Origin: Candidatus Peregrinibacteria bacterium RIFOXYA2_FULL_41_18
GTDB taxonomy: Bacteria; Patescibacteriota; Gracilibacteria; UBA1369; UBA12470
Assembly (NCBI GenBank): GCA_001788795.1
Contig: MFXH01000001.1
Coordinates: forward strand, 1 to 64,000
DNA: 64,000 nt
Direction: 5' to 3'
Shown here: piece by piece, positions 1-64,000 of the stretch
Layout of the letters: each line of letters starts with the position of its first letter
How positions within the stretch are numbered: position 1 is the first letter of the stretch
Notes under the pieces: generated by a model
The model's input: the letters and a program-made list of their open reading frames with translations, nothing else
Database searches by the model: none
What the model was told of the DNA's origin: nothing
Program-made: the position numbers and the translations under genes

Positions 1-1818
1 GAAGTATTCGCGGAAAGCGGAATCACATTAGCACGCGACGAAAGAGTTGATGAAAGATTTGAAAACAGAGCATTCAGGCTTTCTTTCGCTAAGAACATGT
101 TAAGAAGCACAACAGTCGAATTACATATGGACGGCCAAACCGAACCGGAAACACACCTTATCACAGGCGACCCATCAGATCCGGAAGCTCCAAGAACATT
201 GGACAACTTATATTTGGCATTCGATAGAATGCAAGGCAACCTAACCATGGAAATGCGCACAATAAACATGGGCGGCGTTGACGAATTCGGCAATACAAAC
301 AAGATGGTAATAACAATCAAGACAAATCCTTTCAGATCAAACGAAGATATTCAGAGAGATGAAGCGAGCTACCTTACATTAACAGCGGACAGATCTGTTC
401 GCGAGGTGGCAAGAAAAGGCGCAGCTAAACGCAACGGAATCCTTTCATGGGACGAATTGAAAGGAGAAGAAGGCGCAACTCATAGAGAAGAAATCCTCTC
501 GACAAAAACGCCAGAAGCATATGAAGCCAGATTAACAGCCTCTCATGAGAGAATCAGGACTGCAATCAACGGCAAAACCGAAACTGCAACAGAAAGACTT
601 GCGGACGGGAACCTCTCGGAGTTTGCAAAGAAAATCATGCCGGAAATTTCAACGGAGTTCAAAGGCTTATCCACAATGCAAATCGGACCTGACGGAAAAC
701 TTACAGGCATAGATTATGCAGACTTAACAGCGCTCATAAACATAAAAGCACTAGCGGACACAACGATCGCAAGAGAACTCGACACACATGAAATGAACTA
801 TATAGTGAACCGCCTCGTAGTTGAAAGCTTCCACCAAAACAGGAATCCGGAAGCATTGAAAGCTACTATAGATAGATTCTTCCAACCTCAATTGGAAGCG
901 ATGTTCGTTGCTACAAATACAATCCCAGATACCGACGAAGGCAAGGCAACAGCAAAAGAATTTGCCAGTACAATCATCGCATCCCTCAATTACGAACAAC
1001 TTCTAACAGCCGACCTCGAAACACAAGAATCAAACGCAGGAGACATCCCACGTGGCGCATCGATGCTTACAATCGTAGGAACAAACGGCATTTCAGGTTT
1101 GAGACAAATGCTATCGATGGATAAAGGCACTATCGGAAATCTTCTAAACACGTCTCAACCGCTTGAAAGAATACCTGTAGAAAAAAGACCTCAATTCAGA
1201 CAAATGGCACTTGAACTTTCAAGCGCATTACCTGAAGCAAAAGGTGAAACATTCTTAAGAAGCCCGTTGGCAATAAAATTTGCCGAACTTGCTCCTATCC
1301 TTCTCGGACCTGACGCAAGCGATAATTTGGCAAAATTATACGAGATGGATCAAGCACAATTAAACGCAGTACTTCCATTAGAACCATGGAAAGGCGTTTA
1401 CGCAAAATTCGAGGAACTTGTAAAAACATTCCGAGATCACCAAGTTTCAGGCGACGCAACAATGGTGTGGACCAATGCTGACGGAATGAATTTCGTCATC
1501 AGAGATACTTCGGATTATTGGACAGGCGTTTACAGAAAATGCGCCAATCCGGGATTGATCGTAAACGAAAGTTTCGCTATAAAACCGATTCAGGGTACAA
1601 TAACATTGGCTCAAGCAAGAGCTCTTCAGGGCGTCGACTTCGCAACCAACAAGAATTTGTATGATGTCTATGTGGGAGTTGCATTGACGGAGTGGACGGA
1701 TCGTGATGAAAGTAAAAATGCCGGAAACAACTCAGACACAGAAGGAGATGCAAATACCAGTGACGACTCGGATGATCAAACACCAGACGACCCAGATGAC
1801 TTGGACTCAGGTCACTAA
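1..1818 (+). CDS. Unrecognised protein, 5' end outside the window
   Basis: The reading frame is open from base 1, so the gene begins upstream; the first in-window ATG (97) is probably internal. About 605 codons are visible. The body is a mixed soluble sequence without a signal peptide or membrane helix that I can see. It ends in a low-complexity acidic tail rich in Asp, Asn and Ser (about the last 40 residues, ending DDPDDLDSGH). I do not recognise a family. It lies 25 bp ahead of a large secreted protein on the same strand, and the two may be cotranscribed. The acidic tail and its surface-protein neighbours hint at an envelope or structural role, but that is guesswork. Confidence 0.75.
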   Translation, partial: EVFAESGITLARDERVDERFENRAFRLSFAKNMLRSTTVELHMDGQTEPETHLITGDPSDPEAPRTLDNLYLAFDRMQGNLTMEMRTINMGGVDEFGNTNKMVITIKTNPFRSNEDIQRDEASYLTLTADRSVREVARKGAAKRNGILSWDELKGEEGATHREEILSTKTPEAYEARLTASHERIRTAINGKTETATERLADGNLSEFAKKIMPEISTEFKGLSTMQIGPDGKLTGIDYADLTALINIKALADTTIARELDTHEMNYIVNRLVVESFHQNRNPEALKATIDRFFQPQLEAMFVATNTIPDTDEGKATAKEFASTIIASLNYEQLLTADLETQESNAGDIPRGASMLTIVGTNGISGLRQMLSMDKGTIGNLLNTSQPLERIPVEKRPQFRQMALELSSALPEAKGETFLRSPLAIKFAELAPILLGPDASDNLAKLYEMDQAQLNAVLPLEPWKGVYAKFEELVKTFRDHQVSGDATMVWTNADGMNFVIRDTSDYWTGVYRKCANPGLIVNESFAIKPIQGTITLAQARALQGVDFATNKNLYDVYVGVALTEWTDRDESKNAGNNSDTEGDANTSDDSDDQTPDDPDDLDSGH

Positions 1819-1843
1819 ACAGAAAATAAGATTTAAATAAATC

Positions 1844-4800
1844 ATGAGCAATCGAAATAAAAAAATCATTGCAATATCAACATTGGCGATAATAACGCTA
1901 AGCCAATTTCAAATGATTGCGCATGCAAGTAGTAATCCGGTTGTAACAGTCGAAGATCCGATCTATCAAACAGAAACATGTGAAGGAATAGATGAAGATG
2001 ATGAATATACATGGCCATGGCATTCTCACAGCTACACAAATACCTCGGGACCTACTCGCGGAGTTGAATATTGGGCATATTTCAGTGAATTAAGAATCTT
2101 ACTGGATGATGAATTCATGGATTACGTAGACTTAGACAGCATGCTGTGTACAACAAATGTCACAGGTTCATATGTAAGTTGCGACGGAGGTAGTTACCGC
2201 CAAGACTCAGACACAACTGTAACGGTCACATTAGACGAATCAGACCAATACATAGAATGGAGCTGGGGATCTGATTCATCTGACTGGCCATCAATAGCTG
2301 GAGATATGTACAGCAGTGATGAAAGAGATGGCGTAACTTACGAACAAACGGTAGAAAAAGGAGTAAAATTCAAATTTAAAGATGATGCCCCAAGCGGAAT
2401 AACGGTTACAACAAATTCCGAAATATACATGATCTTATACACATGGACAGAAGATGATGAATGGGAAAGATCCGACACGGACTGGGGAGATTGGCATTGG
2501 AATACAGACTCCGCACCGGTTTCAACAACCTACGAATGCGAAGAAGAAGAACTTTACTGCGCCGACCTAGAAATGTCCCCCACAACCCTAACAGCCGAAG
2601 AAGCAGAAGGCACAGTAACAGTGGAAGCTTCATCAGTTGATCAAAACGGTGATGACTGGGAAGACGCAGAAGATTTCGAAGAATATAAGTATTGGGCGGA
2701 GAACGAAGAGGGAGACGACTCAAGCGGAACTTTTCGAGAAAATTATTTGTCCGGATTTCCGGGAGGCACAGGCAATCCGCTCGAAACGGAAGACAACAAG
2801 GTTTATTACTACAATGGCGATGCCGGAGATACGATTTACGTTTGTGCGGTTAACTCCGCAGGCAATTGTATTTCAGACTGCCGCGCCAGCGTCGCAAGCG
2901 AATCCGCACCGGTAACGTGTACAGACCTCGACCTAACTCCAGACTCTCTTACATCAGATGAAGCGGAAGAAGACATTGAACTAAATATCGAAGCAACAGG
3001 CAGCGATGGAAACAATTGGACAGACGCAGATGAATTCAACGGATACTATTACTGGGCGGACTCTTATGTCGGAGACACCGCAATAGGAGAATTTTTTGAC
3101 ACATGGATTTCTTGGTCGGGTTCAAACCCATTCACAGACTGGGATGAAACAGCCTACTACAAAAACGGCGAAGCGGGCGACACCATAACCGTCTGCGCCC
3201 TTGATACATCAGGACAATGTATAGACGCATGTACGGATTCTGTCTCAAGCGACGTGCCATCAGTAGACTGCGACAACCTCACGATTACAGCTCCGGCAAC
3301 ATACAACAGTTCAACATTAACCGCATGCTTCGACATAGACGTTGAAGAATACAACACAGACGGATCTGAAAGAGACGGTATAATCTGCTACGAAGCAATA
3401 GACTTTGCGACAGGTACAAGAACAACGCAAGGTACGTTCTCGGACGGCACAAGAACCGCAGTCGGACGTATCTGTACAAGAAACGATGTCGAATACTGCA
3501 ACGGAAATCAAGGAGATACTATAACTGTTTATGATCAAACTTATCCGACAATTTGTTTGGATACGCTTGAACATAACTTCTGCGGCGATGCGATTCCGCA
3601 ATCACCAAATGATGATGGACAAACCGAGCAATGCGACGACGGAAATGATGTAGATACGGATAGCTGTTCCAACACATGTACGACTCCAAGCGGTCCGGGC
3701 GGAGATGACAATCCGGGAGGCGACAGCGGTCCAGGTGGCGATAGTGGACCGGGAGGTGACTCAGGTCCGGGAGGCGACAGCGGACCGGGAGGAGACTCAG
3801 GTCCGGGAGGCGATACAGCTCCGGGCGGAGACACAGGCCCAACACCAACAAATCCGGAAGCGGGCGAACTTGAAAAAGAAGCACAATCTTACAACTTCAC
3901 AATATATGGTTCGGGCACTGCAGATTCGGCAATACTCGCCCACGATGAAGACTACATTTATTACACATTGACCTACACGGCAGGGTCATCCGACGAAGTG
4001 ACAATCACAGACTCTATCGCATCGGGAGGGATAGATGGAAGCCTCGGCATCGGATCTTATCTTTATTACGAGTCAGGCTCCTTCTCAATCACTCCAGCAA
4101 TTTCAATATGCGCAGAAGAATCAACAGAAACTTGCTATGAACTAGCAAGCTCATCCAATCCGCTAGCAGGAATTACAATAAGAAATTTAACAGAAGGATA
4201 CAGCTTAGAAATCAACTATACGGCAAGAGTCGATTCCAATCTCGACTGCGACAATCCTCCAGAAGGAGTTTGTCTTGCAGAATCATACATAAACGAAGCT
4301 GAAGCCCAAGAGATAGAAATAGAAAACCCTCTCACGGCCTACTCGACAGTCACAGTTATCTGTCCTTACGTCCTGACGAGAAACGCAGGAGATGTTTATC
4401 TTGAAAACCAACTCGATGCCGGAACAAACATCCTTTGCATCGCAAACGATTTTGCAAATTCTGACGGTATAGTTCTGGTCGCTCAAGAACTTGACTCAAT
4501 ACCACTTGAAACAATTCTCAACAGTTTCTCAAGCTACATTACGGAATTATTTTACGCCACTCAAGACGACTGGCTCGTTGCAAGCATCATAGAATCATCA
4601 GAAAACCACATCGCAAGAGCGATGTACAATTTCAACACAATAACTCCCGTAACAACCGATATGACGGCAACAGACTGGGATGACCTTGAAGCACTTAAGA
4701 ACGAAAATAATCTTGCAGAAGAAATTTATTATTTCGATGGAAATAACAATACAAACGATCTGACAATCGGCGACGGATCCAACTTCACAGTCCCACAAGG

Positions 4801-5242
4801 CGCACACACAATCATAGTCGAAAACGGAGATCTTTATATCCAATCAAACATCAAATACATAGATGCGAATTTCGGATTTAATTACTACCTGTATGAAAGC
4901 GATGCTGACTATACAGCTCTCGCATCACTCGCAATAATCGTCTTAAACGGAGACATCTACATAGATCCGAACGTAACAGATTTATCAGGAGTTTTCTATA
5001 TGGATTCCGGATCAATGCAAAGTGAAGGTGGCGTAACAAGAGGCGCAATCGGCGACCAACTTAGAATTTACGGCTCTGTTTACGGCGATATTGACCCGAT
5101 TATCGAGGACAGCGGATTCGTAGGCCCTCCGGAACTTGACCACGGTTCGATTGTAATAAGATATGACGAAAGAGTTATTTTGAACACTCCGCCGGCAATT
5201 TCGGAATACATTGATGTATATTCCGAAAAAACAGCCAGATGA
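1844..5242 (+). CDS. Large secreted modular protein with Cys-rich repeats and a Gly-Pro-Gly-Gly-Asp linker
   Basis: The 1132-residue protein starts with a signal peptide (hydrophobic core about residues 8-20, likely cleavage after AHA near 28). Three related Cys-containing beta-type modules follow at roughly 238-355, 358-470 and 475-578. Each begins C-x-(D/N)-L and holds a YYxxGxxGDTIxVC-like strand. Residues about 579-615 match the Myxococcus-type Cys-rich repeat (DUF4215): CGDAI, then [19 protein letters not shown] linker of (GPGGDS)n spans about 616-665 and separates a DUF11-like adhesin region from a C-terminal beta domain. No sortase motif or C-terminal anchor is visible. The ATG follows a TTTAAATAAATC leader without a Shine-Dalgarno sequence. 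The stop overlaps the next gene by 4 nt (ATGA), so the two are probably coupled. A role in cell-surface adhesion is inferred. Confidence 0.85.
3694..3840 (+). repeat. 18-bp tandem repeat coding for (GPGGDS)n
   Basis: Near-identical 18-bp units of the type GGTCCGGGAGGCGACAGC repeat about seven times inside the secreted-protein gene. They encode a flexible Gly/Pro/Asp linker between the DUF4215 module and the C-terminal half. Third-position changes between units show that it is not a very recent expansion. Confidence 0.85.
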
Positions 5243-6405
5243 AAAAGAAAATCTTGTACATTTTGCTAATAGCCACCCTGATAACATCAGGAATAATTTT
5301 ACTTGAGAACACAGAAAACAGGACACAGAAAACGGAAGAAATCGAAACAACAGAAGAACCACAAGAAATAGGAAGAGAAGAAGTTGAAACCGCAATAAAA
5401 CTTGCCGGAGAAAAACTGAAAGACGATCTGAAAACAAACGGTCAGTTCAATTACATTTACGACCACGCATCGGATTACACTACGGACTCTTACAGCATGG
5501 TACGCCACATATCCGGAAGCAACGCGCTCGTAGCTCTTTATAAATTCACAAAAGACGAATCTTATATTGAAGCCGCAAAAACAAGCATAGATTTTTTCAT
5601 GCAATATCTAATAACCGAAGGAAACAAGTCATATATTTTATACGAATATGAAAACGAAAATGCAGACACCGGCTCGCAAGCACTCGCACTTATAACGTTA
5701 ATAAATTACGAGAACGAAACCGGCGACATTCAATATAGCGACACCATAACGCAACTCGCGAATTTCCTATTATCGATTCAAAACGAAGACGGAAGTTACA
5801 AAAATTATTACCCGAAAGATGATCCGGATTATGCAATGGCAACAGAACTTTTCACAGGAGAAGCAAATTTCGCAATCATGCATATGCTCGAAAGAACGGG
5901 AGAAACAAAATATCTCGCCGCCCTCCAGAAATCTTATGATTTTGTGAAAAACTACTTCGAAAGTACCTACTCATCACCGATAGTTTCTTGGAACTCAAAC
6001 GCATTCGCAAGACTCTATAAATACACCGACAACGCAGAATATGCAGACTTGGTAATAGAAATGACAGACTGGCTGCGAAACTTGCAATACAAAGAAGATA
6101 ATATCGATGACCCTCTTTATGTCGGCGGATTCCGCACGGAGGACCCAGAACAATGGCTCACTTGTACAACGGGAGCATTTGGAGAAGGAATCAACGCCGG
6201 ATTATCAGCCATTCGCGACCAAGGGGATAAAGACCTCGAAGAAAGTTACGACGAAACCATAAGCCTCGCTATAAAATATCTGTTAAGCGTACAGCACGAA
6301 GACGGCAGCTTCAACGCAAGCCCTTCGCAGGAATGGGTCAGAATAGATTTCAACACGCACGCAATAATGACACTACTCGGAGCGCTCGAAAACTATGTGT
6401 ATTAG
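5239..6405 (+). CDS. Membrane-anchored alpha/alpha-toroid protein
   Basis: The 388-residue protein has an N-terminal signal anchor (residues 4-22) and a short charged linker. It then has about six helical hairpins, each holding a short helix-turn such as LLSIQNEDGSYKNYY or LLSVQHEDGSFN. These Q-x-x-DGS(F/Y) turns are typical of alpha/alpha toroid folds, as in terpene cyclases, some glycosidases and alpha-2-macroglobulin-like proteins. No catalytic DxDD motif is visible, so the activity is unknown. The start overlaps the stop of the preceding secreted protein, and the pair may act together outside the membrane. Residues 23-32 (ENTENRTQKT) are encoded by a heptamer array. The stop codon touches a two-hairpin repeat element. 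Confidence 0.75.
   Translation: MKKKILYILLIATLITSGIILLENTENRTQKTEEIETTEEPQEIGREEVETAIKLAGEKLKDDLKTNGQFNYIYDHASDYTTDSYSMVRHISGSNALVALYKFTKDESYIEAAKTSIDFFMQYLITEGNKSYILYEYENENADTGSQALALITLINYENETGDIQYSDTITQLANFLLSIQNEDGSYKNYYPKDDPDYAMATELFTGEANFAIMHMLERTGETKYLAALQKSYDFVKNYFESTYSSPIVSWNSNAFARLYKYTDNAEYADLVIEMTDWLRNLQYKEDNIDDPLYVGGFRTEDPEQWLTCTTGAFGEGINAGLSAIRDQGDKDLEESYDETISLAIKYLLSVQHEDGSFNASPSQEWVRIDFNTHAIMTLLGALENYVY
5307..5334 (+). repeat. Heptamer array, TCTTGTG family, inside a CDS
   Basis: Four 7-bp units in a row (GAACACA, GAAAACA, GGACACA, GAAAACG) are the reverse complement of the TTCTGTG/TCCTGTT words seen intergenically at 59.77 kb. They are read in frame just after the membrane anchor. 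Confidence 0.7.
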
Positions 6406-6511
6406 GCCGGTAGCGAAGCGAACGGCCCTCTACTATCAACCCGTTTGCGTATGCAAACACCACGCACGAAGGGCGCATATTATCAAGCTTGTTTGTGTAT
6501 ACAAACTCCTT
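6405..6511 (+). repeat. Two-hairpin repeat element, copy 1 (extended)
   Basis: Hairpin 1 has arms GGCCG (6405-6409) and CGGCC (6423-6427) around a loop containing GCGAAGCG. Hairpin 2 is GTTTGC-GTAT-GCAAAC (6443-6458). A third hairpin of the same design, GTTTGT-GTAT-ACAAAC (6491-6506), is followed by TCCTT. The element begins on the last base of the upstream stop codon. No U-tract follows hairpins 1 or 2, so they are not standard terminators. The last hairpin lies just upstream of holA. Confidence 0.75.
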
Positions 6512-6548
6512 CTTTTTCTGCTAAAATAGCCTCCCATAAAAACATCAG

Positions 6549-7526
6549 ATGAGCGCACAGCCCATTTTCATGCACGGAGAAGACTGTTTTTCCCTTCAGG
6601 AGAAGATCAACACTTGGAAACGCGAGTTTGAAAAACGCCATGACGGCGACATCAATATAACGGAATTGAACGGCGAATCAATCACTTCCGAAGAGATCGC
6701 AAACACAATCGCCACACTCCCATTTTTTAGTGAGAAGAGATTGATTTTGATAAAAAATTTCCTAACCGAACAACCGACCGAAGAACAGAAAAAACTTATC
6801 CCACGACTTGCCGACATACCTGATACATCAGTAGTTGTTTTTTATGAATTAACTCCTCCCAAGAAAATTTTCAGCCTATACAAACATCTCGCCAAGACGG
6901 CAAAAGTGTACGAATTCGAAAGCCTTAAACCTGCAGCATTAAACAAGTGGATAACAGAACGCGTAATAAAAGCGGGCGGAAAAATAAATGCACTCGCCAC
7001 TTCATATCTGGCAGAACAAACAGGTGCAAATCTTTGGCGCTTATCATCCGAAATCGACAAGCTCATAAGTTATACCAACTGCACCGAAATCACCTCAAAA
7101 GACATCGACCTCTTAACACGCGCCAGCACCGAATCCAACATCTTCAGATTAACTGATCAACTCGGCCAACGCCGCACCGCCGAAGCCATAAAAACCCTTA
7201 ACGAATTGCTCGAAAGTGGCGAACAACTCCCCTACATCTTCGCCATGATCGCACGCCAATTTAGAATACTTATCGAAGTAAAAGATATGATAAGAAAAGG
7301 TCTAAACCGCCAGCAAATAATAGACCGCCTTAAGGCCAACCCTTTCGTCGTAACTAACGCCATGGCACAAGCCCGCAATTACGAACCTGAACAATTAAAA
7401 CGAATCCACTCGCGTCTCCTCGAACTCGACACCAAATCGAAAACCGGCAAAATCCCATACCTTGCGACACAGAAGAATCATTACCTGCTACATATAGAGA
7501 AACTGATCGTGGAAGCGGGAAAATAA
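6549..7526 (+). CDS. holA: DNA polymerase III delta subunit
   Basis: HolA is the clamp-loader subunit that opens the beta sliding clamp. The 325 residues match the family length. The family layout is seen: an N-terminal AAA+-like region with (H)GEDCFSLQEK and LPFFSEKRLILIKNF, the central VVFYE strand, and helical domains with RLTDQLGQRRTAEAIKTL and a C-terminal region including IPYLATQKNHYLLHIEKLI. The ATG at 6549 follows an A-rich leader without a Shine-Dalgarno sequence. The gene converges with glnA, and only heptamer and nonamer arrays separate them. Confidence 0.93.
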   Translation: MSAQPIFMHGEDCFSLQEKINTWKREFEKRHDGDINITELNGESITSEEIANTIATLPFFSEKRLILIKNFLTEQPTEEQKKLIPRLADIPDTSVVVFYELTPPKKIFSLYKHLAKTAKVYEFESLKPAALNKWITERVIKAGGKINALATSYLAEQTGANLWRLSSEIDKLISYTNCTEITSKDIDLLTRASTESNIFRLTDQLGQRRTAEAIKTLNELLESGEQLPYIFAMIARQFRILIEVKDMIRKGLNRQQIIDRLKANPFVVTNAMAQARNYEPEQLKRIHSRLLELDTKSKTGKIPYLATQKNHYLLHIEKLIVEAGK

Positions 7527-7529
7527 AAG

Positions 7530-7557
7530 AGGTCATAAGTCTTAAGTCTTACAACCT
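7530..7557. repeat. Heptamer array, AGGTCGT/AAGTCTT family
   Basis: The units AGGTCAT, AAGTCTT, AAGTCTT and ACAACCT run at period 7 immediately after the holA stop. The same word family occurs at 27942 and 42048, each time beside a nonamer array. Confidence 0.75.
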
Positions 7558-7565
7558 CTCTTTTT

Positions 7566-7610
7566 CACTATGTCACTTCTTCAACTTCCCCTACTTCTTC
7601 AATAACTTCC
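7566..7610 (-). repeat. Nonamer array (CTATGTCACTTC family) over the glnA stop
   Basis: The + strand reads CACTATGTCACTTC, then 9-bp units built on ACTTC (ACTTCTTCA, ACTTCCCCT, ACTTCTTCA). The glnA TGA (7599-7601) lies inside. In the gene sense the array ends GAAGTGACATAGTG. Confidence 0.85.
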
Positions 7611-8981
7611 GAGGTACTCCTGTATCTCCCACTGACTCACGGTCATTCTGTACCTATCCCACTCATCGATTTTAACACGTCTGAAAGCCTGATAAACATG
7701 CTCGCCTAGCGCCTCTCTAACAATTTCATCTTTTTCAAGTTTCTTCAACGACATCATCAAGTTTTCATTAAGAGATTCGATACCAAGTTCAGCGATTCTA
7801 TCACCGGTAAATTCATAAATATCTTCTTCTACGGGAGCCGGAGGCATAAGACCTTTCTTAACACCTTCAAGACCTGTCGCAAGCATAACGGCAAAAGCCA
7901 AATAAGGATTAGCCATAGGATCCGGACATCTAAGTTCACATCTTGTGGCATGAGGAGCGGTAGAAGGAGTAACCATCGGAACTCTGATAAGAGCAGACCT
8001 GTTTTTTCGAGCCCAAGCTATATAAACAGGAGCCTCGTATCCGACAACAAGCCTCTTATAAGAATTTACGGTAGGATTTGTAATAGCGTTAAACCCTCTA
8101 ATATGCTGCAACTGCCCAGCCATAAAAGATAATGCTGTCTTACTCAACCCATATTGATTACGTGCATCGGAATCATAGAAAAGATTCTCCCCTGTCTGCA
8201 GAGAAGCAAGGCTCTGATGCACATGCATACCGGTACCGTTTACGCCTGTTATAGGCTTGGCCATAAAAGTCGCATGCAAACCGTATTTAGCCGCAATAGC
8301 CTTCAAAACAGTCTTGAAAGTAATCGCATTATCGGCAACCGTTAAAGCGTCTCCATATTTGAAATCTATCTCGTGTTGCCCGTGTGAACACTCGTGATGT
8401 AACGCCTCAACCTCAATTCCCATCTCATCGAGCGCAAACCCCATATCATTCCTTATTTCGATAGCCAAATCGTTCGTCTGATCAAAATATCCGGCCTTAT
8501 CGTTAGGAAGAGCTTTCAAATCACCATTCTCCTTTTTAAACAAAAAGAATTCCAATTCAGGTCCCGTATTGAATTTGAAACCCATCTCCTCAGCCTTCTT
8601 AAGCTGCCTCTTGAGAACTCCTCTCGGATCTCCGGGGAACGGTTCACCGCTTGGCAAATAGACATCGCAAATTATTCTGGCAATCACATCTTTCCGATCC
8701 TTGGTCCACGGTAAAACAGCAAATGTATCCAAATCAGGCTTCAAGTACATGTCGCTCTCTTGAATTCTCATAAATCCTTCTACGGAAGAACCATCAAACC
8801 AAACATTTCTATCTATCGCCTCGCTAAGCTTATGAACCGGAATCGTGAGCGCCTTAACCATTCCAAGCACGTCCACAAACTGCATATTTACATACGCAAC
8901 ATGCGCCTCCTCGCATTTTTTCAGAACATCTTCTTTTGTCATACCGGTGCGTTTTTTATACGCATAATCGTGATGAGCCAT
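7599..8981 (-). CDS. glnA: Glutamine synthetase type I
   Basis: GlnA forms glutamine from glutamate, ammonia and ATP in the cytoplasm. From the ATG at 8981 (MAHHDYAYKK) the product is 460 residues, the usual GSI-alpha length; an upstream TTG-type extension lacks homology. Visible motifs include WFDGSSVEGF, the metal and substrate segment PELEFFLF, HHECSHGQHEIDFKYGDAL, NGTGMHVHQS and the C-terminal NPYLAFAVMLATGLEG. I see no NLYDLP-type adenylylation site, so control by adenylylation is unlikely. It is divergent from a TrmB-type regulator. The last residues and the stop codon fall in a nonamer repeat array. Confidence 0.96.
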   Translation of the reverse strand: MAHHDYAYKKRTGMTKEDVLKKCEEAHVAYVNMQFVDVLGMVKALTIPVHKLSEAIDRNVWFDGSSVEGFMRIQESDMYLKPDLDTFAVLPWTKDRKDVIARIICDVYLPSGEPFPGDPRGVLKRQLKKAEEMGFKFNTGPELEFFLFKKENGDLKALPNDKAGYFDQTNDLAIEIRNDMGFALDEMGIEVEALHHECSHGQHEIDFKYGDALTVADNAITFKTVLKAIAAKYGLHATFMAKPITGVNGTGMHVHQSLASLQTGENLFYDSDARNQYGLSKTALSFMAGQLQHIRGFNAITNPTVNSYKRLVVGYEAPVYIAWARKNRSALIRVPMVTPSTAPHATRCELRCPDPMANPYLAFAVMLATGLEGVKKGLMPPAPVEEDIYEFTGDRIAELGIESLNENLMMSLKKLEKDEIVREALGEHVYQAFRRVKIDEWDRYRMTVSQWEIQEYLGSY

Positions 8982-9198
8982 GATTTTTTTGGTTAGTGGT
9001 AAAAATTTCTTACGGGCATGAAATACCACAGGGCTTGCGAACAAAAAAGGTGATTTTCGAGTTGAAATTCTGAGTGTAAAAATTCCCGACAGCACTCCCG
9101 TTACACAAGCCGACTTGCCATATCGGAAAAAGATCGTAAATCATCCTCCGGGGGATGGCGCACTCCAACTCAACAGAGTATCAATCCTACACCTTCGA

Positions 9199-9220
9199 TT
9201 TTTCTCCGCGGGGAGAAAAA
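9199..9220. promoter_or_regulatory. Perfect inverted repeat between glnA and the TrmB-type gene
   Basis: The arms TTTTTCTCC and GGAGAAAAA (9 bp each) flank a GCGG centre. It lies just upstream of the -35 box of the regulator gene and about 220 bp before glnA. It could be an operator for the divergent regulator or a structured RNA. No experimental link can be claimed. Confidence 0.5.
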
Positions 9221-9229
9221 CACACAATC

Positions 9230-9257
9230 TTGACCACCAACCCAAACCCGTTATACA
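9230..9257 (+). promoter_or_regulatory. Sigma70-like promoter of the TrmB-type gene
   Basis: TTGACC (9230-9235), a 16-bp spacer and TATACA (9252-9257). It lies 43 bp before the ATG at 9300. Confidence 0.6.
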
Positions 9258-9299
9258 CTATCGCTGTCGGACTTTTCTACAACAGAAATCTAATTGACA

Positions 9300-10025
9300 A
9301 TGCTTCAAAAAATACTCGAAAACATAGGCCTCACAAAAAAAGAATCAAAAATATATCTCTCAGCGCTCGAATCAGGCACAGCTCCCGTTTCACGCATCGC
9401 GCGCAAGGCCGGCATAAACCGAGTCACCGCCTACGACACTCTTGATAAGCTGATCCAAAAAGGCTTCATTACCAAACACAAAAGAAAAGACTCGCTCTAT
9501 TTCAATGCCGTCGATCCGGAAATAATCGCACTCGACTTCCGTGCACGTGCCCGCGACTTGCGCAAATCACTGCCGGATTTCAAGCGACTGAAAGGCGAAA
9601 CACCTCACCCTCAAATCCAATATTTCGAAGGACTTGAAGGAATTAAAAAAATCTACCTCGACACCCTAAACGCCAAGACCGAAATCCTGAATTACGCCGA
9701 CTCAAAAGGAATTCGTCAGATGTGGCCCGAATACGACATTGAATATGTCGAAAAAAGAGTTAAACGAAAAATTTACCTCCGAGGAATCTCCCCCGCCGAC
9801 GAACACGGCAAAAAGGTGAAAGCCGAAGATTGGAACAATTACCGCGAAATCCGCCTCGTCGATTCGAACGAATTCGACTTCTCAAACGAAATCAACATCT
9901 ATGACAACAAGGTCGCAATCGTCTCGTTCTCACCAACTCCTCTGGGAATGATTATCGAAAACGAAAGCATCGCACTAACCCAAAGAGCAATATTTAAAAT
10001 GGCATGGGGGTTTGCAGGAAGATAG
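9300..10025 (+). CDS. TrmB-family transcriptional regulator
   Basis: The 241-residue protein begins with a winged helix (LTKKESKIYLSALESGTAPV, then SRIARKAGINRVTAYDTLDK), the TrmB-type DNA-binding domain. A short helical linker (about 85-100) and a C-terminal sensor-like domain follow, with IQYFEGLEGIKKIY and NEINIYDNKVAIVSF. TrmB proteins usually sense sugars, but many CPR and archaeal members have no known ligand. I chose ATG 9300 over the in-frame TTG two codons earlier. The divergent neighbour is glnA, and an inverted repeat lies between them, so control of nitrogen assimilation is a reasonable guess only. Confidence 0.88.
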   Translation: MLQKILENIGLTKKESKIYLSALESGTAPVSRIARKAGINRVTAYDTLDKLIQKGFITKHKRKDSLYFNAVDPEIIALDFRARARDLRKSLPDFKRLKGETPHPQIQYFEGLEGIKKIYLDTLNAKTEILNYADSKGIRQMWPEYDIEYVEKRVKRKIYLRGISPADEHGKKVKAEDWNNYREIRLVDSNEFDFSNEINIYDNKVAIVSFSPTPLGMIIENESIALTQRAIFKMAWGFAGR

Positions 10026-10028
10026 AAA

Positions 10029-10313
10029 CTAAGAAACAATATCCTGACTCGGAAAACAACGCTGTGCAATAGAAGCCCTTACACCCTTACGCATAGTAGC
10101 AGGAACTTGGTCTGGAAATCTTTTTGCAAACCTTTCAAGCCCTGTCAGAACAGTTCCTTCTTGAGGATCAACTATTTCTGGCGATGACATACCTCCATTG
10201 GCAACAAAAGCAGAAGCCCTTGCAATAGGAGGCTGAGTTCCGTTTTCGAAATAAGTCACAACCTGAATATCCTTACCGTCATATTTACCAGCAACATCCA
10301 TATTTGCACCCAT
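10029..10313 (-). CDS. Small unrecognised protein
   Basis: The 94-residue product starts MGANMDVAGKYDGKD. It looks soluble, with no motif I know. A longer start at 10379 is ruled out because it would overlap a strong promoter (TTGACA...TAGAGT at 10351-10379). The ATG at 10313 is preceded by TTTAATATTGAAAAAT at the spacing seen for other genes here. It converges with the TrmB-type gene, with stops only 3 bp apart. Confidence 0.65.
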   Translation of the reverse strand: MGANMDVAGKYDGKDIQVVTYFENGTQPPIARASAFVANGGMSSPEIVDPQEGTVLTGLERFAKRFPDQVPATMRKGVRASIAQRCFPSQDIVS

Positions 10314-10350
10314 ATTTTTCAATATTAAAAAATAATTTTTCAGCTCGCCC

Positions 10351-10379
10351 ACTCTATACAAAACGCAACTCCGTGTCAA
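10351..10379 (-). promoter_or_regulatory. Sigma70-like promoter for the 94-residue gene
   Basis: On the minus strand: TTGACA (10379-10374), a 17-bp spacer and TAGAGT (10356-10351). It is 38 bp ahead of the ATG at 10313. Confidence 0.7.
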
Positions 10380-10402
10380 AGGTTTTACTCAAGCGCTAAA
10401 CA

Positions 10403-11557
10403 CTATCCATTCTTAACAACTCCATTTTTTCGCCCATCTTCCAGTCTCCCAAACCAATCATTCAATCTCTCAATAACCGACCCCGTCTTCTCTCCTTCCT
10501 TCGCAAAAATCGGCGTTATACTCGAATCAACAACTCTCATAAAAGCCCTGCGGCTATCTTGAACTGAAAGAACCAAAACGGCATCCCATTCACCAACTTC
10601 CAAATCCCTGAGTCCTTTTTCGGCATTAACACTTCTAACATCTGCAACACCTCTACGTCTCAACGCATCAACCACTCCGTTTGCGGAAGGACTGAAAACA
10701 GCAACCCTCTTTCCTTCCAAATAATTAGGCGCTTGCAATTTTGGCATTTTTATAACAGGAGCAGTAGAAGCTCCAACATCACTCACCTTCTCTGTAAAAC
10801 TAGCAGGAACAACCGGCGTTGTGGCAACTTTTTTAGGATTCGGAACTCGAGCAGTACGAACAGGCTTTCTGACGGCATCTTCTTTTTCTTTAAGATAATC
10901 AGCCAACAAACCAAGAACCTTAATTTGAACCAAATACGCCTGAATCTCCGAGTAAACCCTATACAGAGCCCCTGTCGTTATATTCACAATATCCTCACCA
11001 ACCTTACGTCCAAGAGTATCTACACTCGATGATTCAACTCTTTTAACAGAAGCACCACCATTTCTTGCCCTCATCATATTTTGAACCTTTGGAGAAGTAA
11101 TTCGTCTAGACTCCGCATCAGAAGCAGCAACAATACCTGAATTAACAAGTATTGATTCAAGAGAATCGCGTAAAACGAGAATATTTGCACTATCGGTAAC
11201 AATCTCACTAACCGGCTTCAAGTCGGAGTTAGGTTCTACTGAAAAACCCATTAATTCAGAAGTTATAGGAAATTCCATACCGGCACCATTGACAGATACA
11301 AAAACCAAACTGCCCTCCTTTTTAAGCACAAAATCCTTCAAATCACTCATAGCTCGTGTGATTTTTCGCTGAACTTCTACCGCCTTAATCTTATCTTCAT
11401 CGGTTAAAACACGATCAACAAAATCTTCAAGATTATCAAGCATGTTTAAAGCCCTAACAGCATTAACTCTCGCAAAAGAATCCCTAGCATCTGCTATTTC
11501 ATCCTTACACTCAGCTAAACGAGGATCGTCGGTTGATATTTCACATCTTTCAGCCAT
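10403..11557 (-). CDS. Unrecognised protein with a C-terminal Rossmann-like segment
   Basis: The 384-residue product starts MAERCEISTDDPR. The first 230 residues are mostly helical and charged. A Lys/Pro-rich linker (about 230-270) leads to a segment reading LEGKRVAVFSPSANGVVDAL, then WDAVLVLSVQDSRRAF, which looks like alternating beta-alpha units. No nucleotide-binding or catalytic motif is clear. A strong promoter lies just upstream. It is monocistronic or linked to the small gene downstream. Confidence 0.75.
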   Translation of the reverse strand: MAERCEISTDDPRLAECKDEIADARDSFARVNAVRALNMLDNLEDFVDRVLTDEDKIKAVEVQRKITRAMSDLKDFVLKKEGSLVFVSVNGAGMEFPITSELMGFSVEPNSDLKPVSEIVTDSANILVLRDSLESILVNSGIVAASDAESRRITSPKVQNMMRARNGGASVKRVESSSVDTLGRKVGEDIVNITTGALYRVYSEIQAYLVQIKVLGLLADYLKEKEDAVRKPVRTARVPNPKKVATTPVVPASFTEKVSDVGASTAPVIKMPKLQAPNYLEGKRVAVFSPSANGVVDALRRRGVADVRSVNAEKGLRDLEVGEWDAVLVLSVQDSRRAFMRVVDSSITPIFAKEGEKTGSVIERLNDWFGRLEDGRKNGVVKNG

Positions 11558-11589
11558 ATTTTATTGAAATTAATTTATAACGAGCAGTG

Positions 11590-11617
11590 ATTATAACCAA
11601 AATCGCAAATACGTCAA
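11590..11617 (-). promoter_or_regulatory. Sigma70-like promoter for the 384-residue gene
   Basis: On the minus strand: TTGACG (11617-11612), a 16-bp spacer and TATAAT (11595-11590). It ends 32 bp before the ATG at 11557. Confidence 0.75.
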
Positions 11618-11669
11618 GTACCGCAGTTTTGGCTTGCATTGGCCATCTATCAAATAAACCCCACTTCTC

Positions 11670-11704
11670 CATCTGCAATCTGCCATCTGCCATCTACAAA
11701 CTAC
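11670..11704 (-). repeat. Heptamer array, AATCTGC family, over the gatA stop
   Basis: The units CATCTGC, AATCTGC, CATCTGC, CATCTAC and AAACTAC run at period 7. The gatA TAG (11694-11696) lies inside it. Related words occur at 13103-13130 and 42753-42787. Confidence 0.8.
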
Positions 11705-13109
11705 CCCCTACCCTCATCACCACATCTTCATCGAACTGTCTTCCTATAATCTGAAGCCCTATCGGCAAACCTCCACTCGACATACCACAAGGAGCGGACA
11801 TAGCCGGCAAACCGGCAACACTAACAGGTATCGTAAGCGCATCGGCCATATACATCGCCAAAGGATTGGCAAGATTCTCACCCAACTTGAATGCAGGAGT
11901 TGGCGCAACAGGAGCGCACAATACATCAACCTCCTTAAACACACGATTAAAATCTTCAATAATAAGAGTCCTAACTTGCTGAGCCTTCTTGTAATAAGCA
12001 TCGTAATAACCAGCCGACAACAGATATGTTCCAATGATAACCCTTCTCTTGATTTCGTCTCCGAAACCATTCCCACGAACAAGTTCGTAATACTCATCCA
12101 GGTCCTTAACAGCTTTATCCAATCCCAAACCGAATCTTACGCCGTCATATCTGGCCAAATTAGCCGACAACTCTGCAGGCATGGAAATATAATAAATCGC
12201 CACCGCATATTTGGTGGAAGGCAAAGAAACTTCTTTCACAATCGCACCTTTCTTTTTAAGACCATCAATCGCACCCATCACAGCAGTCTTCACCTCCGAA
12301 GTAACACCTTCACCGAAATACTCTTTCGGAACACCTATTTTCAATCCTTTGACGCCACCCTTAAGAGCACTCAAATAATCAGGCACGGGTTTATTCGGAG
12401 TGGTCGAATCATGAGAGTCATGTCCTGCCAAAATCTGCATGATAATAGCTATATCCTCAACACTTCTGGCAAAAGGCCCGATCGTATCCCAACTACTCGC
12501 CATAGCGATAACCCCATATCTAGAAACGCGACCATAAGTCGGCTTCATCCCATAACATCCGGATAGAGAAGCTGGCTGTCTGATTGATCCACCGGTATCG
12601 GTTCCCAAAGCACCAAGACACATATTATCGACAACAGCGGCAGCACTTCCTCCGCTTGATCCTCCGGGAACACGCTCAAGATCATGCGGATTTCTTGTAA
12701 CCCCGTAACAAGAATGCTCGGTTGAAGATCCGCACGCAAACTCATCCATATTCGTTCTTCCTAAAATAATTGCGCCTTCACTCTGCAATCGTTCAATAAC
12801 GGTAGCGGAATATGGAGCCTTAAACCCTTTCAAAATTCGCGAACCAGCGGTAGCCTCATGCCCTTTTATACAAAAAATATCTTTTATACCAAAAGGAATC
12901 CCCGACAAATAACCCTTAATCCCCTTCTTATCACAAGCCTTCGCCTGAACGATAGCCTCGTCTTCAAAAACTTCAATAAAAGCAAAAACATCCTTGTTTC
13001 TATCCCCTATCCGTTTAAGACACGCACGAGTCAGCTCTTCGGAAGAGAATTTCTTCTTCTTAAGCCCTTCATGCGCTTCGCTGATTGTAAGTTGATTGAG
13101 AGAGCTAAT
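11694..13109 (-). CDS. gatA: Glu/Asp-tRNA amidotransferase subunit A, apparent ATT start
   Basis: GatA is the amidase subunit that releases ammonia to convert Glu-tRNAGln or Asp-tRNAAsn. The amidase signature is clear: catalytic Lys in FGIKD, PGGSSGGSAAAV, and LGTDTGGSIRQPAS with the cis-Ser and nucleophile Ser. Homology runs to the extreme N-terminus: SSLNQLTISEAHEGLKKKKF aligns with the start of other GatA proteins. Yet no ATG, GTG or TTG exists upstream of residue ~68. In frame, a TAA (13115-13113) is followed by TCT then ATT (13109), which gives a 471-residue protein of normal size if ATT initiates. The C-terminus ends RVGGSL inside a heptamer array and looks 15-20 residues short. gatC lies upstream on the same strand. 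Sequencing error at the start cannot be excluded. Confidence 0.93.
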   Translation of the reverse strand: MSSLNQLTISEAHEGLKKKKFSSEELTRACLKRIGDRNKDVFAFIEVFEDEAIVQAKACDKKGIKGYLSGIPFGIKDIFCIKGHEATAGSRILKGFKAPYSATVIERLQSEGAIILGRTNMDEFACGSSTEHSCYGVTRNPHDLERVPGGSSGGSAAAVVDNMCLGALGTDTGGSIRQPASLSGCYGMKPTYGRVSRYGVIAMASSWDTIGPFARSVEDIAIIMQILAGHDSHDSTTPNKPVPDYLSALKGGVKGLKIGVPKEYFGEGVTSEVKTAVMGAIDGLKKKGAIVKEVSLPSTKYAVAIYYISMPAELSANLARYDGVRFGLGLDKAVKDLDEYYELVRGNGFGDEIKRRVIIGTYLLSAGYYDAYYKKAQQVRTLIIEDFNRVFKEVDVLCAPVAPTPAFKLGENLANPLAMYMADALTIPVSVAGLPAMSAPCGMSSGGLPIGLQIIGRQFDEDVVMRVGGSL

Positions 13110-13130
13110 AGATTATAGGTTATAGATTGC
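13103..13130 (-). repeat. Heptamer array, AATCTAT family, at the gatA start
   Basis: The + strand units AGCTAAT, AGATTAT, AGGTTAT and AGATTGC span the presumed gatA ATT start and the in-frame stop before it. Confidence 0.7.
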
Positions 13131-13155
13131 GGAATAAAATTCTTGCTTCTTCTTC

Positions 13156-13183
13156 CGGTATTCGCAATTCGGTATTCGACATT
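13156..13183. repeat. Heptamer array, CGGTATT family, after gatC
   Basis: The units CGGTATT, CGCAATT, CGGTATT and CGACATT run at period 7, between the gatC stop (13189) and gatA. The family recurs at 29259, 29315 and 47887. Confidence 0.8.
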
Positions 13184-13188
13184 CCTCT

Positions 13189-13479
13189 TCACAACACTTT
13201 CTTCACCTTCACCTGTCTTCTCTCCACTTCAAGAGGAGTACACTTAAGAAGCTCATCTTTCGCGACAAAATCAACAATCTCATCCTCGCGCATAACATTC
13301 GACAAACCGGTTACCTGAGAAGTCGGAGCAACACCTGCCGTATCAACTTCATTGAGAACATCCATATACTCAAGAACCCCTTCAATCTGCGAAGTGAATT
13401 TTTCAAGCTCCTCATCTGTCAGCTTAATACGTGCCAAATGAGCAACCTTAGATACTTGTTGTTTTGTAATCTTTGCCAT
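13189..13479 (-). CDS. gatC: Glu/Asp-tRNA amidotransferase subunit C
   Basis: The 96-residue small subunit stabilises GatA and its contact with GatB. Family motifs are visible: VAHLARIKLTDEELEKFTSQ, then a long helix and a C-terminal LREDE-like segment (VMREDEIVDFVAKDELL). The length is normal. It is upstream of gatA on the same strand, separated by 79 bp filled largely with heptamer arrays. gatB is not in the window. Confidence 0.93.
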   Translation of the reverse strand: MAKITKQQVSKVAHLARIKLTDEELEKFTSQIEGVLEYMDVLNEVDTAGVAPTSQVTGLSNVMREDEIVDFVAKDELLKCTPLEVERRQVKVKKVL

Positions 13480-13499
13480 ACGACAAAGATTTTAACACA

Positions 13500-14900
13500 T
13501 TATTTCTTTTTACCCCAAGAAAACAAACTTCTAACTTGAGAGCCTATACGTTCCAAGACCGAAGCAGGTTTTTCCACTACCACTTCAGGCATTGGAAGCA
13601 CGATATCGTCAGGTTCCACATAAGTAACACCATCCTCTTCAACCTCAAGACCGCTTAAATCAACATCATCAGCCAATTCGTCATCTTCAAGACCATCCAA
13701 ATTTATATCATCAGGCTCAACAGCGGGAGTAACAACCTTCAGACTACGAACCGGAGCTCTTTTCAATCGGGAACGCATACCAATAAGAGGATCATAACCC
13801 GATACTCCTTGTTCTCTCATCGGAACAAAAGATTCAGCGGAAGCCTGCTCCGAATGAATATCCAAACTCGACGAAGAAGCTCCCCCGTCATCAACATTCA
13901 ACATTGCACCATCGGTATCGATCGTCGAAGTTTCTTCTGGCTTAACAGTACCGCAAGATTCTCCTGCTTTAACAACACTTCTAACCTGCTCTTCCTCGGC
14001 ATAAAAAGCACGAACCTGATTAGCCAAAGATCTAGCATAGGAATCTGTTTCAGCTCTTTTAAGAAGCTGAGCGGACGTCTCAATACCAGATATACCGGTC
14101 CAAGAATATCCATTCAAAATACCAATAACACGACTATATTCCGCTTTACTGTGTAAATATTTTGCAGGTATGGAAATCTGCTCGCCACTTGTCTGCAGTG
14201 TTTCAGCGACTTTCAGATTTACCACGCTATCGGACCCACCATGTACAGCATCCGTATATCCCCAAACCGTAGCAGGTCGACCATGCAATTGATCAACATA
14301 TCCATCCCAAGCATTAGCTTCCGACGTAGAATCGCAAAGGTTTAATCCTGTTACAGGTTGTGGCAAATTTACAATAGCAGGGGCTGGCACAGGTGCATTA
14401 TTCAAGGCGGAAGATACGTCTTCTTGAACACCACCGTCAGTATTAACTTCGGATTTATGTAAACTGATTCCGACAACAGCGGCGGCGGCAACCGCAACAG
14501 CGGCAGCTGCACCAATAGCTCGTCTAACTTTACTTCCAAACCAACTTTGTTTTTTCAATTGATCAGGTTTTGCAACAAGCGTTGCTACATCTACAGTATT
14601 AGCAGGAGCGCTTTGAACCTGAGGGGAATCTGCAACAACAACCCCTGTAGCTCCTACAACACCGTTAACCCTATCGTTCGTGAAAACCGCAGGTCTTTTA
14701 ATCTCATCCGTTGCTTCATCTAAGTCGTCTGGGGCATCAACATATTCTGTTTGCGCAGGAATGCTAATTCCCTCATTCAACCCCGCACCGGGAACTCTAC
14801 CGGCTCTATTCCTAGCCAAATATTTCGCATCTTTATCTTTACCTGCATCGTTCGATCCAACATCCTTAGCCCCTAAATCCAAATGGAATTTCGCAACCAT
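13500..14900 (-). CDS. Unrecognised single-pass membrane protein
   Basis: In this 466-residue protein, residues 1-115 are hydrophilic and Asp/Ala-rich. A single membrane helix lies at about 128-147 (RRAIGAAAAVAVAAAAVVGI). A long exported or cytoplasmic region follows, ending in an acidic stretch (DDINLDGLEDDELADDVDLS) and a basic tail with SLFSWGKKK. There is no signal peptidase site. It lies 20 bp upstream of gatC and 30 bp after another unknown gene on the same strand, so the three may be cotranscribed. The function is unknown. Confidence 0.7.
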   Translation of the reverse strand: MVAKFHLDLGAKDVGSNDAGKDKDAKYLARNRAGRVPGAGLNEGISIPAQTEYVDAPDDLDEATDEIKRPAVFTNDRVNGVVGATGVVVADSPQVQSAPANTVDVATLVAKPDQLKKQSWFGSKVRRAIGAAAAVAVAAAAVVGISLHKSEVNTDGGVQEDVSSALNNAPVPAPAIVNLPQPVTGLNLCDSTSEANAWDGYVDQLHGRPATVWGYTDAVHGGSDSVVNLKVAETLQTSGEQISIPAKYLHSKAEYSRVIGILNGYSWTGISGIETSAQLLKRAETDSYARSLANQVRAFYAEEEQVRSVVKAGESCGTVKPEETSTIDTDGAMLNVDDGGASSSSLDIHSEQASAESFVPMREQGVSGYDPLIGMRSRLKRAPVRSLKVVTPAVEPDDINLDGLEDDELADDVDLSGLEVEEDGVTYVEPDDIVLPMPEVVVEKPASVLERIGSQVRSLFSWGKKK

Positions 14901-14930
14901 ATTTAAGATTTTTTAAGTTATTTATAAACA

Positions 14931-16610
14931 TTAACCGATTCTCTTCAAATATTCCAAATATGATTCGTTTTCACCTTGACCACCACGAACAGGGATAACT
15001 ACGCTCGGAAAAGATTCATCTGTCCAACCACGAGTAGAAGGAGTAGATGCCGTCGTAATATTCTCTGGCGCAACATCCATTTCTTCTCCCAAATCTCTTG
15101 ACCGAAAAATTCCGGACACCAGTCCTTCCAAACCTTTTCTAATTTTTGCAAAAACAGAAGTCGGCAATCCAAGTTGTTCTACCGCAACCGGAACCTCATG
15201 TGGATCAGCCACCACCGCCGCAGATTCTACTCCATCCGATACATCATCACCGGACAGATTAGCTCGATTCAAACGATCAAGAACCCTAGATTCCAATAAC
15301 CAACTAGGAGTCATATTGGCCTTTTCATGGAAAACAACATCAAAAGATTGGCCATATTGCTTTTCAAGATAAAATTTCAAAGAAACAATCGCTGTTTGGA
15401 AAACCGGAGCAAGGCTACCGGAAGTCGCCTGCGTTTTTGCCCTAGGCAACTGCTCATTCAAAAAAGTTATGGTCCCATTTCCGCCATCCGCCGGTAAAAC
15501 CACATTGAAATCCAGCAAAGCAGATTGATTACCAACCAATTCAGGCATGGTTATTCTCACATTCAGCGTATATTTAGAATCACGTCCGCGACCAATGAAC
15601 ACAACTTGACCACAATCAACAGAAATTACAAAAGGATTTCCATCACGACCAACATCTATGGATGCGGATAAATCAACAGTATCGTTTTGCGGAACTCTAT
15701 TCTCAAACGCTTCAGCTATTTTAGGCATCATTAATTGATTCCAAAAGGCCTCTGAAGAAACCAATTGATCCATTGCCTTAAATCTATCGCTCGCAGCAGA
15801 ATCACTCGCCGGATCTCTATCCAAAGTTTGCCTTAATTCATCACTCACATATCCACTGTCAACCGCTACATCGCTCTTCTTTGCAATAATATCGTCAATT
15901 AACGAATAAGCTTCCTGATTACTACCATCGGAATTATCGTTGCAACGCAATGTATGCAACACGCGGAATGGAGCAGAAAACTCTGAATTCTCATCAATAC
16001 CGACAGAGCTCCGTACAGAGATCGCAATCCCTACAAGCAACTCCATAATAGCTTGAAAAATCAATGCATTGCCTTCATATCCATATCCCAAAGTCGAATG
16101 AGCAGGAAAGTTTCTACTTATAACATTCAAGCATCCATTTGAATCATACAAACATTCAACTTTTTCATCAAAACCATCAATCTCAATAGCTACACCGACT
16201 CTAGATGGTCTACTATCATCCGAACCCCCAATTCTGGAAAAACGTACTCCAAGCAAGGTTTTAGGAACCTTAACCATCTTTCTAACCCCACCTTTATCAT
16301 CAATAATACTCTCTTCACGAACAACAACGGGAAATACATTAGAGTCCGGACTACGATCCAAAGCACTATTGGAAAAAGTCATTTGCGCAATCGCAAAAGG
16401 AACAAACTTTCGTAAAAAATCATGATTCAATCCGGTTGAATCAATTATGTTTCCAAGACTTTCAGAAATAAAACCAGCCGTTTGCAAATCCATTGCATCG
16501 CAATCACGCTGAAAACCAACTTGAACATCACGCTTTAATTCCCTCAAAGGATCTGTAACTGCAGGAACAAAAAGAACGTCATCTTGCATATCCACACGAT
16601 CCAAAGACAT
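14931..16610 (-). CDS. Unrecognised 560-residue protein
   Basis: The frame is open to a TTG at 16697, which would add RRKNK and a hydrophobic helix (a possible signal anchor). However, TTGACA...TATCGT on the minus strand (about 16660-16633) looks like a promoter inside that extension. I therefore favour an ATG near 16610 (MSLDRVDMQDD). The body is mixed alpha/beta with no motif I know. The end has an acidic, Thr/Ser-rich stretch and GGQGENESYLEYLKRIG. It shares style and strand with the next gene (13500-14900). Function unknown; the start is uncertain. Confidence 0.65.
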   Translation of the reverse strand: MSLDRVDMQDDVLFVPAVTDPLRELKRDVQVGFQRDCDAMDLQTAGFISESLGNIIDSTGLNHDFLRKFVPFAIAQMTFSNSALDRSPDSNVFPVVVREESIIDDKGGVRKMVKVPKTLLGVRFSRIGGSDDSRPSRVGVAIEIDGFDEKVECLYDSNGCLNVISRNFPAHSTLGYGYEGNALIFQAIMELLVGIAISVRSSVGIDENSEFSAPFRVLHTLRCNDNSDGSNQEAYSLIDDIIAKKSDVAVDSGYVSDELRQTLDRDPASDSAASDRFKAMDQLVSSEAFWNQLMMPKIAEAFENRVPQNDTVDLSASIDVGRDGNPFVISVDCGQVVFIGRGRDSKYTLNVRITMPELVGNQSALLDFNVVLPADGGNGTITFLNEQLPRAKTQATSGSLAPVFQTAIVSLKFYLEKQYGQSFDVVFHEKANMTPSWLLESRVLDRLNRANLSGDDVSDGVESAAVVADPHEVPVAVEQLGLPTSVFAKIRKGLEGLVSGIFRSRDLGEEMDVAPENITTASTPSTRGWTDESFPSVVIPVRGGQGENESYLEYLKRIG

Positions 16611-16746
16611 AACCATAAATAAGAACATCAAAGAATAAGGCAGTACGATACCAGTTCTTGACAAAATGTCAAGCTTATTCTTTCTGCGAAAATTCAAGCT
16701 TAACCTTCCAGTCCATATACGTTATACTTTTTTCAAAACAAACCTC

Positions 16747-17055
16747 ATGCCAGAAAAAACCCTTCAAAATATTAATCGCATTTCTTTCCTGTTTTTCGCC
16801 GTACTTGGCGCAACACATCTATTGGCGATGCTCTCCATATCGAACGGATATATGGCAGAAACAGCAAAAGCGATATATCAAATCTTGGACATCCCATTCC
16901 TCCTCGCAACCCTAATTTACGGAGGAAGCGCTTTCAAGATCGGCCTTAATAAAATCGGCTTGCGAAGCCAAGTCCTGACGACTATCCTTGTAACCCTGCT
17001 CTCGATAATTTTCCTCCTAACGCTTTACATCAACTTCTTCTTCCCAGATTCATAA
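16747..17055 (+). CDS. Small membrane protein, three helices
   Basis: From ATG 16747 (MPEKTLQNINRISFLFFAVL) the product is 102 residues with three hydrophobic segments (about 11-33, 43-65 and 75-98). An upstream extension to 16666 is less likely. A TATACT lies about 20 bp before the start. It is divergent from the 14931-16610 gene. I cannot assign a function. Confidence 0.65.
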   Translation: MPEKTLQNINRISFLFFAVLGATHLLAMLSISNGYMAETAKAIYQILDIPFLLATLIYGGSAFKIGLNKIGLRSQVLTTILVTLLSIIFLLTLYINFFFPDS

Positions 17056-17068
17056 TCCTCTCGTCTTC

Positions 17069-17109
17069 CACTGCATCACTATGTCACTTCTTTAACTTCC
17101 CCAACTTCA
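17069..17109 (+). repeat. Nonamer array (CTATGTCACTTC family) before the nucleotidyltransferase
   Basis: CACTGCAT-CACTATGT-CACTTC is followed by the units ACTTCTTTA, ACTTCCCCA and ACTTCATTG. It is the one clear copy that is not in the sense orientation of the preceding gene. The TTG start of the next gene overlaps its end. Confidence 0.8.
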
Positions 17110-17559
17110 TTGACTAAAGTAATCACATTCGGCACCTTCGACTACCTTCATGCCGGACATGAAAGTTATCTGCGCCAAGCCAAAGAAAATGGTGATTATT
17201 TGATAGTTGTCGTGGCACGCGACAAGACTGTAAGAAGTATAAAAGGCGCTCTACCTGATAAACCGGAAAGAAAACGCCTTAAAGCCATAAAATCTCTCCC
17301 ATACGTTGATAAAGCAATCTTGGGCAACAAAGATGATAAGTTTAAATTAATAAGACAACTAAAGCCGGATATAATAGCGCTAGGATACGATCAATTCGTG
17401 TTCACTTACGAACTCGAGAAACTTCTTATCAGAAATAAACTGAATACGCGCATAGTAAGACTTAAACCTTATATGCCCGAAATAAACAAATCATCGATAA
17501 TAAAACAAAAATGCAACTCCCAAGCGGAGATCTCCGAAAACATCTCGGTCGAAGCCTAA
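17110..17559 (+). CDS. Cytidylyltransferase-like nucleotidyltransferase
   Basis: This 149-residue Rossmann-type nucleotidyltransferase has GTFDYLHAGHESYLRQAK (the HxGH motif), RDKTVRSIKG and LPYVDKAILGNKDDKF. The family transfers a nucleotide to glycerol-3-phosphate, FMN or similar substrates. The LKPDIIALGYDQ segment resembles FAD synthetase (RibL) and glycerol-3-phosphate cytidylyltransferase types, and the substrate cannot be fixed from sequence. The only fitting start is TTG at 17110, within a nonamer array. The 3' end overlaps ftsX by 49 nt in another frame. Confidence 0.85.
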   Translation: MTKVITFGTFDYLHAGHESYLRQAKENGDYLIVVVARDKTVRSIKGALPDKPERKRLKAIKSLPYVDKAILGNKDDKFKLIRQLKPDIIALGYDQFVFTYELEKLLIRNKLNTRIVRLKPYMPEINKSSIIKQKCNSQAEISENISVEA

Positions 17560-18422
17560 AAGAAGCAATCACAAACCTTTGGAGAAACAAATTTCTCTCT
17601 CTCGCCACCATAGTCGTAATGGGGCTTATTTTGTTTATTTTCAATATAATTCTCACTCTCAACATAATCTCAAAAGCGATCATCGACGACATTTATAAAC
17701 AAGTCGATATAATCGCATATCTTAACGACGACGCCGACATTTTTACGGTAAATATGCTTATAGAAGATATAAAATCCATCAAGTCCGTAACAGACGTAGA
17801 ATACACAACGAAAGAAGAAGCACTCGAAGATTACCTCTCGATCTATCCGGATCAAGGAAATCCTTTTGATTCATATGGGTTGGAAAATCCTTTGCCGGCA
17901 AACATTCAAATAACAACCACTTCTCCGGAAGACCACCAAGCAATCAACTCAATACTTGAAGAAAAAGAGTATGCATCGCTTCTAATGACAACCGTGGACA
18001 ACTCCGAAAACCAATCTCTTGCAGACAAGGTTCTCGCAATCGGAACCTACACGAAAAACCTAGTGCTTCTCATAATGCTTATTTTCATCATCACAAGTTT
18101 CATCATCATATTGAATGCAATGCACCTTACGATCTACACACGAAGCAAAGAAATAGAAATAATGCAGCTTGTCGGCGCTCCGATAAGATTCATCAAATGG
18201 CCGTTCATAATCGAGGGTATGGCAATAAGTCTGTCGGCCGCACTGATAAGCTTATTCTTAATATTAACATTCATAGCGAATCTCAATATGCCGATAGCAA
18301 TTTCCGAATTGGCTGACTTGGGGAAACTGGGTATAATCGCAACCTTTCAGGTAATAATAAGCATTTTCATAGGAGTATTTAGTAGCAATATGGCGATTGA
18401 AAGACACCTGAGAAGAAGTTGA
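17511..18422 (+). CDS. ftsX: Cell division protein FtsX
   Basis: FtsX is the membrane subunit of FtsEX, which activates peptidoglycan hydrolases at division. The 303 residues show the family layout: a cytoplasmic N-terminus with SLKEAITNLWRNKFLSLATI, helix 1 (about 30-52), an extracellular domain (about 60-175) with VDIIAYLNDDADIF and the LP-x-x-I region (ENPLPANIQI), and three C-terminal helices around TRSKEIEIMQLVGAP. FtsE is not adjacent, which is unusual. The stop codon lies inside a nonamer array. Confidence 0.92.
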   Translation: MQLPSGDLRKHLGRSLKEAITNLWRNKFLSLATIVVMGLILFIFNIILTLNIISKAIIDDIYKQVDIIAYLNDDADIFTVNMLIEDIKSIKSVTDVEYTTKEEALEDYLSIYPDQGNPFDSYGLENPLPANIQITTTSPEDHQAINSILEEKEYASLLMTTVDNSENQSLADKVLAIGTYTKNLVLLIMLIFIITSFIIILNAMHLTIYTRSKEIEIMQLVGAPIRFIKWPFIIEGMAISLSAALISLFLILTFIANLNMPIAISELADLGKLGIIATFQVIISIFIGVFSSNMAIERHLRRS

Positions 18423-18447
18423 AGAAGTTGCAGAAGTGACATAGTAG
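18411..18447 (+). repeat. Nonamer array over the ftsX stop
   Basis: In the gene sense: GAAGAAGTT, GAAGAAGTT and GCAGAAGTG, then ACATAGTAG. It is the same word family as at 7566 but on the opposite genomic strand, and so has the same orientation relative to its gene. The ftsX TGA (18420-18422) is inside. Confidence 0.8.
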
Positions 18448-18457
18448 TCCATACAAA

Positions 18458-19195
18458 ATGAGAACATTACAAATAAAAGGAATCATAATCTCTAAAAGAG
18501 ATCTCGGAGAACAAGATCGCGTTTTCAATATACTCACCGAACGCGAAGGCAAGGTAGAAATAATTGCGAAAAACACAAGGAATGGAACAAGCACGAGAAA
18601 CGGCCATCTCGAACTTTTCAATTATGCGACTTTTTTCCTATATAAAAGCGAAAACCACACATATCTGAACCAATGCCAGACAATCAACGAATTTCCGCGT
18701 CTGAAATCCAATTTAGACACGATCTCGACAACTTACTTCGCGATAGAAATACTCGATAAATTAACCGCACAAAACGACCCGGACGAAAACATATTTTCCT
18801 TAACGCTTGGATTCCTGAAAAACATAGATGAAAACCCGTATAAAGCCGGAACATTGCTAATCGCATTCAAAACAAAACTGCTTAACGAAATGGGACTACT
18901 TCCAACAATAATCGAATGCGGAGGATGCGGCAACAGATTGGCCCCCGAATTGATTTATGCCCCGCAAGACCACAAATTTTACTGCAAAAACTGCAGGCTG
19001 TTCACCGGATCGGTAATCTCTCCTCAAGCAATCAAGCTTTTTTATTTTATGCAAAAAAATCCACTACCAAGCGTACTGAAACTAAAAAGAGACAACTCAC
19101 TCGCGCAAGCCGAAAAAGAACTCACAACATTGCTCGATATCTACCTTCAAGAAAACCTTGGAAGAGAATTGAAAAGCCACCAAGCCCTAAATTAA
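18458..19195 (+). CDS. recO: DNA repair protein RecO
   Basis: RecO anneals complementary DNA and loads RecA with RecR. The 245-residue protein has the N-terminal OB fold (KGIIISKRDLGEQDRVFNIL, then EREGKVEIIAKNTR) and a helical C-terminal domain. It also has a four-Cys zinc site (CGGC at about 154-157 and CKNC at about 174-177). The start is ATG 18458, after the nonamer array that closes ftsX. Confidence 0.93.
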   Translation: MRTLQIKGIIISKRDLGEQDRVFNILTEREGKVEIIAKNTRNGTSTRNGHLELFNYATFFLYKSENHTYLNQCQTINEFPRLKSNLDTISTTYFAIEILDKLTAQNDPDENIFSLTLGFLKNIDENPYKAGTLLIAFKTKLLNEMGLLPTIIECGGCGNRLAPELIYAPQDHKFYCKNCRLFTGSVISPQAIKLFYFMQKNPLPSVLKLKRDNSLAQAEKELTTLLDIYLQENLGRELKSHQALN

Positions 19196-21453
19196 CGCAT
19201 CTCGTCGGCACCCGAAAGACCACTCCAAACGGTATTTTCTTTCCCAACGCTTGAGATATTGGCATCAACTCTGTCGTAAGCTACGTCCAAATCAAGCAAT
19301 CGCGAATTATCCGGCAATCCTAAATTAGAGAAAAAACTAGCATAAACTGTAGTATAAGGATCCCTCTTCCTACCTCTTCCAAACTTACCTACGGCAACCT
19401 GCTTATGCATCAAAACATCATTTTTGCAGAGCCCGTAATATCCTCCAAGCCAAGCAACCAATTGTTTAACAGCTTCATATTGCGCTGGTGTCCAATCTTC
19501 ACCGTTCTCGGCAACAACTTCAATACCAATCGAATTGGTATTAAGATCATCAACTCCATTCCACTTACTCTTGCCGGCATGAGGAGCTATTTTATCCTTA
19601 CTCGGAGTTCCTTTATCAACGTGTACGAAATAATATATGGAACCGTCTTTATCAACTCCGAAATGAGCCTTCGGACCGCTGGGACCAATCACGCTGAAAA
19701 CCGAATCACTAGCGGTTGAATGAAGAATAATATAGTCAACATCATCAAGACCAACCTTGCCTCCCATCAATTGTCTTTTGGCAACCAAACTATCCGCATT
19801 CCATTTTGGATGCGCTTCAAATTCAACAGTAGCAAATTTCTCAGCCCCAACAGCAGATAGAGCGATATCATTAACCCATTCGCCGGAAGCATTTTTACCA
19901 ACATACTGACCTACGGAAGTCTTATTCAAAACGGCAGAAGAAGACACTACATCGTTAACGGGCTTCTTAGTATCAACACCCGACTCCGCCTCTCTATCGA
20001 AAACACCTCGGTAATAATCAATAAAAAATTTCGCATTCGGAACCAGTATCTGAGCACCTATAGGAATTGAAGCATCATCTTTCAAATCCTTAAGTTCGGG
20101 ATTAAACCTCTGATTGAAAGCCATAACAACATCAACTATTTCAGATTTCTCATCAATCTTAATAACCTGCTCCAAGTAGTTATTATACTGTTCATTCTTA
20201 ACTATCGTACTGTAAAAACCTTTTCCCGGAGTAACTGTAATCCATGGCTCACCTGTAAGTCCGGAATACAAATAAGGTTCGGCCGCCTGTCTCAAAATAC
20301 CTGACGGAACAACCAAGGTTTGATCGACTGAAATAGCATCGGATTTCAAACCGTTAATCGTTTGTAAATATCCTACGCTGACACCAAATTTCCTGCCAAT
20401 ACTCCAAAGAGTCTCTCCGCTTTTCACAACATAATTCTCTACCGGAACATCATTTATACAATTCATTTCTGAAAACTTCTGTTCCGCATCAAGAGCCTTA
20501 TCAATGCCTTCTATAACCCTAACATATCTGGTAAGTTCGATAGCCTTTGCTGCAGTAATTTGAGCCTTTTTTTTATCTACAAAAATTGCATTCCCATCAT
20601 GTTTCCAAGGACGATTTGGATCAAAATATTCTGCAACAGCAGGAGTAGCACTGTACGTTACGCCATAATTAACATCATTCAATGTCGTAGAACCTTCCGA
20701 ACCGCAATTACCACCAAGCGAACTGCACACATATTTCGACAATTTAGCTTCGAAATCAGGATAAGAATTAGGCTCCAATATCTCCCAAAGATTCTTCATG
20801 TTTCCGGGACCGGCATTGTAAATGGCATAAGACAAAAATCCTCTATCTTCATCGGAAAGAGATCCATAAACAGCATCATTTGCAAAATTTTTGCATAATT
20901 CAAGATACAAAATCCCCATAACCGAATTTGAAACGGGGTCGCTTGAATTACCTTTGTAACCAAAAACCCTTTCGACTTCTTGTGCTGCAATATCCCTGAT
21001 CTGAAAATACCCCTTGGCACCAGATCTGGACTCAGCGCTGTTATCCAACTTACTTTCCTTAATTTCCAATGGCAAATAATCGTTCGGATCAAATTGTTTA
21101 CCTCGAAATTCGTTTAGAATTTCTTCACCACGTTCATCCGTAGGAACCGGCATTTTGGAAATAATTTCATAAGCCGCAACCAAATCGACTTTTGCAGTAT
21201 CAATGCGTTCATCCGTAACTCCGGGAACCTGAAAATCGTGTAAATCATCAACCTGACATTTTTCAACAGATACACCATCAGGAGACTTTTCCCCTTTATT
21301 ACATCCTATCGAATTCGTTCCAACCATAATAGATGTTACCAAAACAGCCACTCTTCCAAATTTAGATCTTGCAAATTTACTTAATAGACTGCAACCACCA
21401 TCACCTTCTTCGCGCAGATCCGTGGAACATCTCGAAAAGTCTGGATTTCTCAA
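19192..21453 (-). CDS. Three-domain peptidoglycan hydrolase: lytic transglycosylase, LysM, amidase
   Basis: The 753-residue protein starts at TTG 21453, the only usable start. A hydrophobic segment at about 34-50 precedes Cys51, so it may be a lipoprotein, although the lipobox is weak. Residues 125-225 are an SLT domain: catalytic Glu in IKESKLDNSAESRSGAKGYF, then AIYNAGPGNMK. Residues 340-383 are LysM (YVVKSGETLWSIGRKFGV), and a second degenerate LysM-like stretch ends near QILVPNA (468-474). Residues 570-705 are an amidase_2 (T7-lysozyme-like) domain with YIILHSTAS, NSIGIEVVAENG and GRGRKRDPY. It should cut both glycan strands and stem peptides. The stop converges with recO, overlapping by 4 nt. 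Confidence 0.88.
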   Translation of the reverse strand: MRNPDFSRCSTDLREEGDGGCSLLSKFARSKFGRVAVLVTSIMVGTNSIGCNKGEKSPDGVSVEKCQVDDLHDFQVPGVTDERIDTAKVDLVAAYEIISKMPVPTDERGEEILNEFRGKQFDPNDYLPLEIKESKLDNSAESRSGAKGYFQIRDIAAQEVERVFGYKGNSSDPVSNSVMGILYLELCKNFANDAVYGSLSDEDRGFLSYAIYNAGPGNMKNLWEILEPNSYPDFEAKLSKYVCSSLGGNCGSEGSTTLNDVNYGVTYSATPAVAEYFDPNRPWKHDGNAIFVDKKKAQITAAKAIELTRYVRVIEGIDKALDAEQKFSEMNCINDVPVENYVVKSGETLWSIGRKFGVSVGYLQTINGLKSDAISVDQTLVVPSGILRQAAEPYLYSGLTGEPWITVTPGKGFYSTIVKNEQYNNYLEQVIKIDEKSEIVDVVMAFNQRFNPELKDLKDDASIPIGAQILVPNAKFFIDYYRGVFDREAESGVDTKKPVNDVVSSSAVLNKTSVGQYVGKNASGEWVNDIALSAVGAEKFATVEFEAHPKWNADSLVAKRQLMGGKVGLDDVDYIILHSTASDSVFSVIGPSGPKAHFGVDKDGSIYYFVHVDKGTPSKDKIAPHAGKSKWNGVDDLNTNSIGIEVVAENGEDWTPAQYEAVKQLVAWLGGYYGLCKNDVLMHKQVAVGKFGRGRKRDPYTTVYASFFSNLGLPDNSRLLDLDVAYDRVDANISSVGKENTVWSGLSGADEMR

Positions 21454-21474
21454 AATATTTAATTAAAGGCAATA

Positions 21475-21502
21475 AGCATAACACCTTTTGCCGAAAAGTC
21501 AA
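21475..21502 (-). promoter_or_regulatory. Sigma70-like promoter of the peptidoglycan hydrolase
   Basis: On the minus strand: TTGACT (21502-21497), a 16-bp spacer and TATGCT (21480-21475). It is just 21 bp upstream of the TTG start. Confidence 0.6.
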
Positions 21503-21516
21503 ATCGACTAGGTCGG

Positions 21517-23931
21517 CTAGCAAGTGTGACCGATCGCTCCAGCCTCACCGGCCCTCACAACATTAACGCTGGGAACACCTTCGATTCTGTCTAGTATCTT
21601 CTCGAGCTGATCATAGCCTGTAACCTCTATTGCCATCTTACCTTTAATTTCGCCTTCAAGACGATCAAAAACCATATTAACTATATTGCAACCAAGCCCT
21701 GCAATTACGGCTGTAATCTCGCTTATAAGACCTCTCCTTGAAACAGCCTCGATAATAATCTCAGCCTGATAAAATTTCTTTTTCCCCTCGCCCATCCAAT
21801 GCACATCCACAAACCTTTCTTCATCAAGCCCTTTAAGATTTTGGCAATCAACCTTGTGTATCCTGATTTTTTTCCCTCTACCAACATATCCGACAATCGA
21901 ATCTCCGTTAACGGGTTTGCAACAACTACTTAAAACAAATCCCAAATCGGAATGCTCACCTACAAGAACCTTGCCAACATCTTTTTTCTCGGACTGACCG
22001 ATTTTTGTGGGAGGGACAGGTTGTCTTTCAACATCCGGATAAATCCTTTTTATAGCCTGTCCGACAGTAATTTCTCCATTTCCAACAGATTCAGATATAT
22101 CCAAAAAGTCCTTATCGCCAATAGACTTACCAATCCTTTTTAAATATTTATTGAGAAGATCACGACCCTCTTTTATATTTTGATCCCTGTCAAAATTGGC
22201 AAACCAACCTTTGATCTTATTTGCCGCCGCAGTAGTCTTAACAAAAGACAACCAATACCTATTAGGCTTAGGCTCATTTCTGGTCAAAACTTCAACAACC
22301 TGACCATTCTTAAGTTCATAATCAAGCGGAACTATTTTCCCATCAACTTTAGCTTGTGCACATCTGTTACCAACATCAGTATGAACACTATATGCAAAAT
22401 CAACGGGAGTCGCACCGGCAGGAAGATCTTTTACATCTCCATGAGGGGTCAAAACGAAAATTCTATCCTTGAAAATATCAAGCTTGAGATTTCTGTCAAC
22501 CGCCTCCTTTTCGGCCTGAGACTTCAACTGCGCCAATCCTTCAAGCCACTCAAGCTGATTCTGAAAATACTTATGCCTCATCATAAGAACGCCTTTGCTT
22601 CTGCTTCTTTTAAGAACCTCCATATCACCGGCATCGAATCCTCTCTCCGTTAGTATTTTCTCAATATCCGATATTTCGGCAAGACTGAGGAAATCCCAAT
22701 CCTTAATAAGTTTTTCTATCTTATATCGGAACTCGGGCTCTCCGCTCAAAATACGATTAAGCTTGGTAAAAACATGGTACTGATTGAGGGTTTTTTGGAA
22801 CTCTTCTCTGGCAGCAGATTGCGATTTGCCACCCTTCTTTTTGGAAGACTCTTTATACCACCAATGCGCCGCAATACCATATTCAGCCTCTTCATGCATA
22901 GACTTGGTCCTTATCTGTATTTCAACCGGATTATTGCTGTCCTCAACAAGTCCGACAACAGATGTATGCAAACTGCGATATCCGTTCACTTTCGGCACGG
23001 CAAGATAATCCTTAAATCTTTTCGGAAGAGGCACCCAGTTCTTATGAACGATACCCAAGATGGAATAAAGATGTGAAAAATCTTCTCGCCCGCGCTCATC
23101 TTCCTTATCAGGAAGAACAACACGAAGCGCATAAATATCATAAATCGAACTCAAATCATTTGTACTCTTTTTTTTGAGCTTATTGTAAATACTATAAATA
23201 TGTTTAACCCTACCTGTAATCTTTGATTCAAAACCTTCTTTCTTAAGCACAGCGGAAAGTTCTGAAATCGCATGATCAACAGACTCTTGTTGCTTCTTAC
23301 CATATTTCTGAACTTCTTTATTAAGAACCTTATACTCTTTTGGATGCAAGTTCTTGAAAGTCAAATCTTCAAGCCTACTCTTAAATTGATAGATACCAAG
23401 CCTAGAAGCAATCGGCGCATAAACATCATGCGTCTCCTGAGCCATCTTAATACGAAGCTGAGGCTCCATATACTCAAGCGTCATCATATTGTGAAGCCTG
23501 TCCGCCAATCTTATGAAAACAACTCTCAAATCACTCGCCATCGCGAGAAACATCCTTCGCAAAGTCTCAACTTGATGCTCGTAAGTTTTCACATTCATAA
23601 AAGTCAGCTTTTTCGCATCGCTAACAAGCGTATGAACATCATGCCCGAATTTCTTTTTGATAAAATCCATCGCATCCTTATTGTGCAAATGCGTATCATG
23701 TACCAAACACGCGAGCACAGCATCCATATCGGGCTTGAGCTCAAGCATCAAATAAGTGGCATTCAACGGATGGAGTATGTAAGGAAATTTGTCATATTTA
23801 AACTGCCCTTCGTGAGACTCCTCGGCAAACGAATAAGCTTCGCGAATACGTTTTTCATCAACTTCCGGAACGAATTTCTTCGCCTTCTCGATAAGATCCT
23901 CGATGGTGATATTTTGCGATTGTTTCGCCAT
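21517..23931 (-). CDS. rel: Rel/SpoT-type (p)ppGpp enzyme with altered hydrolase motif
   Basis: This 804-residue stringent-response enzyme has an HD domain (about 20-190), synthetase (230-360), TGS (488-550), a CC...H..C zinc segment (SSCCKPVNGD, HKVDC) and an ACT domain (about 728-800). The synthetase looks active: RVKHIYSIYNK, YRSLHT (318-323), EIQIRT (337-342). In the HD domain His-Asp (78-79) and DRLHN remain. However, the HDxxED motif reads HDTHLH, so the Glu-Asp pair needed for (p)ppGpp hydrolysis is missing. About 75 extra residues (380-455) lie between the synthetase and TGS. It may therefore be mainly a synthetase. Confidence 0.93.
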   Translation of the reverse strand: MAKQSQNITIEDLIEKAKKFVPEVDEKRIREAYSFAEESHEGQFKYDKFPYILHPLNATYLMLELKPDMDAVLACLVHDTHLHNKDAMDFIKKKFGHDVHTLVSDAKKLTFMNVKTYEHQVETLRRMFLAMASDLRVVFIRLADRLHNMMTLEYMEPQLRIKMAQETHDVYAPIASRLGIYQFKSRLEDLTFKNLHPKEYKVLNKEVQKYGKKQQESVDHAISELSAVLKKEGFESKITGRVKHIYSIYNKLKKKSTNDLSSIYDIYALRVVLPDKEDERGREDFSHLYSILGIVHKNWVPLPKRFKDYLAVPKVNGYRSLHTSVVGLVEDSNNPVEIQIRTKSMHEEAEYGIAAHWWYKESSKKKGGKSQSAAREEFQKTLNQYHVFTKLNRILSGEPEFRYKIEKLIKDWDFLSLAEISDIEKILTERGFDAGDMEVLKRSRSKGVLMMRHKYFQNQLEWLEGLAQLKSQAEKEAVDRNLKLDIFKDRIFVLTPHGDVKDLPAGATPVDFAYSVHTDVGNRCAQAKVDGKIVPLDYELKNGQVVEVLTRNEPKPNRYWLSFVKTTAAANKIKGWFANFDRDQNIKEGRDLLNKYLKRIGKSIGDKDFLDISESVGNGEITVGQAIKRIYPDVERQPVPPTKIGQSEKKDVGKVLVGEHSDLGFVLSSCCKPVNGDSIVGYVGRGKKIRIHKVDCQNLKGLDEERFVDVHWMGEGKKKFYQAEIIIEAVSRRGLISEITAVIAGLGCNIVNMVFDRLEGEIKGKMAIEVTGYDQLEKILDRIEGVPSVNVVRAGEAGAIGHTC

Positions 23932-24028
23932 CGCAAATAAATCTAGCAGAATCCTCTCGCTATGTCACGGGGTCACTCGACAATTCAGTAAGATTTTCTT
24001 ATTTGTTTCGAACGATTCCACAGCGCCA

Positions 24029-24080
24029 GGCCGGAGAACGGCCCATCCTATAGGCATGTTTGCGTATGCAAACTCCTTAT
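24029..24080 (+). repeat. Two-hairpin repeat element, copy 2
   Basis: GGCCG (24029-24033) pairs with CGGCC (24039-24043) around a shortened loop. GTTTGC-GTAT-GCAAAC (24058-24073) follows, then TCCTTAT. It lies between rel and the next minus-strand gene, on the antisense strand. Confidence 0.75.
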
Positions 24081-24132
24081 ATTTTTTGTCGAGAGCATCA
24101 TGCATGCTCGAGAAAAATCACTCGATATCCCA

Positions 24133-24174
24133 TTCTGCTTTCTGTGTCTTGTGTCTTGTGTCTTGCTCTCTACT
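24133..24174 (-). repeat. Heptamer array, TCTTGTG family, over a gene stop
   Basis: The units TTCTGCT, TTCTGTG, TCTTGTG, TCTTGTG, TCTTGCT and CTCTACT run at period 7. The TAG of the 331-residue gene (24170-24172) lies inside. Confidence 0.85.
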
Positions 24175-25165
24175 CCAACTCCCCTTCAAATATCAAATTC
24201 AAATCGCTACCCCTGATATCAACAACTTGAATACCCTGCACAAGAGCTTCTCTATTGTAAGCAATGTCAGTAATACGAGCTTCAAGATAAAGCAATCTGC
24301 CGGCAATAAGCTCCATTAATTTGGCCTTAGCCTTATAATTCGCCTTAACCTCAACCTGTTCTTTACCAATTTCTATAAAATTATCCAAAGCCGTAACCGC
24401 GGTATTGCCCTCCGCTTCATTCAACTTGGCAAAAAACTCCTCATCATAAAGAGATTTTTCTTCCGTATTTGCATTAAAAATCGTTTCTAATTCCACCACT
24501 TGATAATCCAAATCCGAAACAATCTCCTCCCCCTCCGCATAAACAGTGTCCATTTCGGAAATCAATTCATCAACCGCAGTCGCTCTATCCGTAAAATCAT
24601 TCAAATAAGCATTAACATCCAAATCCAATAAATTCTGTACTTTGCCCAGAAAATCTATCTGATAAGCAAAATCACTCACAGGATCCTGCTCAACCGCACC
24701 GATATCAACACCTTCCGGCACACCGGTCTTTCCTTGAATACCCGTATCTGTACCAAGAAGAATCCCACCATACAAAGAAGGATCAACCCAATTTTGAGAA
24801 TCTTGATCTTCCGGCACGTCAACAGGAACATACACATCCACAACTTCAACATCTCCATCTTGAGACGAATCTCCTCTACCATTCAAAATACCGACAAAAA
24901 ACTTAATTCCAAATATAACTATAAGAAAAACCACAATCAAAAAAACAACACCTCCAAGACAGAAATAAACATGTTTCTTACTCAATCCGGCATCCTGCAA
25001 AACATTATCCATTTTGCTGGAAAAACTATCCACATCGGAAATAAGATCGGATTCGGGAGTGGCGACCTGAGCAGGCGCATTAGCACTCGCCGCATCACGA
25101 ACAGTTTTGCGTATATCTTGCACGCCTATCTCACTCACAGGTTTTTTCGGACTTTCATCAGGCAT
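24170..25165 (-). CDS. Unrecognised single-pass membrane protein with coiled-coil-like exterior
   Basis: From ATG 25165 (MPDESPKKPVSEIG) the product is 331 residues. One membrane helix (about 68-92, FCLGGVVFLIVVFLIVIFGI) follows a short cytoplasmic segment. An acidic linker and a predicted helical region (about 170-315) come next, with many Glu and Leu. The TTG two codons upstream is less likely as the start. It lies downstream of coaBC on the same strand. Function unknown. Confidence 0.7.
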   Translation of the reverse strand: MPDESPKKPVSEIGVQDIRKTVRDAASANAPAQVATPESDLISDVDSFSSKMDNVLQDAGLSKKHVYFCLGGVVFLIVVFLIVIFGIKFFVGILNGRGDSSQDGDVEVVDVYVPVDVPEDQDSQNWVDPSLYGGILLGTDTGIQGKTGVPEGVDIGAVEQDPVSDFAYQIDFLGKVQNLLDLDVNAYLNDFTDRATAVDELISEMDTVYAEGEEIVSDLDYQVVELETIFNANTEEKSLYDEEFFAKLNEAEGNTAVTALDNFIEIGKEQVEVKANYKAKAKLMELIAGRLLYLEARITDIAYNREALVQGIQVVDIRGSDLNLIFEGELE

Positions 25166-25219
25166 AAACAATATTATTATCCTAGAATTATACCACGAAA
25201 CATAGTCTGCCGCAATCCG

Positions 25220-26413
25220 TTAGACCACCTCATTCCACACCTGCTTCGCCATCTCCCCTTTCGTTCCTGAAAGCTTCTTTTCGAAATTTTTACCAATCAA
25301 AACACATTCCCCCTCTAAAGAACCTATATTTGACGCATTGTTTTCAACTATAAAATCACACTTCTTCTCCCGTAATTTCTCGCGTGCTCGTCCTATCGCA
25401 AACCCTATGATTTTCTGTCCGCGCTTCTTGTTTTCACCACACCACCCCAATATATCCGGATTTTTCACGAATTTAACCTCCAATCCACCAGCCTTATCGA
25501 TCTTACCTTTAACACATCCGGAAGGCCGAAAATCGGCAACCGCAGCAGCCGAAACGAAATAATCGCACTGCTTGAAATTCTTTTTAACCGCATCAAACAT
25601 TTCGACAGCACTCAAAACACGCACAACATCAATATCATAAGGATCATCGATCGAAACCGGTCCGGCAATAATCTTAACACTCGCCCCTCGAACCCAAGCC
25701 TCTTTCGCAAAAGAGTATCCCATTCGTCCGCTCGAACCATTAGCCATAAACCTAACATCATCAATCATTTCATGTGTTGGCCCAGCGGTAACAAGAACTT
25801 TTTTACCTTTTAGATCTTTTGGCGCCAAAATCCTCTCGGCATAAGCCAAAATTTTGCTAATTTCACTCATCCGTCCCCACCCACTGTCTCCACATGCAAG
25901 CAGCCCTTCTTCAGGCCCAACAAAATTAAAATTTCTCTTGCAAAGTTTCTCAACATTTTCTTGCACAGCAGGATTTTCCCACATCGCAGTATTCATTGCA
26001 GAAGCAACCAGAATCGGTCCTCTGTAAGCCAATATAGTCGTCGTAAGTAAATCATCCGCAATGCCATTTGCCACCTTGCCAATAAAATTTGCGGTGGCCG
26101 GAACAACACAAATCAAATCGTATTTCTGCCAATCGATGTGCAGGGCACCGGAAAGCGAAGCGATTCCGGAGCCTATACTATGAGCCGTTTTGCGGTAGCA
26201 AAACTCATTATTCATCGAACCGCAATCATACATATCAGTAAAAGCACCTCCAAACAACTGAGGCGAAACCAACCTCGTCGCATTCTGCGTCATAACAACC
26301 GAAACCTCGGAAGCGCTCTCGCGCAATCTCCTAACAAACTCGGTAGCCTTACAGATCGCAGCTCCGGCAGTCACACCAACCAAGATTTTTTTACCTTCAA
26401 AATAAGACTTCAT
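25220..26413 (-). CDS. coaBC: Bifunctional phosphopantothenoylcysteine decarboxylase/synthetase
   Basis: CoaBC joins cysteine to 4'-phosphopantothenate and decarboxylates the product, the middle steps of CoA synthesis. The flavin-binding CoaC half has KKILVGVTAGAAICKATEFV, PATANFIGKVANGIADDLL and ASAMNTAMWENPAVQ. The CoaB half begins about residue 195 with GKKVLVTAGPTHEMIDDVRF. Residues 70-89 are encoded by a two-hairpin repeat element on the opposite strand, adding sequence just before the conserved HIDW. The ATGA overlap with panC shows translational coupling. The three genes panB, panC and coaBC run in pathway order. Confidence 0.94.
   Translation of the reverse strand: MKSYFEGKKILVGVTAGAAICKATEFVRRLRESASEVSVVMTQNATRLVSPQLFGGAFTDMYDCGSMNNEFCYRKTAHSIGSGIASLSGALHIDWQKYDLICVVPATANFIGKVANGIADDLLTTTILAYRGPILVASAMNTAMWENPAVQENVEKLCKRNFNFVGPEEGLLACGDSGWGRMSEISKILAYAERILAPKDLKGKKVLVTAGPTHEMIDDVRFMANGSSGRMGYSFAKEAWVRGASVKIIAGPVSIDDPYDIDVVRVLSAVEMFDAVKKNFKQCDYFVSAAAVADFRPSGCVKGKIDKAGGLEVKFVKNPDILGWCGENKKRGQKIIGFAIGRAREKLREKKCDFIVENNASNIGSLEGECVLIGKNFEKKLSGTKGEMAKQVWNEVV
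26148..26215 (+). repeat. Two-hairpin repeat element, copy 5, inside coaBC
   Basis: On the + strand CCGGAA (26148-26153) pairs with TTCCGG (26164-26169) around AGCGAAGCGA. GTTTTGC-GGTA-GCAAAAC (26187-26204) follows, then TCATTAT. The loop GCGAAGCG and the second hairpin match the intergenic copies. It is read in frame by coaBC on the minus strand. Confidence 0.65.
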
Positions 26414-27213
26414 GACTCAAGAATTACATTATCTATCAATCGAGTCTTGCCGATATATCCGGCAAGAGCAGCAACTCCGTCATGAATCTCGAAATACTGC
26501 ACCAAAAACCTCGGCTCGTTCGCCAAAACCTTCATCCCCACATCTATAAGCTTCACCTCATCCCTCTCCCCCGTTTTATAAGCATCTCGAACCGCAAAAA
26601 GCGCTTTGCTCAACACAACCGCTGAATCCAAATCCTTCAAATATTTATTTCGCGAACTCATAGCCAGTCCCGATTGTTCCCTAACGGTCGGACAAATCCT
26701 CAGCTCAATTCCAAAATTCAAATCCTCAATCAACCTCTTAATCACAAGCGTTTGCTGATAATCTTTTTGCCCAAAATAAACTTTATGAGGTTTTATTATA
26801 TTGAAAAACTTCGCACAAACCTGCGCGACACCTTCAAAATGCCCATGTCTAAACTTACCACACGTCATATCTGTTAAATCGTTCGGCAACTTAAACCCAA
26901 CCATATCGGACACAGGATAAACCTCAGAAGCCTCAGGGTAAAAAAGATAGTCCACCTCGGCCCGTTCAAGCGCTAATTTATCCTTTTCAAAATCCCTCGG
27001 ATAAGCCGCAAAATCCTCACCCTCCGAAAACTGAGTCGGATTCACAAAAATACTTACAACAACCATATCGCATTCGCGTTTAGCCGCCTCGATAAGACTC
27101 AAATGCCCTTGATGAAGAGACCCCATCGTCGGCACAAAACCGATAGTCTTCCCTTGCTCACGAGTAAGCGACATCATCTGCTGAGTGATACGAATTGTGC
27201 GAAGGATTTGCAT
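26410..27213 (-). CDS. panC: Pantothenate synthetase
   Basis: PanC condenses pantoate and beta-alanine using ATP. From ATG 27213 (MQILRTIRIT) the product is 267 residues. The start is 1 nt after the panB stop; a longer frame to 27309 overlaps panB and is not homologous. Motifs: TIGFVPTMGSLHQGHLSLI (HxGH-type adenylation signature), VSIFVNPTQF, KVYFGQKDYQQ and SSRNKYL. It overlaps coaBC by 4 nt. Confidence 0.95.
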   Translation of the reverse strand: MQILRTIRITQQMMSLTREQGKTIGFVPTMGSLHQGHLSLIEAAKRECDMVVVSIFVNPTQFSEGEDFAAYPRDFEKDKLALERAEVDYLFYPEASEVYPVSDMVGFKLPNDLTDMTCGKFRHGHFEGVAQVCAKFFNIIKPHKVYFGQKDYQQTLVIKRLIEDLNFGIELRICPTVREQSGLAMSSRNKYLKDLDSAVVLSKALFAVRDAYKTGERDEVKLIDVGMKVLANEPRFLVQYFEIHDGVAALAGYIGKTRLIDNVILES

Positions 27214-27214
27214 A

Positions 27215-27982
27215 TTAATACGATTGGCTTGCAGAAGGGAAAATGCCCTTTTCCACATCCTCTTTATACCTCTCAATCGCATTTTTCGCCACCTCATGTA
27301 AATCCGCATACTTGCGCAAAAACTTCGGCTTAAACTCAGGATTTAAACCGAGCATATCGGGCAAAACCAAAACCTGCCCATCACAATCCGGCCCTGCACC
27401 TATACCAATAGTAGGAATTTTCAATTCATCTGTAATCTTTCGCCCCAAATCCGCAGGCACACACTCAATCACAACAGAAGACGCGCCAGCTCTTTCAATC
27501 GCACGCGCTTCCTCCAAAATATGATCACCCTTTTGAACCTTAAACGAATCTGCCTCCTGCGGTTTCAGTCCCGTATGCCCCATGACCTCAAAACCCGCAT
27601 CAACCAAAGCCCTAACCAACTCAGGCTTCCCTTCGATTTTCATACAGTTACAACCCGTCTCATCCTTAACGCGCCTAGCATCCGCCAAAACACGCTCCAC
27701 GCTAACACAACTCTCAAGTGGCAAATCGCAAACAACCATAGCCTTCTTAACGCCTTTCATAACAGCTCCCGTATGCCTAATCATATCTTCAATCGTCACC
27801 TCCTTCGTATCACGCGCACCAAATACAACCATTCCTAGCGAATCTCCAACCAACACAATATCGATTCCGGCTTCATCAACAACCTTAGCCATCAAATAAT
27901 CATAAGCCGTCAAAGCCGAGATCTTCCGAACCCCTTTTAAATGTCGTAAATCGTAAGGCATAGGTCGTAAGTCGTAAGGCAT
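27215..27982 (-). CDS. panB: Ketopantoate hydroxymethyltransferase with repeat-derived N-terminus
   Basis: PanB adds a hydroxymethyl group from methylene-tetrahydrofolate to alpha-ketoisovalerate, the first step to pantothenate. The barrel signature is clear: ALTAYDYLMAKVVDEAGIDI, VLVGDSLGMVVFG, EDMIRHTGAVMKG and PTIGIGAGPDCDGQVLV. Its first 14 residues (MPYDLRPMPYDLRH) are a translated heptamer array and do not resemble the normal N-terminus, so the start could be either array-encoded ATG (27982 or 27961). It heads the panB-panC-coaBC operon. Confidence 0.94.
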   Translation of the reverse strand: MPYDLRPMPYDLRHLKGVRKISALTAYDYLMAKVVDEAGIDIVLVGDSLGMVVFGARDTKEVTIEDMIRHTGAVMKGVKKAMVVCDLPLESCVSVERVLADARRVKDETGCNCMKIEGKPELVRALVDAGFEVMGHTGLKPQEADSFKVQKGDHILEEARAIERAGASSVVIECVPADLGRKITDELKIPTIGIGAGPDCDGQVLVLPDMLGLNPEFKPKFLRKYADLHEVAKNAIERYKEDVEKGIFPSASQSY

Positions 27983-27983
27983 A
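27942..27983 (-). repeat. Heptamer array, AGTCGTA family, coding the panB N-terminus
   Basis: The + strand units TGTCGTA, AATCGTA, AGGCATA, GGTCGTA, AGTCGTA and AGGCATA run at period 7. Three units make 21 nt, which gives the repeated peptide MPYDLRP. Confidence 0.85.
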
Positions 27984-27992
27984 GATCTTTCT

Positions 27993-28043
27993 CACTATGT
28001 CACTTCCTCAACTTCTCCAACTTCCCATACTTCCCCTAGTAAC
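27993..28043 (-). repeat. Nonamer array over the stop of the Yip1-like gene
   Basis: CACTATGTCACTTC leads into the units ACTTCCTCA, ACTTCTCCA, ACTTCCCAT and ACTTCCCCT. The TAG at 28036-28038 is inside. Confidence 0.85.
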
Positions 28044-28650
28044 TCCACCCACTCATCATTCCACCTCCAAACATCATTCCGCCTGAAACCATTCCAATCG
28101 CACCGAAAATAACAACAACGGCCACTATAGAAACGACCATTGCACCTACAGCAGATCCATCATCCAATTTCTCAACATTTTTGAGCGCATTGAAATAAAT
28201 CGCAAGCATCCATAATCCTGCCAACAATCCTGCAACAGGAAGTATCCCTGCAACACCTAACAAAGATGCATAACCGCAAGTCCTGAATAATTCACAACTT
28301 TTACCCTTTCCCTTAAATAATTTCCTGGAAACAAAATCCAAAACAAAAATTCCGGCCGCACTGCAAACCGCATAAATAACAGCTTGTATTAAAACCGTAT
28401 CAATTCCGGGCCTGTAAGTTATCCCCATAAAAGAAATCGGAAAAACGTAACTATTAAGAGCCATCGCCAAGCCTGCCAATAAAATAAAAATCCCTGCAGG
28501 AACATTAGATTTCTCATCACCTGCAACTTCGGTCATAGCAGAACCCTTCAATTTGATAACTTCAACAGCCTTCATGACTTCTTTCTTCCACGCATCAACA
28601 GTCTTCGGGAAATAATAAGTATGATGTTGTGGCATCTTTGGAGCTTCCAT
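28036..28650 (-). CDS. Yip1-like polytopic membrane protein
   Basis: The 204-residue protein has a hydrophilic N-terminus with FPKTVDAWKKEVMKAVEVIK and about five membrane helices (48-68, 76-100, 123-148, 165-190 and the Gly/Met-rich end). It resembles the Yip1-domain family by the Phe-Pro-x-x-x-W start and the helix pattern, a loose match. It ends MMFGGGMMSGWSY. It lies 33 bp after the pantothenate kinase, on the same strand. No function can be given. Confidence 0.7.
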   Translation of the reverse strand: MEAPKMPQHHTYYFPKTVDAWKKEVMKAVEVIKLKGSAMTEVAGDEKSNVPAGIFILLAGLAMALNSYVFPISFMGITYRPGIDTVLIQAVIYAVCSAAGIFVLDFVSRKLFKGKGKSCELFRTCGYASLLGVAGILPVAGLLAGLWMLAIYFNALKNVEKLDDGSAVGAMVVSIVAVVVIFGAIGMVSGGMMFGGGMMSGWSY

Positions 28651-28683
28651 TTTGGTTTTGATTAAAAATTTACCTTGAAGATT

Positions 28684-29601
28684 TTATCCTATTAACCGCT
28701 CACCTGCAAATTTCGCCCCGACAGCAGTTGCATACTCGGCATTTTCAGGAACAAAAACTTCAAGTCCATATCCTTCAATAATATCCTTCACAACCGCCAA
28801 AATCGCATCAGCCTTGGTCAGTTTACCAATCAAAACGATAGAAGATAACCCTTCCGACTTGGCGGCAAAAACAGCAGAAATACCTATAGTTTGTCCTATA
28901 AGATTAACAATACCGGCGGCAAGATCCTCTTTTTTAAATTTAATCTCATCTCTAAGCCGTCCGAAATTCGAAGCCGTCGCCTCCCCCGAAACACGCCCGA
29001 TATCACCACCAACTATATCGGAAACAGAAACATCAACTTTTTTACTCGAACCTTTAGCAGCAATCTTAAGAAGCTCATCTACATCCGACACGCCCAGCAG
29101 TTCGCGCCCCAGTCCAACAAAAGTTCCCCCTCCAACCCCCGTCCCACCAATATGTTTAATAACTATGTCACTTCTTCTACTTCTGCCTTCTGCCTCATGC
29201 CTCATGCCTTCTTTCACACTAACCATGCATGTCCCAGTTCCCATACTGACGACAAGTCTATTCGAATATCGAATACCGAATTTCGAATTTCGACAACTCC
29301 CTTCTACCTCTTCTCGGCATTCGGTATTCCGTATTCCGTATTCAACCCCAATCGCATCTATCTCCGACACTTTCACTACAGGAACACCATTAACACTATC
29401 CGCAAAAAACCTGCTCTTTCCTCCGGTAACAAAAATCTTATCAACCCCACTCAAAGAAATCCCTGAAAATTCAAAAAAACTCTCAAAATTCAAAGCAGGA
29501 ACATCTTTAGACTCATAAGTCTTGATAGACTCAATCAAGTCACCATTCCACAAGACGGCATCAACAGTCGAACCGCCAAAATCAAGAGATATAACTTTCA
29601 T
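28684..29601 (-). CDS. coaW: Type II pantothenate kinase with in-frame repeat insertions
   Basis: The 305-residue Fumble/CoaW-type kinase phosphorylates pantothenate to start CoA synthesis. It has the phosphate-binding ISLDFGGSTVDAVLW, then VVSMGTGTCMVSV, GGTGVGGGTFVGLGRELLG, SIVLIGKLTKADA and AEYATAVGAKFAG. Two surface segments are built from repeats. One is YGIRNTECR...CRNSKFGIRYSN (about residues 87-114), from two CGGTATT-family heptamer arrays. The other is EGMRHEAEGRSRRSD (about 131-145), from a CATGCCT heptamer array plus a nonamer array. The core motifs are intact, so the enzyme is probably active. The gene is close to panB-panC-coaBC. Confidence 0.9.
   Translation of the reverse strand: MKVISLDFGGSTVDAVLWNGDLIESIKTYESKDVPALNFESFFEFSGISLSGVDKIFVTGGKSRFFADSVNGVPVVKVSEIDAIGVEYGIRNTECREEVEGSCRNSKFGIRYSNRLVVSMGTGTCMVSVKEGMRHEAEGRSRRSDIVIKHIGGTGVGGGTFVGLGRELLGVSDVDELLKIAAKGSSKKVDVSVSDIVGGDIGRVSGEATASNFGRLRDEIKFKKEDLAAGIVNLIGQTIGISAVFAAKSEGLSSIVLIGKLTKADAILAVVKDIIEGYGLEVFVPENAEYATAVGAKFAGERLIG
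29163..29181 (-). repeat. Nonamer-family copy inside the pantothenate kinase gene
   Basis: CTATGTCACTTCTTCTACT is identical in style to the 3'-end copies and has the same orientation relative to the gene. It is translated as part of RSRRSDIV. Confidence 0.8.
29182..29209 (-). repeat. Heptamer array, CATGCCT family, inside the pantothenate kinase gene
   Basis: The units TCTGCCT, TCTGCCT, CATGCCT and CATGCCT are in frame and give EGMRHEAEG. The same array and peptide occur at 43845-43872. Confidence 0.85.
29259..29293 (-). repeat. Heptamer array, ATTTCGA words, inside the pantothenate kinase gene
   Basis: The units TATTCGA, ATATCGA, ATACCGA, ATTTCGA and ATTTCGA are translated in frame. Confidence 0.8.
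29315..29342 (-). repeat. Heptamer array, CGGTATT family, inside the pantothenate kinase gene
   Basis: The units CGGCATT, CGGTATT, CCGTATT and CCGTATT are translated as part of EYGIRNTECR. It is nearly the same as the array at 47887-47914 after groES. Confidence 0.85.
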
Positions 29602-29623
29602 AACAAAAATATATCAGATGACA

Positions 29624-29653
29624 TTGACTTTTACCACAGATACAAAATAGAAT
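29624..29653 (+). promoter_or_regulatory. Sigma70-like promoter of hppA
   Basis: TTGACT (29624-29629), an 18-bp spacer and TAGAAT (29648-29653). The ATG follows 36 nt later, with TTTAACCCATAAAAA in the leader. Confidence 0.65.
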
Positions 29654-29688
29654 GTTGTTCGTGTTTTTTAAGATTTAACCCATAAAAA

Positions 29689-31761
29689 ATGGACGCAACC
29701 ATCCTGGCGATTATCGCAAGCGTAATAGCGCTGATAACCGCAATCCTGTTAGTCGTACACGTAATGAAAGAAAAACCGGGCACGACAACCATGCAGGAAA
29801 TCTCCGACTTCATCAAGGAGGGAGCCATGGCTTACTTAAATAGGCAATTCAAAACAGTCGCTATTTTTGCAATAGTGATTTTCTTGATCTTGGGACTAGC
29901 ATTACCGAAAGGAGCTTATAACAACAGCTACATGATAGCTACCGGCTTCTTGGTAGGCGCGGTATTTTCAGCTCTTGCAGGATATATAGGAATGGGCATG
30001 AGCGTACGCGCTAATGTCAGAACTGCAAACGCAGCTAAAAGAAGCCTGAAAGAGGCATTATCGGTTGCATTCCTTGGAGGATCTGTAACGGGTCTATCAG
30101 TCGTTGCGCTCTCACTATTGGGAGTTTCAGGATTCTATTACTTATTCACAAAAGTATTCGACATACCTGTAGATACGGCTCCAAGCCTTCTTATAGGATT
30201 TGGATTCGGCGCTTCTCTTATTTCTCTATTCGCCCGCGTAGGTGGCGGCATCTTCACGAAGGCTGCAGACGTTGGAGCGGATTTGGTAGGAAAAGTTGAA
30301 AAAAACATACCTGAAGACGATCCTCGAAATCCTGCGGTTATCGCAGATAACGTAGGAGATAACGTAGGAGATTGCGCAGGAATGGGTGCGGATTTGTTTG
30401 AAACCTACGCAGTCACATTAATAGCAGCCATGATCTTGGCAGCTTCAACTCTCGTAACTCAAACAGGCGCAAAAAGCGTAGAATACCCTCTATTGCTTGG
30501 TACTATCGCAGTAATCGCCTCCATAATCGGAATTTTCTTTGTCAGACTTGGCAAAAAAGAAAACATCATGGGCGCAATGTACAAAGGCATGTTGGCGACA
30601 GGTTTGATTTCAGCTGTCGGCTTCTATTTCGCAACAGATTACATGCTTGGAGACATAAACATATTTTTCGCATCTCTCGTCGGTCTTGGCGTAACATTCT
30701 TCATCAACATCATCACAGAATATTACACATCGACGAAATACAATCCTGTTAAAAAAATTGCAAAAGCTTCTGAAACCGGCGCAGGAACAAACGTAATCAC
30801 AGGTCTAGCAGTAGGCTTACAAAGCACACTTGCTCCTGTAATCCTCGTCTGCTGTGCAATAGCCGCAGCATATTATTTCGGTGAAACATCAACTCTACAA
30901 AATGGAATTTACGGAATAGCAATCGCAGCCGTTGCCATGCTTTCAACAACAGGACTCGTAATCGCTACAGATTCTTACGGACCAATCACGGATAACGCAG
31001 GAGGCATCGCGGAAATGGCAGAATTACCGGAAGCTGTTCGCAAAAACACAGACGCCCTAGACGCAGTCGGCAATACGACAAAAGCTGTAACAAAAGGCTA
31101 CGCGATCTGCTCGGCGGCTCTAGCGGCACTTGTTCTATTTCAAGCCTACGGCGAAGAATTAATGAAAAACGCGGTTGGAACAACATTCGAATTCGGAATC
31201 GAAAACCACATGGTTCTCATCGGATTATTCCTTGGCGGAGTTTTGCCTTTCTTATTCAGCTCATTCTGTATGGAAGCTGTAGGAAAAGCCGCTCACAAAG
31301 TTGTTGAAGAAGTACGAAGACAATTCAGAGAAATACCGGGAATCATGGAGCGCAAGAACAAACCTCAATATGACACTTGCGTAGATATCGTTACAAAAGC
31401 CGCATTGAAAGAAATGATTATGCCGGGTGCAATCGCAGTATTGGCTCCTATCGCAGTAGGATTCATTCTCGGACCTGAAGCTCTTGGAGGATTGCTTGTA
31501 GGCGTAATAGTCGCAGGTTTATTGCTAGCTATTCAAATGTCCAATGGCGGAGGCGCTTGGGACAATGCGAAGAAATATATTGAAACGGGGCACTTCGGAG
31601 GAAAAGGGTCTGACGCTCACAAAGCGGCAGTTGTCGGCGATACGGTCGGCGATCCTTTCAAGGACACAGCAGGACCTGCCCTAAACGCGCTTATAAAGGT
31701 TATCAACACCATAGCGCTCATAATCGCTCCAACAATCGCGACGATTCACCTTTTCAATTAA
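29689..31761 (+). CDS. hppA: Membrane proton-translocating pyrophosphatase
   Basis: This 690-residue, roughly 16-helix pump couples pyrophosphate hydrolysis to ion export. The active-site segments are complete: [56 protein letters not shown] and [23 protein letters not shown] carries Lys where potassium-dependent enzymes have Ala, which points to the potassium-independent, H+-pumping class. A promoter lies upstream and a strong terminator follows, so it is a single-gene unit. Confidence 0.97.
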
Positions 31762-31785
31762 CAATCGCGATTAAAAAAACATCTG

Positions 31786-31819
31786 AAAAATCCCGCTACA
31801 AAATAGCGGGATTTTTTTT
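31786..31819 (+). terminator. Rho-independent terminator after hppA
   Basis: The stem AAAAATCCCGCTA pairs with TAGCGGGATTTTT around CAAAA and ends in a run of eight T. Confidence 0.92.
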
Positions 31820-31885
31820 GCTTTGGAATTGTAATCAGAAAGAAGAAAAACTAATATAACCCCCTCACTTAAAATAAAAATAAAT

Positions 31886-32122
31886 ATGCAGAAAACTACT
31901 TTAAAATGCGTAATCCTTGCGCGCGATACGGACAAAATAACCGTCTCGATCGAAACACAATTGGGCTATCAAGTCACAATGTATTTCCCAATAAACACCA
32001 TCCCTGAAGAATTCAGCATAGGAGATGAATTTTATCTAAAAATCAGCGAAGAAAAACCTGAGACACGAAACAAAAACTCAATCGAAGATATGCGTCAGTT
32101 GTTATATGAATTGATAAACTAG
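31886..32122 (+). CDS. Small unrecognised protein
   Basis: This 78-residue protein starts MQKTTLKCVILARDTDKITV. It looks like a short beta-rich domain (ITVSIETQLGYQVTMYFP) with a helical C-terminus (IEDMRQLLYELIN). It has no signal peptide. It lies after the hppA terminator and converges with the SLH gene, overlapping by 4 nt. Function unknown. Confidence 0.65.
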   Translation: MQKTTLKCVILARDTDKITVSIETQLGYQVTMYFPINTIPEEFSIGDEFYLKISEEKPETRNKNSIEDMRQLLYELIN

Positions 32123-33723
32123 TTTATCTCGTAAATACTAACCTCGCATTGCCAATCAGGATTCTCGGATCCATCTTCGTTTACAGTAGATCTATCATAA
32201 GAAACATATAGCTTCCCATCATACAAAACTACCGCGGGACGACCTTCTTTTGTAGAATCATCGTCTATTGGCTCGGTAACCTCAACGGCTTCAACTAGAT
32301 TCCAATCCGAATCATAAATACCAAGACTGATTCCACGCTGACTATATGAACTCTCTCCGAATTTTGCGAGTTCAATATATGCAACATAAAAATATCCGGT
32401 ATCTTCGTCATACAATGCGCCTTGCGCCCATTGACCGTACGAACCAAGATCTTTTACTCCCAAATAATTCCAATCCTCGTCATATTGCATAGCTATAAGA
32501 TCTCCGAAATATGCGGTTGAAGTTATGTAATTATAAACACCATCGACATAAACAACATAAGAACCGTTTATATGAGGAGTATCTTCCAAAACAAAATAAT
32601 CGACCAAGTCCAAATCAGAAGTATATATTCTATTGTGAGTTCCGTAACCGGCTAAGGGATCAGTAGACTCCTGGTCCGTCTCACCGCTTTCTGCATCATA
32701 AAGCGAACTAGCTATCAAATATCCGTTCGCATAAGCAAGCATTTGATCGTTACTAACTTCGGTATCCCCCAATTCGATATCAACACTATCAACCGCTTCC
32801 ATGGTAGATAAGTCATACTTGTTAATCTGCCATCCGCTAGGCATACCGCTTAGGAAATAATAATATTCTTCATCAACCATGACAGAAGCCGCATCACCAC
32901 CACCATCTTTTAATACACCGGTTTCATCGGTGTATTCGAAATCATCAACAGAATAATACTTATACGAATATCCATTTCCACCCTCGGCACCTCCTGGCAT
33001 ATCATCCGAATCATATCCAGCCTGAACATCACTGCTTGAGCCTCCGAAAGTAACCAAGAACTCATCTTTATCAGCCACGTAATTCACACGGCAAAACGCT
33101 CCATACTGATATTGATCATCGGGAGTAACCTCAACGGTTTTCACAAGGGAAACAACATCAGAGTCGGTATCAACAACTGCAGAATTAGTCTCAAGATTAT
33201 AAATCAATTGAGCCATATCGCCTCTTGTAATGTCTTTAGCCGCATCGTCAACAGCTTGCTCGAGCATACCCAACTCTTCGGCTTTATTATAATAAGGTTC
33301 ATACCAAACATCCGAACTGCCAAGATCAACTTCTACATCATAAGTTCCGAGAATAATTTTCAAAGCCTCGGCAAGATTAATATTATTTGACGGCTTAAAA
33401 CTGCCATCATCATAACCATCAACAACACCGAGAGTTTTTGCATAACAAATATAATTCGCATACCATTCGGAACCGACATCGGAAAAACAAGAATCACCAG
33501 TAGCAGACCCAGCATACTTGGATTCAACAAGAATCTTGGTAAATTCAGCCCTGTTAATAGCAGCCGAAGGACGATAAGTTCCATCATCATAACCTTCAAT
33601 AACACCTTGATCATAAAGATATTCGATAGCATCTTCTTGGACAACGCCATCTGTATCAGTAAAAGCGAATACAACAGGAATCGAAAAAACGAGAAAACCT
33701 AATAAGGCTATATTTCTCTTCAT
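32119..33723 (-). CDS. Secreted protein with three S-layer homology domains
   Basis: The 534-residue protein has a signal peptide (about 1-20, ending VVFAF). Three SLH domains follow at about 22-75, 80-135 and 138-185, with motifs such as VIEGYDDGTYRPSAAINRAE, VVDGYDDGSFKPSNNINLAE and DITRGDMAQLIY. SLH domains anchor proteins to pyruvylated cell-wall polymers. The rest (200-534) is a beta-rich region with repeated YLIASSLYD and YFYVAYIEL-type strands, possibly a propeller. It may be an S-layer or surface protein. It starts about 50 bp beyond the rplY terminator. Confidence 0.9.
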   Translation of the reverse strand: MKRNIALLGFLVFSIPVVFAFTDTDGVVQEDAIEYLYDQGVIEGYDDGTYRPSAAINRAEFTKILVESKYAGSATGDSCFSDVGSEWYANYICYAKTLGVVDGYDDGSFKPSNNINLAEALKIILGTYDVEVDLGSSDVWYEPYYNKAEELGMLEQAVDDAAKDITRGDMAQLIYNLETNSAVVDTDSDVVSLVKTVEVTPDDQYQYGAFCRVNYVADKDEFLVTFGGSSSDVQAGYDSDDMPGGAEGGNGYSYKYYSVDDFEYTDETGVLKDGGGDAASVMVDEEYYYFLSGMPSGWQINKYDLSTMEAVDSVDIELGDTEVSNDQMLAYANGYLIASSLYDAESGETDQESTDPLAGYGTHNRIYTSDLDLVDYFVLEDTPHINGSYVVYVDGVYNYITSTAYFGDLIAMQYDEDWNYLGVKDLGSYGQWAQGALYDEDTGYFYVAYIELAKFGESSYSQRGISLGIYDSDWNLVEAVEVTEPIDDDSTKEGRPAVVLYDGKLYVSYDRSTVNEDGSENPDWQCEVSIYEIN

Positions 33724-33772
33724 GAAAAACTAATTAAAAAATAAACACAATCAATATATCAGAATTTCCACA

Positions 33773-33805
33773 AAAAAAACCACGGAATCAATTTCCCGTG
33801 GTTTT
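33773..33805 (-). terminator. Rho-independent terminator after rplY
   Basis: On the minus strand AAAACCACGG pairs with CCGTGGTTTT around GAAATTGATT, followed by more T. Confidence 0.88.
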
Positions 33806-33825
33806 CAAATATACACTGAATATTA

Positions 33826-34524
33826 CTACTTCTTCTCTTCCTTCTTTTCCTCTTTCTTGGCACCGGCAGCAGGAGCAGCTCCTTCACCTTCCTTAGCAGC
33901 CTCTTCAGGACCTTGCTTAAGGATTTCAGGACCTGCAATAGTGGTAGCGGCTTGTTGAACCTCTTCAACTTCTTCTTTTGTAGGTGTAACAGTAGCAACC
34001 GGCAACCTAGCATTATCCAAGGCCTTAATACCTTCAGGTAATTTCAAATCGCCAACATTTATAGTTGTGTGGAAATTTATAAGAGGACTGATATCGACTT
34101 GGATAACTGGAACCAATTTACCGGGAAGACATTTGATATGAATATCTTTTTTGCTGCGTACCAAGATACCTCCAAGATCCTTAACGGCAAGGGCAACGCC
34201 AACGAATTCAAGAGGAATACGAGCTGTAACCTCTTCATTCATATTGACGTTAATAAAATCGATATGCGAGAAAAGTCCGGTGACAGGATCCACATCAACA
34301 CGATGAACCAGAGCTTGCATAGACTTACCACCTATATCCAAATCTATAATACTGTTCGAACCGGCCTTTCTGTAAACCTTTCGAAAATCTTGATAATTGA
34401 CCTGTAACATCACATTTTCAACTCCCTTACCATATATAACAGCAGGAAGCGTATCGGTTTGTCTAAGTTTCTTAGGAGAAATCAAGTTCTCTCTCTTTTC
34501 AGCCTTTAGTTTGAAAGTTTCCAT
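33826..34524 (-). CDS. rplY: 50S ribosomal protein bL25 (CTC/TL5 type)
   Basis: The 232-residue protein binds 5S rRNA. It has the L25 domain (METFKLKAEKR, LPAVIYGKGVENVMLQV) and the extra C-terminal TL5/CTC beta domain (VPVIQVDISPLI, then VGDLKLPEGIKAL). An Ala/Glu/Lys-rich tail ends KKEEKKEEKK. The start ATG 34524 follows TTTAATTTACAGATTACA. It is monocistronic between a promoter and a terminator. Confidence 0.94.
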   Translation of the reverse strand: METFKLKAEKRENLISPKKLRQTDTLPAVIYGKGVENVMLQVNYQDFRKVYRKAGSNSIIDLDIGGKSMQALVHRVDVDPVTGLFSHIDFINVNMNEEVTARIPLEFVGVALAVKDLGGILVRSKKDIHIKCLPGKLVPVIQVDISPLINFHTTINVGDLKLPEGIKALDNARLPVATVTPTKEEVEEVQQAATTIAGPEILKQGPEEAAKEGEGAAPAAGAKKEEKKEEKK

Positions 34525-34562
34525 TGTAATCTGTAAATTAAAGAAAAAAGCGGGTGAATACT

Positions 34563-34590
34563 ACTATACAAGCCAATAAAGCGCAAGCAA
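34563..34590 (-). promoter_or_regulatory. Sigma70-like promoter of rplY
   Basis: On the minus strand: TTGCTT (34590-34585), a 16-bp spacer and TATAGT (34568-34563). Confidence 0.55.
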
Positions 34591-34673
34591 AACTGACGCT
34601 GTTTTCGTCTGCATCTTGTGTGTTGCAGCATGCTCCTTTACAATTACCACGCAATTTTTTAACAAAACTATTT

Positions 34674-34970
34674 ATGGGAATGTTTGGACAAATGAAAGAT
34701 ATGTATAAGATTCAAAAACAGGCAAAAGAGATCAAAAAAGAGCTCTCCCGCCTTCATATAGAAGCGGAACTTGAAGGGATTGTCGTAATAATCAACGGGG
34801 AACAAGAGGTTATAGATGTAAAAATACCGGAAGCGATGAGAACAAGTCCAAAACTCGAAAAATTACTTATAGAAGCTTTCAATAAAGCGTCAAAAAAAGC
34901 GCAATCGATAGCGGCAGACAAAATGAAAGGCGTTATGGATCAAATGGGACTAAACTTCCCCGGCAAATGA
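34674..34970 (+). CDS. ybaB: YbaB/EbfC nucleoid-associated protein
   Basis: The 98-residue product from ATG 34674 (MGMFGQMKDMYKIQKQAKEI) matches family length. The longer frame to 34554 is not homologous. It has two long helices flanking a small sheet (VVIINGEQEVIDVKIPEA), the family's dimeric DNA-binding fold. The leader contains TTTAACAAAACTATTT. It overlaps mltG by 4 nt (ATGA). Confidence 0.9.
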   Translation: MGMFGQMKDMYKIQKQAKEIKKELSRLHIEAELEGIVVIINGEQEVIDVKIPEAMRTSPKLEKLLIEAFNKASKKAQSIAADKMKGVMDQMGLNFPGK

Positions 34971-35962
34971 AACTTGAAAGAGTATTAAAACTGGCATTGG
35001 TTGCACTAATATTTTTCATATTGGTACAAGTAAATGCGGTTAATTCAATCAATTCGGCTATAAATCCGGAAGATTCAACAAGAACAATTTTTACGATTGA
35101 AGAAGGACAAAAAGCATCAGAAATCGGCTCAAACTTAAAAGAATCAGGATTGATAAAAAGCACATATGGATTCTCTATATATCTAGAGAAAAACGATCTC
35201 GACTCTCGACTTCAAGCCGGAGAGTTCATTCTAATGCCATCAATGACAGGAATTGAAATAATAGAAGCTATAACAAACCAAGGAACAGGAGAAATCGTCT
35301 TCACGATCCCAGAAGGATGGACAATAAACGACATCGACTCGGCACTCACCACAGAAGGTCTCACCACAGAAGGTGCATTCAAATCATGTGCGGAAACTTG
35401 CGATTTTTCAGCATATACATTTCTACCGGAATCCGGATCGCTAGAAGGTTATCTGTTTCCTGACACTTTTTTCCTAAGCAAATCAACATTTGATACATAT
35501 GCGTTCACCAAACAACTCCTCGACAATTTCGACTCGAAAATAACAGATCAAATGCTCACAGACATCACATCTCAAGGACGAACTCTTGAAGAAACAATAA
35601 TTGTCGCATCGATCATAGAAAAAGAGGTTCGCACAGACCAAGACCGCGCACTTGTTTCAGGAATAATCTGGAAACGTCTCGATAACGAATGGCAACTCGG
35701 AATGTGCTCAACAATAAACTACATTACAGGCGAAGCTGAAATCACAGCCGAAGATCTCGAAATCGACTCTCCATACAACACAAGAATGTATACAGGCTTG
35801 CCACCGACAGCCATATCAAATGCAGGATTGGCATCCATAGAAGCTGCGGTCTATCCGGAAGAAAGCGAATACTGGTATTTCTTAACCGCAACCGAAACGG
35901 GAGAGACGATATACGCCACTACTAACGAAGAGCACGAAGCAAACAAGGCGAAGTATCTTTAA
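34967..35962 (+). CDS. mltG: Endolytic murein transglycosylase MltG
   Basis: MltG cuts nascent glycan strands and so sets their length. The 331-residue protein has an N-terminal membrane helix (about 5-26) and a LysM-like region (FTIEEGQKASEIGSNLKESG). The YceG catalytic domain follows with LEGYLFPDTFF, the catalytic Glu in ASIIEKEV and the end motif SPYNTRMYTGLPPTAISNAG. The usual final Asn-Pro-Gly is Asn-Ala-Gly here. It is translationally coupled to ybaB. Confidence 0.94.
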   Translation: MKLERVLKLALVALIFFILVQVNAVNSINSAINPEDSTRTIFTIEEGQKASEIGSNLKESGLIKSTYGFSIYLEKNDLDSRLQAGEFILMPSMTGIEIIEAITNQGTGEIVFTIPEGWTINDIDSALTTEGLTTEGAFKSCAETCDFSAYTFLPESGSLEGYLFPDTFFLSKSTFDTYAFTKQLLDNFDSKITDQMLTDITSQGRTLEETIIVASIIEKEVRTDQDRALVSGIIWKRLDNEWQLGMCSTINYITGEAEITAEDLEIDSPYNTRMYTGLPPTAISNAGLASIEAAVYPEESEYWYFLTATETGETIYATTNEEHEANKAKYL

Positions 35963-36156
35963 TCGGATAATCCTAGCTGTTGTCTCCAATAAGACCGTTC
36001 CGAATCCGAAAGCTGCAAAATCAACCCGCGAGCTTCATTTATAAGCTTTCCTCTCGTATCAAGATCTGTTATACGCGCCAAATGACCAAATATCTCCCCC
36101 AACCTATCGCTAGGCTCCCTTTCACCATCGTCGATATAATCGGGACCTCTACCCAT
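35959..36156 (-). CDS. Small unrecognised protein
   Basis: The 65-residue product (MGRGPDYIDDGEREPSDRLG...) is soluble and charged with a helical C-terminus (LILQLSDSERSYWRQQLGL). The stop overlaps the mltG stop region from the other strand. ATG 36156 follows an AT-rich leader (CATTAATT). The gene is short, and support comes only from its start context and plausible composition. Confidence 0.45.
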   Translation of the reverse strand: MGRGPDYIDDGEREPSDRLGEIFGHLARITDLDTRGKLINEARGLILQLSDSERSYWRQQLGLSD

Positions 36157-36170
36157 AATTAATGAAGTTA

Positions 36171-37667
36171 TTATTCGCTAACTCCGCTACCGGTCTCGGC
36201 CGCCGGCTGATAATTTATAGTAAAATACACGCTCTCACTCTTATTTCCATCCTTATCAACGCTATAAACTTCATAAGTATTCTCGCCTTCCGCCAAATTC
36301 CCGAATTCAAGCGAAGCCGTATAAGACCAAGTCGTATCTCCGGCTTTAAACAAACTCAAACTATATCCGTTCACAACAATACCGTAAGCACAATCAATCG
36401 TTCCGAATACACTTACGTAACCCTCAGAAGTATCATATGTATCCTGCGCGACAACGGGTGCGCTCAAAGTACAGGCCAATTCCTGCTCAAAAGTTCCTTC
36501 GGGAACATTAATGGTAACCGTCATACTGTCAGCTTCATCTCCATCATAATTGTAAGAAGTCACAACATATTCATTCTCCCCTTCATGCAAATTGCCATAA
36601 ATATAAGCCGCATTATAACTCCACTCGGTTCCACCGGCTTCAAACAAACTCAATTTATAATCAGAAGCTGTTCCGTCTTCGGTATAACTTGTAACAATAA
36701 TTTTTGACGCATAACCGCTAACAGTACCGATAATATAGATTTGATCACCTTCAAGAGTATAAGGATTCGTTTCAGGAGTTGTTAAGACCAATGCAGGCTC
36801 TTCATATTCGAGAACTTCATCCTCGGGAACATCCGACGTCTCAACAGTACCTGTTCCGGTAGTAATCGTAACATCTATAACCGGACCATCATCCACTTCA
36901 GGCACCTCTTCGGTACCCTCATACCAACCATCCTCCAATCCTTTATTCCACAGATAAAAATCACCTTGTTTCCATTCGTCTGTAATCGCCTGTAAAAAAT
37001 TCATATTCGTTCTCGCAATCAAATCCGCAACATCAGATTCGGACATAAAAAGCTCCTGACCAACTCCAACCTCAATCTCGTCTATAACAACATCTTCTCC
37101 TTCGGTTCTTTCAACAAGTTCGACAATAACGTCACCGGATAAAACTCTTACGGCTTGATCTTCCCTATTCAAAATATCGAATTGCGCTCCCTCCGCGTAA
37201 ACATTGAAATTCCCCGACTTCACAGTCACCTCTGTATATCCCATATCATTAACCAACTGACTAACAAAAACTTCTCCCTTATCTACCTCCAAAACCAAAA
37301 TATCTCGACTGCCCTTGTTGTCTAGAACATCCATAGTTAGTTCGGTGTTTTCCGCCATTCTGGCCTCCGTTCCATTATAGAAGACCAACGAACCCGCACT
37401 AGACGATTTAGTCCTAATGGAATCACCATCCAAAACAACTCCACCGTTATAAGCCTTTATCCAATTCTCACTTCCCCACTCCATAATTTCACCACGTCCA
37501 TAATCCACATAAAAATTCGCCTTCGCGCGCATCTCAGCCTCTTTTTGCTCAAAAAAACTCAATATCAATTGAATAATCAAAACGACAATCAAGCCGGCAA
37601 AAACCATTACGATAAAAGGCCACAAAAACTCCTTTCGACTCGCATATCTGCGCCTTCGTGTAAGCAT
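36171..37667 (-). CDS. Membrane-anchored FecR-domain protein with two Ig-like repeats
   Basis: The 498-residue protein starts MLTRRRRYASRKEFLWPF. One membrane helix (about 15-38) leads to a FecR-type domain (about 65-190: DSIRTKSSSAGSLVFYNGTE, VDKGEVFVSQLV, VTVKSGNFNVYAEGAQFDI). After an acidic linker come two copies of a beta domain (about 290-390 and 398-490) sharing LSLFEAGGTEWSYNA/LSLFKAGDTTWSYTA and NLHEGENEYVV/NLAEGENTYEV. These resemble the glucodextranase-B/Big-type fold. No sigma factor or TonB partner is nearby, so a structural or carbohydrate-binding surface role is likelier than FecR signalling. Confidence 0.82.
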   Translation of the reverse strand: MLTRRRRYASRKEFLWPFIVMVFAGLIVVLIIQLILSFFEQKEAEMRAKANFYVDYGRGEIMEWGSENWIKAYNGGVVLDGDSIRTKSSSAGSLVFYNGTEARMAENTELTMDVLDNKGSRDILVLEVDKGEVFVSQLVNDMGYTEVTVKSGNFNVYAEGAQFDILNREDQAVRVLSGDVIVELVERTEGEDVVIDEIEVGVGQELFMSESDVADLIARTNMNFLQAITDEWKQGDFYLWNKGLEDGWYEGTEEVPEVDDGPVIDVTITTGTGTVETSDVPEDEVLEYEEPALVLTTPETNPYTLEGDQIYIIGTVSGYASKIIVTSYTEDGTASDYKLSLFEAGGTEWSYNAAYIYGNLHEGENEYVVTSYNYDGDEADSMTVTINVPEGTFEQELACTLSAPVVAQDTYDTSEGYVSVFGTIDCAYGIVVNGYSLSLFKAGDTTWSYTASLEFGNLAEGENTYEVYSVDKDGNKSESVYFTINYQPAAETGSGVSE

Positions 37668-37732
37668 AAGGAAAATAGATCAAATAAGACGAGCATTTTA
37701 TAACACGACAAGGGATCGAAATACAAGAAAAA

Positions 37733-38404
37733 TCACTCTGATCTGACTAAACAATTTGGCACAACTAATCCTGTTCTATAAAAATTTGCGAGCGGAGCTC
37801 CCGGTCTTACCAATTGTCGATATGCTCTCATTGCAGCAAGTGGATCTTCCATTGCAAGATTATCCAATCTTTGCTGTTCCGAACCCAATTCATCATCCTG
37901 ATAAGCTCTCAACAAAGAATCCTGTCTAGACCGTACACCGTCAGTTTCAACTCTCACCTCGCCAATTCGATCCCTAATATGTCTAATAACAGCTAAATTT
38001 GGACAATCACCTGAAGAGGTTAGACGGAAAGCGGTTCCCAAAGATTCCAATTCAACAGGCAAAATCAATTCATCGCAACGAGCCTTAGCCCATTCAATAA
38101 GAAACACTAGATCCCTTCGATTATTCGCATCACATACAGGCAACCGATCCGTACAAGAGGCTACAATCTTATCAAGAATATTCTTATCAGAAGCACTATT
38201 TATAACTGAAACCAAAAAACTCATACATAGACCGGAAACGGCGATCATCGCAACGCAATCATCAATAACACCTTCCGGATCGGTCTCGAATTTCGAAAAA
38301 AGAAACTTATTAATATCATCCGAGGTTACATCCTCTCGCAACATCATCAAACAAACTTCTTTTCCGTAAGACCCCATATCTGGAGACTTCACTGCTTCGC
38401 TCAT
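37733..38404 (-). CDS. Unrecognised soluble protein
   Basis: The 223-residue protein starts MSEAVKSPDMGSYGKEVCLM. It is mostly helical, with several Cys and a polar C-terminus, and has no signal peptide or motif I know. A TTGACG lies about 45 bp upstream but the -10 is ambiguous. It lies downstream of dnaA on the same strand. Confidence 0.68.
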   Translation of the reverse strand: MSEAVKSPDMGSYGKEVCLMMLREDVTSDDINKFLFSKFETDPEGVIDDCVAMIAVSGLCMSFLVSVINSASDKNILDKIVASCTDRLPVCDANNRRDLVFLIEWAKARCDELILPVELESLGTAFRLTSSGDCPNLAVIRHIRDRIGEVRVETDGVRSRQDSLLRAYQDDELGSEQQRLDNLAMEDPLAAMRAYRQLVRPGAPLANFYRTGLVVPNCLVRSE

Positions 38405-38482
38405 ATTAATTTATTATAGAAGAACCGAATCATATAATGAAACAACGCGCTCGTCAACCCGCGATCGCATTTCTAACTAATT

Positions 38483-38525
38483 CACTATGTCACTTCCCCT
38501 ACTTCTCATACTTCTTCTTACAACC
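38483..38525 (-). repeat. Nonamer array over the dnaA stop
   Basis: CACTATGTCACTTC is followed by the units ACTTCCCCT, ACTTCTCAT and ACTTCTTCT. The dnaA TAA (38518-38520) lies inside. Confidence 0.85.
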
Positions 38526-39939
38526 CCATCTCTTGCTTCAACGAATTCACATCGCGTAAAACCAAAGAATCCTTCCTCAAATCTTTCACCACCTTATCAA
38601 CGGCGTGCATAACAGTCGTATGATTTCGACCGGAAAACAAATTGCCGATCTCTTCAAAAGAGTGCTTCAACTCTTGGCGAATCAAATACATAGCAATTTG
38701 GCGAGGACGCATAACACCTTTGTGGCGATCAAGACCGATAAGCTCATCATGAGGAATCTTGTAATAACCGGCAACAATCGATAAGACATCTTTCGGACTT
38801 CTTGCAACAGCACGATCATCACCTTTTTCATCATATCCGGCAAGCGCATCATATTTATTTAATTTCTTAACAATTCTCGCAACACTCCTGATTGTAGGAG
38901 TGGATTTCTCAAGCTCGGCCTGCGCAATCGCCTGAAGTAGAACTCCTTCTAACTCGCGAATACTATTGCGAACATTATAAGCAACAAACTCAAGAACATC
39001 GGGAGCGATAAGAACCTGATGCTCGCGACATTTAGCTTGTAGAATAGCCAGCCTTGTTTCGAAATCCGGGAATTGAACATCAACAATCATACCCATTTCA
39101 AATCTGCTGATAAGCCTTTGTTCAAGCCCTTTCAGCTCCTTCGGCGCCTTGTCGGAACTGATAATTATTTGCTTACCGTTATCATACAATTCATTAAAAG
39201 TATGAAAAAACTCAACCTGCGTCATCTCTTTATTGGCCAAAAACTGAATATCGTCGATTATTAAACAATCAACATTTCTATACCTATCCTTAAAAGTCTT
39301 GGCACTCCTCTTACCGATAGCCTCAATAATTTCATTTGTAAACTTCTCACTTGTGGCATAAACAACAACTTTATCGGGGAAATTTCTCAAAATATCATTC
39401 CCCGTAGCCTGCAACAAATGTGTCTTCCCCAAACCAACACCTCCATAAACGAACAGAGGATTGTAACTGGAACCGGGACTGGCGGAAACCGCCATGCAAG
39501 CCGCATGAGCAAGCCTGTTATCCTGACCTACAACAAAACTCTTAAGCGTATATTTGGGATTCAAACACTTGCTTGAAACACCTTCGGCAAGACGAACTTC
39601 TTGTTTCCCTCGAACCTTACGCGGCTTATCGCTTGCAGTAAGAGATTTAATATCAACCCCTCTGTGATCGTCCGCAAGCCCAAGATTGGGATGCACTTCA
39701 AAAACAACTTTATTCACAGTCGGATCAACCTCCTTAATAGAAGTAATCAATTCCCCATTGAGTTTATTTTCAAGCCAACCTTTTGCATAAACATTCGGCA
39801 CGCCAACAATCATCATTCCATCTTTCACTTCAAGCACAGCCGTATCCTGAAACCAAGTAACGAAATGCGCCATTTTCACTCTCGGCTCTATTTTTTTAAG
39901 GATTTGTATCCAAAAATCCTTATAATCGATCTCATTCAT
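38518..39939 (-). CDS. dnaA: Chromosomal replication initiator DnaA
   Basis: The 473-residue protein has domain I (IQILKKIEPRVKMAHFVTWF), and the AAA+ domain with Walker A (GGVGLGKTHLLQATGND) and Walker B (VDCLIIDDIQFLANK). It also has sensor motifs (ISRFEMGM) and a C-terminal DNA-binding helix-turn-helix (RPRQIAMYLIRQEL, then FSGRNHTTVMHAVDKV). No dnaN or clear DnaA-box cluster accompanies it, so this need not be the origin. The leader contains no Shine-Dalgarno sequence. Confidence 0.96.
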   Translation of the reverse strand: MNEIDYKDFWIQILKKIEPRVKMAHFVTWFQDTAVLEVKDGMMIVGVPNVYAKGWLENKLNGELITSIKEVDPTVNKVVFEVHPNLGLADDHRGVDIKSLTASDKPRKVRGKQEVRLAEGVSSKCLNPKYTLKSFVVGQDNRLAHAACMAVSASPGSSYNPLFVYGGVGLGKTHLLQATGNDILRNFPDKVVVYATSEKFTNEIIEAIGKRSAKTFKDRYRNVDCLIIDDIQFLANKEMTQVEFFHTFNELYDNGKQIIISSDKAPKELKGLEQRLISRFEMGMIVDVQFPDFETRLAILQAKCREHQVLIAPDVLEFVAYNVRNSIRELEGVLLQAIAQAELEKSTPTIRSVARIVKKLNKYDALAGYDEKGDDRAVARSPKDVLSIVAGYYKIPHDELIGLDRHKGVMRPRQIAMYLIRQELKHSFEEIGNLFSGRNHTTVMHAVDKVVKDLRKDSLVLRDVNSLKQEMGL

Positions 39940-40033
39940 AAGCTTTGCACAAAAAGGTAGGGCTTTTTATTGTAACCGTCTTTGCCAAAAAAAAAAGTTG
40001 ATATTTCAACGCGTTGTTGCGTGATGCAGAAGA

Positions 40034-40375
40034 TCAGAATGGACCAACCACAAAAGTAGATAACCAGACACCACCAACAAACCCCAAACTCAACAATACA
40101 ATTGAAATTATCATCAACCAAATTAATAACTTATCTTTTCTCCACTTATCAACAAGTATAAATAAGGAAATTAAAAACAATAACGGACTACCAAAAAGCA
40201 ATAAAAGCACTAACAGTATACATATACCAATCCAATCTTTAATCATGTCATTACTTGCAAAAAGAATACTAGGAACCGCCATGCATGCACCTAAAGAAAA
40301 AAACGCAATTAACAACCCAATCACTATCATCAATCCAATCTGCAAATAATTCATTCCCTTTTTCGATTTTCCCAT
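40034..40375 (-). CDS. Small polytopic membrane protein
   Basis: The 113-residue protein starts MGKSKKGMNYLQIGLMIVIG. It has about four hydrophobic helices (10-34, 45-70, 83-102 and the end) with Lys at both sides of the last loop. No family is recognised. It lies between dnaA and rseP on the same strand, and its codon pattern and start context are plausible for a real gene. Confidence 0.6.
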   Translation of the reverse strand: MGKSKKGMNYLQIGLMIVIGLLIAFFSLGACMAVPSILFASNDMIKDWIGICILLVLLLLFGSPLLFLISLFILVDKWRKDKLLIWLMIISIVLLSLGFVGGVWLSTFVVGPF

Positions 40376-40411
40376 GTTTTTATTCCAAATAATTTCTCCA
40401 TCAATCTCCCC

Positions 40412-40446
40412 CTCTGCTGTCTGTGTCTTGTGTCTTGCTCCTTACC
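40412..40446 (-). repeat. Heptamer array, TCTTGTG family, over the rseP stop
   Basis: The units CTCTGCT, GTCTGTG, TCTTGTG, TCTTGCT and CCTTACC run at period 7. The rseP TAA (40442-40444) is inside. In the gene sense it starts TAAGGAGCAAGACACAAGAC. Confidence 0.85.
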
Positions 40447-42037
40447 CCACCACTATCCTTACAATATCTTTGTAGGTCACAACAATCATCAGAAGCATCA
40501 GAAGCATAAATCCAACGCTGTGGAACATCGCTTCGACTTTTCGATTAGGCTTGCGTCCTGTAATCCCTTCAAACGCCAAGAACGCGAACCTGCCGCCATC
40601 AAGCCCAGGAAACGGCACAATGTTGAACGTACCAAGCCCAAGACTCAACAAGGCTGTAAACCTGATTAAAGAAGCAAAACCTTCCTGCAAAAACACATAA
40701 GTCATCTGCGCAATACCAACCGGACCAGAAATGTTTTCAGCAACAGTCCCTTCGATAAACAATTGACCGACAAAACTTTTAAGCATTCCAAAAGTCAAAA
40801 CCGACAGCCTTCCGATCTCATGCCAAGATTCCGCAAATGATGCAAAAAATCCATATTTAGCATCTTTGATTTCCAAAACCGAAGTCGGAACCATTGTCTC
40901 ATAAACAGAAACTCCATTCCCGCTACCGCTATAAATATCAGCGATATAAACACCAACCAATCCGTTCTCATCACGTCCAACCGATAATTCGACAATCTCT
41001 CCATCCCTTTCAACTACATACTCCAAAGTCTCGCCGGCAATACCGGAAGTCGTCTCAACGACATCACTCGCCCTATAAATATCATTCCCATTTATACTCA
41101 ATATCTTATCACCTTTCTGCAAGCCGGCAATTTCAGCCGGAGACCCGTAAACTACTTCCGTTATCAATGAGATTTTTTCTTTCGAAAAAATCTCACCCAA
41201 ATCTACAACCTCACTATCTCTATAAACAACAACACTACCTCCATCACCAACAAAACTCTGATAGTCCTTAACACTTAGAATCTGTTCTCCGCCTATGGTC
41301 AAAACTACATCGCCAACAAGAAAGTTGGAATCCGAAGAAGAATAAACGGCAACTCTCGGTAATTCGAAAGAATAAAGATCAAAACCATATTTGCCATCAG
41401 AATCAGCAGTCATATTTATCTCACGCACAATAGAGCCTTCACTTTCAATCTCAAAAACACCTTCCGTATTAAGGGCTAACGAATCATAAAAAGCATACAA
41501 ATCATCCGCCTCTGCGCCAAACGCAGAAACGATCTTATCTCCAACCTGCAACCCAGCCTGCTCGGCGCTTCCGCCTTCAGAAACAGAATAGACATAGAAA
41601 CCCGGCTCGGTAACAATTTGCCCAGATCTTATTCCATTCAAAAAATCATCCGTCGTCGCAATCAACGGCTCAATTCCGATCATGAAACCAAAACTCAAAA
41701 GCAAAAACGCCAAAATAAAATTCATAACAATCCCTCCAAGGGCAACAACCGATCTGGCTCTAACAGATTTATTCAAATAACTTCTCTTACTGGACTTAGC
41801 CTCCGCTTTACTAACATCTTCGCCAAGCAATCTGACAAACCCACCAAACGGAATCCAATTGATGGAATAAACCGTTTCACCGACTTTCTTGCCAAAAATC
41901 CTCGGTGGCATACCGAATCCAAACTCTTCAACCTTAATCCCAGCCCTCTTGGCAGCCGAAAAATGTCCAAACTCATGCACAAAAACAACAATCGAAAAGA
42001 TAAGAAGGAAAACCAGAATTGAAAGTAAAATTTGCAT
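40442..42037 (-). CDS. rseP: RIP metalloprotease RseP (M50, two PDZ domains)
   Basis: This 531-residue intramembrane site-2-type zinc protease has the zinc motif HEFGH in the first helix, followed by MPPRIFGKKVGETVYSINWI and PFGGFVRLLGED. Two PDZ domains lie at about 135-205 and 270-340 (GLQVGDKIVSAFG, GLQKGDKILSINGNDIY). The third zinc ligand is in FNIVPFPGLDGGRF. It follows pyrH and frr on the same strand, a common bacterial grouping. The leader between frr and rseP is made of nonamer and heptamer arrays. Confidence 0.95.
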   Translation of the reverse strand: MQILLSILVFLLIFSIVVFVHEFGHFSAAKRAGIKVEEFGFGMPPRIFGKKVGETVYSINWIPFGGFVRLLGEDVSKAEAKSSKRSYLNKSVRARSVVALGGIVMNFILAFLLLSFGFMIGIEPLIATTDDFLNGIRSGQIVTEPGFYVYSVSEGGSAEQAGLQVGDKIVSAFGAEADDLYAFYDSLALNTEGVFEIESEGSIVREINMTADSDGKYGFDLYSFELPRVAVYSSSDSNFLVGDVVLTIGGEQILSVKDYQSFVGDGGSVVVYRDSEVVDLGEIFSKEKISLITEVVYGSPAEIAGLQKGDKILSINGNDIYRASDVVETTSGIAGETLEYVVERDGEIVELSVGRDENGLVGVYIADIYSGSGNGVSVYETMVPTSVLEIKDAKYGFFASFAESWHEIGRLSVLTFGMLKSFVGQLFIEGTVAENISGPVGIAQMTYVFLQEGFASLIRFTALLSLGLGTFNIVPFPGLDGGRFAFLAFEGITGRKPNRKVEAMFHSVGFMLLMLLMIVVTYKDIVRIVVG

Positions 42038-42047
42038 TGATAGGTTT

Positions 42048-42096
42048 TAAGTCGTAGGTCATAGGTCGTAGGTCATAAGACCTATGTCTTACACCT
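42048..42096 (-). repeat. Heptamer array, TAGGTCG family, upstream of rseP
   Basis: The units TAAGTCG, TAGGTCA, TAGGTCG, TAGGTCA, TAAGACC, TATGTCT and TACACCT run at period 7 within 15 bp of the rseP start. Confidence 0.88.
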
Positions 42097-42124
42097 CTTC
42101 TCTCCCCTCTTCCTCTGCTCTCTT

Positions 42125-42169
42125 CACTATGTCACTTCTCATACTTCCCCTACTTCTTCTACTATATCT
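42125..42169 (-). repeat. Nonamer array over the frr stop
   Basis: CACTATGTCACTTC is followed by the units ACTTCTCAT, ACTTCCCCT and ACTTCTTCT. The frr TAG (42162-42164) lies inside. Confidence 0.85.
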
Positions 42170-42722
42170 TCATTATCTGCTCCACCTTAACTTTTTCCTG
42201 TTCATCAATTTTCTTATTGTATTCATCAACAACTTTTTGCAAATCAGCCTCAGCACCAAACTTCTCGTCTTCAGTAATTTGCTTAGCCCCTTCAAGCTCC
42301 TTGAATTTGGAATGAGCGGTTTGACGAGAGTTTCTGATTGCAATCTTGGCTTCTTCAGCCAGCTTTTTAACAACCTTAGAGAGTTCTACTCTTCTTTCTT
42401 CAGTCAAAGGCGGAATATTAAGAATTACACCTGCTCCGTTATTTACAGGATTAAGACCAAGATTAGATTCGCGAATAGCTTTCTCAACAGAACTTATAAC
42501 ACTTCTGTCCCAAGGCGTGATTTGAATAGTCTTGGCATCAGGAATAGTAACGCTTGCAACAGCCTTAAGCGGCTGGCTTATTCCATAAGCATCAACAAGC
42601 AAACCTTCAACTAACCCCGGATGAGCACGACCAACCTGCAACTTACCGTATTCATCTTTAAGATGAGTCATTGCTTTTTCGAACTCAGCCTTAGCGCTGG
42701 TAATGTATTGAGCAGTAATCAT
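42162..42722 (-). CDS. frr: Ribosome recycling factor
   Basis: The 186-residue RRF splits terminated ribosomes with EF-G. It has the expected long helices (FEKAMTHLKDEYGKLQVGRA) and the small beta domain (LKAVASVTIPDAKTIQITPW). The conserved PPLTEERRVELSKVVKKLAE and a C-terminal helix ending VEQIMKI follow. It lies 61 bp downstream of pyrH, with a heptamer array between them. Confidence 0.96.
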   Translation of the reverse strand: MITAQYITSAKAEFEKAMTHLKDEYGKLQVGRAHPGLVEGLLVDAYGISQPLKAVASVTIPDAKTIQITPWDRSVISSVEKAIRESNLGLNPVNNGAGVILNIPPLTEERRVELSKVVKKLAEEAKIAIRNSRQTAHSKFKELEGAKQITEDEKFGAEADLQKVVDEYNKKIDEQEKVKVEQIMKI

Positions 42723-42752
42723 GTTTATTTGGATTAAAAATTAAATTTCATA

Positions 42753-42787
42753 AATCTACAAACTGCAACCTGCAATCTACAACCTAA
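42753..42787 (-). repeat. Heptamer array, AATCTAC family, over the pyrH stop
   Basis: The units AATCTAC, AAACTGC, AACCTGC, AATCTAC and AACCTAA run at period 7. The pyrH TAG (42784-42786) lies inside. Confidence 0.85.
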
Positions 42788-43491
42788 CTAATCAAAGTAC
42801 CGATTTTCTTACCTGTAACAACCGCCTCGAGATTCCCTTTTTTCCAATAATCGAGAACAATAACTGGCAAATTATTATCCTTACATAAAGAAATGGCGGT
42901 CAAGTCCATAACTTTCAAATCCTTCTCAAGTGCTTCACCGAAAGACAAAGAATCAAATTTCTTCGCACCCTTGTACTTAATCGGATCTTTATCATAAACC
43001 CCATCGACCTTCGTCGCCTTCAAATAGACATCGCAATTCAATTGTAGCGCGCGGAGAGCCGCAGCCGTATCTGTTGTGAAAAACGGCAAACCGGTTCCGC
43101 CGGCACAAATAACAACTCGACCTTTTTTCAAATGACCTCTGGCGAATTTGGAATCAAAAATTTCCGCAACATCACCTGCTATCCCACTCATCACACGAGC
43201 TTCAAGCCCTTCACCTTTAAGCGCATTAAAAATGATGATTCCATTCATGACCGTAGCAAGCATTCCAATCGTATCCGAATCCTGCCTCTCAATTGCACAT
43301 TTAGAATTATCCCGATATCTCCAGAAGTTACCTCCTCCGACAACAAGCGCAACTTCACATCCGATCCTGTTTAAACTTTTTATTCTTCTGGCTAAAGCCG
43401 CAACGGCGGAAAAATCAATACCGGCTCCACTTTTATCGGCCAAAACTTCACCGGACAACTTAAGCATCAATCTTTTGTATTTGAGTTTCAT
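42784..43491 (-). CDS. pyrH: Uridylate kinase
   Basis: PyrH converts UMP to UDP. This 235-residue amino-acid-kinase-fold enzyme has KRLMLKLSGEVL, VALVVGGGNFWRY, IGMLATVMNGIIIFNAL, AGGTGLPFFTTDTAAALRA and KATKVDGVYDKDP. It heads a pyrH-frr-rseP series. rpsB and tsf, which often precede it, are absent here. The leader has TTTAAACAAATCTT before the ATG. Confidence 0.96.
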   Translation of the reverse strand: MKLKYKRLMLKLSGEVLADKSGAGIDFSAVAALARRIKSLNRIGCEVALVVGGGNFWRYRDNSKCAIERQDSDTIGMLATVMNGIIIFNALKGEGLEARVMSGIAGDVAEIFDSKFARGHLKKGRVVICAGGTGLPFFTTDTAAALRALQLNCDVYLKATKVDGVYDKDPIKYKGAKKFDSLSFGEALEKDLKVMDLTAISLCKDNNLPVIVLDYWKKGNLEAVVTGKKIGTLIS

Positions 43492-43552
43492 AAGATTTGT
43501 TTAAATCGCGAGAAGGGTATCAAAAACTACTCACTTAAACAAGCATTCACAC

Positions 43553-43918
43553 TTACTTTGTCAGCAAAAAATAAGTCACAGCAATTCCAATCGTAATCCC
43601 CAATATAAAAACTATCGGCAACTTCCTCTCGGTCTGTCCGTCATGCGCATTTGCCAAATCGCTCAGAAGATTCGTACTAATCACAACTTCTTCCTCGCTG
43701 TTTCTCTCAACAACATCAAGGAAACTGTGATTCGCAACCAGCTTCACAAACCTACCAAAAGTAATCTTAACCTTTCCGGCCGGCTCAATTTTCTCTTCAG
43801 CGCAAACCTCTTCGGAAGCGGGAATATCATTCTCTTTTTCACTTGTGCCTTCTGCCTCATGCCTCATGCCTTCTTCATTATCTTCATCATCTTCATCAGG
43901 GAATTTTATATCATCCAT
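43553..43918 (-). CDS. Small tail-anchored protein with repeat-derived segment
   Basis: From ATG 43918 (MDDIKFPDEDDEDNEEGMRH) the product is 121 residues. It has an acidic N-terminus and a central segment (KVKITFGRFVKLVANHSFLD). One C-terminal membrane helix (about 98-119, LPIVFILGITIGIAVTYFLL) follows. Residues about 15-24 (EGMRHEAEG) come from a CATGCCT heptamer array and are identical to a segment of the pantothenate kinase. An upstream frame to 43966 is not favoured. Function unknown. Confidence 0.68.
   Translation of the reverse strand: MDDIKFPDEDDEDNEEGMRHEAEGTSEKENDIPASEEVCAEEKIEPAGKVKITFGRFVKLVANHSFLDVVERNSEEEVVISTNLLSDLANAHDGQTERKLPIVFILGITIGIAVTYFLLTK
43845..43872 (-). repeat. Heptamer array, CATGCCT family, inside a CDS
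   Basis: The units TGTGCCT, TCTGCCT, CATGCCT and CATGCCT are followed by TCTTCAT. They are read in frame as EGMRHEAEG. Confidence 0.85.
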
Positions 43919-43986
43919 TTTGTTTTTGTTTAAAAAGCCGATGAGAAGTTTAACACAACGGCTCAAGAAAAAGAAATCAAGTTATA

Positions 43987-44012
43987 ACTATGTCACTTCC
44001 CCTACTCCCCTC
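43987..44012 (-). repeat. Nonamer-family copy downstream of the CNB/GAF gene
   Basis: ACTATGTCACTTCCCCT then ACTCCCCTC, lying beyond the TCTTGTG heptamer array at 44015 in the gene sense. Confidence 0.75.
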
Positions 44013-44014
44013 TT

Positions 44015-44049
44015 TTCTGCTGTCTGTATCTTGTGTCTTGCTCCTTACC
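44015..44049 (-). repeat. Heptamer array, TCTTGTG family, abutting the CNB/GAF stop
   Basis: The units TTCTGCT, GTCTGTA, TCTTGTG, TCTTGCT and CCTTACC end 1 bp before the TAG (44050-44052). Confidence 0.85.
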
Positions 44050-44961
44050 CTATATCCCCACTCTCTGTTCTTTCAATCTCACCCTCTCCTTCTCGCCCTG
44101 AGTGCTGTAATGCCTTTCATAAGCCATTCCAAGCTGTTCGGTAACCGCAATGGCAAGTTTAATCTGCTCATCTTCGAATTCACCTTTTGAATCAAACAAC
44201 ACAACCAATCCGAAAAATTTTCCTGAAAAATTTCTAATACCAAGCCACAATAAATTGCCATCATGCAAATATCTCAAACTCGAATCATCAGTGAACAACT
44301 TTGCCTTATCCGCAACAGAACTCTGAGCAAGACCGACAAATGCAGAGTCCGCATCGGAACTTACAGCAAGCACATCCTCTTTTTGCATCGCCAAGTTGTG
44401 CAAGAAAACCATCCCCGCCTCGCAACTGGTCATATCAACAAACTTCTTAAGAACTTCAGAAGAAACAGTCCTTAGATCATCAGGATTACTACCTATGATT
44501 CTCATAACATCATAAAGTGCTATCAATTCCGAATTAACATATTGCAATCTCGCATTAACAACCTTAACGATTTCAATAAGCAATCCTGCGGCATAAGCCG
44601 GATTTTGCTTGAGAAATTTCTCAAAATCTTCTCTGCGAAGCACGCACAGGGAAACATCTGTAAGAGCCTGAGCTGACGCACCTCTCGACTTATCAGACAA
44701 AAGCGCACCTTCCCCGAAAATTCCACCATGCTCAAGGACTGCCAATATTTTCATTCCACCGGAAACGTTCTTAACAATCTGAACTTTTCCTTCAATAACA
44801 ATATACAATTCGGAATTTTTATCACCCTCCTTAAACACAACATCTCCGGCCATAAATCTTTTAATCTCACATAAGGAATTAAGAGAATTGAGCATCATCT
44901 CAAGCTCTTCACCTTCTAGTCCGATAAAGCATTTTTTTAAGGTTTCTTTTAAGTCTTGCAT
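44050..44961 (-). CDS. Cyclic-nucleotide-binding and GAF-domain sensor
   Basis: In this 303-residue protein, residues about 15-125 form a cAMP/CRP-type effector domain (FMAGDVVFKEGDKNSELYIV, GGIFGEGALLSDKSRGASAQ with the phosphate-binding GEGALL). A linker helix and a GAF-like domain (about 150-285, ending FGLVVLFDSKGEFEDEQIKL) follow. There is no DNA-binding domain. Its start overlaps the pilT stop (TAATG), so the two are translationally coupled. It may gate twitching motility or pilus retraction in response to a nucleotide; this is inferred from context only. Confidence 0.85.
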   Translation of the reverse strand: MQDLKETLKKCFIGLEGEELEMMLNSLNSLCEIKRFMAGDVVFKEGDKNSELYIVIEGKVQIVKNVSGGMKILAVLEHGGIFGEGALLSDKSRGASAQALTDVSLCVLRREDFEKFLKQNPAYAAGLLIEIVKVVNARLQYVNSELIALYDVMRIIGSNPDDLRTVSSEVLKKFVDMTSCEAGMVFLHNLAMQKEDVLAVSSDADSAFVGLAQSSVADKAKLFTDDSSLRYLHDGNLLWLGIRNFSGKFFGLVVLFDSKGEFEDEQIKLAIAVTEQLGMAYERHYSTQGEKERVRLKEQRVGI

Positions 44962-46019
44962 TAGTTTTTAATTAAGTTATTAAATTCCATTAAGTCATGC
45001 GCCTTACCTGCCGCAACATCAGTATCAACTATCCCGGCACGAACAAGATTCGCAAGCGAAGCATCAAGAGCCTGCATACCATCTTCGCGCCCTATCTGAA
45101 TCATGGAGTAAATTTGATGCGTATTGCCTTCTTTTATACAGTTCTTAACAGCATCATTCGCAACCATAATTTCAGCAGCCATAACTCGTCCGGTTCCATC
45201 TTTAACAGGAACAAGAGTCTGAGAAACAACTCCAACAAGCGAAACGCTTAATTGAGCACGAATCTGTTGCTGTTGGTAGGAAGGAAAAACATCAATCATT
45301 CTATCCACTGACTGAGCTGCGTCTTGAGTATGAAGAGTCGCCAAAACCAAATGACCGGTTTCCGCCAGTGTAATCGCTGCCGCAATCGTTTCAAGATCGC
45401 GCATTTCACCAACCATAATCACGTTCGGATCCTGCCTTAAACAAGCCTTAATGGCATCAACAAACGAATCAGCATGAACGCCGATTTCTCTTTGAGTTAC
45501 AAGAGATTTCTTGGACTTATGAACATATTCAATCGGATCTTCAATCGTAATTATATGAGACCGTTTTTGTTCATTTATAAAATCAACAAGTGAAGCCAAA
45601 GTCGTCGACTTTCCGCTTCCTGTCGGACCAGTCACGAGAAGCAATCCTCTCGGTCGCATCGCCATCTTGGCAACAACCTCGGGAATACCAAGTTTATCAA
45701 ACGAAGGAATATTTTCAGGTATAAGGCGAAAAGCTATAGCCGCACCATCCTTCTCTTGATAAACATTAACTCTAAACCTTCCAACCCCACTTAAACTATA
45801 TGCGCAATCAACTTGTTTATTTTGTTTGAATTTCGCATAAGCCGACTCGCTTGTAATCTTTTTTGCTATATCTTCAATTGAAGCGGCATCCAACACCTGA
45901 CTACCTTCTACAGCAAAAAGATCTCCATTAGGCAACCTGAAAATCGGCGATTGCCCAACCTTCAAATGCACATCCGGCGCCTTGTATTGAACCACGAGTT
46001 TTAAAATGTCTTCTAACAT
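44961..46019 (-). CDS. pilT: Type IV pilus retraction ATPase PilT
   Basis: This 352-residue secretion-type ATPase has an N-terminal domain (APDVHLKVGQSPIFR) and Walker A (LLVTGPTGSGKSTTLAS). It also has the Asp box (HIITIEDPIEYVH), Walker B (RQDPNVIMVGEMRD), the His box (TGHLVLATLHTQDAAQSVDR) and the AIRNLIRE-like C-terminal region. The length is normal. A promoter lies directly upstream, with its -35 in a heptamer array. No other pilus genes are in the window. Confidence 0.95.
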   Translation of the reverse strand: MLEDILKLVVQYKAPDVHLKVGQSPIFRLPNGDLFAVEGSQVLDAASIEDIAKKITSESAYAKFKQNKQVDCAYSLSGVGRFRVNVYQEKDGAAIAFRLIPENIPSFDKLGIPEVVAKMAMRPRGLLLVTGPTGSGKSTTLASLVDFINEQKRSHIITIEDPIEYVHKSKKSLVTQREIGVHADSFVDAIKACLRQDPNVIMVGEMRDLETIAAAITLAETGHLVLATLHTQDAAQSVDRMIDVFPSYQQQQIRAQLSVSLVGVVSQTLVPVKDGTGRVMAAEIMVANDAVKNCIKEGNTHQIYSMIQIGREDGMQALDASLANLVRAGIVDTDVAAGKAHDLMEFNNLIKN

Positions 46020-46027
46020 ATCTGTTA

Positions 46028-46056
46028 ATTATAGCAGAAAAACTAGGAACTAACAA
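46028..46056 (-). promoter_or_regulatory. Sigma70-like promoter of pilT
   Basis: On the minus strand: TTGTTA (46056-46051), a 17-bp spacer and TATAAT (46033-46028). It ends 8 bp before the ATG. The -35 and spacer lie in a CTAACAA-type heptamer array. Confidence 0.6.
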
Positions 46057-46077
46057 CTACTAACTAGTAACTTAGAG
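46043..46077 (-). repeat. Heptamer array, CTAACAA family, upstream of pilT
   Basis: The units CTAGGAA, CTAACAA, CTACTAA, CTAGTAA and CTTAGAG run at period 7. Confidence 0.85.
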
Positions 46078-46087
46078 AGAATTCCCA

Positions 46088-46122
46088 CTACCAGTTACAA
46101 ACTACAAGTTATTAGCTAAAAA
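46088..46122 (-). repeat. Second CTAACAA-family heptamer array
   Basis: The units CTACCAG, TTACAAA, CTACAAG, TTATTAG and CTAAAAA run at period 7, between the groEL terminator and the first array. Confidence 0.8.
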
Positions 46123-46151
46123 AGAGGAGAACCTTTTCCGGCTCCCCTCTT
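46118..46151 (-). terminator. Rho-independent terminator after groEL
   Basis: On the minus strand AAGAGGGGAGCC pairs with GGTTCTCCTCTT (two G-U pairs) around GGAAAA, then TTTT. Confidence 0.85.
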
Positions 46152-46152
46152 A

Positions 46153-47847
<1,695 letters not shown>

Positions 47848-47886
47848 TTATTGGATTAAAATTTTTAAACTGAATTTTCGCATTTC

Positions 47887-47914
47887 CGGTATTCGGAATT
47901 CGGCATTCCGTATT
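47887..47914 (-). repeat. Heptamer array, CGGTATT family, between groES and groEL
   Basis: The units CGGTATT, CGGAATT, CGGCATT and CCGTATT run at period 7, just after the groES stop. Confidence 0.85.
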
Positions 47915-47920
47915 CAATCT

Positions 47921-48211
47921 TTATTTACTTATAATCGCCAAAACATCACTCTCATTCAAGATAAGAAGTTCTTGGCCATCGACTTTCACTTCTGTAGGAC
48001 CGTATTTGGTAAAAAGCACCTTATCACCAACTTTTACATCCATCTCAACTCTTTTGCCATCATCCATTCGACCAGGACCGACAGCGATTACCTCCCCCTC
48101 ATCCGGTTTTTCCTTAGCGGTTTCCGGTAAAACGATTCCGGAAGGAGTAACTGCATCCTTCTTGAGCCTTTTGACGATCAAACGATCGGCAAGCGGTTTC
48201 AACTTTGTCAT
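47921..48211 (-). CDS. groES: Co-chaperonin GroES
   Basis: This 96-residue GroES has [20 protein letters not shown], the mobile loop ([20 protein letters not shown]) and [20 protein letters not shown]. It forms the lid of the GroEL cage. It is the first gene of the operon, with CIRCE and a sigma70 promoter upstream. The leader reads TTTAACCAAAATAAAGT before the ATG. Confidence 0.97.
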
Positions 48212-48231
48212 ACTTTATTTTGGTTAAATTA

Positions 48232-48258
48232 TTAGCACTCTCGGCGGAGCGGTGCTAA
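48232..48258 (-). promoter_or_regulatory. CIRCE operator (HrcA site)
   Basis: On the + strand TTAGCACTC, 9 bp, CGGTGCTAA. The consensus is TTAGCACTC-N9-GAGTGCTAA, so one arm is perfect and the other has two changes. It lies directly downstream of the -10 box of groES, as expected for HrcA repression. hrcA itself is not in the window. Confidence 0.9.
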
Positions 48259-48286
48259 TTCTATTTAAACAATGCACAAGGGTCAA
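48258..48286 (-). promoter_or_regulatory. Sigma70 promoter of groES-groEL
   Basis: On the minus strand: TTGACC (48286-48281), a 17-bp spacer and TAGAAT (48263-48258), touching the CIRCE arm. Confidence 0.85.
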
Positions 48287-48294
48287 GAGAAATT

Positions 48295-48573
48295 TTAAGA
48301 AAAAGTTCGAACATCACAACCCATTTCCTTAAGAACACCAATCCAGTGAAGGATCAATGTCTGATTTTTATAGTCTTCAGGAATAGTAACTGCCAAAAAA
48401 GATCCTTCATCGCAAACAGCTGTGGGACCAAACACTCCACAAAGACCTTCACGAACAGTAGTAGAGTCATCAAGATAACCAACATCAACATTAAAAGATC
48501 TTATTACAGGTGGGTAACCAGATACATCATCACCCACAAGAGGTTCGCCTGGACATTCACCTAGACCACTCAT
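48295..48573 (-). CDS. Small unrecognised protein
   Basis: The 92-residue protein starts MSGLGECPGEPLVGDDVSGY. It is soluble, with four Cys and a C-terminal LILHWIGVLKEMGCDVRTF. It has no known motif. Its ATG follows TTTAATCCAAAATTTT, the best example of the leader word in this window, and a plausible promoter lies upstream. It ends just before the groES promoter. Confidence 0.68.
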   Translation of the reverse strand: MSGLGECPGEPLVGDDVSGYPPVIRSFNVDVGYLDDSTTVREGLCGVFGPTAVCDEGSFLAVTIPEDYKNQTLILHWIGVLKEMGCDVRTFS

Positions 48574-48602
48574 AAAATTTTGGATTAAATTTTAAGGAGA
48601 TT

Positions 48603-48631
48603 AAAATATCAACATTTCGACAAGTTTGCAA
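48603..48631 (-). promoter_or_regulatory. Possible promoter of the 92-residue gene
   Basis: On the minus strand: TTGCAA (48631-48626), a 17-bp spacer and TATTTT (48608-48603). Confidence 0.45.
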
Positions 48632-48750
48632 TTAATTTAGCGCAAACAAAAGGAGAAAACGAAACCGTCTGAAAAACCAACAAGTTCATAATAATTTTCA
48701 TATTCTGCCTGAAACAGAAGGCGAAGACTGGCAAAAGATATAAAAATTCT

Positions 48751-50280
48751 TTACTCCGCATAAGCTTCCTCTCTTCTCTCCCTAATCACATCAACCTTGA
48801 TCTGACCAGGATATTTGAGGTCGTTTTCGATTTTCTTGGCAATCTCATGCGACAATTTAATAGCTTGCAAATCATCAACCTTGTCCGGATCAACAAACAC
48901 ACGTACTTCCCTACCAGCCTGAATTGCATAAGACTTCTTAACACCGATAAACGAATTAACCATATTTTCAACCTCATCCAACCTCTTAACGAAGTTATCA
49001 AGATTTTCCTTGTTAGCACCGGGTCTTGAGATAGAAATAAGATTTGCAGCTTGAACGATTTTCGCCTCAACACTCTCGGCATCAATATCGCCTTCATGCG
49101 CTTCAACGCAATGGATAACATCTTCTGCAATACCAAATTTCTTGAGAATATCACGACCTATAACGGCATGCTTACCTTGAATCTCGTGATCAACAGCCTT
49201 GCCGATATCGTGAAGCAAGCCGGCCTTCCTGCAAATATTCGCATCAGCACCCAACTCGGTAGCCATATGAGCAGCCAAGAAAGAAACCTCCATTGAATGC
49301 TTCAAGACGTTCTGACCATAACTAACTCTGAATTTCAAACGACCCAAAATCTTGATCAAATTCAAAGGTAATCCAATAACACCTGTCTCAACAGCAGCTC
49401 TTTCGCCCAATTCTTTTATCAATACATTCACCTCTTCCTTAACTCTTTTCACCATCTCCTCAATTCTTGCAGGATGGATACGACCATCTTCAACCAATCT
49501 CTCAAGAGCAACTTTCGCAATATATCTTCTTACAAGATCAAAACCGCTGATAACAATAGATCCGGGAGTATCATCGACGATAACATCGACACCCGTAACC
49601 TGCTCGAACGTATTAATATTGCGACCTTCACGACCGATGATACGACCTTTCATTTCATCAGTAGGAAGAGCCACAATAGTAGCTGTAGATTCGACAGCCG
49701 TCTCAGCTGCATACTTCTGTATAGCATCTGCAATAATGTTTCTTGCCTTATCTTCAGCTTCAGCCTTAACAGCAGACTCCAACTTCTTAACATAAGCCAC
49801 AAGTTCACCTTTTGACTCTTCTTCGACCTTCTTAAGAAGAAGATTCCTTGCATCGTCCTTGGTCAAACCGGCAACCTTCTCAAGCTGCCCCTTCTGTTGT
49901 TCATAAATAGCCTGAACTTCCGCCTTGAGCTCCTTAACAGATGTTACCTTGGATTCCAGCTCTTCTTTCAGTCTCTCGGCAGACTCCATCTTTTGATCAA
50001 GAGTCTCCTCTTTCTTAACCAACCTTTCTTCAACCGCCTGCAATTTAACTCTCTTCTCACGCTCATCTTTCTTAGCCTCTTCTTGGACCTTAAAAGCCTC
50101 GCTTCTAGCCTCAAAAAGCATCTCTTTCGCCTTCGATTCGGAATCGCGAATTATTCTCTTCTTCTCCTCTTCAGCTTTCACCTCCTCGGTCTTCTTCTGA
50201 ACAGTTCTTACATAAAAACCCGCCCCGCCACCAATCACCAACCCTATTACCAACATCAGGATGCCAACAATTGTACTCAT
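48751..50280 (-). CDS. rny: Ribonuclease Y
   Basis: This 509-residue membrane-bound endoribonuclease starts mRNA decay. It has an N-terminal membrane helix (about 4-24) and a long coiled coil (about 30-190, Glu/Lys-rich). The KH domain is EMKGRIIGREGRNINTFEQV, and the HD domain has RKAGLLHDIGKAVDHE and SISRPGANKENLDNFVKRL. The length is normal. It stands alone. Confidence 0.96.
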   Translation of the reverse strand: MSTIVGILMLVIGLVIGGGAGFYVRTVQKKTEEVKAEEEKKRIIRDSESKAKEMLFEARSEAFKVQEEAKKDEREKRVKLQAVEERLVKKEETLDQKMESAERLKEELESKVTSVKELKAEVQAIYEQQKGQLEKVAGLTKDDARNLLLKKVEEESKGELVAYVKKLESAVKAEAEDKARNIIADAIQKYAAETAVESTATIVALPTDEMKGRIIGREGRNINTFEQVTGVDVIVDDTPGSIVISGFDLVRRYIAKVALERLVEDGRIHPARIEEMVKRVKEEVNVLIKELGERAAVETGVIGLPLNLIKILGRLKFRVSYGQNVLKHSMEVSFLAAHMATELGADANICRKAGLLHDIGKAVDHEIQGKHAVIGRDILKKFGIAEDVIHCVEAHEGDIDAESVEAKIVQAANLISISRPGANKENLDNFVKRLDEVENMVNSFIGVKKSYAIQAGREVRVFVDPDKVDDLQAIKLSHEIAKKIENDLKYPGQIKVDVIRERREEAYAE

Positions 50281-50491
50281 AAAAATAAAAGGTTATCAGC
50301 CCTTCTTTAATTCAAGAGTACAAGAAAATCACATCTATAAAAACCAGACCCTGCACGGATCTTTTCGCAAAACTGTTATTTTAAGGGAATCTTTAATCAA
50401 TTTATTTGCCTTTCTAAAGATGTTTTTAAATCCTTCTTGAATCTGGAAGGTTTTGTTATTACTAAATGAAATGTAATCGACTGATATAAAT

Positions 50492-53200
50492 ATGTCAATT
50501 GACTTCCTTAATATAATTAAATTACAGTCTACTCACGACCAATCTAAAAAAGACCAAGTGTATAAAAAAATTTTGAAAAATGTGCTTGCGTTAACATGGA
50601 TTTCTGTCGTCATTTATTATTATTTTGCAGAAAAAGTTTCTGGAGAAATTGGTTTAATCCACGGCTACTACGCAGAAAGCTTTACAGTCGCCATAAAATA
50701 TCTTTTTTTTATACTTATAATCCCGATCATATACGCCTGTTACTGCCTATATCAATGGATCAACAAAGACCAAAAAACAATAAGCATAAAAATAACAACA
50801 CCAAGAATACTGACAACATTCTGCTTGTTGGTCTTATTCGCTGGAAATGTAGTTTTTTTTGTCAAAACCCCATCCTTCTATCAAGGCAACAGTCTATTCA
50901 TAGCCAATGATGGCCAAATCAAAGAAATCGAAAATCTTTCAAGCTTAACAGGAGACGAAACATTGCTAATAGCAAAAAACTCAGCTTACGAATGGACAAA
51001 TTACCTAATCACAGACGACACTGATCCGGAACTCAAAAACAGATTCGAACAATCAACATTCTGGGGAATCCAATATGGATTGATTACCAAGAGCCTCGGA
51101 ATACTGTTAATCCTCTCATTAATAACGCTAATTGCAACAGGTTTCGGCCATACGATACTGAAATTCATCAAAAAAGACTTGGCATTGGAAACAGATACTG
51201 TTCTTATTTCATTCGCCATAGGACTTTTCTCAATAATAGTTTTTACATTCCTAATTGCAGCGCCGCATTTACTAACCATATATTCAACATGGGCGTTATT
51301 GCTCACAATAGTCTTAATAAGCCGTAAATCAATCTTTGAAATAATCAATAAACTACTTAAATTAAATTATCGAATTGAAACGGGATTTTTCAACATAAAT
51401 CTATTCATAATCTTCGTATTGAGCCTAATATTATCCATGAATTTCATAGACAATATATCGCCTACCGCAAGAGGATGGGATGGAATGAATCAATATGTAA
51501 ACATAGCAAAAAGAATAGAAGAAGCGAAAGGACTGATACAAATGGGTGGCAACTATTATTGGGAACTGCTGATGGGATTCGGATTAATCGCAACAAAATG
51601 GATAACAATCGCGCTAAATCTAGCTTCCTTTTATCCGGCTCTTTTATCGGCAATCGTCTTATATTGGATATTGAGTAAGTTCTCATCAAAAAGCACAGCT
51701 CTCTTAGTAACAGCTTGGTTTTATACTATGCCGATGATGTTATTCCATGGGACAGAAGAAAACAAAGTCGATCTGGGCAACACGTTAATTGCGATGATAG
51801 GCTTTTTAAGCCTATACAAAGGACTGTCTTCAAAAAATACAAAAGATAAACTTATATTTATCGGCATAGCCGGTCTGCTTACGGGATTCTGCTTGGGAAT
51901 AAAGCTCACAAGCCTAATGATAATCTTCACATTTCTAACAATAATTCTATATAAAGAGTTCAGAAAAACAGGTGCGGTAGCTGGATTTCTATTCTCAATA
52001 GGAATGTTATTGATGGGGATGCTCTTAACATCCGACAGCACAAATACCACAAAAGAACTTCCGCCTTACATCATCGGATTGGTTATTGTCGGATCATCGG
52101 TTATTTTGATGGCAATAAAGCTATTAAGAGATAAAAATTATAGGGCTCTACTCGTCCCAACAATTTTCATAATATCCAGCTTAATAGCATTTTCGCCATG
52201 GATGATAAAAAACTTTTCAGAAAATCGTTCTTTAACACCAAACAACTTGCTATTTGGAATTCATCCAGAACCCACAATAGATTACAACTCTCTACCTGAA
52301 GAATTGGCAATAGATGAATCACTCTGTACCGAAACAGGGACAAGAGAAGAATTGGACAGATATATGGGTTACGAAAACAATATAATAAAAAAATACATTA
52401 CTCTTCCTTGGCACCTGACAATGAATGACATCGGAATACTCGGAATGTACATAGATGTCGGATGGATCCCTCTTGCTTTACTAATAGGATTGCTACCATT
52501 CATTAAGCTTAAAAAACCGGATGAAAAATGGTCAATAGCACTCATGTTTTTTATAAATTATTGGTTACTATGGCTTGCCACAAGCGATGGAATAATCTGG
52601 TATGGACTTCCCGGATTTTTAGCCATAAGCATATTAATGGTAGGACTAATCGAAAATTATAAACGAGAAGAAGTTTCACTTCAAAAACTCACAGTCACAA
52701 CGCTAATCCTGATACTTCTCATCCCTGCATTATCACTAAGATTACACAATTTCGGAAGAGGGAATTTGCTTCTCTATATATCAAATGTAATGACAGCAGA
52801 TGAAGCAACCACCGGAATATTTCCATACGGACTGCAAGTACACGATCTGTTTGAAGCCGATCAAGACGGCCGATACGACGAGATTTGGAAAATCGGAACA
52901 TCCCTCAATTACTTCATCGAAGACAACTTCTGGAGAACTTACAATGACCAATACATGGATGTGATAAATTGCCTATATCAAGAAAGAAATCCCGATCTAC
53001 TCACAAAAAGACTGAAAGCATTGGGTTTTGGATACATAATTTTCGATTACAACACTTATGCATTAAGTGCAGATCCCGACGGAACTCTTAATGAAAAATA
53101 CCAAGCAGTCCTCGAATACATATTGAATTACACGGATATAGCAATTCACGACTATTTCAAAGGATATCTAACCGTAAAAATTCAAGGAACAGATCAATGA
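50492..53200 (+). CDS. Large polytopic membrane protein, probable GT-C-type glycosyltransferase
   Basis: The 902-residue protein has an N-terminal helix block (about 30-125), a short exported loop, about ten more helices, then a soluble C-terminal part (about 760-900). Residues 310-445 include DNISPTARGWDGMNQYVNIA and MGGNYYWELLMGFGLIATKW, with Asp in a loop after a helix as in GT-C enzymes. The assignment is by topology only. It overlaps a paralogue by 4 nt. The central 400 bp are almost identical to the paralogue while the flanks have diverged. Confidence 0.8.
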   Translation: MSIDFLNIIKLQSTHDQSKKDQVYKKILKNVLALTWISVVIYYYFAEKVSGEIGLIHGYYAESFTVAIKYLFFILIIPIIYACYCLYQWINKDQKTISIKITTPRILTTFCLLVLFAGNVVFFVKTPSFYQGNSLFIANDGQIKEIENLSSLTGDETLLIAKNSAYEWTNYLITDDTDPELKNRFEQSTFWGIQYGLITKSLGILLILSLITLIATGFGHTILKFIKKDLALETDTVLISFAIGLFSIIVFTFLIAAPHLLTIYSTWALLLTIVLISRKSIFEIINKLLKLNYRIETGFFNINLFIIFVLSLILSMNFIDNISPTARGWDGMNQYVNIAKRIEEAKGLIQMGGNYYWELLMGFGLIATKWITIALNLASFYPALLSAIVLYWILSKFSSKSTALLVTAWFYTMPMMLFHGTEENKVDLGNTLIAMIGFLSLYKGLSSKNTKDKLIFIGIAGLLTGFCLGIKLTSLMIIFTFLTIILYKEFRKTGAVAGFLFSIGMLLMGMLLTSDSTNTTKELPPYIIGLVIVGSSVILMAIKLLRDKNYRALLVPTIFIISSLIAFSPWMIKNFSENRSLTPNNLLFGIHPEPTIDYNSLPEELAIDESLCTETGTREELDRYMGYENNIIKKYITLPWHLTMNDIGILGMYIDVGWIPLALLIGLLPFIKLKKPDEKWSIALMFFINYWLLWLATSDGIIWYGLPGFLAISILMVGLIENYKREEVSLQKLTVTTLILILLIPALSLRLHNFGRGNLLLYISNVMTADEATTGIFPYGLQVHDLFEADQDGRYDEIWKIGTSLNYFIEDNFWRTYNDQYMDVINCLYQERNPDLLTKRLKALGFGYIIFDYNTYALSADPDGTLNEKYQAVLEYILNYTDIAIHDYFKGYLTVKIQGTDQ

Positions 53201-55896
53201 GGTCTCCAGTTGACTTACTCGATATATACAAATACAGTTGCACCAACTTAAGAAAACAAATGTATAAGAAAATCATAAAAAATGTCCTTGCACTAATATG
53301 GATTTCCGTTGTCATTTATTTTTATTTCACACAAACGGTATCCGGAACAAACAGCATTATTCACAGCTATTACACAGAAAGCCTTACCGTCTCGCTGAAA
53401 TATCTTTTTTTCATACTGATAATCCCTATTCTATACGCCTGTTATTGCCTATACATATGGTTTAACAAGAACAAGAAAACCATAAGCATAAAAATATCAG
53501 CGCCCAGAATTCTTATAACATTTTTCTTACTCCTTATACTTGCTGGTAATACAGTTTTCTTAATAAAAACACCATCTTTCTATCACGGAGACAGTTTGTT
53601 TATAACAAGTGACGGTACACTGAAAGAAGTTGCCGACATATCAACGATAAGCGGAGATGAAACACTGATCGTCGCAAGCGAATCCGCATACGAATGGACA
53701 GACTATGCGATAACCGACGATGTCGACCCTGTACTCAAAAACCGATTCGAGAAAGCGACATTCTGGGGAATACAATTCGGACTTGTTTCAAAAAGCTTGG
53801 GAATAATATCGATGCTATTTCTAATAACACTGATTGCAACAGGGCTGGGGCATACAATACTGAAAACAATTAAGAAAGATCACGTACTCGATTTCGACAA
53901 CGCAATAATCGGATTCGGGACAGGTCTTTTTTCAATAATACTAATATCTTTCATAATCGGAGCCCTACACGTACTTACTATATATTCGGCATGGGCACTT
54001 CTTATTGCAATGGGAACAATAAGCTATAAATCGGTATTGGAAATACTAAAAAAGCTGTTCAAAACGAGTTTTAGCGTCGAAACCAGCATGGCAAATATAA
54101 ACATCTTTATAATATTTGTATTGGGGATGGTACTTACCATGAATTTCATAGACAATATATCGCCTACCGCAAGAGGATGGGATGGAATGAATCAATATGT
54201 AAACATAGCAAAAAGAATAGAAGAAACGAACGGACTGATACAAATGGGTGGGAACTATTACTGGGAACTGCTGATGGGATTCGGATTAATCGCAACAAAA
54301 TGGATAACAATCGCGCTAAATCTAGCCTCCTTTTATCCAGCTCTTTTGTCGGCAATCGTCTTATATTGGATATTGAGTAAATTCTCATCAAAAAGCACGG
54401 CGCTCTTGGTAACAGCTTGGTTTTATACTATGCCGATGATGTTATTCCATGGGACGGAAGAAAACAAAGTCGATCTGGGCAACACGTTAATTGCGATGAT
54501 AGGCTTTTTAAGCCTATACAAAGGACTATCTTCAAATGACAGAAAAGAACAACTAACCCTGCTTGGAATTGCCGGATTAATGTCGGGATTATGCCTTGGA
54601 ATAAAAATAACAAGCTTAATCCTCATATTCACATTTATTACCATAATTTTATACAAATATTTCAAAAAAACGGGCGCAGTAGCGGGATTTCTATTCTCTT
54701 TAAGCGCACTATTAATCGCTGAAAAAGCAATCATCATAAACGAGCTACCAATACCTCAAGAGATATTCGGAACGGTCGGATCAATACTAATGCTTGTTTC
54801 GATAATTCTGATCATTTGGAAAACATTTAAACAACATAGCTTCAAACCTCTGATATCGCTTCTTATCTTCACTGCATTCGCAATAACAGCATTCATGCCA
54901 TGGATGATCAAAAACTATTCGGAGGGAGGTTCTTTTTCACAAGCGGAACTACTATTCGGGATAAACCCTCAACCGATAATAGATTATGAATCTTTAACCG
55001 GAGAACTGGCTATCGATGAAGCCTCTTGCGCCGAAACCGGAACAGAAGAAGAACTGGACAGATATATAGGGTACGACTCAAACACTCTGAAAAAATATTT
55101 AACATTCCCATGGCATTTAACAATGAACGACATAGGTGTACGAGGATTGTATGTGGATTTCGGATGGCTCCCTCTTGCTTTACTGATAGGATTGCTACCA
55201 TTCATTAATAGAAAAAACATAGATGAGAAACTGATAATAGCCTTTTTGTTTTTTACGACTTATTGGTTTCTCTGGCTCATCACAAGCAACGGAATAATTT
55301 GGTATGGGCTTCCCGGCTTCTTAGCAATAAGCATATTGGCAGCTCAACTGATCGAAAACTACAAAACAGAAGAACATACTCTACAGAAATATTTAATTCC
55401 GGCATTAATAATAATCTTAATCATCCCAGCATTATCTTTCAGGCTATACAATTTCGGGAAAGGAAGTCTTCTCCTATACACTGCAAACGTCATGACCGCG
55501 GATGAAGCAACAACAGGCATATTCCCATATGGACTTCAGGTACACGACCTTTTTGAAGCAGACCAAGACGGACAATACGACTTGATTTGGAAAATCGGAA
55601 CATCGCTTAATTACTTCATAGAAGATAACTTCTGGAGAACATACAACGATCAATACATGGATGTAATGAACTGCTTATATACGGAAAGAGATCCAGATCT
55701 ACTTACAAAAAGGTTAAAAGCTCTAGGATTCGGATACATAATTTTCGATTACTACAGCAATACATTAAGTATAGATCCGAACGGCACATTGAACGACAAA
55801 TACCAAGCCATAATAGATTATGTACTCAATTATACGGAAATCGTAATACCGGATTATTTCAGAGGACATTTGGTTGGAAAAATCATAGGAACATAA
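53197..55896 (+). CDS. Tandem paralogue of the preceding membrane protein
   Basis: The 899-residue protein is collinear with its neighbour throughout: the KKIIKNVLALIWISVVIYFY start, the same helix pattern, and the end DQYMDVMNCLYTERDPDLLT. The first ATG at 53197 overlaps the previous stop (ATGA), so both are made from one message. The C-terminal conserved block (NVMTADEATTGIFPYGLQVH) is shared. It probably has the same role with a different substrate, inferred from the divergence outside the converted core. Confidence 0.8.
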   Translation: MRSPVDLLDIYKYSCTNLRKQMYKKIIKNVLALIWISVVIYFYFTQTVSGTNSIIHSYYTESLTVSLKYLFFILIIPILYACYCLYIWFNKNKKTISIKISAPRILITFFLLLILAGNTVFLIKTPSFYHGDSLFITSDGTLKEVADISTISGDETLIVASESAYEWTDYAITDDVDPVLKNRFEKATFWGIQFGLVSKSLGIISMLFLITLIATGLGHTILKTIKKDHVLDFDNAIIGFGTGLFSIILISFIIGALHVLTIYSAWALLIAMGTISYKSVLEILKKLFKTSFSVETSMANINIFIIFVLGMVLTMNFIDNISPTARGWDGMNQYVNIAKRIEETNGLIQMGGNYYWELLMGFGLIATKWITIALNLASFYPALLSAIVLYWILSKFSSKSTALLVTAWFYTMPMMLFHGTEENKVDLGNTLIAMIGFLSLYKGLSSNDRKEQLTLLGIAGLMSGLCLGIKITSLILIFTFITIILYKYFKKTGAVAGFLFSLSALLIAEKAIIINELPIPQEIFGTVGSILMLVSIILIIWKTFKQHSFKPLISLLIFTAFAITAFMPWMIKNYSEGGSFSQAELLFGINPQPIIDYESLTGELAIDEASCAETGTEEELDRYIGYDSNTLKKYLTFPWHLTMNDIGVRGLYVDFGWLPLALLIGLLPFINRKNIDEKLIIAFLFFTTYWFLWLITSNGIIWYGLPGFLAISILAAQLIENYKTEEHTLQKYLIPALIIILIIPALSFRLYNFGKGSLLLYTANVMTADEATTGIFPYGLQVHDLFEADQDGQYDLIWKIGTSLNYFIEDNFWRTYNDQYMDVMNCLYTERDPDLLTKRLKALGFGYIIFDYYSNTLSIDPNGTLNDKYQAIIDYVLNYTEIVIPDYFRGHLVGKIIGT

Positions 55897-55965
55897 AAGT
55901 TCAGCATTTTTCCATCTTTTTTTAATGTCTATACGCAACAATACCTTGAGCATTAATGGAAAAAC

Positions 55966-57219
55966 ATGCTCGAGATACTTATATTATTTTTCATAAAGAC
56001 AGCATCAGCCAACTCTCTACCGCTTGAAATAGCAGAGGTATATCCAAACCCAGAAGGTTCGGACTCAAATTGCGAATACGTAATACTGAAAAATACAGGC
56101 AACGAAGAACTCGACCTGAATGAATTTTATCTTGATGACCGCGATGGAGAAAGCAGCCCTTTCAAACTTACCGACTATTCTATCCCAGCATTTGGCGAAC
56201 TGACACTGAAATCTGAAGAAACAGGAATATCCATCAATAATACAAGCGACGAAGTAAGAATTCTGGACTCAAGCATGCAACCGCTAATAAGCATCGATAT
56301 ACAAACATCTACAGAGAATAGTAAATATCCTAGCGACCAAAACGAAACTCCGCCAACAATATCGGAATTCCTGCCAAATCCGGAAGGTTCGGACGAAGGA
56401 GCGGAGTTTATAACGATCTGCAACTTAGGAGTCGTATCAATAAACTTGGGAAATTATTCAATAGACGACTCGCAAGAAGGAAGCGACCCGTTTCAAATGG
56501 AAGGATCTATTTACCCTACCGAATGCAAAACGATAACAGACTCTGAATCCGGAATCACATTGAACAATTCCGAAGATTCAGTACGCATTCTAGACAAAGA
56601 AGGAAGTGTTATTTTTGAAACGACTTATGCAAACCCAGAAGAAGACGAAATCATATACGAATTGGTAAAAGACAATGACAACGCAATTCCACCAAAATCC
56701 ATAATCATAACCGAGATATTCGCAAACCCCGAGACCGGAGAACAAGAATGGATAGAGATCAAAAACACCAGCCAATCATCAATATCTTTAAACGGACTTT
56801 TCCTCGACGACTCAGAAGAAGGAAGCAAACCATACAATCTCTCAGGTATAACTCTCAAACCGCTTGAATATAGAGCCGTCGACAAATCGGAATCGAGAAT
56901 AAATTTCAACAACGACTCAGATTCGGCAAGAATAATAACAGCCGATAATGAAGAAATAGAAACAATTGAATATGACCAAACAGAGAAAGGACTTTCATAT
57001 CAACTCATCGAAGAGTACGGAACATGGGAATTCGCTGAACCGACAAAAAACGGAGCAAACAAAATCACGCAAAAAAACGACTCAAAAGATCAGGAACAAA
57101 CAACAATAAAAATTGAATCAGAAGAAAATTCTATTTACAAAAAACTTCTTCCATATATAGCTACCGCAATAATAATCGCAATTCTAAGCATATATGAATA
57201 CAAAAAAAGAGGCGCTTAA
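55966..57219 (+). CDS. Secreted protein with three lamin-tail domains and a C-terminal anchor
   Basis: The 417-residue protein has an N-terminal signal peptide (MLEILILFFIKTASA). Three lamin-tail-type beta domains follow at about 20-105, 125-215 and 232-330. Each opens with a version of I-x-E-(V/F)-x-P-N-P-E-G and holds VILKNTGNEELDLNEFYLDD-like strands. A polar linker precedes a C-terminal membrane helix (about 392-410) and KKRGA, a likely cell-surface anchor. It follows the two GT-like genes by 70 bp. The last codons form one arm of a terminator used by the opposite strand. Confidence 0.85.
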   Translation: MLEILILFFIKTASANSLPLEIAEVYPNPEGSDSNCEYVILKNTGNEELDLNEFYLDDRDGESSPFKLTDYSIPAFGELTLKSEETGISINNTSDEVRILDSSMQPLISIDIQTSTENSKYPSDQNETPPTISEFLPNPEGSDEGAEFITICNLGVVSINLGNYSIDDSQEGSDPFQMEGSIYPTECKTITDSESGITLNNSEDSVRILDKEGSVIFETTYANPEEDEIIYELVKDNDNAIPPKSIIITEIFANPETGEQEWIEIKNTSQSSISLNGLFLDDSEEGSKPYNLSGITLKPLEYRAVDKSESRINFNNDSDSARIITADNEEIETIEYDQTEKGLSYQLIEEYGTWEFAEPTKNGANKITQKNDSKDQEQTTIKIESEENSIYKKLLPYIATAIIIAILSIYEYKKRGA

Positions 57220-57243
57220 GGAAATGACTTCCACAAGCGCCTC
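57202..57243 (-). terminator. Rho-independent terminator for minus-strand transcription
   Basis: On the minus strand GAGGCGCTT (57243-57235) pairs with AAGCGCCTC (57217-57209) and is followed by TTTTTTT. There is no T-run on the + strand side. It ends a transcript starting near 57300 and overlaps the 3' end of the lamin-tail gene. Confidence 0.85.
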
Positions 57244-57257
57244 ACAAGGTCGCAACA

Positions 57258-57290
57258 TTACTTGCAACCGCCGCCACATCCTCCACCCAT
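57258..57290 (-). CDS. Ten-codon Gly/Cys peptide gene, MGGGCGGGCK
   Basis: An ATG at 57290 opens a 10-codon frame closed by TAA (57260-57258). A TATAAT (57313-57308) lies 17 bp upstream, and TTTAATTTTTTACACT precedes the ATG at the spacing seen before other genes here. The terminator follows 15 bp later, giving a transcript near 100 nt. Two Cys in a Gly background suggest metal binding or a modified peptide. It could also be a small RNA whose frame is chance. Confidence 0.5.
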   Translation of the reverse strand: MGGGCGGGCK

Positions 57291-57307
57291 AGTGTAAAAA
57301 ATTAAAA

Positions 57308-57313
57308 ATTATA
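57308..57313 (-). promoter_or_regulatory. -10 box of the tiny Gly/Cys gene
   Basis: TATAAT on the minus strand, 17 bp before the ATG at 57290. No convincing -35 is visible. Confidence 0.5.
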
Positions 57314-57348
57314 AGTTCACTATCGATAATAGTTCCTATTAAAGAAAT

Positions 57349-57426
57349 ATGCAAGCTTTTAAAAAACGAAATTCTTCTTGCACTATAAAAACAAACCTGC
57401 TATATGGAGAAACTGTTTATAAATAA
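57349..57426 (+). other. Short frame upstream of and in phase with the arginine decarboxylase
   Basis: ATG 57349 opens 25 codons (starting MQAFKKRNSSCTIKTNLLYG) that end at TAA 57424-57426. The decarboxylase frame continues directly after this stop in the same phase. It may be a leader peptide, an upstream start with stop readthrough, or a chance frame. Confidence 0.35.
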
Positions 57427-58827
57427 TCAGTTCTAGAAACGAAAAAGTCACACGCAAAAAAAGCAAAAAACTTTAAAAAATTCTGGAAGCTTGGACGCAA
57501 AGAATTCAACACCCAGTATTTTGACTTAACCGGCGACGGTGAACTTGTAATTAACGAGGGCAACTATCAATACAATGTTCGCGAACTTGCAGAAAAATAC
57601 GGCACTCCCCTGAAAATCATGATGCCGTATGTTATTGAACAAAGAGTCGAAGACCTCATGGACACATTCGACGACGCAATTCGCGAATTCAAATACAAGG
57701 GCCAGTTTTACTACCACTATCCGATGAAAGTGAATCAGAGCCGCGAATTCGTTTTGCCGATCATAAGCGAAGGCGGCAATCTTGAAATAACTTCCGCAAA
57801 CGAACTTTGGGTAGTAAAAAGATTGTGGCAGCAACACAGATTTAATTCACACATAAAAGTTGTCTGCAACGGACCAAAAACGCAACAATATCTGGAGCTT
57901 ATTGCCGAACTCAAGAGTAATGGCTTGGATATTGTTCCAATAATAGAAGACTTGTCGGAAATGGAATTGCTCAAAAAATTCCGAGGACAAGTTGGCGTAA
58001 GAGTAGATATAGGCGTAAAAGTCGATTCATATTGGGATAAAAAAATAGAAAGATTCGGATTATCGATAGATGAAGTTTTTGCAGTTGAAAAAATCAGAAA
58101 CCTAACAATGCTTCACTACCATACGGGCTCGGAAATCAAAAAGGAAAGTGACGTAGTGAAACCACTTAAAAAAGCCATGGATATATACGCACGGCTCAAG
58201 AAAATAAATCCGTCTCTCGACACGATCGATATGGGCGGCGGATTCCCAAGCAATTATTATGGAAAACCTTTATATCCGGTAAAAGGACTTGTTTATAGAA
58301 TTGTTAAATTCCTCGAGCAATACTGCCGAGAAAACGAACTTCAACCTCCAAATATAATATGCGAATGGGGTAGCCATGTGGCTGGACCGGCTCAAATAAC
58401 GGTTTTCTCTGTAGTTTCGGAAAAAACAATACCGAAAGCTATGGCAAAACAATGGTACGTAATAGACGGGAGCTTCATGACACAGCTTTTGGATACATGG
58501 TCGATACACAAACAATGGCACGTCGTACCGGTAAATAACGCGAGAAATAAAAAACTTACAAGAACATGGCTGGCCGGACTCTCATGCGACTCGGACGACA
58601 AATATACCGCAGGAGGCAATTATATTCTTCTACCGCGCCTTGAAGATCTCGAAAACGGAGCTCATCAGTATATAGCCTTCTTAGACACTGGAAATTACCA
58701 AGATGGATTCACAAACCATCACTGTCTGAATGCTGCACCGGCAAAAGTATTGGTACAAAACGGTGACGTAACCGTGGTCAGAAAAAGAGAAACTCCGGAT
58801 GACGTGGGAAAACTGTTCGGATGGTAA
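57427..58827 (+). CDS. speA: Arginine decarboxylase, PLP alanine-racemase fold
   Basis: This enzyme converts arginine to agmatine. Motifs: the PLP Lys in HYPMKVNQSREF, LHYHTGSEI, the phosphate-binding IDMGGGFPSNYYG, EWGSHVAG and the C-terminal SCDSDD. The type resembles the Bacteroidetes biosynthetic enzyme. The first ATG (57619) falls after the conserved VRELAEKYGTPLKIM. Homology-like sequence (KEFNTQYFDLTGDG) also runs upstream, but no ATG, GTG or TTG exists back to a TAA at 57424, so initiation is unresolved. The true start is probably between 57427 and 57500. Agmatinase follows, making putrescine. Confidence 0.9.
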   Translation, partial: SVLETKKSHAKKAKNFKKFWKLGRKEFNTQYFDLTGDGELVINEGNYQYNVRELAEKYGTPLKIMMPYVIEQRVEDLMDTFDDAIREFKYKGQFYYHYPMKVNQSREFVLPIISEGGNLEITSANELWVVKRLWQQHRFNSHIKVVCNGPKTQQYLELIAELKSNGLDIVPIIEDLSEMELLKKFRGQVGVRVDIGVKVDSYWDKKIERFGLSIDEVFAVEKIRNLTMLHYHTGSEIKKESDVVKPLKKAMDIYARLKKINPSLDTIDMGGGFPSNYYGKPLYPVKGLVYRIVKFLEQYCRENELQPPNIICEWGSHVAGPAQITVFSVVSEKTIPKAMAKQWYVIDGSFMTQLLDTWSIHKQWHVVPVNNARNKKLTRTWLAGLSCDSDDKYTAGGNYILLPRLEDLENGAHQYIAFLDTGNYQDGFTNHHCLNAAPAKVLVQNGDVTVVRKRETPDDVGKLFGW

Positions 58828-58857
58828 GGCCGGTAGCGAATGCAATCTCCTTATCCC
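58828..58857 (+). repeat. Two-hairpin repeat element, copy 3 (deleted form)
   Basis: GGCCGGTAGCGAATGCAATC then TCCTTATCCC, directly after the speA stop. It retains the first-loop word and the tail of the element but lacks the middle. Confidence 0.6.
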
Positions 58858-58875
58858 ATAAACCTATAATTCCAC

Positions 58876-59706
58876 ATGCACTTCGGCGACATACCAAAAC
58901 CATATAGTGATTATGAAAAAGCTAAATTCGTAATAATCCCTGTTCCATACGACAGAACAAGTACTTGGGGCAAAGGCGCAGACAAAGGTCCGGATGCAAT
59001 ACTTAATGCATCGGCAAACATGGAGCTTTTCGATATAGAAAGCGATTCGGAGCCATATAGAAAAGGGATTTTCACAGACAAGCCGGTAACAGAAAACGGA
59101 TCTCCTGAAAAAATGGTAAAGGCTGTTGAAAAGATAACCGCGAAACATATTGAAAAAGGGAAAATTACAGTAGTACTCGGTGGAGAACATTCCGTGAGCA
59201 TAGGAGCAATACAAGCACACGCAAACACAGGAAAAGTATCGGTATTACAGCTTGATGCACATAGCGACATGAGAGATGAATATCTCGGATCAAAAAATAA
59301 TCACGCCTGCATAATGGCTCGCGCAAAAGAAGTTTGCCCTGTAGTACAGGTCGGAATAAGAAGCATGGATACTTCTGAAAAAAAGAATATCAACAAAAAA
59401 AGAGTTTTCTTCGCTCACAAAATACATGACAGAACCGACTGGATTAAAAAAGCCGTATCGCTACTTACAAATAAAGTATATCTAACAATTGACTTAGACG
59501 TTTTCGACCCATCAATTCTGCCATCAACAGGCACACCTGAACCGGGAGGGATGGGCTGGTATGAAGTTTTGGAATTGATAAAAGCCGTAGCACAAAAAAA
59601 GAAAATCGTCGGCTTCGACATAGTCGAACTTGCACCAAATCCAAACAATAAAGCCTCTGATTTCTTAGCGGCAAAATTGGCATATTACATTATGAGCTTG
59701 GTGTAA
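58876..59706 (+). CDS. speB: Agmatinase
   Basis: This 276-residue ureohydrolase turns agmatine into putrescine and urea using two manganese ions. The metal motifs are complete: VLGGEHSVSIGA, LQLDAHSDMRDEY and TIDLDVFDPSILPSTGTPEP. A C-terminal GFDIVELAPNPNNKASDFLA follows. The arginine decarboxylase upstream on the same strand supplies the substrate, so the two form a putrescine unit. Confidence 0.95.
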   Translation: MHFGDIPKPYSDYEKAKFVIIPVPYDRTSTWGKGADKGPDAILNASANMELFDIESDSEPYRKGIFTDKPVTENGSPEKMVKAVEKITAKHIEKGKITVVLGGEHSVSIGAIQAHANTGKVSVLQLDAHSDMRDEYLGSKNNHACIMARAKEVCPVVQVGIRSMDTSEKKNINKKRVFFAHKIHDRTDWIKKAVSLLTNKVYLTIDLDVFDPSILPSTGTPEPGGMGWYEVLELIKAVAQKKKIVGFDIVELAPNPNNKASDFLAAKLAYYIMSLV

Positions 59707-59708
59707 TC

Positions 59709-59736
59709 AGTAAGGAACAAGACACAGACAGCAGAG
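59709..59736 (+). repeat. Heptamer array, TCTTGTG family, after speB
   Basis: AGTAAGG, AACAAGA, CACAGAC and AGCAGAG form the same gene-sense word as after rseP and the CNB/GAF gene, 3 bp beyond the speB stop. Confidence 0.85.
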
Positions 59737-59763
59737 GGGAATTCCACTCTCTTTTTTTCACAT

Positions 59764-59798
59764 TTTTGTGTTCTGTTTTCTGCTCTATGCGTTCTCTC
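59764..59798. repeat. Heptamer array, TTCTGTT words
   Basis: TTTTGTG, TTCTGTT, TTCTGCT, CTATGCG and TTCTCTC run at period 7. It is related to the array inside the 5.2 kb gene. Confidence 0.65.
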
Positions 59799-59841
59799 AA
59801 AACATTCCTCGCGCCTGTAAATTCGCTTTGAAAAAATGATA

Positions 59842-59870
59842 TTGCAACCACCTACAAGCTTCAATATATT
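59842..59870 (+). promoter_or_regulatory. Sigma70-like promoter of nrdJ
   Basis: TTGCAA (59842-59847), a 17-bp spacer and TATATT (59865-59870). The -10 is inside NrdR box 1. Confidence 0.7.
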
Positions 59871-59906
59871 GTGGGTCGGAACAGAAACACACACAACTTA
59901 TTGTGG
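59859..59906 (+). promoter_or_regulatory. Pair of NrdR boxes
   Basis: Box 1, CTTCAATATATTGTGG (59859-59874), and box 2, ACACAACTTATTGTGG (59891-59906), match the acaCwAtATaTwGtgt consensus, with box 1 perfect from position 4 to 15. Their start-to-start distance is 32 bp, three helical turns, the spacing usual for NrdR. NrdR would repress nrdJ when dATP is high. Confidence 0.85.
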
Positions 59907-60039
59907 CCAAGACCAAATAATTATGTTCTAGGATAACTCGCAAGAGTTCTAGTTTCTCAATGTGAAAATCCAATCCAAAACGACCTCTTTTTTTCACGTT
60001 GCGACAGAAAAAACTAAAAACAAATTTACAAATAAAACC

Positions 60040-62235
60040 ATGAAAAAAATCATCAAAAGGGACGGAACACTTGCAGACTTCAATCAAGACAAAATCGCGG
60101 AAGCGATTTGGAAAGCCGCCCAGTCGGTTGGAGGCAAAGACCGATCGATCGCAGAAAACATTTCAGTAGAGATCGAAAAGCTTTTAAACATACTTTTCAA
60201 AGGCAAGAACTATCCGACCGTCGAACAAGTACAAGACTTGGTCGAGAATATGCTCATAGAACGTCAACACGCAAAAACCGCAAAAGCTTACATCTTATAT
60301 AGACAGAAACAAACCGAATTTAGAGAAAAACAAAAAGCAATCATTGGTAAAACTACAAATTTGCCTTTAAGTCTTAATGCACTTCAGGTTCTTGAAAGAA
60401 GATATCTAATCCGAAACAAAGAAGGCCGAATCACCGAATCGCCGGAAGATATGTTTAGAAGGGTCGCTCATAATATTGCTCTTGCAGACAAAAACTATGG
60501 AGGCAGCGTCGAACAAGCCGAAGAGGAATTTTACAACTTGATGACGCAATTGGATTTCATGCCGAACTCCCCTACTCTAATGAATGCGGGAACTGACATT
60601 CAACAACTATCTGCATGCTTCGTCTTGCCGGTTGAAGACTCGATGGAAGAGATATTTGAATCTGTAAAAAACGCAGCTCTCATTCACAAAAGCGGTGGTG
60701 GCACAGGTTTCTCATTCTCACGCCTTCGCCCAAGAAACGATCTCGTTAAATCAACAACAGGAGTCTCCTCGGGTCCTCTATCCTTCATGCGCGTATTCGA
60801 CATCGCAACAGACGTAATCAAGCAAGGCGGCAAACGCAGGGGCGCAAATATGGGCATCTTGCGAGTAGATCACCCGGATATCTTGGACTTCATCACAATT
60901 AAGTCGGACATGGTCAGTCTTACGAATTTCAACATATCTGTTGCAATAACAGATAAATTCATGGAAGCACTCGAGAGCAACTCAGAATACGATCTAATCA
61001 ACCCTCGAGATGGCACACCTCTAAGAAAACTTGCAGCAAGACATGTGTTCGACCTCATAGTCGATATGGCATGGAAAAACGGAGATCCCGGAGTAATCTT
61101 CATAGATACGGTCAACAAAGCGGACAAGATTCCTCACACAGGCCCTATAGAGAGCACAAACCCATGCGGCGAACAACCTTTGAAGGCTTATGAGTCTTGC
61201 AACCTTGGATCAATCAACCTAAACAAAATCATCACAGCAGATAAGCAAGTTAACTGGGATAAATTCAGCGAAATCATCCACTCTTCAATGCATTTCTTGG
61301 ACAACGTAATCGACATGAACAAGTTCCCGATTCAGAAGATTGCAGAAATCAGCAGAAACTCAAGAAAAGTCGGACTCGGATTGATGGGATTCGGAGATTT
61401 GCTTTATCAATTAAAAGTCCCTTACAACTCGGACGAAGGCTTGGCATGGGCAAATCGCATCACCTCTTTCTTAAGGGATGAAGCGGAAAAAGCATCTGTA
61501 AAAATGGCTGAAACACGAGGCACATTCCCAGCATGGAAAGGAAGTTTTTATGAGAAAAAAGGTCTCAAGATAAGAAACGCATGCCAAACGACAATCGCGC
61601 CAACAGGTACAATTGGCATGATCGCAGAAGCATCTGGAGGAATCGAGCCTAATTTCGCAATCTCTTACATCAAGAACGTAATGGACGGAACAGAACTCAT
61701 TTACACAAATAAATATTTCGAAAAAGAGGCGCGAGAAAAAGGCTTCTTCTCGGAAGAACTGATGCGAGATATCGCAAGAGTCGGTTCAATCCAAAACATC
61801 GAAGGCATACCGGAAGAAACCAAGAGAGTATTCGTAACAGCACAGGACATCGCGCCTGAATGGCACATTAGAATCCAGTCTGAATTCCAGAAATTCATAG
61901 ATTCAGCTGTATCAAAAACAATCAACTTCCCTCATCACGCAACAACAAGGGACATCGAAGGATCTTACGTAATGGCTTATAAAGCAGGTTGCAAAGGAAT
62001 AACAGTCTACAGAGACGGAAGCCGTGACAATCAAGTCCTTAATATAGGCGAAGTAAAAGGCAAAAAAGAGACAGAGAGAGAACACCAAGCAATCAAAGCC
62101 CAAGCCAACGCTCACAAGTCAAAATCACAAATAAAACAGGAGGGAAAATGTCCAGAATGTGAAGGAAAACTGGTTATCAGCGAAGGCTGCATGCACTGCC
62201 CTAGCTGTAATTATTCGGCCTGCTCAATGGCCTAA
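60040..62235 (+). CDS. nrdJ: Ribonucleoside-diphosphate reductase, adenosylcobalamin-dependent (class II)
   Basis: NrdJ makes deoxyribonucleotides using coenzyme B12. From ATG 60040 (MKKIIKRDGTLADFNQDKIA) the product is 731 residues; a longer frame from GTG 59962 is not homologous. It opens with an ATP-cone (about 1-90), which allows allosteric control. The barrel follows with NSPTLMNAGTDIQQLSACFV (active-site Cys), HKSGGGTGFSFSRLRP and STNPCGEQPLKAYESCNLGS. A C-terminal zinc-ribbon holds CPEC and CMHCPSC. No nrdB-type radical subunit is nearby. Confidence 0.94.
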   Translation: MKKIIKRDGTLADFNQDKIAEAIWKAAQSVGGKDRSIAENISVEIEKLLNILFKGKNYPTVEQVQDLVENMLIERQHAKTAKAYILYRQKQTEFREKQKAIIGKTTNLPLSLNALQVLERRYLIRNKEGRITESPEDMFRRVAHNIALADKNYGGSVEQAEEEFYNLMTQLDFMPNSPTLMNAGTDIQQLSACFVLPVEDSMEEIFESVKNAALIHKSGGGTGFSFSRLRPRNDLVKSTTGVSSGPLSFMRVFDIATDVIKQGGKRRGANMGILRVDHPDILDFITIKSDMVSLTNFNISVAITDKFMEALESNSEYDLINPRDGTPLRKLAARHVFDLIVDMAWKNGDPGVIFIDTVNKADKIPHTGPIESTNPCGEQPLKAYESCNLGSINLNKIITADKQVNWDKFSEIIHSSMHFLDNVIDMNKFPIQKIAEISRNSRKVGLGLMGFGDLLYQLKVPYNSDEGLAWANRITSFLRDEAEKASVKMAETRGTFPAWKGSFYEKKGLKIRNACQTTIAPTGTIGMIAEASGGIEPNFAISYIKNVMDGTELIYTNKYFEKEAREKGFFSEELMRDIARVGSIQNIEGIPEETKRVFVTAQDIAPEWHIRIQSEFQKFIDSAVSKTINFPHHATTRDIEGSYVMAYKAGCKGITVYRDGSRDNQVLNIGEVKGKKETEREHQAIKAQANAHKSKSQIKQEGKCPECEGKLVISEGCMHCPSCNYSACSMA

Positions 62236-62304
62236 GCGCAAGGACGCGAAGCATTACTTGCGCCATAATATCAGCCCGATCGCGTATGCGATCTCCTTAT
62301 CCCC
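62236..62304 (+). repeat. Two-hairpin repeat element, copy 4
   Basis: GCGCAAG (62236-62242) pairs with CTTGCGC (62257-62263) around GACGCGAAGCATTA. GATCGC-GTAT-GCGATC (62278-62293) follows, then TCCTTATCC. It starts on the base after the nrdJ stop. The stems differ from copies 1 and 2 but still pair. Confidence 0.75.
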
Positions 62305-62334
62305 TCTCGAATCCAAGAACTTTCAATACGAAAC

Positions 62335-62363
62335 TTGACTTTATACCGCAAATAGGTTATAAA
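62335..62363 (+). promoter_or_regulatory. Sigma70-like promoter of the last gene
   Basis: TTGACT (62335-62340), a 17-bp spacer and TATAAA (62358-62363). The ATG follows 31 bp later, after TTTAATCCTTATTTAATC. Confidence 0.8.
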
Positions 62364-62394
62364 TTAACACCCTAAATTTAATCCTTATTTAATC

Positions 62395-64000
62395 ATGGGA
62401 TTGGAAGCACAGGAACAAGACTATCAGGATAATGAGATATCGCGCACTGCAGACAAATCGCTAGCCGCAAGAGGATATGGCGAAATGATGCAACAAGCCG
62501 CGAACAATAATAATGCCTTCTCTGGAGAAAAAGGAGAGGTTATTAAGATTATTAGACAAATAGACACCCTTCAGTCTGCAAATAATAATGATCATTATGA
62601 AATAAATGAGCTAAAAGAACGTGCATTAGACGGAAAAATGAGTTCAAAAGAATTGGAATCTCAAGTTAAAAAAACGATTTTAAGACAAGCTGAAAAAGCA
62701 CTAAAAGAAACTGTTGATCCAGATGAGGACAATGTACTTAATCATTCGAAAGGATGGCTCAAGTACATGGAAGGAAGAGATCTTAAAGATCTTGCCGGAG
62801 AAATGAAGCACATGAAAGAAAGCAACAAGGAACAATTGAAGCATAAGAAAAAACTGGAAGACCTAAAAGAAAAATCTCCCAGAGCTTTTAAAGCATATTT
62901 AAAAGCATTAAAACAAGAGATGGGAAGAAGTTCCATGAGCAGAACCAAAAGCGAGATACTGGAAGACACTAAGAAAACATTTGATAAAGCAATCAAAGCA
63001 CCTTCAGCGGTACAAGGAGAATTTTTCCCAAAAGCCGAAAAAGGAGAAATCGCAAAAGATTCATTCGAAAAAACTCTCGAAAAACTAGAACAAGAATATG
63101 AAGCAAAAATCGCTAAATACACAAAACTTGTAGATGAAAACGAGGGGATATTCGGCAAAAAACCTGCAAACGAATTCAGGAAATGGATTACTGAAAGAAA
63201 GTCTTTCGCAGAAATAGACGAAGCACAATTCATATTGGAATCGAAATACATACCGGAGAGAAAAGAAGTACAAAAAGAGTTCGAAGATATGCCGGAAGCA
63301 ATGACAAAAGAGCACAAAGAAAAATGGGAAAACGATCTTGGATACAGTGAAAGGAAAATGCTTCTGCAATCACTGCACCAACTTGAAAAACAAAAGGACA
63401 ACCCACTCGCTCAAGAGTATATGAAAACACTTACAGACTCTCCACGAGAAGTGGCTGGAAAAGAGTGGCCGAAGATGATGGAAAACTTCTTGAAACACGA
63501 TGCCGCAGATCAGGAAACGCTCCTAAAAGCATACAAACTTACAGAAGGTAAAGAGCGCAAAGAAATAGCTGATAGATTTGAAGATCTCCCAAAAAACATA
63601 CAAGAGTCAAACAAAGACTTCTTCAACATGGACAAGGAAGAAAAAACAATACTTCTTAGAGCTCTTGAAAAAGATAACAAAGGAGAAAACAGCGCGGATG
63701 CATGGGGAGATGTAATGGAAACAGACCAAGGCAAAACAATCTTCGCAGACAAACTAAGAATACTTCTTGAAAACAATAAAACAGCCAAAGATATTCAAAT
63801 GATGGATGTTTTGGCGGGAAAAACATTGAAAGACCAAATGATCAGCGGAGAAACCAAGTCGGAAAACAGGCAACTCCGAAGAGTAAAAGCAAAAGGAGGA
63901 GAAGATGCCGCAGAAAAAGTCGAAAAACTGCAAGACTTAACAGATGGAGAAGTCACAATCGATGCAAGAACGGCAAAAGAACGTCAATTCCACACCATGG
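62395..64000 (+). CDS. Unrecognised helical, Lys/Glu-rich protein, 3' end outside the window
   Basis: The frame is open from ATG 62395 (MGLEAQEQDYQDNEISRTAD) to the window end, 535 codons. It is soluble and very rich in Lys and Glu, with long stretches predicted as coiled coil (for example KESNKEQLKHKKKLEDLKEK at about residue 142). There is no signal peptide. It resembles the first gene of the window in style but I cannot show homology. A strong promoter and the leader word are upstream. Function unknown. Confidence 0.75.
   Translation, partial: MGLEAQEQDYQDNEISRTADKSLAARGYGEMMQQAANNNNAFSGEKGEVIKIIRQIDTLQSANNNDHYEINELKERALDGKMSSKELESQVKKTILRQAEKALKETVDPDEDNVLNHSKGWLKYMEGRDLKDLAGEMKHMKESNKEQLKHKKKLEDLKEKSPRAFKAYLKALKQEMGRSSMSRTKSEILEDTKKTFDKAIKAPSAVQGEFFPKAEKGEIAKDSFEKTLEKLEQEYEAKIAKYTKLVDENEGIFGKKPANEFRKWITERKSFAEIDEAQFILESKYIPERKEVQKEFEDMPEAMTKEHKEKWENDLGYSERKMLLQSLHQLEKQKDNPLAQEYMKTLTDSPREVAGKEWPKMMENFLKHDAADQETLLKAYKLTEGKERKEIADRFEDLPKNIQESNKDFFNMDKEEKTILLRALEKDNKGENSADAWGDVMETDQGKTIFADKLRILLENNKTAKDIQMMDVLAGKTLKDQMISGETKSENRQLRRVKAKGGEDAAEKVEKLQDLTDGEVTIDARTAKERQFHTM

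Follow-up and report, generated by a model that had tools for sequence, protein, structure and literature searches.

An in-frame insertion of a dispersed two-hairpin element in the coaBC gene of a Candidatus Peregrinibacteria genome

The coaBC gene of Candidatus Peregrinibacteria bacterium RIFOXYA2_FULL_41_18 carries, close to the codon of a conserved His, a stretch that forms two hairpins on the strand opposite to the gene. Has a dispersed element entered this gene in frame, and if so, to what kind of element does it belong? We addressed these questions in the window, by which we mean the whole stretch of 64,000 nt that was analysed (contig MFXH01000001.1, positions 1–64,000, forward strand), in the genome it comes from (G000) and in relatives.

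The insert in CoaBC

A preliminary description of the window placed two hairpins and a characteristic tip on the plus strand, antisense to coaBC, and both the folds and the reading frames bear this out. The span given there, 26148–26215, has the right location, but it starts too late, so that the outer arm of the first hairpin is truncated, and it runs slightly too far on the other side; the covariance model gives 26141–26213. The features of the locus are as follows.

25220–26413, minus strand: coaBC (PPC decarboxylase and PPC synthetase), the host gene; Pfam Flavoprotein and DFP; stop-free ORF of 397 aa
26138–26140, minus strand: codon of the invariant His92, two residues past the insert (invariant column; AtHAL3a alignment)
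26141–26213, plus strand: two-hairpin element, antisense to the gene (covariance model R2, E = 9.2e-13; R1 match)
26141–26143, plus strand: 5' tag CAG (position counts over 62 copies)
26144–26212, minus strand: inserted 69 nt encoding CoaBC residues 68–90, NNEFCYRKTAHSIGSGIASLSGA (orthologue alignment with G001/G002, M-x-H pattern, pLDDT)
26144–26173, plus strand: hairpin 1, GGC/GCC and CCGGAA/TTCCGG (folds, covariation)
26155–26162, plus strand: GCGAAGCG tip of hairpin 1
26174–26184, plus strand: conserved linker TATACTATGAG (alignments A2/A3)
26187–26204, plus strand: hairpin 2, GTTTTGC-GGTA-GCAAAAC (folds, covariation)

Element-free relatives encoding the same residues would speak against an insertion. 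The 23 residues at positions 68–90 are instead missing from both orthologues of the same family (G001/L081 with 56% and G002/L082 with 54% identity), and none were found in the readable CoaBC homologues from many other phyla. An insert had been proposed at residues 70–89; the insert holds, with its limits moved to 68–90 by the same-family comparison and the placement of the 69 nt ambiguous by about 3 nt. The distance from the LF motif to the active-site His is 41 residues in the window CoaBC vs 24 in G001 and 17 in G002. The M-x-H motif, intact in relatives (SEMGH, DAMAH), is split here, with M67 followed by 23 residues and then by L91 and H92. Judged by these alignments, the coaBC stretch is an in-frame insertion without a counterpart in the relatives.

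The insert ends two residues ahead of His92, which agrees with the proposed position just before a conserved His. This residue is invariant among 19 aligned CoaBC proteins and corresponds in a PDB alignment (residues 90–189 vs 88–190 of 1mvl) to His90 of AtHAL3a, which is needed for the first catalytic step (PMC9604783). We presume that His92 is the catalytic base. The closest solved relative of the window protein is the 6tgv CoaBC. An AlphaFold2 model based on a 19-sequence alignment had a mean pLDDT of 87.4, and the sole segment below 50 comprised residues 64–90. On this basis we predict that the insert forms a disordered loop adjoining the active site. The CoaBC of another member of the order (L084 in G023) has an unrelated expansion (...TVALRQAQGDR...) in the same loop before the His, which suggests that this loop may accept inserts repeatedly.

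A dispersed family of two-hairpin copies

The coaBC copy belongs to a dispersed, covarying two-hairpin family. Covariance models found about 70 copies of this interspersed element of ≈70 nt in the 1.24-Mb genome, with 71 matches for the full-length model R2 and ≈60–70 for R1, which was built on the 3' half. R2 was restricted to the 27 most alignable copies because MAFFT failed on hairpin 1 across all subfamilies. Querying the genome with the coaBC stretch led to nine further places with similar DNA, and a 30-nt core pattern had no other match (expectation 0.00 in window shuffles). No family was found in the window at the Rfam gathering score, and a search of five loci against Rfam returned tRNAs only.

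From 5' to 3' the element consists of a (C/T)AG tag, hairpin 1, a CATATTATNAAG linker, hairpin 2 and CTCC. The YAG tag has A in 61 of 62 copies and G in 58. The commonest arms of hairpin 1 are GCGCAAGGA..TCCTTGCGC or GGCCG..CGGCC, and its tip is GCGAAGC, which we take to be the classic extraordinarily stable DNA mini-hairpin. Hairpin 2 has the consensus GTTTTGC-NNNN-GCAAAAC. In some copies a second palindrome of the CCTGCCTGTCGGCAGACAGG type replaces or extends the tip of hairpin 1 or of hairpin 2, as if nested:

G000 C18:33104–33188
G000 C9:26254–26344
G002 C2:88719–88811

Across the 27 aligned copies, standard pairs made up 92.6% of the pair cells vs 80.1% in shuffles, and changes on both sides were seen at 13 of 18 base pairs (0 of 500 shuffles were as good). 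Pairing fell to about 36% when the partners were slid by one column. The coaBC copy alone folds with z = −4.35 using DNA energies. Folded as RNA, it is only weakly better than shuffles (z = −1.7 to −2.7), and the significance is therefore carried by the family. G-U cells on the plus strand outnumber A-C cells (11 vs 6), a slight lean to RNA that is neither significant nor decisive for the choice of strand. Since the copies are 67–89% identical to their nearest neighbours (median 0.80, maximum 0.89), either the spread is not very recent or it involved several lineages.

The distribution among relatives is patchy. R2 gave 71 matches in the host genome, 29 in G002, 9 in G051, 4 in G040 and 1 in G001, and few or none in the others of the 59 relatives searched. 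Of 380 genomes drawn evenly across the phylum, the host genome and G002 alone reached an E value of 1e-4, in a scan that scored few candidates per genome and missed weak relatives. One copy in G001 (L095, C17:48704) and one in G002 (L116, C2:129321) share a near-identical flank (TAAGTAGAAAAAGGCGTGTTACCA in G002) across two genera while their neighbouring ORFs differ. They may descend from one ancestral copy or belong to an element that is longer.

Copies in reading frames and at gene 3' ends

The in-frame entry into coaBC is not isolated, as the element lies in frame in at least seven further genes of the same genome. These cases were identified from reading frames over all copies, Pfam and comparison with homologues. 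In the transketolase N-subunit, the alignment to 6yak runs to residue 45 and resumes at 71 with one residue between, and the G001 orthologue is an empty site at the DNA level that defines an insert of 69 nt. Endonuclease IV (nfo) has about 20 extra residues compared with 1qtw. IlvD also carries an insertion against its homologues, and in DprA, where the element lies in sense, the extra residues are missing from the same-family orthologues. GmhB-RfaE (with the element between its domains), a FemAB/DUF218 protein and a radical-SAM protein (no PDB match) were assigned by in-frame position alone. Three genes of G002 add to these: a PabB-type gene with two copies, the second clear against 1k0e, and two glycosyltransferase genes with one copy each.

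At least 12 copies lie inside reading frames in the two genomes, 9 antisense and 3 sense (p = 0.15, not significant). Stop codons were considered as a cause of this lean and are not supported, as 56 frames are open in sense vs 51 in antisense over 45 elements. The element was initially labelled non-coding. This is right insofar as the element lacks its own gene, yet several antisense copies share one frame and give related peptides (GVSHSRNxLxxGAxNASRP).

Many other copies touch the 3' ends of genes. We surveyed 86 copies from G000, G002 and G001, of which 12 begin 0–3 nt past the CCA end of a tRNA, all 12 in sense. Another 15 have a long ORF of the same sense upstream and start no more than 4 nt from its stop codon, a placement shared by 1.25% of random positions in the same loci; the scripted count is 16, from which we excluded the copy at G002 C6:60896, located within PabB. 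In some of these copies the stop codon is a TAG or TAA supplied by the element itself. The antisense arrangement was absent from tRNA ends and was seen a single time at a convergent CDS end, at a distance of up to 4 nt. CDS calls were simple longest-ORF calls, so individual stop-codon cases may err, and the tRNA cases are independent of them. Besides coaBC, the window holds the following copies, all on the plus strand.

6403–6468, plus strand: copy whose TAG terminates the upstream ORF 5239–6405
6470–6516, plus strand: second copy, in tandem (R1 coordinates)
24027–24083, plus strand: intergenic copy
58827–58857, plus strand: degenerate remnant directly after ORF 57619–58827, with the start of hairpin 1 fused to the end of hairpin 2
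62234–62303, plus strand: copy that overlaps the stop of ORF 59962–62235, which lies upstream

The same architecture, with a CATATAAATAAA linker, occurs in G051 and G040 from another family of the order. Here 2 of 8 examined copies directly follow a tRNA according to ARAGORN, and 2 more follow a tRNA-like CCA by eye.

We consider it very probable that the coaBC copy is an insertion of a lineage-specific, non-autonomous and structured mobile element resembling REPs and RPEs. The abutment to 3' ends could reflect retention, exaptation or targeting. Its exactness exceeds what neutral retention alone explains, which counts against the reading as a mobile element of this kind.

The element could instead be primarily a functional RNA 3'-end signal, such as a terminator, a processing site or an exonuclease block, with the intragenic copies as accidents of dispersal. 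The sense placement after tRNA CCA ends and the stop-abutting copies would fit such a role, as would the recurrence of the tRNA placement in another family and the stems maintained by compensatory changes. However, a T run after hairpin 2 is missing in most copies, many copies are located away from 3' ends, the copies inside reading frames are mostly antisense, and the element is patchy among relatives. We regard a primary role of this kind as possible but rather unlikely.

Since the abutment is exact and goes beyond mere closeness, insertion might also have been targeted to RNA or gene 3' ends, for instance if an RNA or cDNA intermediate became attached to tRNA CCA or mRNA ends. Against this, no reverse transcriptase was found in the host genome, intragenic insertions occur in both orientations, and REPs touch stop codons too without such a mechanism being known (PMC3733652). 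Targeting of this type seems improbable to us, and we give as little weight to a specific insertion in sense at RNA-gene 3' ends, behind tRNA CCA or at stop codons, by a mechanism unlike those of known bacterial interspersed repeats, with the intragenic copies as off-target events.

It is very doubtful that the inserted coaBC is a decaying pseudogene and as such uninformative on tolerance. The gene was detected in 10 of the 59 relatives searched, and its absence from most of them would fit decay; it also gives no support to the earlier description of coaBC as essential. The accompanying claim that the element entered without breaking the gene agrees with a gene that is otherwise intact. The frame is, however, full-length with conserved motifs and a confident predicted fold, and panC and panB adjoin it, with a Fumble-type (pantothenate-kinase-like) gene close by. 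Finally, an ordinary divergent loop resembling the element by chance can hardly be entertained: the loop length does vary among CoaBC relatives, including the expansion in L084, but this reading is contradicted by the covariance E value, the BLAST-level matches to other copies and the similar insertions elsewhere in the genome.

Relation to known repeats and possible route of spread

The best-known cases of palindromic repeats spreading in frame through protein genes come from Rickettsia and a small number of REP-rich species. A mobile element in coaBC would extend a similar process to a different, streamlined lineage, with another element design and beside an active-site residue.

RPEs are short palindromic repeats of a reduced genome that lie in frame in unrelated protein genes and give recurring peptides, and no transposase dedicated to them is known (PMC10969869, PMC3733652). 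They measure about 150 bp, and RPE-4 and RPE-6 belong to the CGTC REPs (PMC10969869, PMC3733652), which apparently lack a dedicated transposase (PMC3733652). The present element is likewise dispersed in a small genome and found in frame in unrelated genes with related peptides, and insertion of the RPE type was found against homologues in coaBC, transketolase, nfo, ilvD, dprA and pabB. It differs from RPEs in its length of about 70 nt, its two unlike hairpins and its YAG tag. A CGTC tag was present at the left edge of 1 of 62 copies and at the right edge of 1 of 62, and the text searched gave no instance of RPEs directly abutting tRNA CCA.

GTAG and CGTC REPs are located mainly downstream of genes, supply TAG stops and are sometimes intragenic, adding 20–30 residues (PMC3733652). 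The element is similar in being a short palindrome that is mostly downstream of genes, with stops from its TAG edge and some intragenic copies. GTAG was seen at the 5' edge of 4 of 62 copies (nearby in 5 of 62), the consensus being (C/T)AG. Unlike for GTAG REPs and their RAYTs, a search for Y1 transposases (IS200/IS605, RAYT; PF01797) gave none in the 99%-complete host genome, with positive controls in E. coli and others. Because both tags are missing and the two-hairpin design is different, we did not file the element as a member of the REPs or RPEs. It appears to work like the GTAG and CGTC REPs with a separate design, and is set apart from the RPEs by their published descriptions.

MITEs are small, non-autonomous and dispersed elements that sometimes lie in frame in genes (PMC10969869). 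In contrast to these, pairing in our element takes place within each of the unlike hairpins, and no terminal inverted repeats join its ends. Target-site duplication was not significant: flanking k-mers were not above shuffles for k = 4–7, and k = 8 gave a weak excess (2 copies vs 0.2, p = 0.025). A literature search, mostly of papers outside subscription, found no such element described in CPR bacteria.

With neither a Y1 transposase nor a reverse transcriptase found, the mobilising enzyme is therefore missing, unrecognised or gone. Viral contigs searched with two element patterns gave no match. The difference between DNA and RNA fold z, the lack of target duplication and the GCGAAGC tip would fit recognition as single-stranded DNA, like that of REPs by RAYT. 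The element may spread as a single-stranded DNA hairpin, with a trans-acting nuclease cutting it at the YAG edge and joining it to the target without duplicating the site; the single-strand nuclease step by itself is a serious candidate that we would still place somewhat short of an even chance. Copies that break genes would be lost after insertion, and intragenic copies would persist where their length is a multiple of three, the frame is open and the site is a surface loop, giving a neutral peptide insert as in CoaBC. Sense copies exactly at the 3' end of a gene may be tolerated best or be kept, as a hairpin just past the CCA or stop codon could be harmless or could protect or end the RNA.

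The precise positioning of copies after tRNA CCA ends and stop codons forms a clear pattern that an experiment could resolve. As two genera of one family provide both filled and empty sites, the tolerance of enzymes for inserts of ≈23 residues is directly testable.

Other repeats are also present in the window. A separate interspersed repeat has the core ACTATGTCACTTC followed by pyrimidine-rich repeats, with eight direct copies and one inverted:

7560–7600, 17071–17111, 27987–28027, 38477–38517, 42119–42159, 46154–46194, 29155 and 43980: ACTATGTCACTTC repeat, direct
18411: ACTATGTCACTTC repeat, inverted

Another interspersed repeat, with the core CTGTGTCTTGTGTCTTGCTC, is found at 24133–24181, 40405–40453, 44015–44063 and 59699–59739. 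An 18-nt tandem array at 3692–3837 lies within the long ORF 1844–5242. Finally, the adjacent ORFs 50492–53200 and 53197–55896, each of ≈900 aa, represent a gene duplication with DNA blocks that are 71–79% identical at a spacing of 2702 nt.

Follow-up and report, generated by a model that had tools for sequence, protein, structure and literature searches.

The coaW gene of an uncultured Peregrinibacterium contains, at positions 29162-29343 of the window (the whole stretch of 64,000 nucleotides analysed here), three heptamer arrays and one 13-base core with a nonamer, all of which are translated in the frame of the gene. The arrays lie in two loops, are dispersed through the genome and recur, in one case as the same array, in unrelated proteins. 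We consider it probable, at roughly four chances in five, that the corresponding CoaW segments are species-specific dispersed composite repeats, the in-gene copies of which survive if they are stop-free, neutral in length and tolerated by the protein. Heptamer repeats are commonly viewed as intergenic curiosities. Here, one heptamer family can be traced from spacers into catalytic proteins, with repeat-less homologues within the same organism family, which provides a test case for the way small genomes turn non-coding repeats into protein sequence and for the spread of heptamers in bacteria.

The coaW gene and its product

The gene (28684-29601, minus strand) is an intact ORF encoding a type II pantothenate kinase (PanK), which acts in coenzyme A synthesis, of 305 residues, as assigned from family models, PDB sequences and fold. 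CoaW matches NF009842 with an E value of 7e-52 and 176 bits, which is under the 234-bit equivalog cut-off of that model, and the Fumble family PF03630 with 81.5 bits, above the cut-off of 28.5. It also matches the S. aureus and human PanK entries in the PDB in both sequence and fold, with TM scores of 0.72/0.82 against 4nb4. Glu80 is presumably the catalytic glutamate, by analogy with the known S. aureus and human enzymes. Homologues were retrieved from the genome collection with an alignment as the query, the single protein having matched nothing there or in the viral collection, and the nearest coaW relative in the named collection is from Candidatus Peregrinibacteria bacterium CG2_30_44_17.

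The preliminary description held CoaW to be essential and all of its catalytic motifs to be intact, and neither statement is supported. A coaW gene was found in ten of the 89 genomes of the order, although a search of the genome carrying the window found no CoaX. Of the 37 columns with a conservation of 90% or more among the other homologues, CoaW retains 34, but the Gly-Gly pair right behind E-x-x-AIG, which is GG in 84 and GA in two of 87 homologues, is EY in this protein. The pair was removed by the first array (loop 1) and thus not all motifs are intact, which leaves room for a weakened function. This near-universal pair being lost, and most of the order lacking coaW, would suit a gene in decay or an error of assembly, with the arrays tolerated in a gene that is no longer used. 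We regard this as very unlikely: the 305-codon frame is unbroken and the other conserved columns are kept, the contig is 108 kb long and the 64 genomic copies of the core (see below) have differing flanks, and the genome, in which no CoaX was found, has a DFP-domain gene of the CoaB type (PF04127) in the window itself, at 25.3-25.8 kb. We infer that CoaW is made and is active.

Repeat arrays in coaW

The loop 1 segment (residues 86-116; 29254-29346, minus strand) was delimited by homologue alignment and an AlphaFold model. It runs from the helix of the catalytic glutamate (E80..AIG) to the strand VVSMGTGTC and stands in place of the xGGxxL start of the loop. An array scan located the heptamer array GAATACGGAATACGGAATACCGAATGCCGA of the CGGTATT family (29314-29343, minus strand), which has related arrays elsewhere in the genome. 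A purine-rich spacer, GAAGAGGTAGAAGGGAGTTG (29294-29313, minus strand), separates it from a second heptamer array, TCGAATATCGAATACCGAATTTCGAATTTCGA (29262-29293, plus strand), which by array scan, folding and complementarity is the inverse of the first and could pair with it in a hairpin. The two CGGTATT-family arrays reported earlier are thus present, with the correction that they form an inverted pair, the 23-nt arms of which are 83% complementary; the predicted RNA hairpin has an energy of -27 kcal/mol (z = -3.3).

The loop 2 segment (about residues 131-147; 29162-29209, minus strand) encodes the peptide EGMRHEAEGRSRRSDIV and is composed of heptamers, a nonamer and the core, ordered as in the intergenic copies. 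The heptamer array AGGCATGAGGCATGAGGCAGAAGGCAGAAG (29180-29209, minus strand) includes a 25-mer (29184-29208) that occurs exactly at four genome loci. The nonamer ACTTCTTCT (29170-29178) overlaps the 13-base core ACTATGTCACTTC (29162-29174, plus strand), which was followed by genome-wide exact search, and the two together occupy 29162-29179; what had been noted as a nonamer copy is part of this core, which has 64 copies. No hairpin was found on folding the loop 2 segment (z = -0.05). The segments measure about 48 nt (loop 2) and 82 nt (loop 1) and are built of 7-, 8- and 9-mers in varying unit number. No heptamer array of the stringency seen in coaW was found in 20 dinucleotide shuffles of the window, in agreement with the original observation of translated arrays.

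The CoaW loops among homologues

Loops were compared in 87 CoaW homologues, with loop 1 measured from AIG, after the catalytic glutamate, to VSMGTGT and loop 2 from GTGTC to GGTG. Loop 1 has 32 residues against a median of 14 and is the second longest of the set; loop 2 has 26 against a median of 12 and is the fourth longest. The residues of the repeat segments are absent from all 87 homologues, so that no repeat-less protein carrying them was found in this set. In the AlphaFold model, which is PanK-like overall, the pLDDT falls below 50 at residues 92-111 and 135-142, inside the two segments; residues 193-217 are also low in pLDDT though they carry no array. Alignment and model together support the earlier proposal that the segments are added sequence, in surface-type loops that are modelled as disordered. 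Both loops are variable in length across all Peregrinibacteria compared, and the relatives available for comparing the coaW sites include none that is very close and has an empty site.

CoaW of the relative G002 has short loops and no arrays. In that of G001, one 38-nt sequence is present in both loops (identity 33/38). A reading of these two loops as degenerate heptamer arrays was rejected, the lag-7 comparison with random 38-mers giving fractions of 0.25 and 0.04; loop 2 alone stands out in a codon-shuffle test. The start of loop 1 in G001 carries GGATACGGAGGGG. Loop 1 of the G012 protein, of 56 residues, has an 18-nt periodicity with no relation to the heptamers. Taken with the window arrays, the 38-nt repeat and this periodicity make the two CoaW loops look repeat-accepting. 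In a further homologue, from G028, loop 2 contains CCAGCCCGAAGTTCTGGCGGG, a seemingly palindromic sequence and perhaps one more dispersed element, of that genome.

Dispersal of the composite repeat

The core ACTATGTCACTTC has 64 exact copies in the 1.24 Mb genome and none in any of 88 further genomes from the order, among them the two that share its family; its reversed sequence, searched as a control, has none in this genome. Heptamers and nonamers adjoin the core, the start of which is often a repeat of the octamer ACTATGTC, and the coaW loop 2 segment shares the module order heptamers-nonamer-core with the intergenic copies, unit numbers differing from copy to copy. The 25-mer heptamer stretch has 14 matches in all when up to three mismatches are allowed (control, 0). 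An inexact CGGTATT pattern with three mismatches was unspecific, matching the reversed control too. Genome scans covered about half of the genome, sampled in stretches. Over about 326 kb, 28 arrays (one of them a run of N) were found at a lag of seven bases versus 1-6 at lags of 4, 5, 6, 8, 10 and 11. Heptamer arrays numbered 36 per 646 kb in G000, 18 per 333 kb in G001, which carries heptamer families of its own, and 0 per 292 kb in G002. A search of Rfam gave no family match for the repeats, and a literature search for in-gene repeats of candidate phyla found nothing.

These data bear on a purely local origin, in which slippage or template switching in length-variable loops built the segments without any transfer and the likeness to sequences elsewhere reflects a shared mutational bias to units of 7 bp. 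Many bacteria have heptamers in excess, and these have been tied to polymerase slippage (PMC4692102, PMC4679880); the variable unit numbers and loop lengths, the unrelated 18-nt periodicity in G012 and the sequence at the start of the G001 loop 1, a possible seed of GGAATAC units, all point the same way. We nevertheless judge this origin unlikely, because slippage within coaW alone is insufficient for a non-heptameric 13-base core that recurs across the genome beside the same modules, and because simple slippage does not yield an inverted pair such as that of loop 1. Loop 1 by itself could have arisen by local slippage. Low-complexity heptamer matches can also come from convergence.

Other core copies in the window are at 7567, 17078, 18433, 27994, 38484, 42126 and 43987, mostly right behind stop codons and on the sense strand of the gene. 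(TGTGTCT)n arrays occur at 24143 and 40422 of the window and at L012:10590 and 16212, and several of them end in the recurring TGCTCCTTACCCC.

Copies in other genes

That repeats enter coding DNA, as was proposed from coaW, is borne out by in-frame copies in several other genes. The 25-base heptamer stretch is in frame in RlmD (TIGR00479, 355 bits), where it encodes GMRHEAEGRS exactly as in CoaW, at a site that corresponds to gaps in a relative of solved structure in the PDB; the stretches sampled from the relatives contained no RlmD homologue. A second GGCATGA/GGCAGAA heptamer array in the window, with a nonamer array (43842-43898, minus strand), lies in frame in an ORF of 124-137 residues with no family match and gives the peptide EGMRHEAEG; CoaW, RlmD and this ORF share the array and its peptide. 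The array is free of stops in a single sense frame, and the shared frame is therefore forced for copies in the same orientation.

Compared with relatives, the in-frame array of PurL is a clean loop insertion of about six residues, whereas those of NadC, IspE and YifB (YifB/ComM) take the place of variable loop residues. An array lies at the N-terminus of CarA and another at the C-terminus of RlmE, and DnaX has a nonamer linker. At L160:19574 and L151:4094 the gene ends run on into the repeat, giving ..EVGEVT tails, and in L160 the stop codon is a TAG belonging to the core of the repeat. Antisense core copies within ORFs (L014:18466 and L155:19327) encode YVTS and Thr/Ser/Pro-rich peptides; the genes concerned encode a large membrane protein and a C39-like peptidase.

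Position, orientation and origin of the copies

The arrays are depleted from genes: 36 are intergenic and 12 are within ORFs, though 91% of the sequence is ORF. The number of open frames per array is 5.4 of six inside ORFs versus 3.9 in spacers, a difference that is partly expected because an array within an ORF needs at least one open frame. Arrays that survive in genes are stop-free in 4-6 of the six frames and have an in-frame net length. Heptamer arrays had been thought to keep the frame open as such, which does not hold: 7 is not divisible by 3, units of this length do not by themselves preserve the frame, and what remains is what selection has left. For intergenic copies flanked by genes on both sides (n = 34), a stop codon lies at the nonamer side in 27 cases and at the core side in nine (Fisher p = 2e-5). 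On the sense strand, 35 of 45 copies have their core close to the end of an open frame of 70 or more codons. The position after stops may be due to a function at the 3' ends of genes, to an insertion preference or to co-orientation of genes and repeats.

The dispersed composite repeat that we favour as the source of the CoaW segments would combine arrays of heptamers and of nonamers with an octamer/13-base core (sense strand, GAAGTGACATAGT), the majority of copies being in spacers, typically directly behind a stop codon, and occasional copies landing in, or growing into, genes. Such copies would survive where the frame used is stop-free, the total length is a multiple of three and the site is a tolerant loop or a terminus. 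The sequences may have been copied into coaW by ectopic recombination or gene conversion between repeats, or by a mobiliser acting in trans, probably followed by slippage in unit number. The repeats showed neither fixed element ends nor a target-site duplication or terminal inverted repeats, and no mobiliser was found, so that copying is not proven. A bolder reading, in which the 7-, 8- and 9-mer tracts form a true class of miniature mobile elements that prefers the sense orientation right after stops and repeatedly enters conserved enzymes, is tentative and on balance doubtful; if true, the elements would supply new loop and tail peptides.

Comparison with described repeats

Rickettsia palindromic elements (RPEs), to which the coaW repeats had been likened, are palindromic elements of about 100-150 bp that make up a restricted set of families in Rickettsia (PMC10969869, PMC4316617). 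Both are short dispersed repeats of spacers and genes that are read in frame within unrelated metabolic genes, a given element yielding one and the same peptide in each (here in CoaW, in RlmD and in the 43.8-kb ORF), and in both cases protein function is presumed to be retained. In contrast to RPEs, the repeats of the window are tandem 7-, 8- and 9-mers of variable unit number with no fixed ends seen, the segments of about 48 and 82 nt are not discrete units of RPE size, and the palindrome is confined to the loop 1 segment, loop 2 being without a hairpin. With no Rfam match and with a host that by its nearest relatives is a Peregrinibacterium and not Rickettsia, it is hardly credible that the segments are RPEs or direct relatives of them, in spite of the in-frame dispersed copies, the one palindromic segment and the peptide common to unrelated proteins. 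The best reading is that the repeats are RPE-like in behaviour and outside the RPEs by described size, unit and lineage.

By construction, the closest described relatives are the intergenic heptamer repeats (TAACTGA, GGGAATC and STRR). The TAACTGA direct repeats of Beggiatoaceae are mostly intergenic, some over stop codons and few in ORFs (PMC4679880). As in the window, the arrays are limited to a lineage and the in-ORF copies are in the stop-free orientation, but Beggiatoaceae have one fixed heptamer, with in-ORF copies chiefly at protein ends, whereas in the window genome many heptamer families are combined with nonamers and the core, and conserved enzymes carry copies internally. The GGGAATC/GGGGAYT repeats of Xanthomonas and Nostoc, and the heptamer repeats of cyanobacteria such as Calothrix (PMC4692102), resemble the present arrays in their heptamer period and imperfect units, and about 90% are intergenic in Xanthomonas; they differ in that the Xanthomonas and Nostoc repeats have a G-quadruplex motif, in contrast to the varied units and composite arrays here. 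As in heptamer SSR or STRR-type repeats, 7-bp tandems are over-represented genome-wide in the window genome and lie mostly outside genes. The commonest heptamer doublet in the sampled genome is AAGACAC.

Follow-up and report, generated by a model that had tools for sequence, protein, structure and literature searches.

The peptide EGMRHEAEG, which is carried by two unrelated proteins of Candidatus Peregrinibacteria bacterium RIFOXYA2_FULL_41_18, is probably (roughly 0.7) encoded by a degenerate tandem word from a genome-wide set, whose copies spread by template switching and are filtered by selection. The words are dispersed copies that have been amplified in this lineage. Those of two families, A and B, stand mostly after stop codons in the sense orientation, and some copies lie in variable coding segments. 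The window, i.e. the whole analyzed stretch of 64,000 nucleotides, belongs to a 1.24 Mb genome in 20 contigs (99% complete, 0.6% contamination). By translation, EGMRHEAEG is in frame on the minus strand in both a 305-aa pantothenate kinase (PanK) and a 121-aa tail-anchored protein:

28684..29601, minus strand: type II PanK gene, 305 aa (Pfam PF03630; PDB type II PanK)
29180..29212, minus strand: AGGCANR heptad array (family C) in PanK, in the segment after VSMGTGTCMVSV, read EGMRHEAEGRS; absent from homologues
29161..29183, minus strand: family A word GAAGTAGAAGAAGTGACATAGTTA directly after the heptad array, in frame as RSRRSDIVI, with GAAGTGACATAGT at 29162-29174
29261..29345, both orientations: family E arrays (ATTCGNN heptads) in the PanK segment before VSMGTGTCMV, which is longer than in homologues
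43553..43918, minus strand: gene of the small tail-anchored protein, 121 aa, with EGMRHEAEG in a variable acidic N-terminal linker (translation; orthologs in relatives)
43846..43874, minus strand: AGGCANR heptad array (family C) in that gene, read EGMRHEAEG (lag-7 scan; pattern search)

The sequence CATGCCTCATGCCT has exactly two matches in the window, at 29196-29209 and 43858-43871, where shuffles predict 0.03. The identity extends over 29 bases, GCCTTCTGCCTCATGCCTCATGCCTTCTT (29185-29213 = 43847-43875), the 29-base DNA common to the two genes being AAGAAGGCATGAGGCATGAGGCAGAAGGC. BLASTP of PanK against the tail-anchored protein returned GMRHEAEG with a few residues, a chance 11-residue match, and nothing else. 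Thus the original prediction, that one repeat places the same peptide in two unrelated proteins, was correct, and the wider homology that would have spoken against it was not detected by this comparison. Two of the three sense frames through the 29-mer (KKA* and RRHEA*) carry a TGA stop and the third, EGMRHEAEG, is free of stops, as are the three antisense frames. Because the C word has a single open sense frame, a tolerated sense copy with this unit order always yields EGMRHEAEG. The identity of the peptides is therefore a consequence of the DNA word that needs no protein-level cause, and it is no evidence for a function of the peptide.

Beyond the original prediction, there is a third in-frame case: GMRHEAEGRS in an RlmD/TrmA-like RNA uracil methyltransferase on contig C10. 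The pattern AGGCANRAGGCANR (AGGCANR twice) has 53 matches in 23 places genome-wide (reversed control, 1). The RlmD array occupies ten residues versus seven in relatives, and the stop codon of this gene is supplied by the family A unit GAAGTAG. A loop of a Mur ligase holds a family B word, read SKTQDTDSR, with a few extra residues compared to homologues. The homologues of all four proteins (PanK, the tail-anchored protein, RlmD and Mur ligase) have other sequence where the words stand. The tail-anchored protein matched no Pfam family; orthologs with the C-terminal membrane segment are found in most sampled relatives, across the order, and the linker is 48 aa long versus 49 and 46 aa in two same-family genomes. 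From these alignments, native sequence seems to have given way to the array, with little net change in length, in two or three of the proteins other than PanK (the tail-anchored protein, RlmD and the Mur ligase). In the tail-anchored linker, replacement is indistinguishable from insertion plus loss. A change in the number of 7-base units would shift the frame in PanK, RlmD or the tail-anchored gene. Non-coding repeats are thus seen to feed new segments into conserved proteins, the same word giving the same peptide in unrelated enzymes.

The PanK gene (Pfam Fumble, 81.5 bits; PDB match to type II PanK) holds words of three families. Alignment with homologues showed that two altered segments flank the invariant VSMGTGTCMV. 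The first, with E words, is 31 aa long versus 14-19 aa in the closest homologues; the second is ~20 aa versus 10-14 aa and holds a second word family, A, beside the C array, the insert being a composite of C then A. These loop positions come from the alignment only; the single-sequence AlphaFold model has a pLDDT of 33. In the PanK of a sister genus (G001), each of the same two segments holds another repeated word, GACTGCAAGACACAGA...GAGAGCAG. This ~40-base word (L007) is present in two copies, one on either side of VSMGTGTCMV. Between the two genera, then, the sites in PanK appear to stay and the word to change.

The lag scan covered 295 kb of the genome, with shuffles as control. It found 51 lag-7 arrays (3.3 in shuffles) and 30 lag-9 arrays (2.6 in shuffles), but only 11 and 9 arrays at lags 6 and 8. 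Family C is AGGCANR, with 7 bases. Family B, GTAAGGAGC-(AAGACAC)n-AGACAGCAGA, has a 7-base unit and fixed boundaries. Family A, (GAAGTNRRR)n, has a 9-base unit, ends in the 8-base GTGACATAGT and is at times found with the 8-mers GTGACATA. Family D is GTCRTAR and family E is ATTCGNN. The arrays are 20-70 bases long and mostly non-palindromic; families A, B and C are purine-rich with no common hairpin seen, and only family E is partly self-complementary. At two loci (L060 12529; L227 1350), the end of family A is a tandem octamer array of three to four GTGACATA, and units of 7, 8 and 9 bases lie side by side in one family A element. A different kind of coding repeat is found at 3692-3837 of the window, where a 1132-aa ORF (1844-5242) contains an in-frame 18/36-base tandem repeat, GGTCCGGGAGGAGACACA.

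Most words lie outside the coding regions, close behind genes. In the window, the following post-stop elements and family B words were mapped:

43987..44050, minus strand: composite post-stop element (family B, then A) in the spacer from the upstream stop (gene at 44050-44961) to the tail-anchored gene
42126..42164, minus strand: family A post-stop element, then a GTCRTAG heptad array at 42051-42077
27943..28038, minus strand: family A post-stop element with a GTCGTAA/AGGCATA heptad array
7530..7600, minus strand: family A post-stop element, then a GTCNTAA array
46150..46196, minus strand: family A post-stop element, 9-mers then 8-mers GTGACRTA
38484..38518, minus strand: family A post-stop element
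18420..18445, plus strand: family A post-stop element
40418..40446, minus strand: family B word GTAAGGAGC-AAGACACAAGACAC-AGACAGCAGA
24140..24167, minus strand: family B word array, AAGACAC three times
59707..59740, plus strand: family B word, one unit

Placement was analyzed over about 295-350 kb of the 1.24 Mb (about a quarter of the genome), with genes taken as longest-ORF calls in which small errors of start and end are likely. Within -60 to +120 of a stop codon lie 37 of 45 copies of family A, compared to 16% of random places. Of these 37, 35 run in sense with the gene, usually ~28 bases past the stop, and a distance of no more than about 60 bases from the stop holds for most copies of this family. 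Family B is placed in the same way (14 of 15 near a stop, 13 in sense) and family C more loosely (13 of 23 near a stop, 10 in sense). TAG is the stop codon in 19 of 27 genes followed by A versus 70 of 258 others; this excess arises because the stop is often part of the A unit GAAGTAG. Post-stop words follow roughly every tenth gene sampled. Many other C copies stand at the 3' ends of genes and encode the C-terminal residues: a formyltransferase, for instance, ends in ...GERRQKAEGMRHRS and a glycosyltransferase in ...GGRDEAEGMSKK. Identical C DNA is also found in non-coding places and in other frames. In the same-family genome G001, the spacer corresponding to 43987..44050 is shorter and lacks the composite element. 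The sense-strand bias after stops is the least explained part of the data and exceeds what neutral patching would give unless selection or a transcript-linked process acts. It may come from selection, the antisense strand of the word offering no stop codon, or from such a process. Sense placement after stops, often giving the stop codon, is unusual at this frequency and points to a mechanism linked to gene ends.

Two arrays elsewhere in the genome have other surroundings. On contig C12 (L055 11135-11260), a ten-unit AGGCANR array followed by ATTCGNN words adjoins, in antisense, the 3' end CCATAAGCCGGGTTCTGT of an apparent RNase P RNA gene, recognized by eye only. At L056 1355-1410, a pseudopilin-like ORF (MNKEIGKRQKAEGMSKAAFTLLE) opens with an AGGCANR array, overlapping the 3' end of the ORF before it; the array may form a new N-terminus.

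Outside this genome, the words are absent from relatives or rare in them. The family A pattern GAAGTGACRTAGT has 97 matches here (reversed control, 0) and 1 in 58 relatives. The B core matches 26 times here but only 2 and 1 times in the two genomes of the same family, and never in 27 more genomes of the order. A longer AGGCANR pattern has 30 matches here; of 285 additional genomes from the phylum, two have one match each. In the sister genus G001, other words are used (TTAGGAC/T, GTAGTTA, GAGAGCA), less densely, and arrays are few in G002, where 280 kb contain ten lag-7 runs. With different words in G001, few in G002, and A, B and C rare in relatives, the vocabulary is lineage-specific and turns over. 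Family B was probably already present at a low level in the family before its amplification here. In other phyla, the AGGCANR heptad is common, with at least 114 tandem stretches (in cyanobacteria, Acidobacteria, Bacteroidota, Chloroflexi, Planctomycetes and others), which raises the question why certain heptads keep being generated. One genome of an unrelated phylum, the Balneolaceae genome G352 (via L110), has 67 tandem AAGACAC matches together with AGGCAGA arrays. Transfer of whole blocks from this genome is unsupported, since the flanks of its AAGACAC arrays differ from those here. General sharing of a vocabulary across phyla was also rejected: AAGACAC arrays occur in only 1 of 39 genomes picked for AGGCANR arrays. 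Remote phyla have nothing but the heptads in common with this genome, which suggests a de novo origin as a further possibility for some words.

Evidence that blocks are copied comes from family B and from the composites. At the tandem sites of family B, a non-repeat boundary GTAAGGRNC stands upstream in 10 of 13 (0.0012 expected per site), and a CAGACAGCAGA-like boundary downstream in 9 of 13. In the few composites found, the order is fixed: B or C comes first and A second, never the other way round, and words of D, E or F come after A. The conserved boundaries show that blocks were copied, and neither they nor the fixed order would be expected if slippage had acted independently at each site. 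The claim of direct evidence that repeats move or are copied between genes thus holds as to copying and dispersal, given the 23 AGGCANR places here and almost none in the phylum, the conserved boundaries and the homologues without arrays. It does not hold as to the route: the peptide identity is forced by the one stop-free sense frame, and the pool is largely intergenic and post-stop, which does not point to transfer from gene to gene. The proposed comparison with empty sites gave homologues without arrays at the coding sites, and clean empty sites in part only.

These observations can be accommodated by a mechanism with three steps: i) slippage of the replicating strand would expand and shrink the arrays; ii) a replication or repair intermediate would switch template at short homology and patch a piece of word array over the local sequence, in the manner of gene conversion and with no dedicated enzyme; and iii) selection would retain only copies that stand behind a stop codon or provide one, and copies in frame within a tolerant loop or linker, harmful copies being lost. 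Template switching is inferred because native sequence appears to be replaced without net insertion, and because Pfam profiles for a reverse transcriptase (RVT_1, PF00078) and for a REP-type transposase (Y1_Tnp, PF01797) found no match in the genome. The absence of these two domains leaves room for other enzymes.

The words could instead be born at each site, slippage-prone heptads arising independently and a polymerase or structural preference repeating the same words without any copying. The AGGCANR arrays of many unrelated phyla (at least 114 stretches) and the Balneolaceae AAGACAC arrays, whose flanks are unlike those here, are consistent with this, as is the finding, credited to Mrazek 2007 in PMC4679880, that heptamers are the top repeat class in many bacterial genomes and are ascribed to slippage. 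Birth in place is nonetheless unlikely to be the main process here, in view of the conserved B boundaries, the long A unit with its fixed end GTGACATAGT in 97 copies and the fixed order of families in composites. The same block copying with fixed ends might be the work of an enzyme, acting through a transposase or via RNA on very small mobile elements (like the Nostoc SDRs or non-autonomous REP/RPE-type elements). The strong sense orientation to the upstream gene is what a transcript-linked process might give, and in-frame copies in unrelated genes are also known from Rickettsia palindromic elements (PMC10969869). Against such elements stand the absence of a reverse transcriptase domain and of a Y1 REP-type transposase from the genome, and the nature of the units: they are 7-, 8- and 9-mers repeated in tandem, their number varies, and most of them lack a palindrome. 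Furthermore, at PanK and RlmD, where native sequence is replaced, no target-site duplication was seen by eye. Enzyme-driven movement is accordingly also considered improbable.

Two further explanations have very little probability. A peptide selected for itself, as a binding motif shared by unrelated proteins with the DNA similarity secondary, might account for its presence in three proteins, but the DNA is identical over 29 bases, synonymous positions included; the same DNA also occurs in non-coding places and other frames; the other two sense frames are closed by stops; and homologues of all three proteins lack the peptide. Selection at the peptide level was rejected on the identical DNA, the closed frames and the non-coding copies. 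Wider homology of the two genes, or an artefact of assembly, is equally remote: BLASTP yields the repeat peptide only, both sites are internal to long contigs and flanked by intact genes in a genome of 99% completeness and 0.6% contamination, and assembly errors are unlikely to produce short arrays (20-70 bases) that vary in sequence.

Copying by template switching followed by selection is therefore preferred. A bolder reading, which is possible but doubtful, is that strand-oriented post-stop elements of ordered 7-, 8- and 9-base words spread without an encoded mobility enzyme, rewrite gene ends through their stop codon and feed in-frame segments to unrelated proteins, with a vocabulary that turns over between genera. 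The spread of such elements might be linked, for example, to termination of transcription or translation or to replication restart.

REP/BIME elements and MITEs are dispersed extragenic repeats, often near the 3' ends of genes, and are palindromic and transposase-linked. The words share with them the dispersed extragenic placement at 3' ends, but no Y1 transposase (PF01797) was found here. Of the terminal inverted repeats and target-site duplications typical of MITEs, none was seen by eye at PanK and RlmD. The small dispersed repeats (SDRs) of Nostoc (Elhai et al. 2008, cited in PMC4390886) are reportedly 20-30-base units, copied as blocks and often found beside tandem heptamers, with a conserved secondary structure and defined insertion sites. 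The words resemble them as block-copied short dispersed units but differ in that no common hairpin was seen in families A, B and C; nor does the genome have a match to PF00078, the reverse transcriptase expected of SDR-type or other retro-mobile elements.

The closest likeness of the word set is to the short tandemly repeated repetitive (STRR) heptamers of cyanobacteria, among them the TDNGATT and NNTGAGT classes found in the P6b loop of the Nostoc trnL intron, which can switch class (PMC4476775). In both, the units are 7 bases long and degenerate, with a constant core and one or two variable positions; several classes occur per genome, mainly in non-coding DNA; and one loop switches word class between related lineages, as the PanK segments do. 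The 7-base tandem excess (51 versus 3.3) and the several lineage-specific degenerate word classes are thus found here as well, but in a small-genome lineage outside the cyanobacteria, together with 8- and 9-mer words whose ends are fixed, a strong preference for the sense strand after stops and in-frame copies in conserved proteins. The TAACTGA heptamers of the Beggiatoaceae (MacGregor 2015, PMC4679880) also form many short, lineage-specific, mostly non-coding arrays in which the stop codons of one orientation limit coding use; these are a single word just upstream of start codons, whereas the words here follow stops in ordered composites. The Rickettsia palindromic elements (PMC10969869) are likewise dispersed repeats that stand in frame in unrelated metabolic genes and give the same peptide, as family C does in PanK, the tail-anchored protein and the RlmD-like methyltransferase, and family B words also stand in frame in the Mur ligase. 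Those elements are ~150 bp palindromes with a conserved ORF; the arrays here are purine-rich tandem words of 20-70 bases with no common palindrome, well short of a ~100-150 bp palindromic unit. By analogy, then, the word set would work like the cyanobacterial heptamer repeats, and its in-frame intrusion like that of the Rickettsia palindromic elements.
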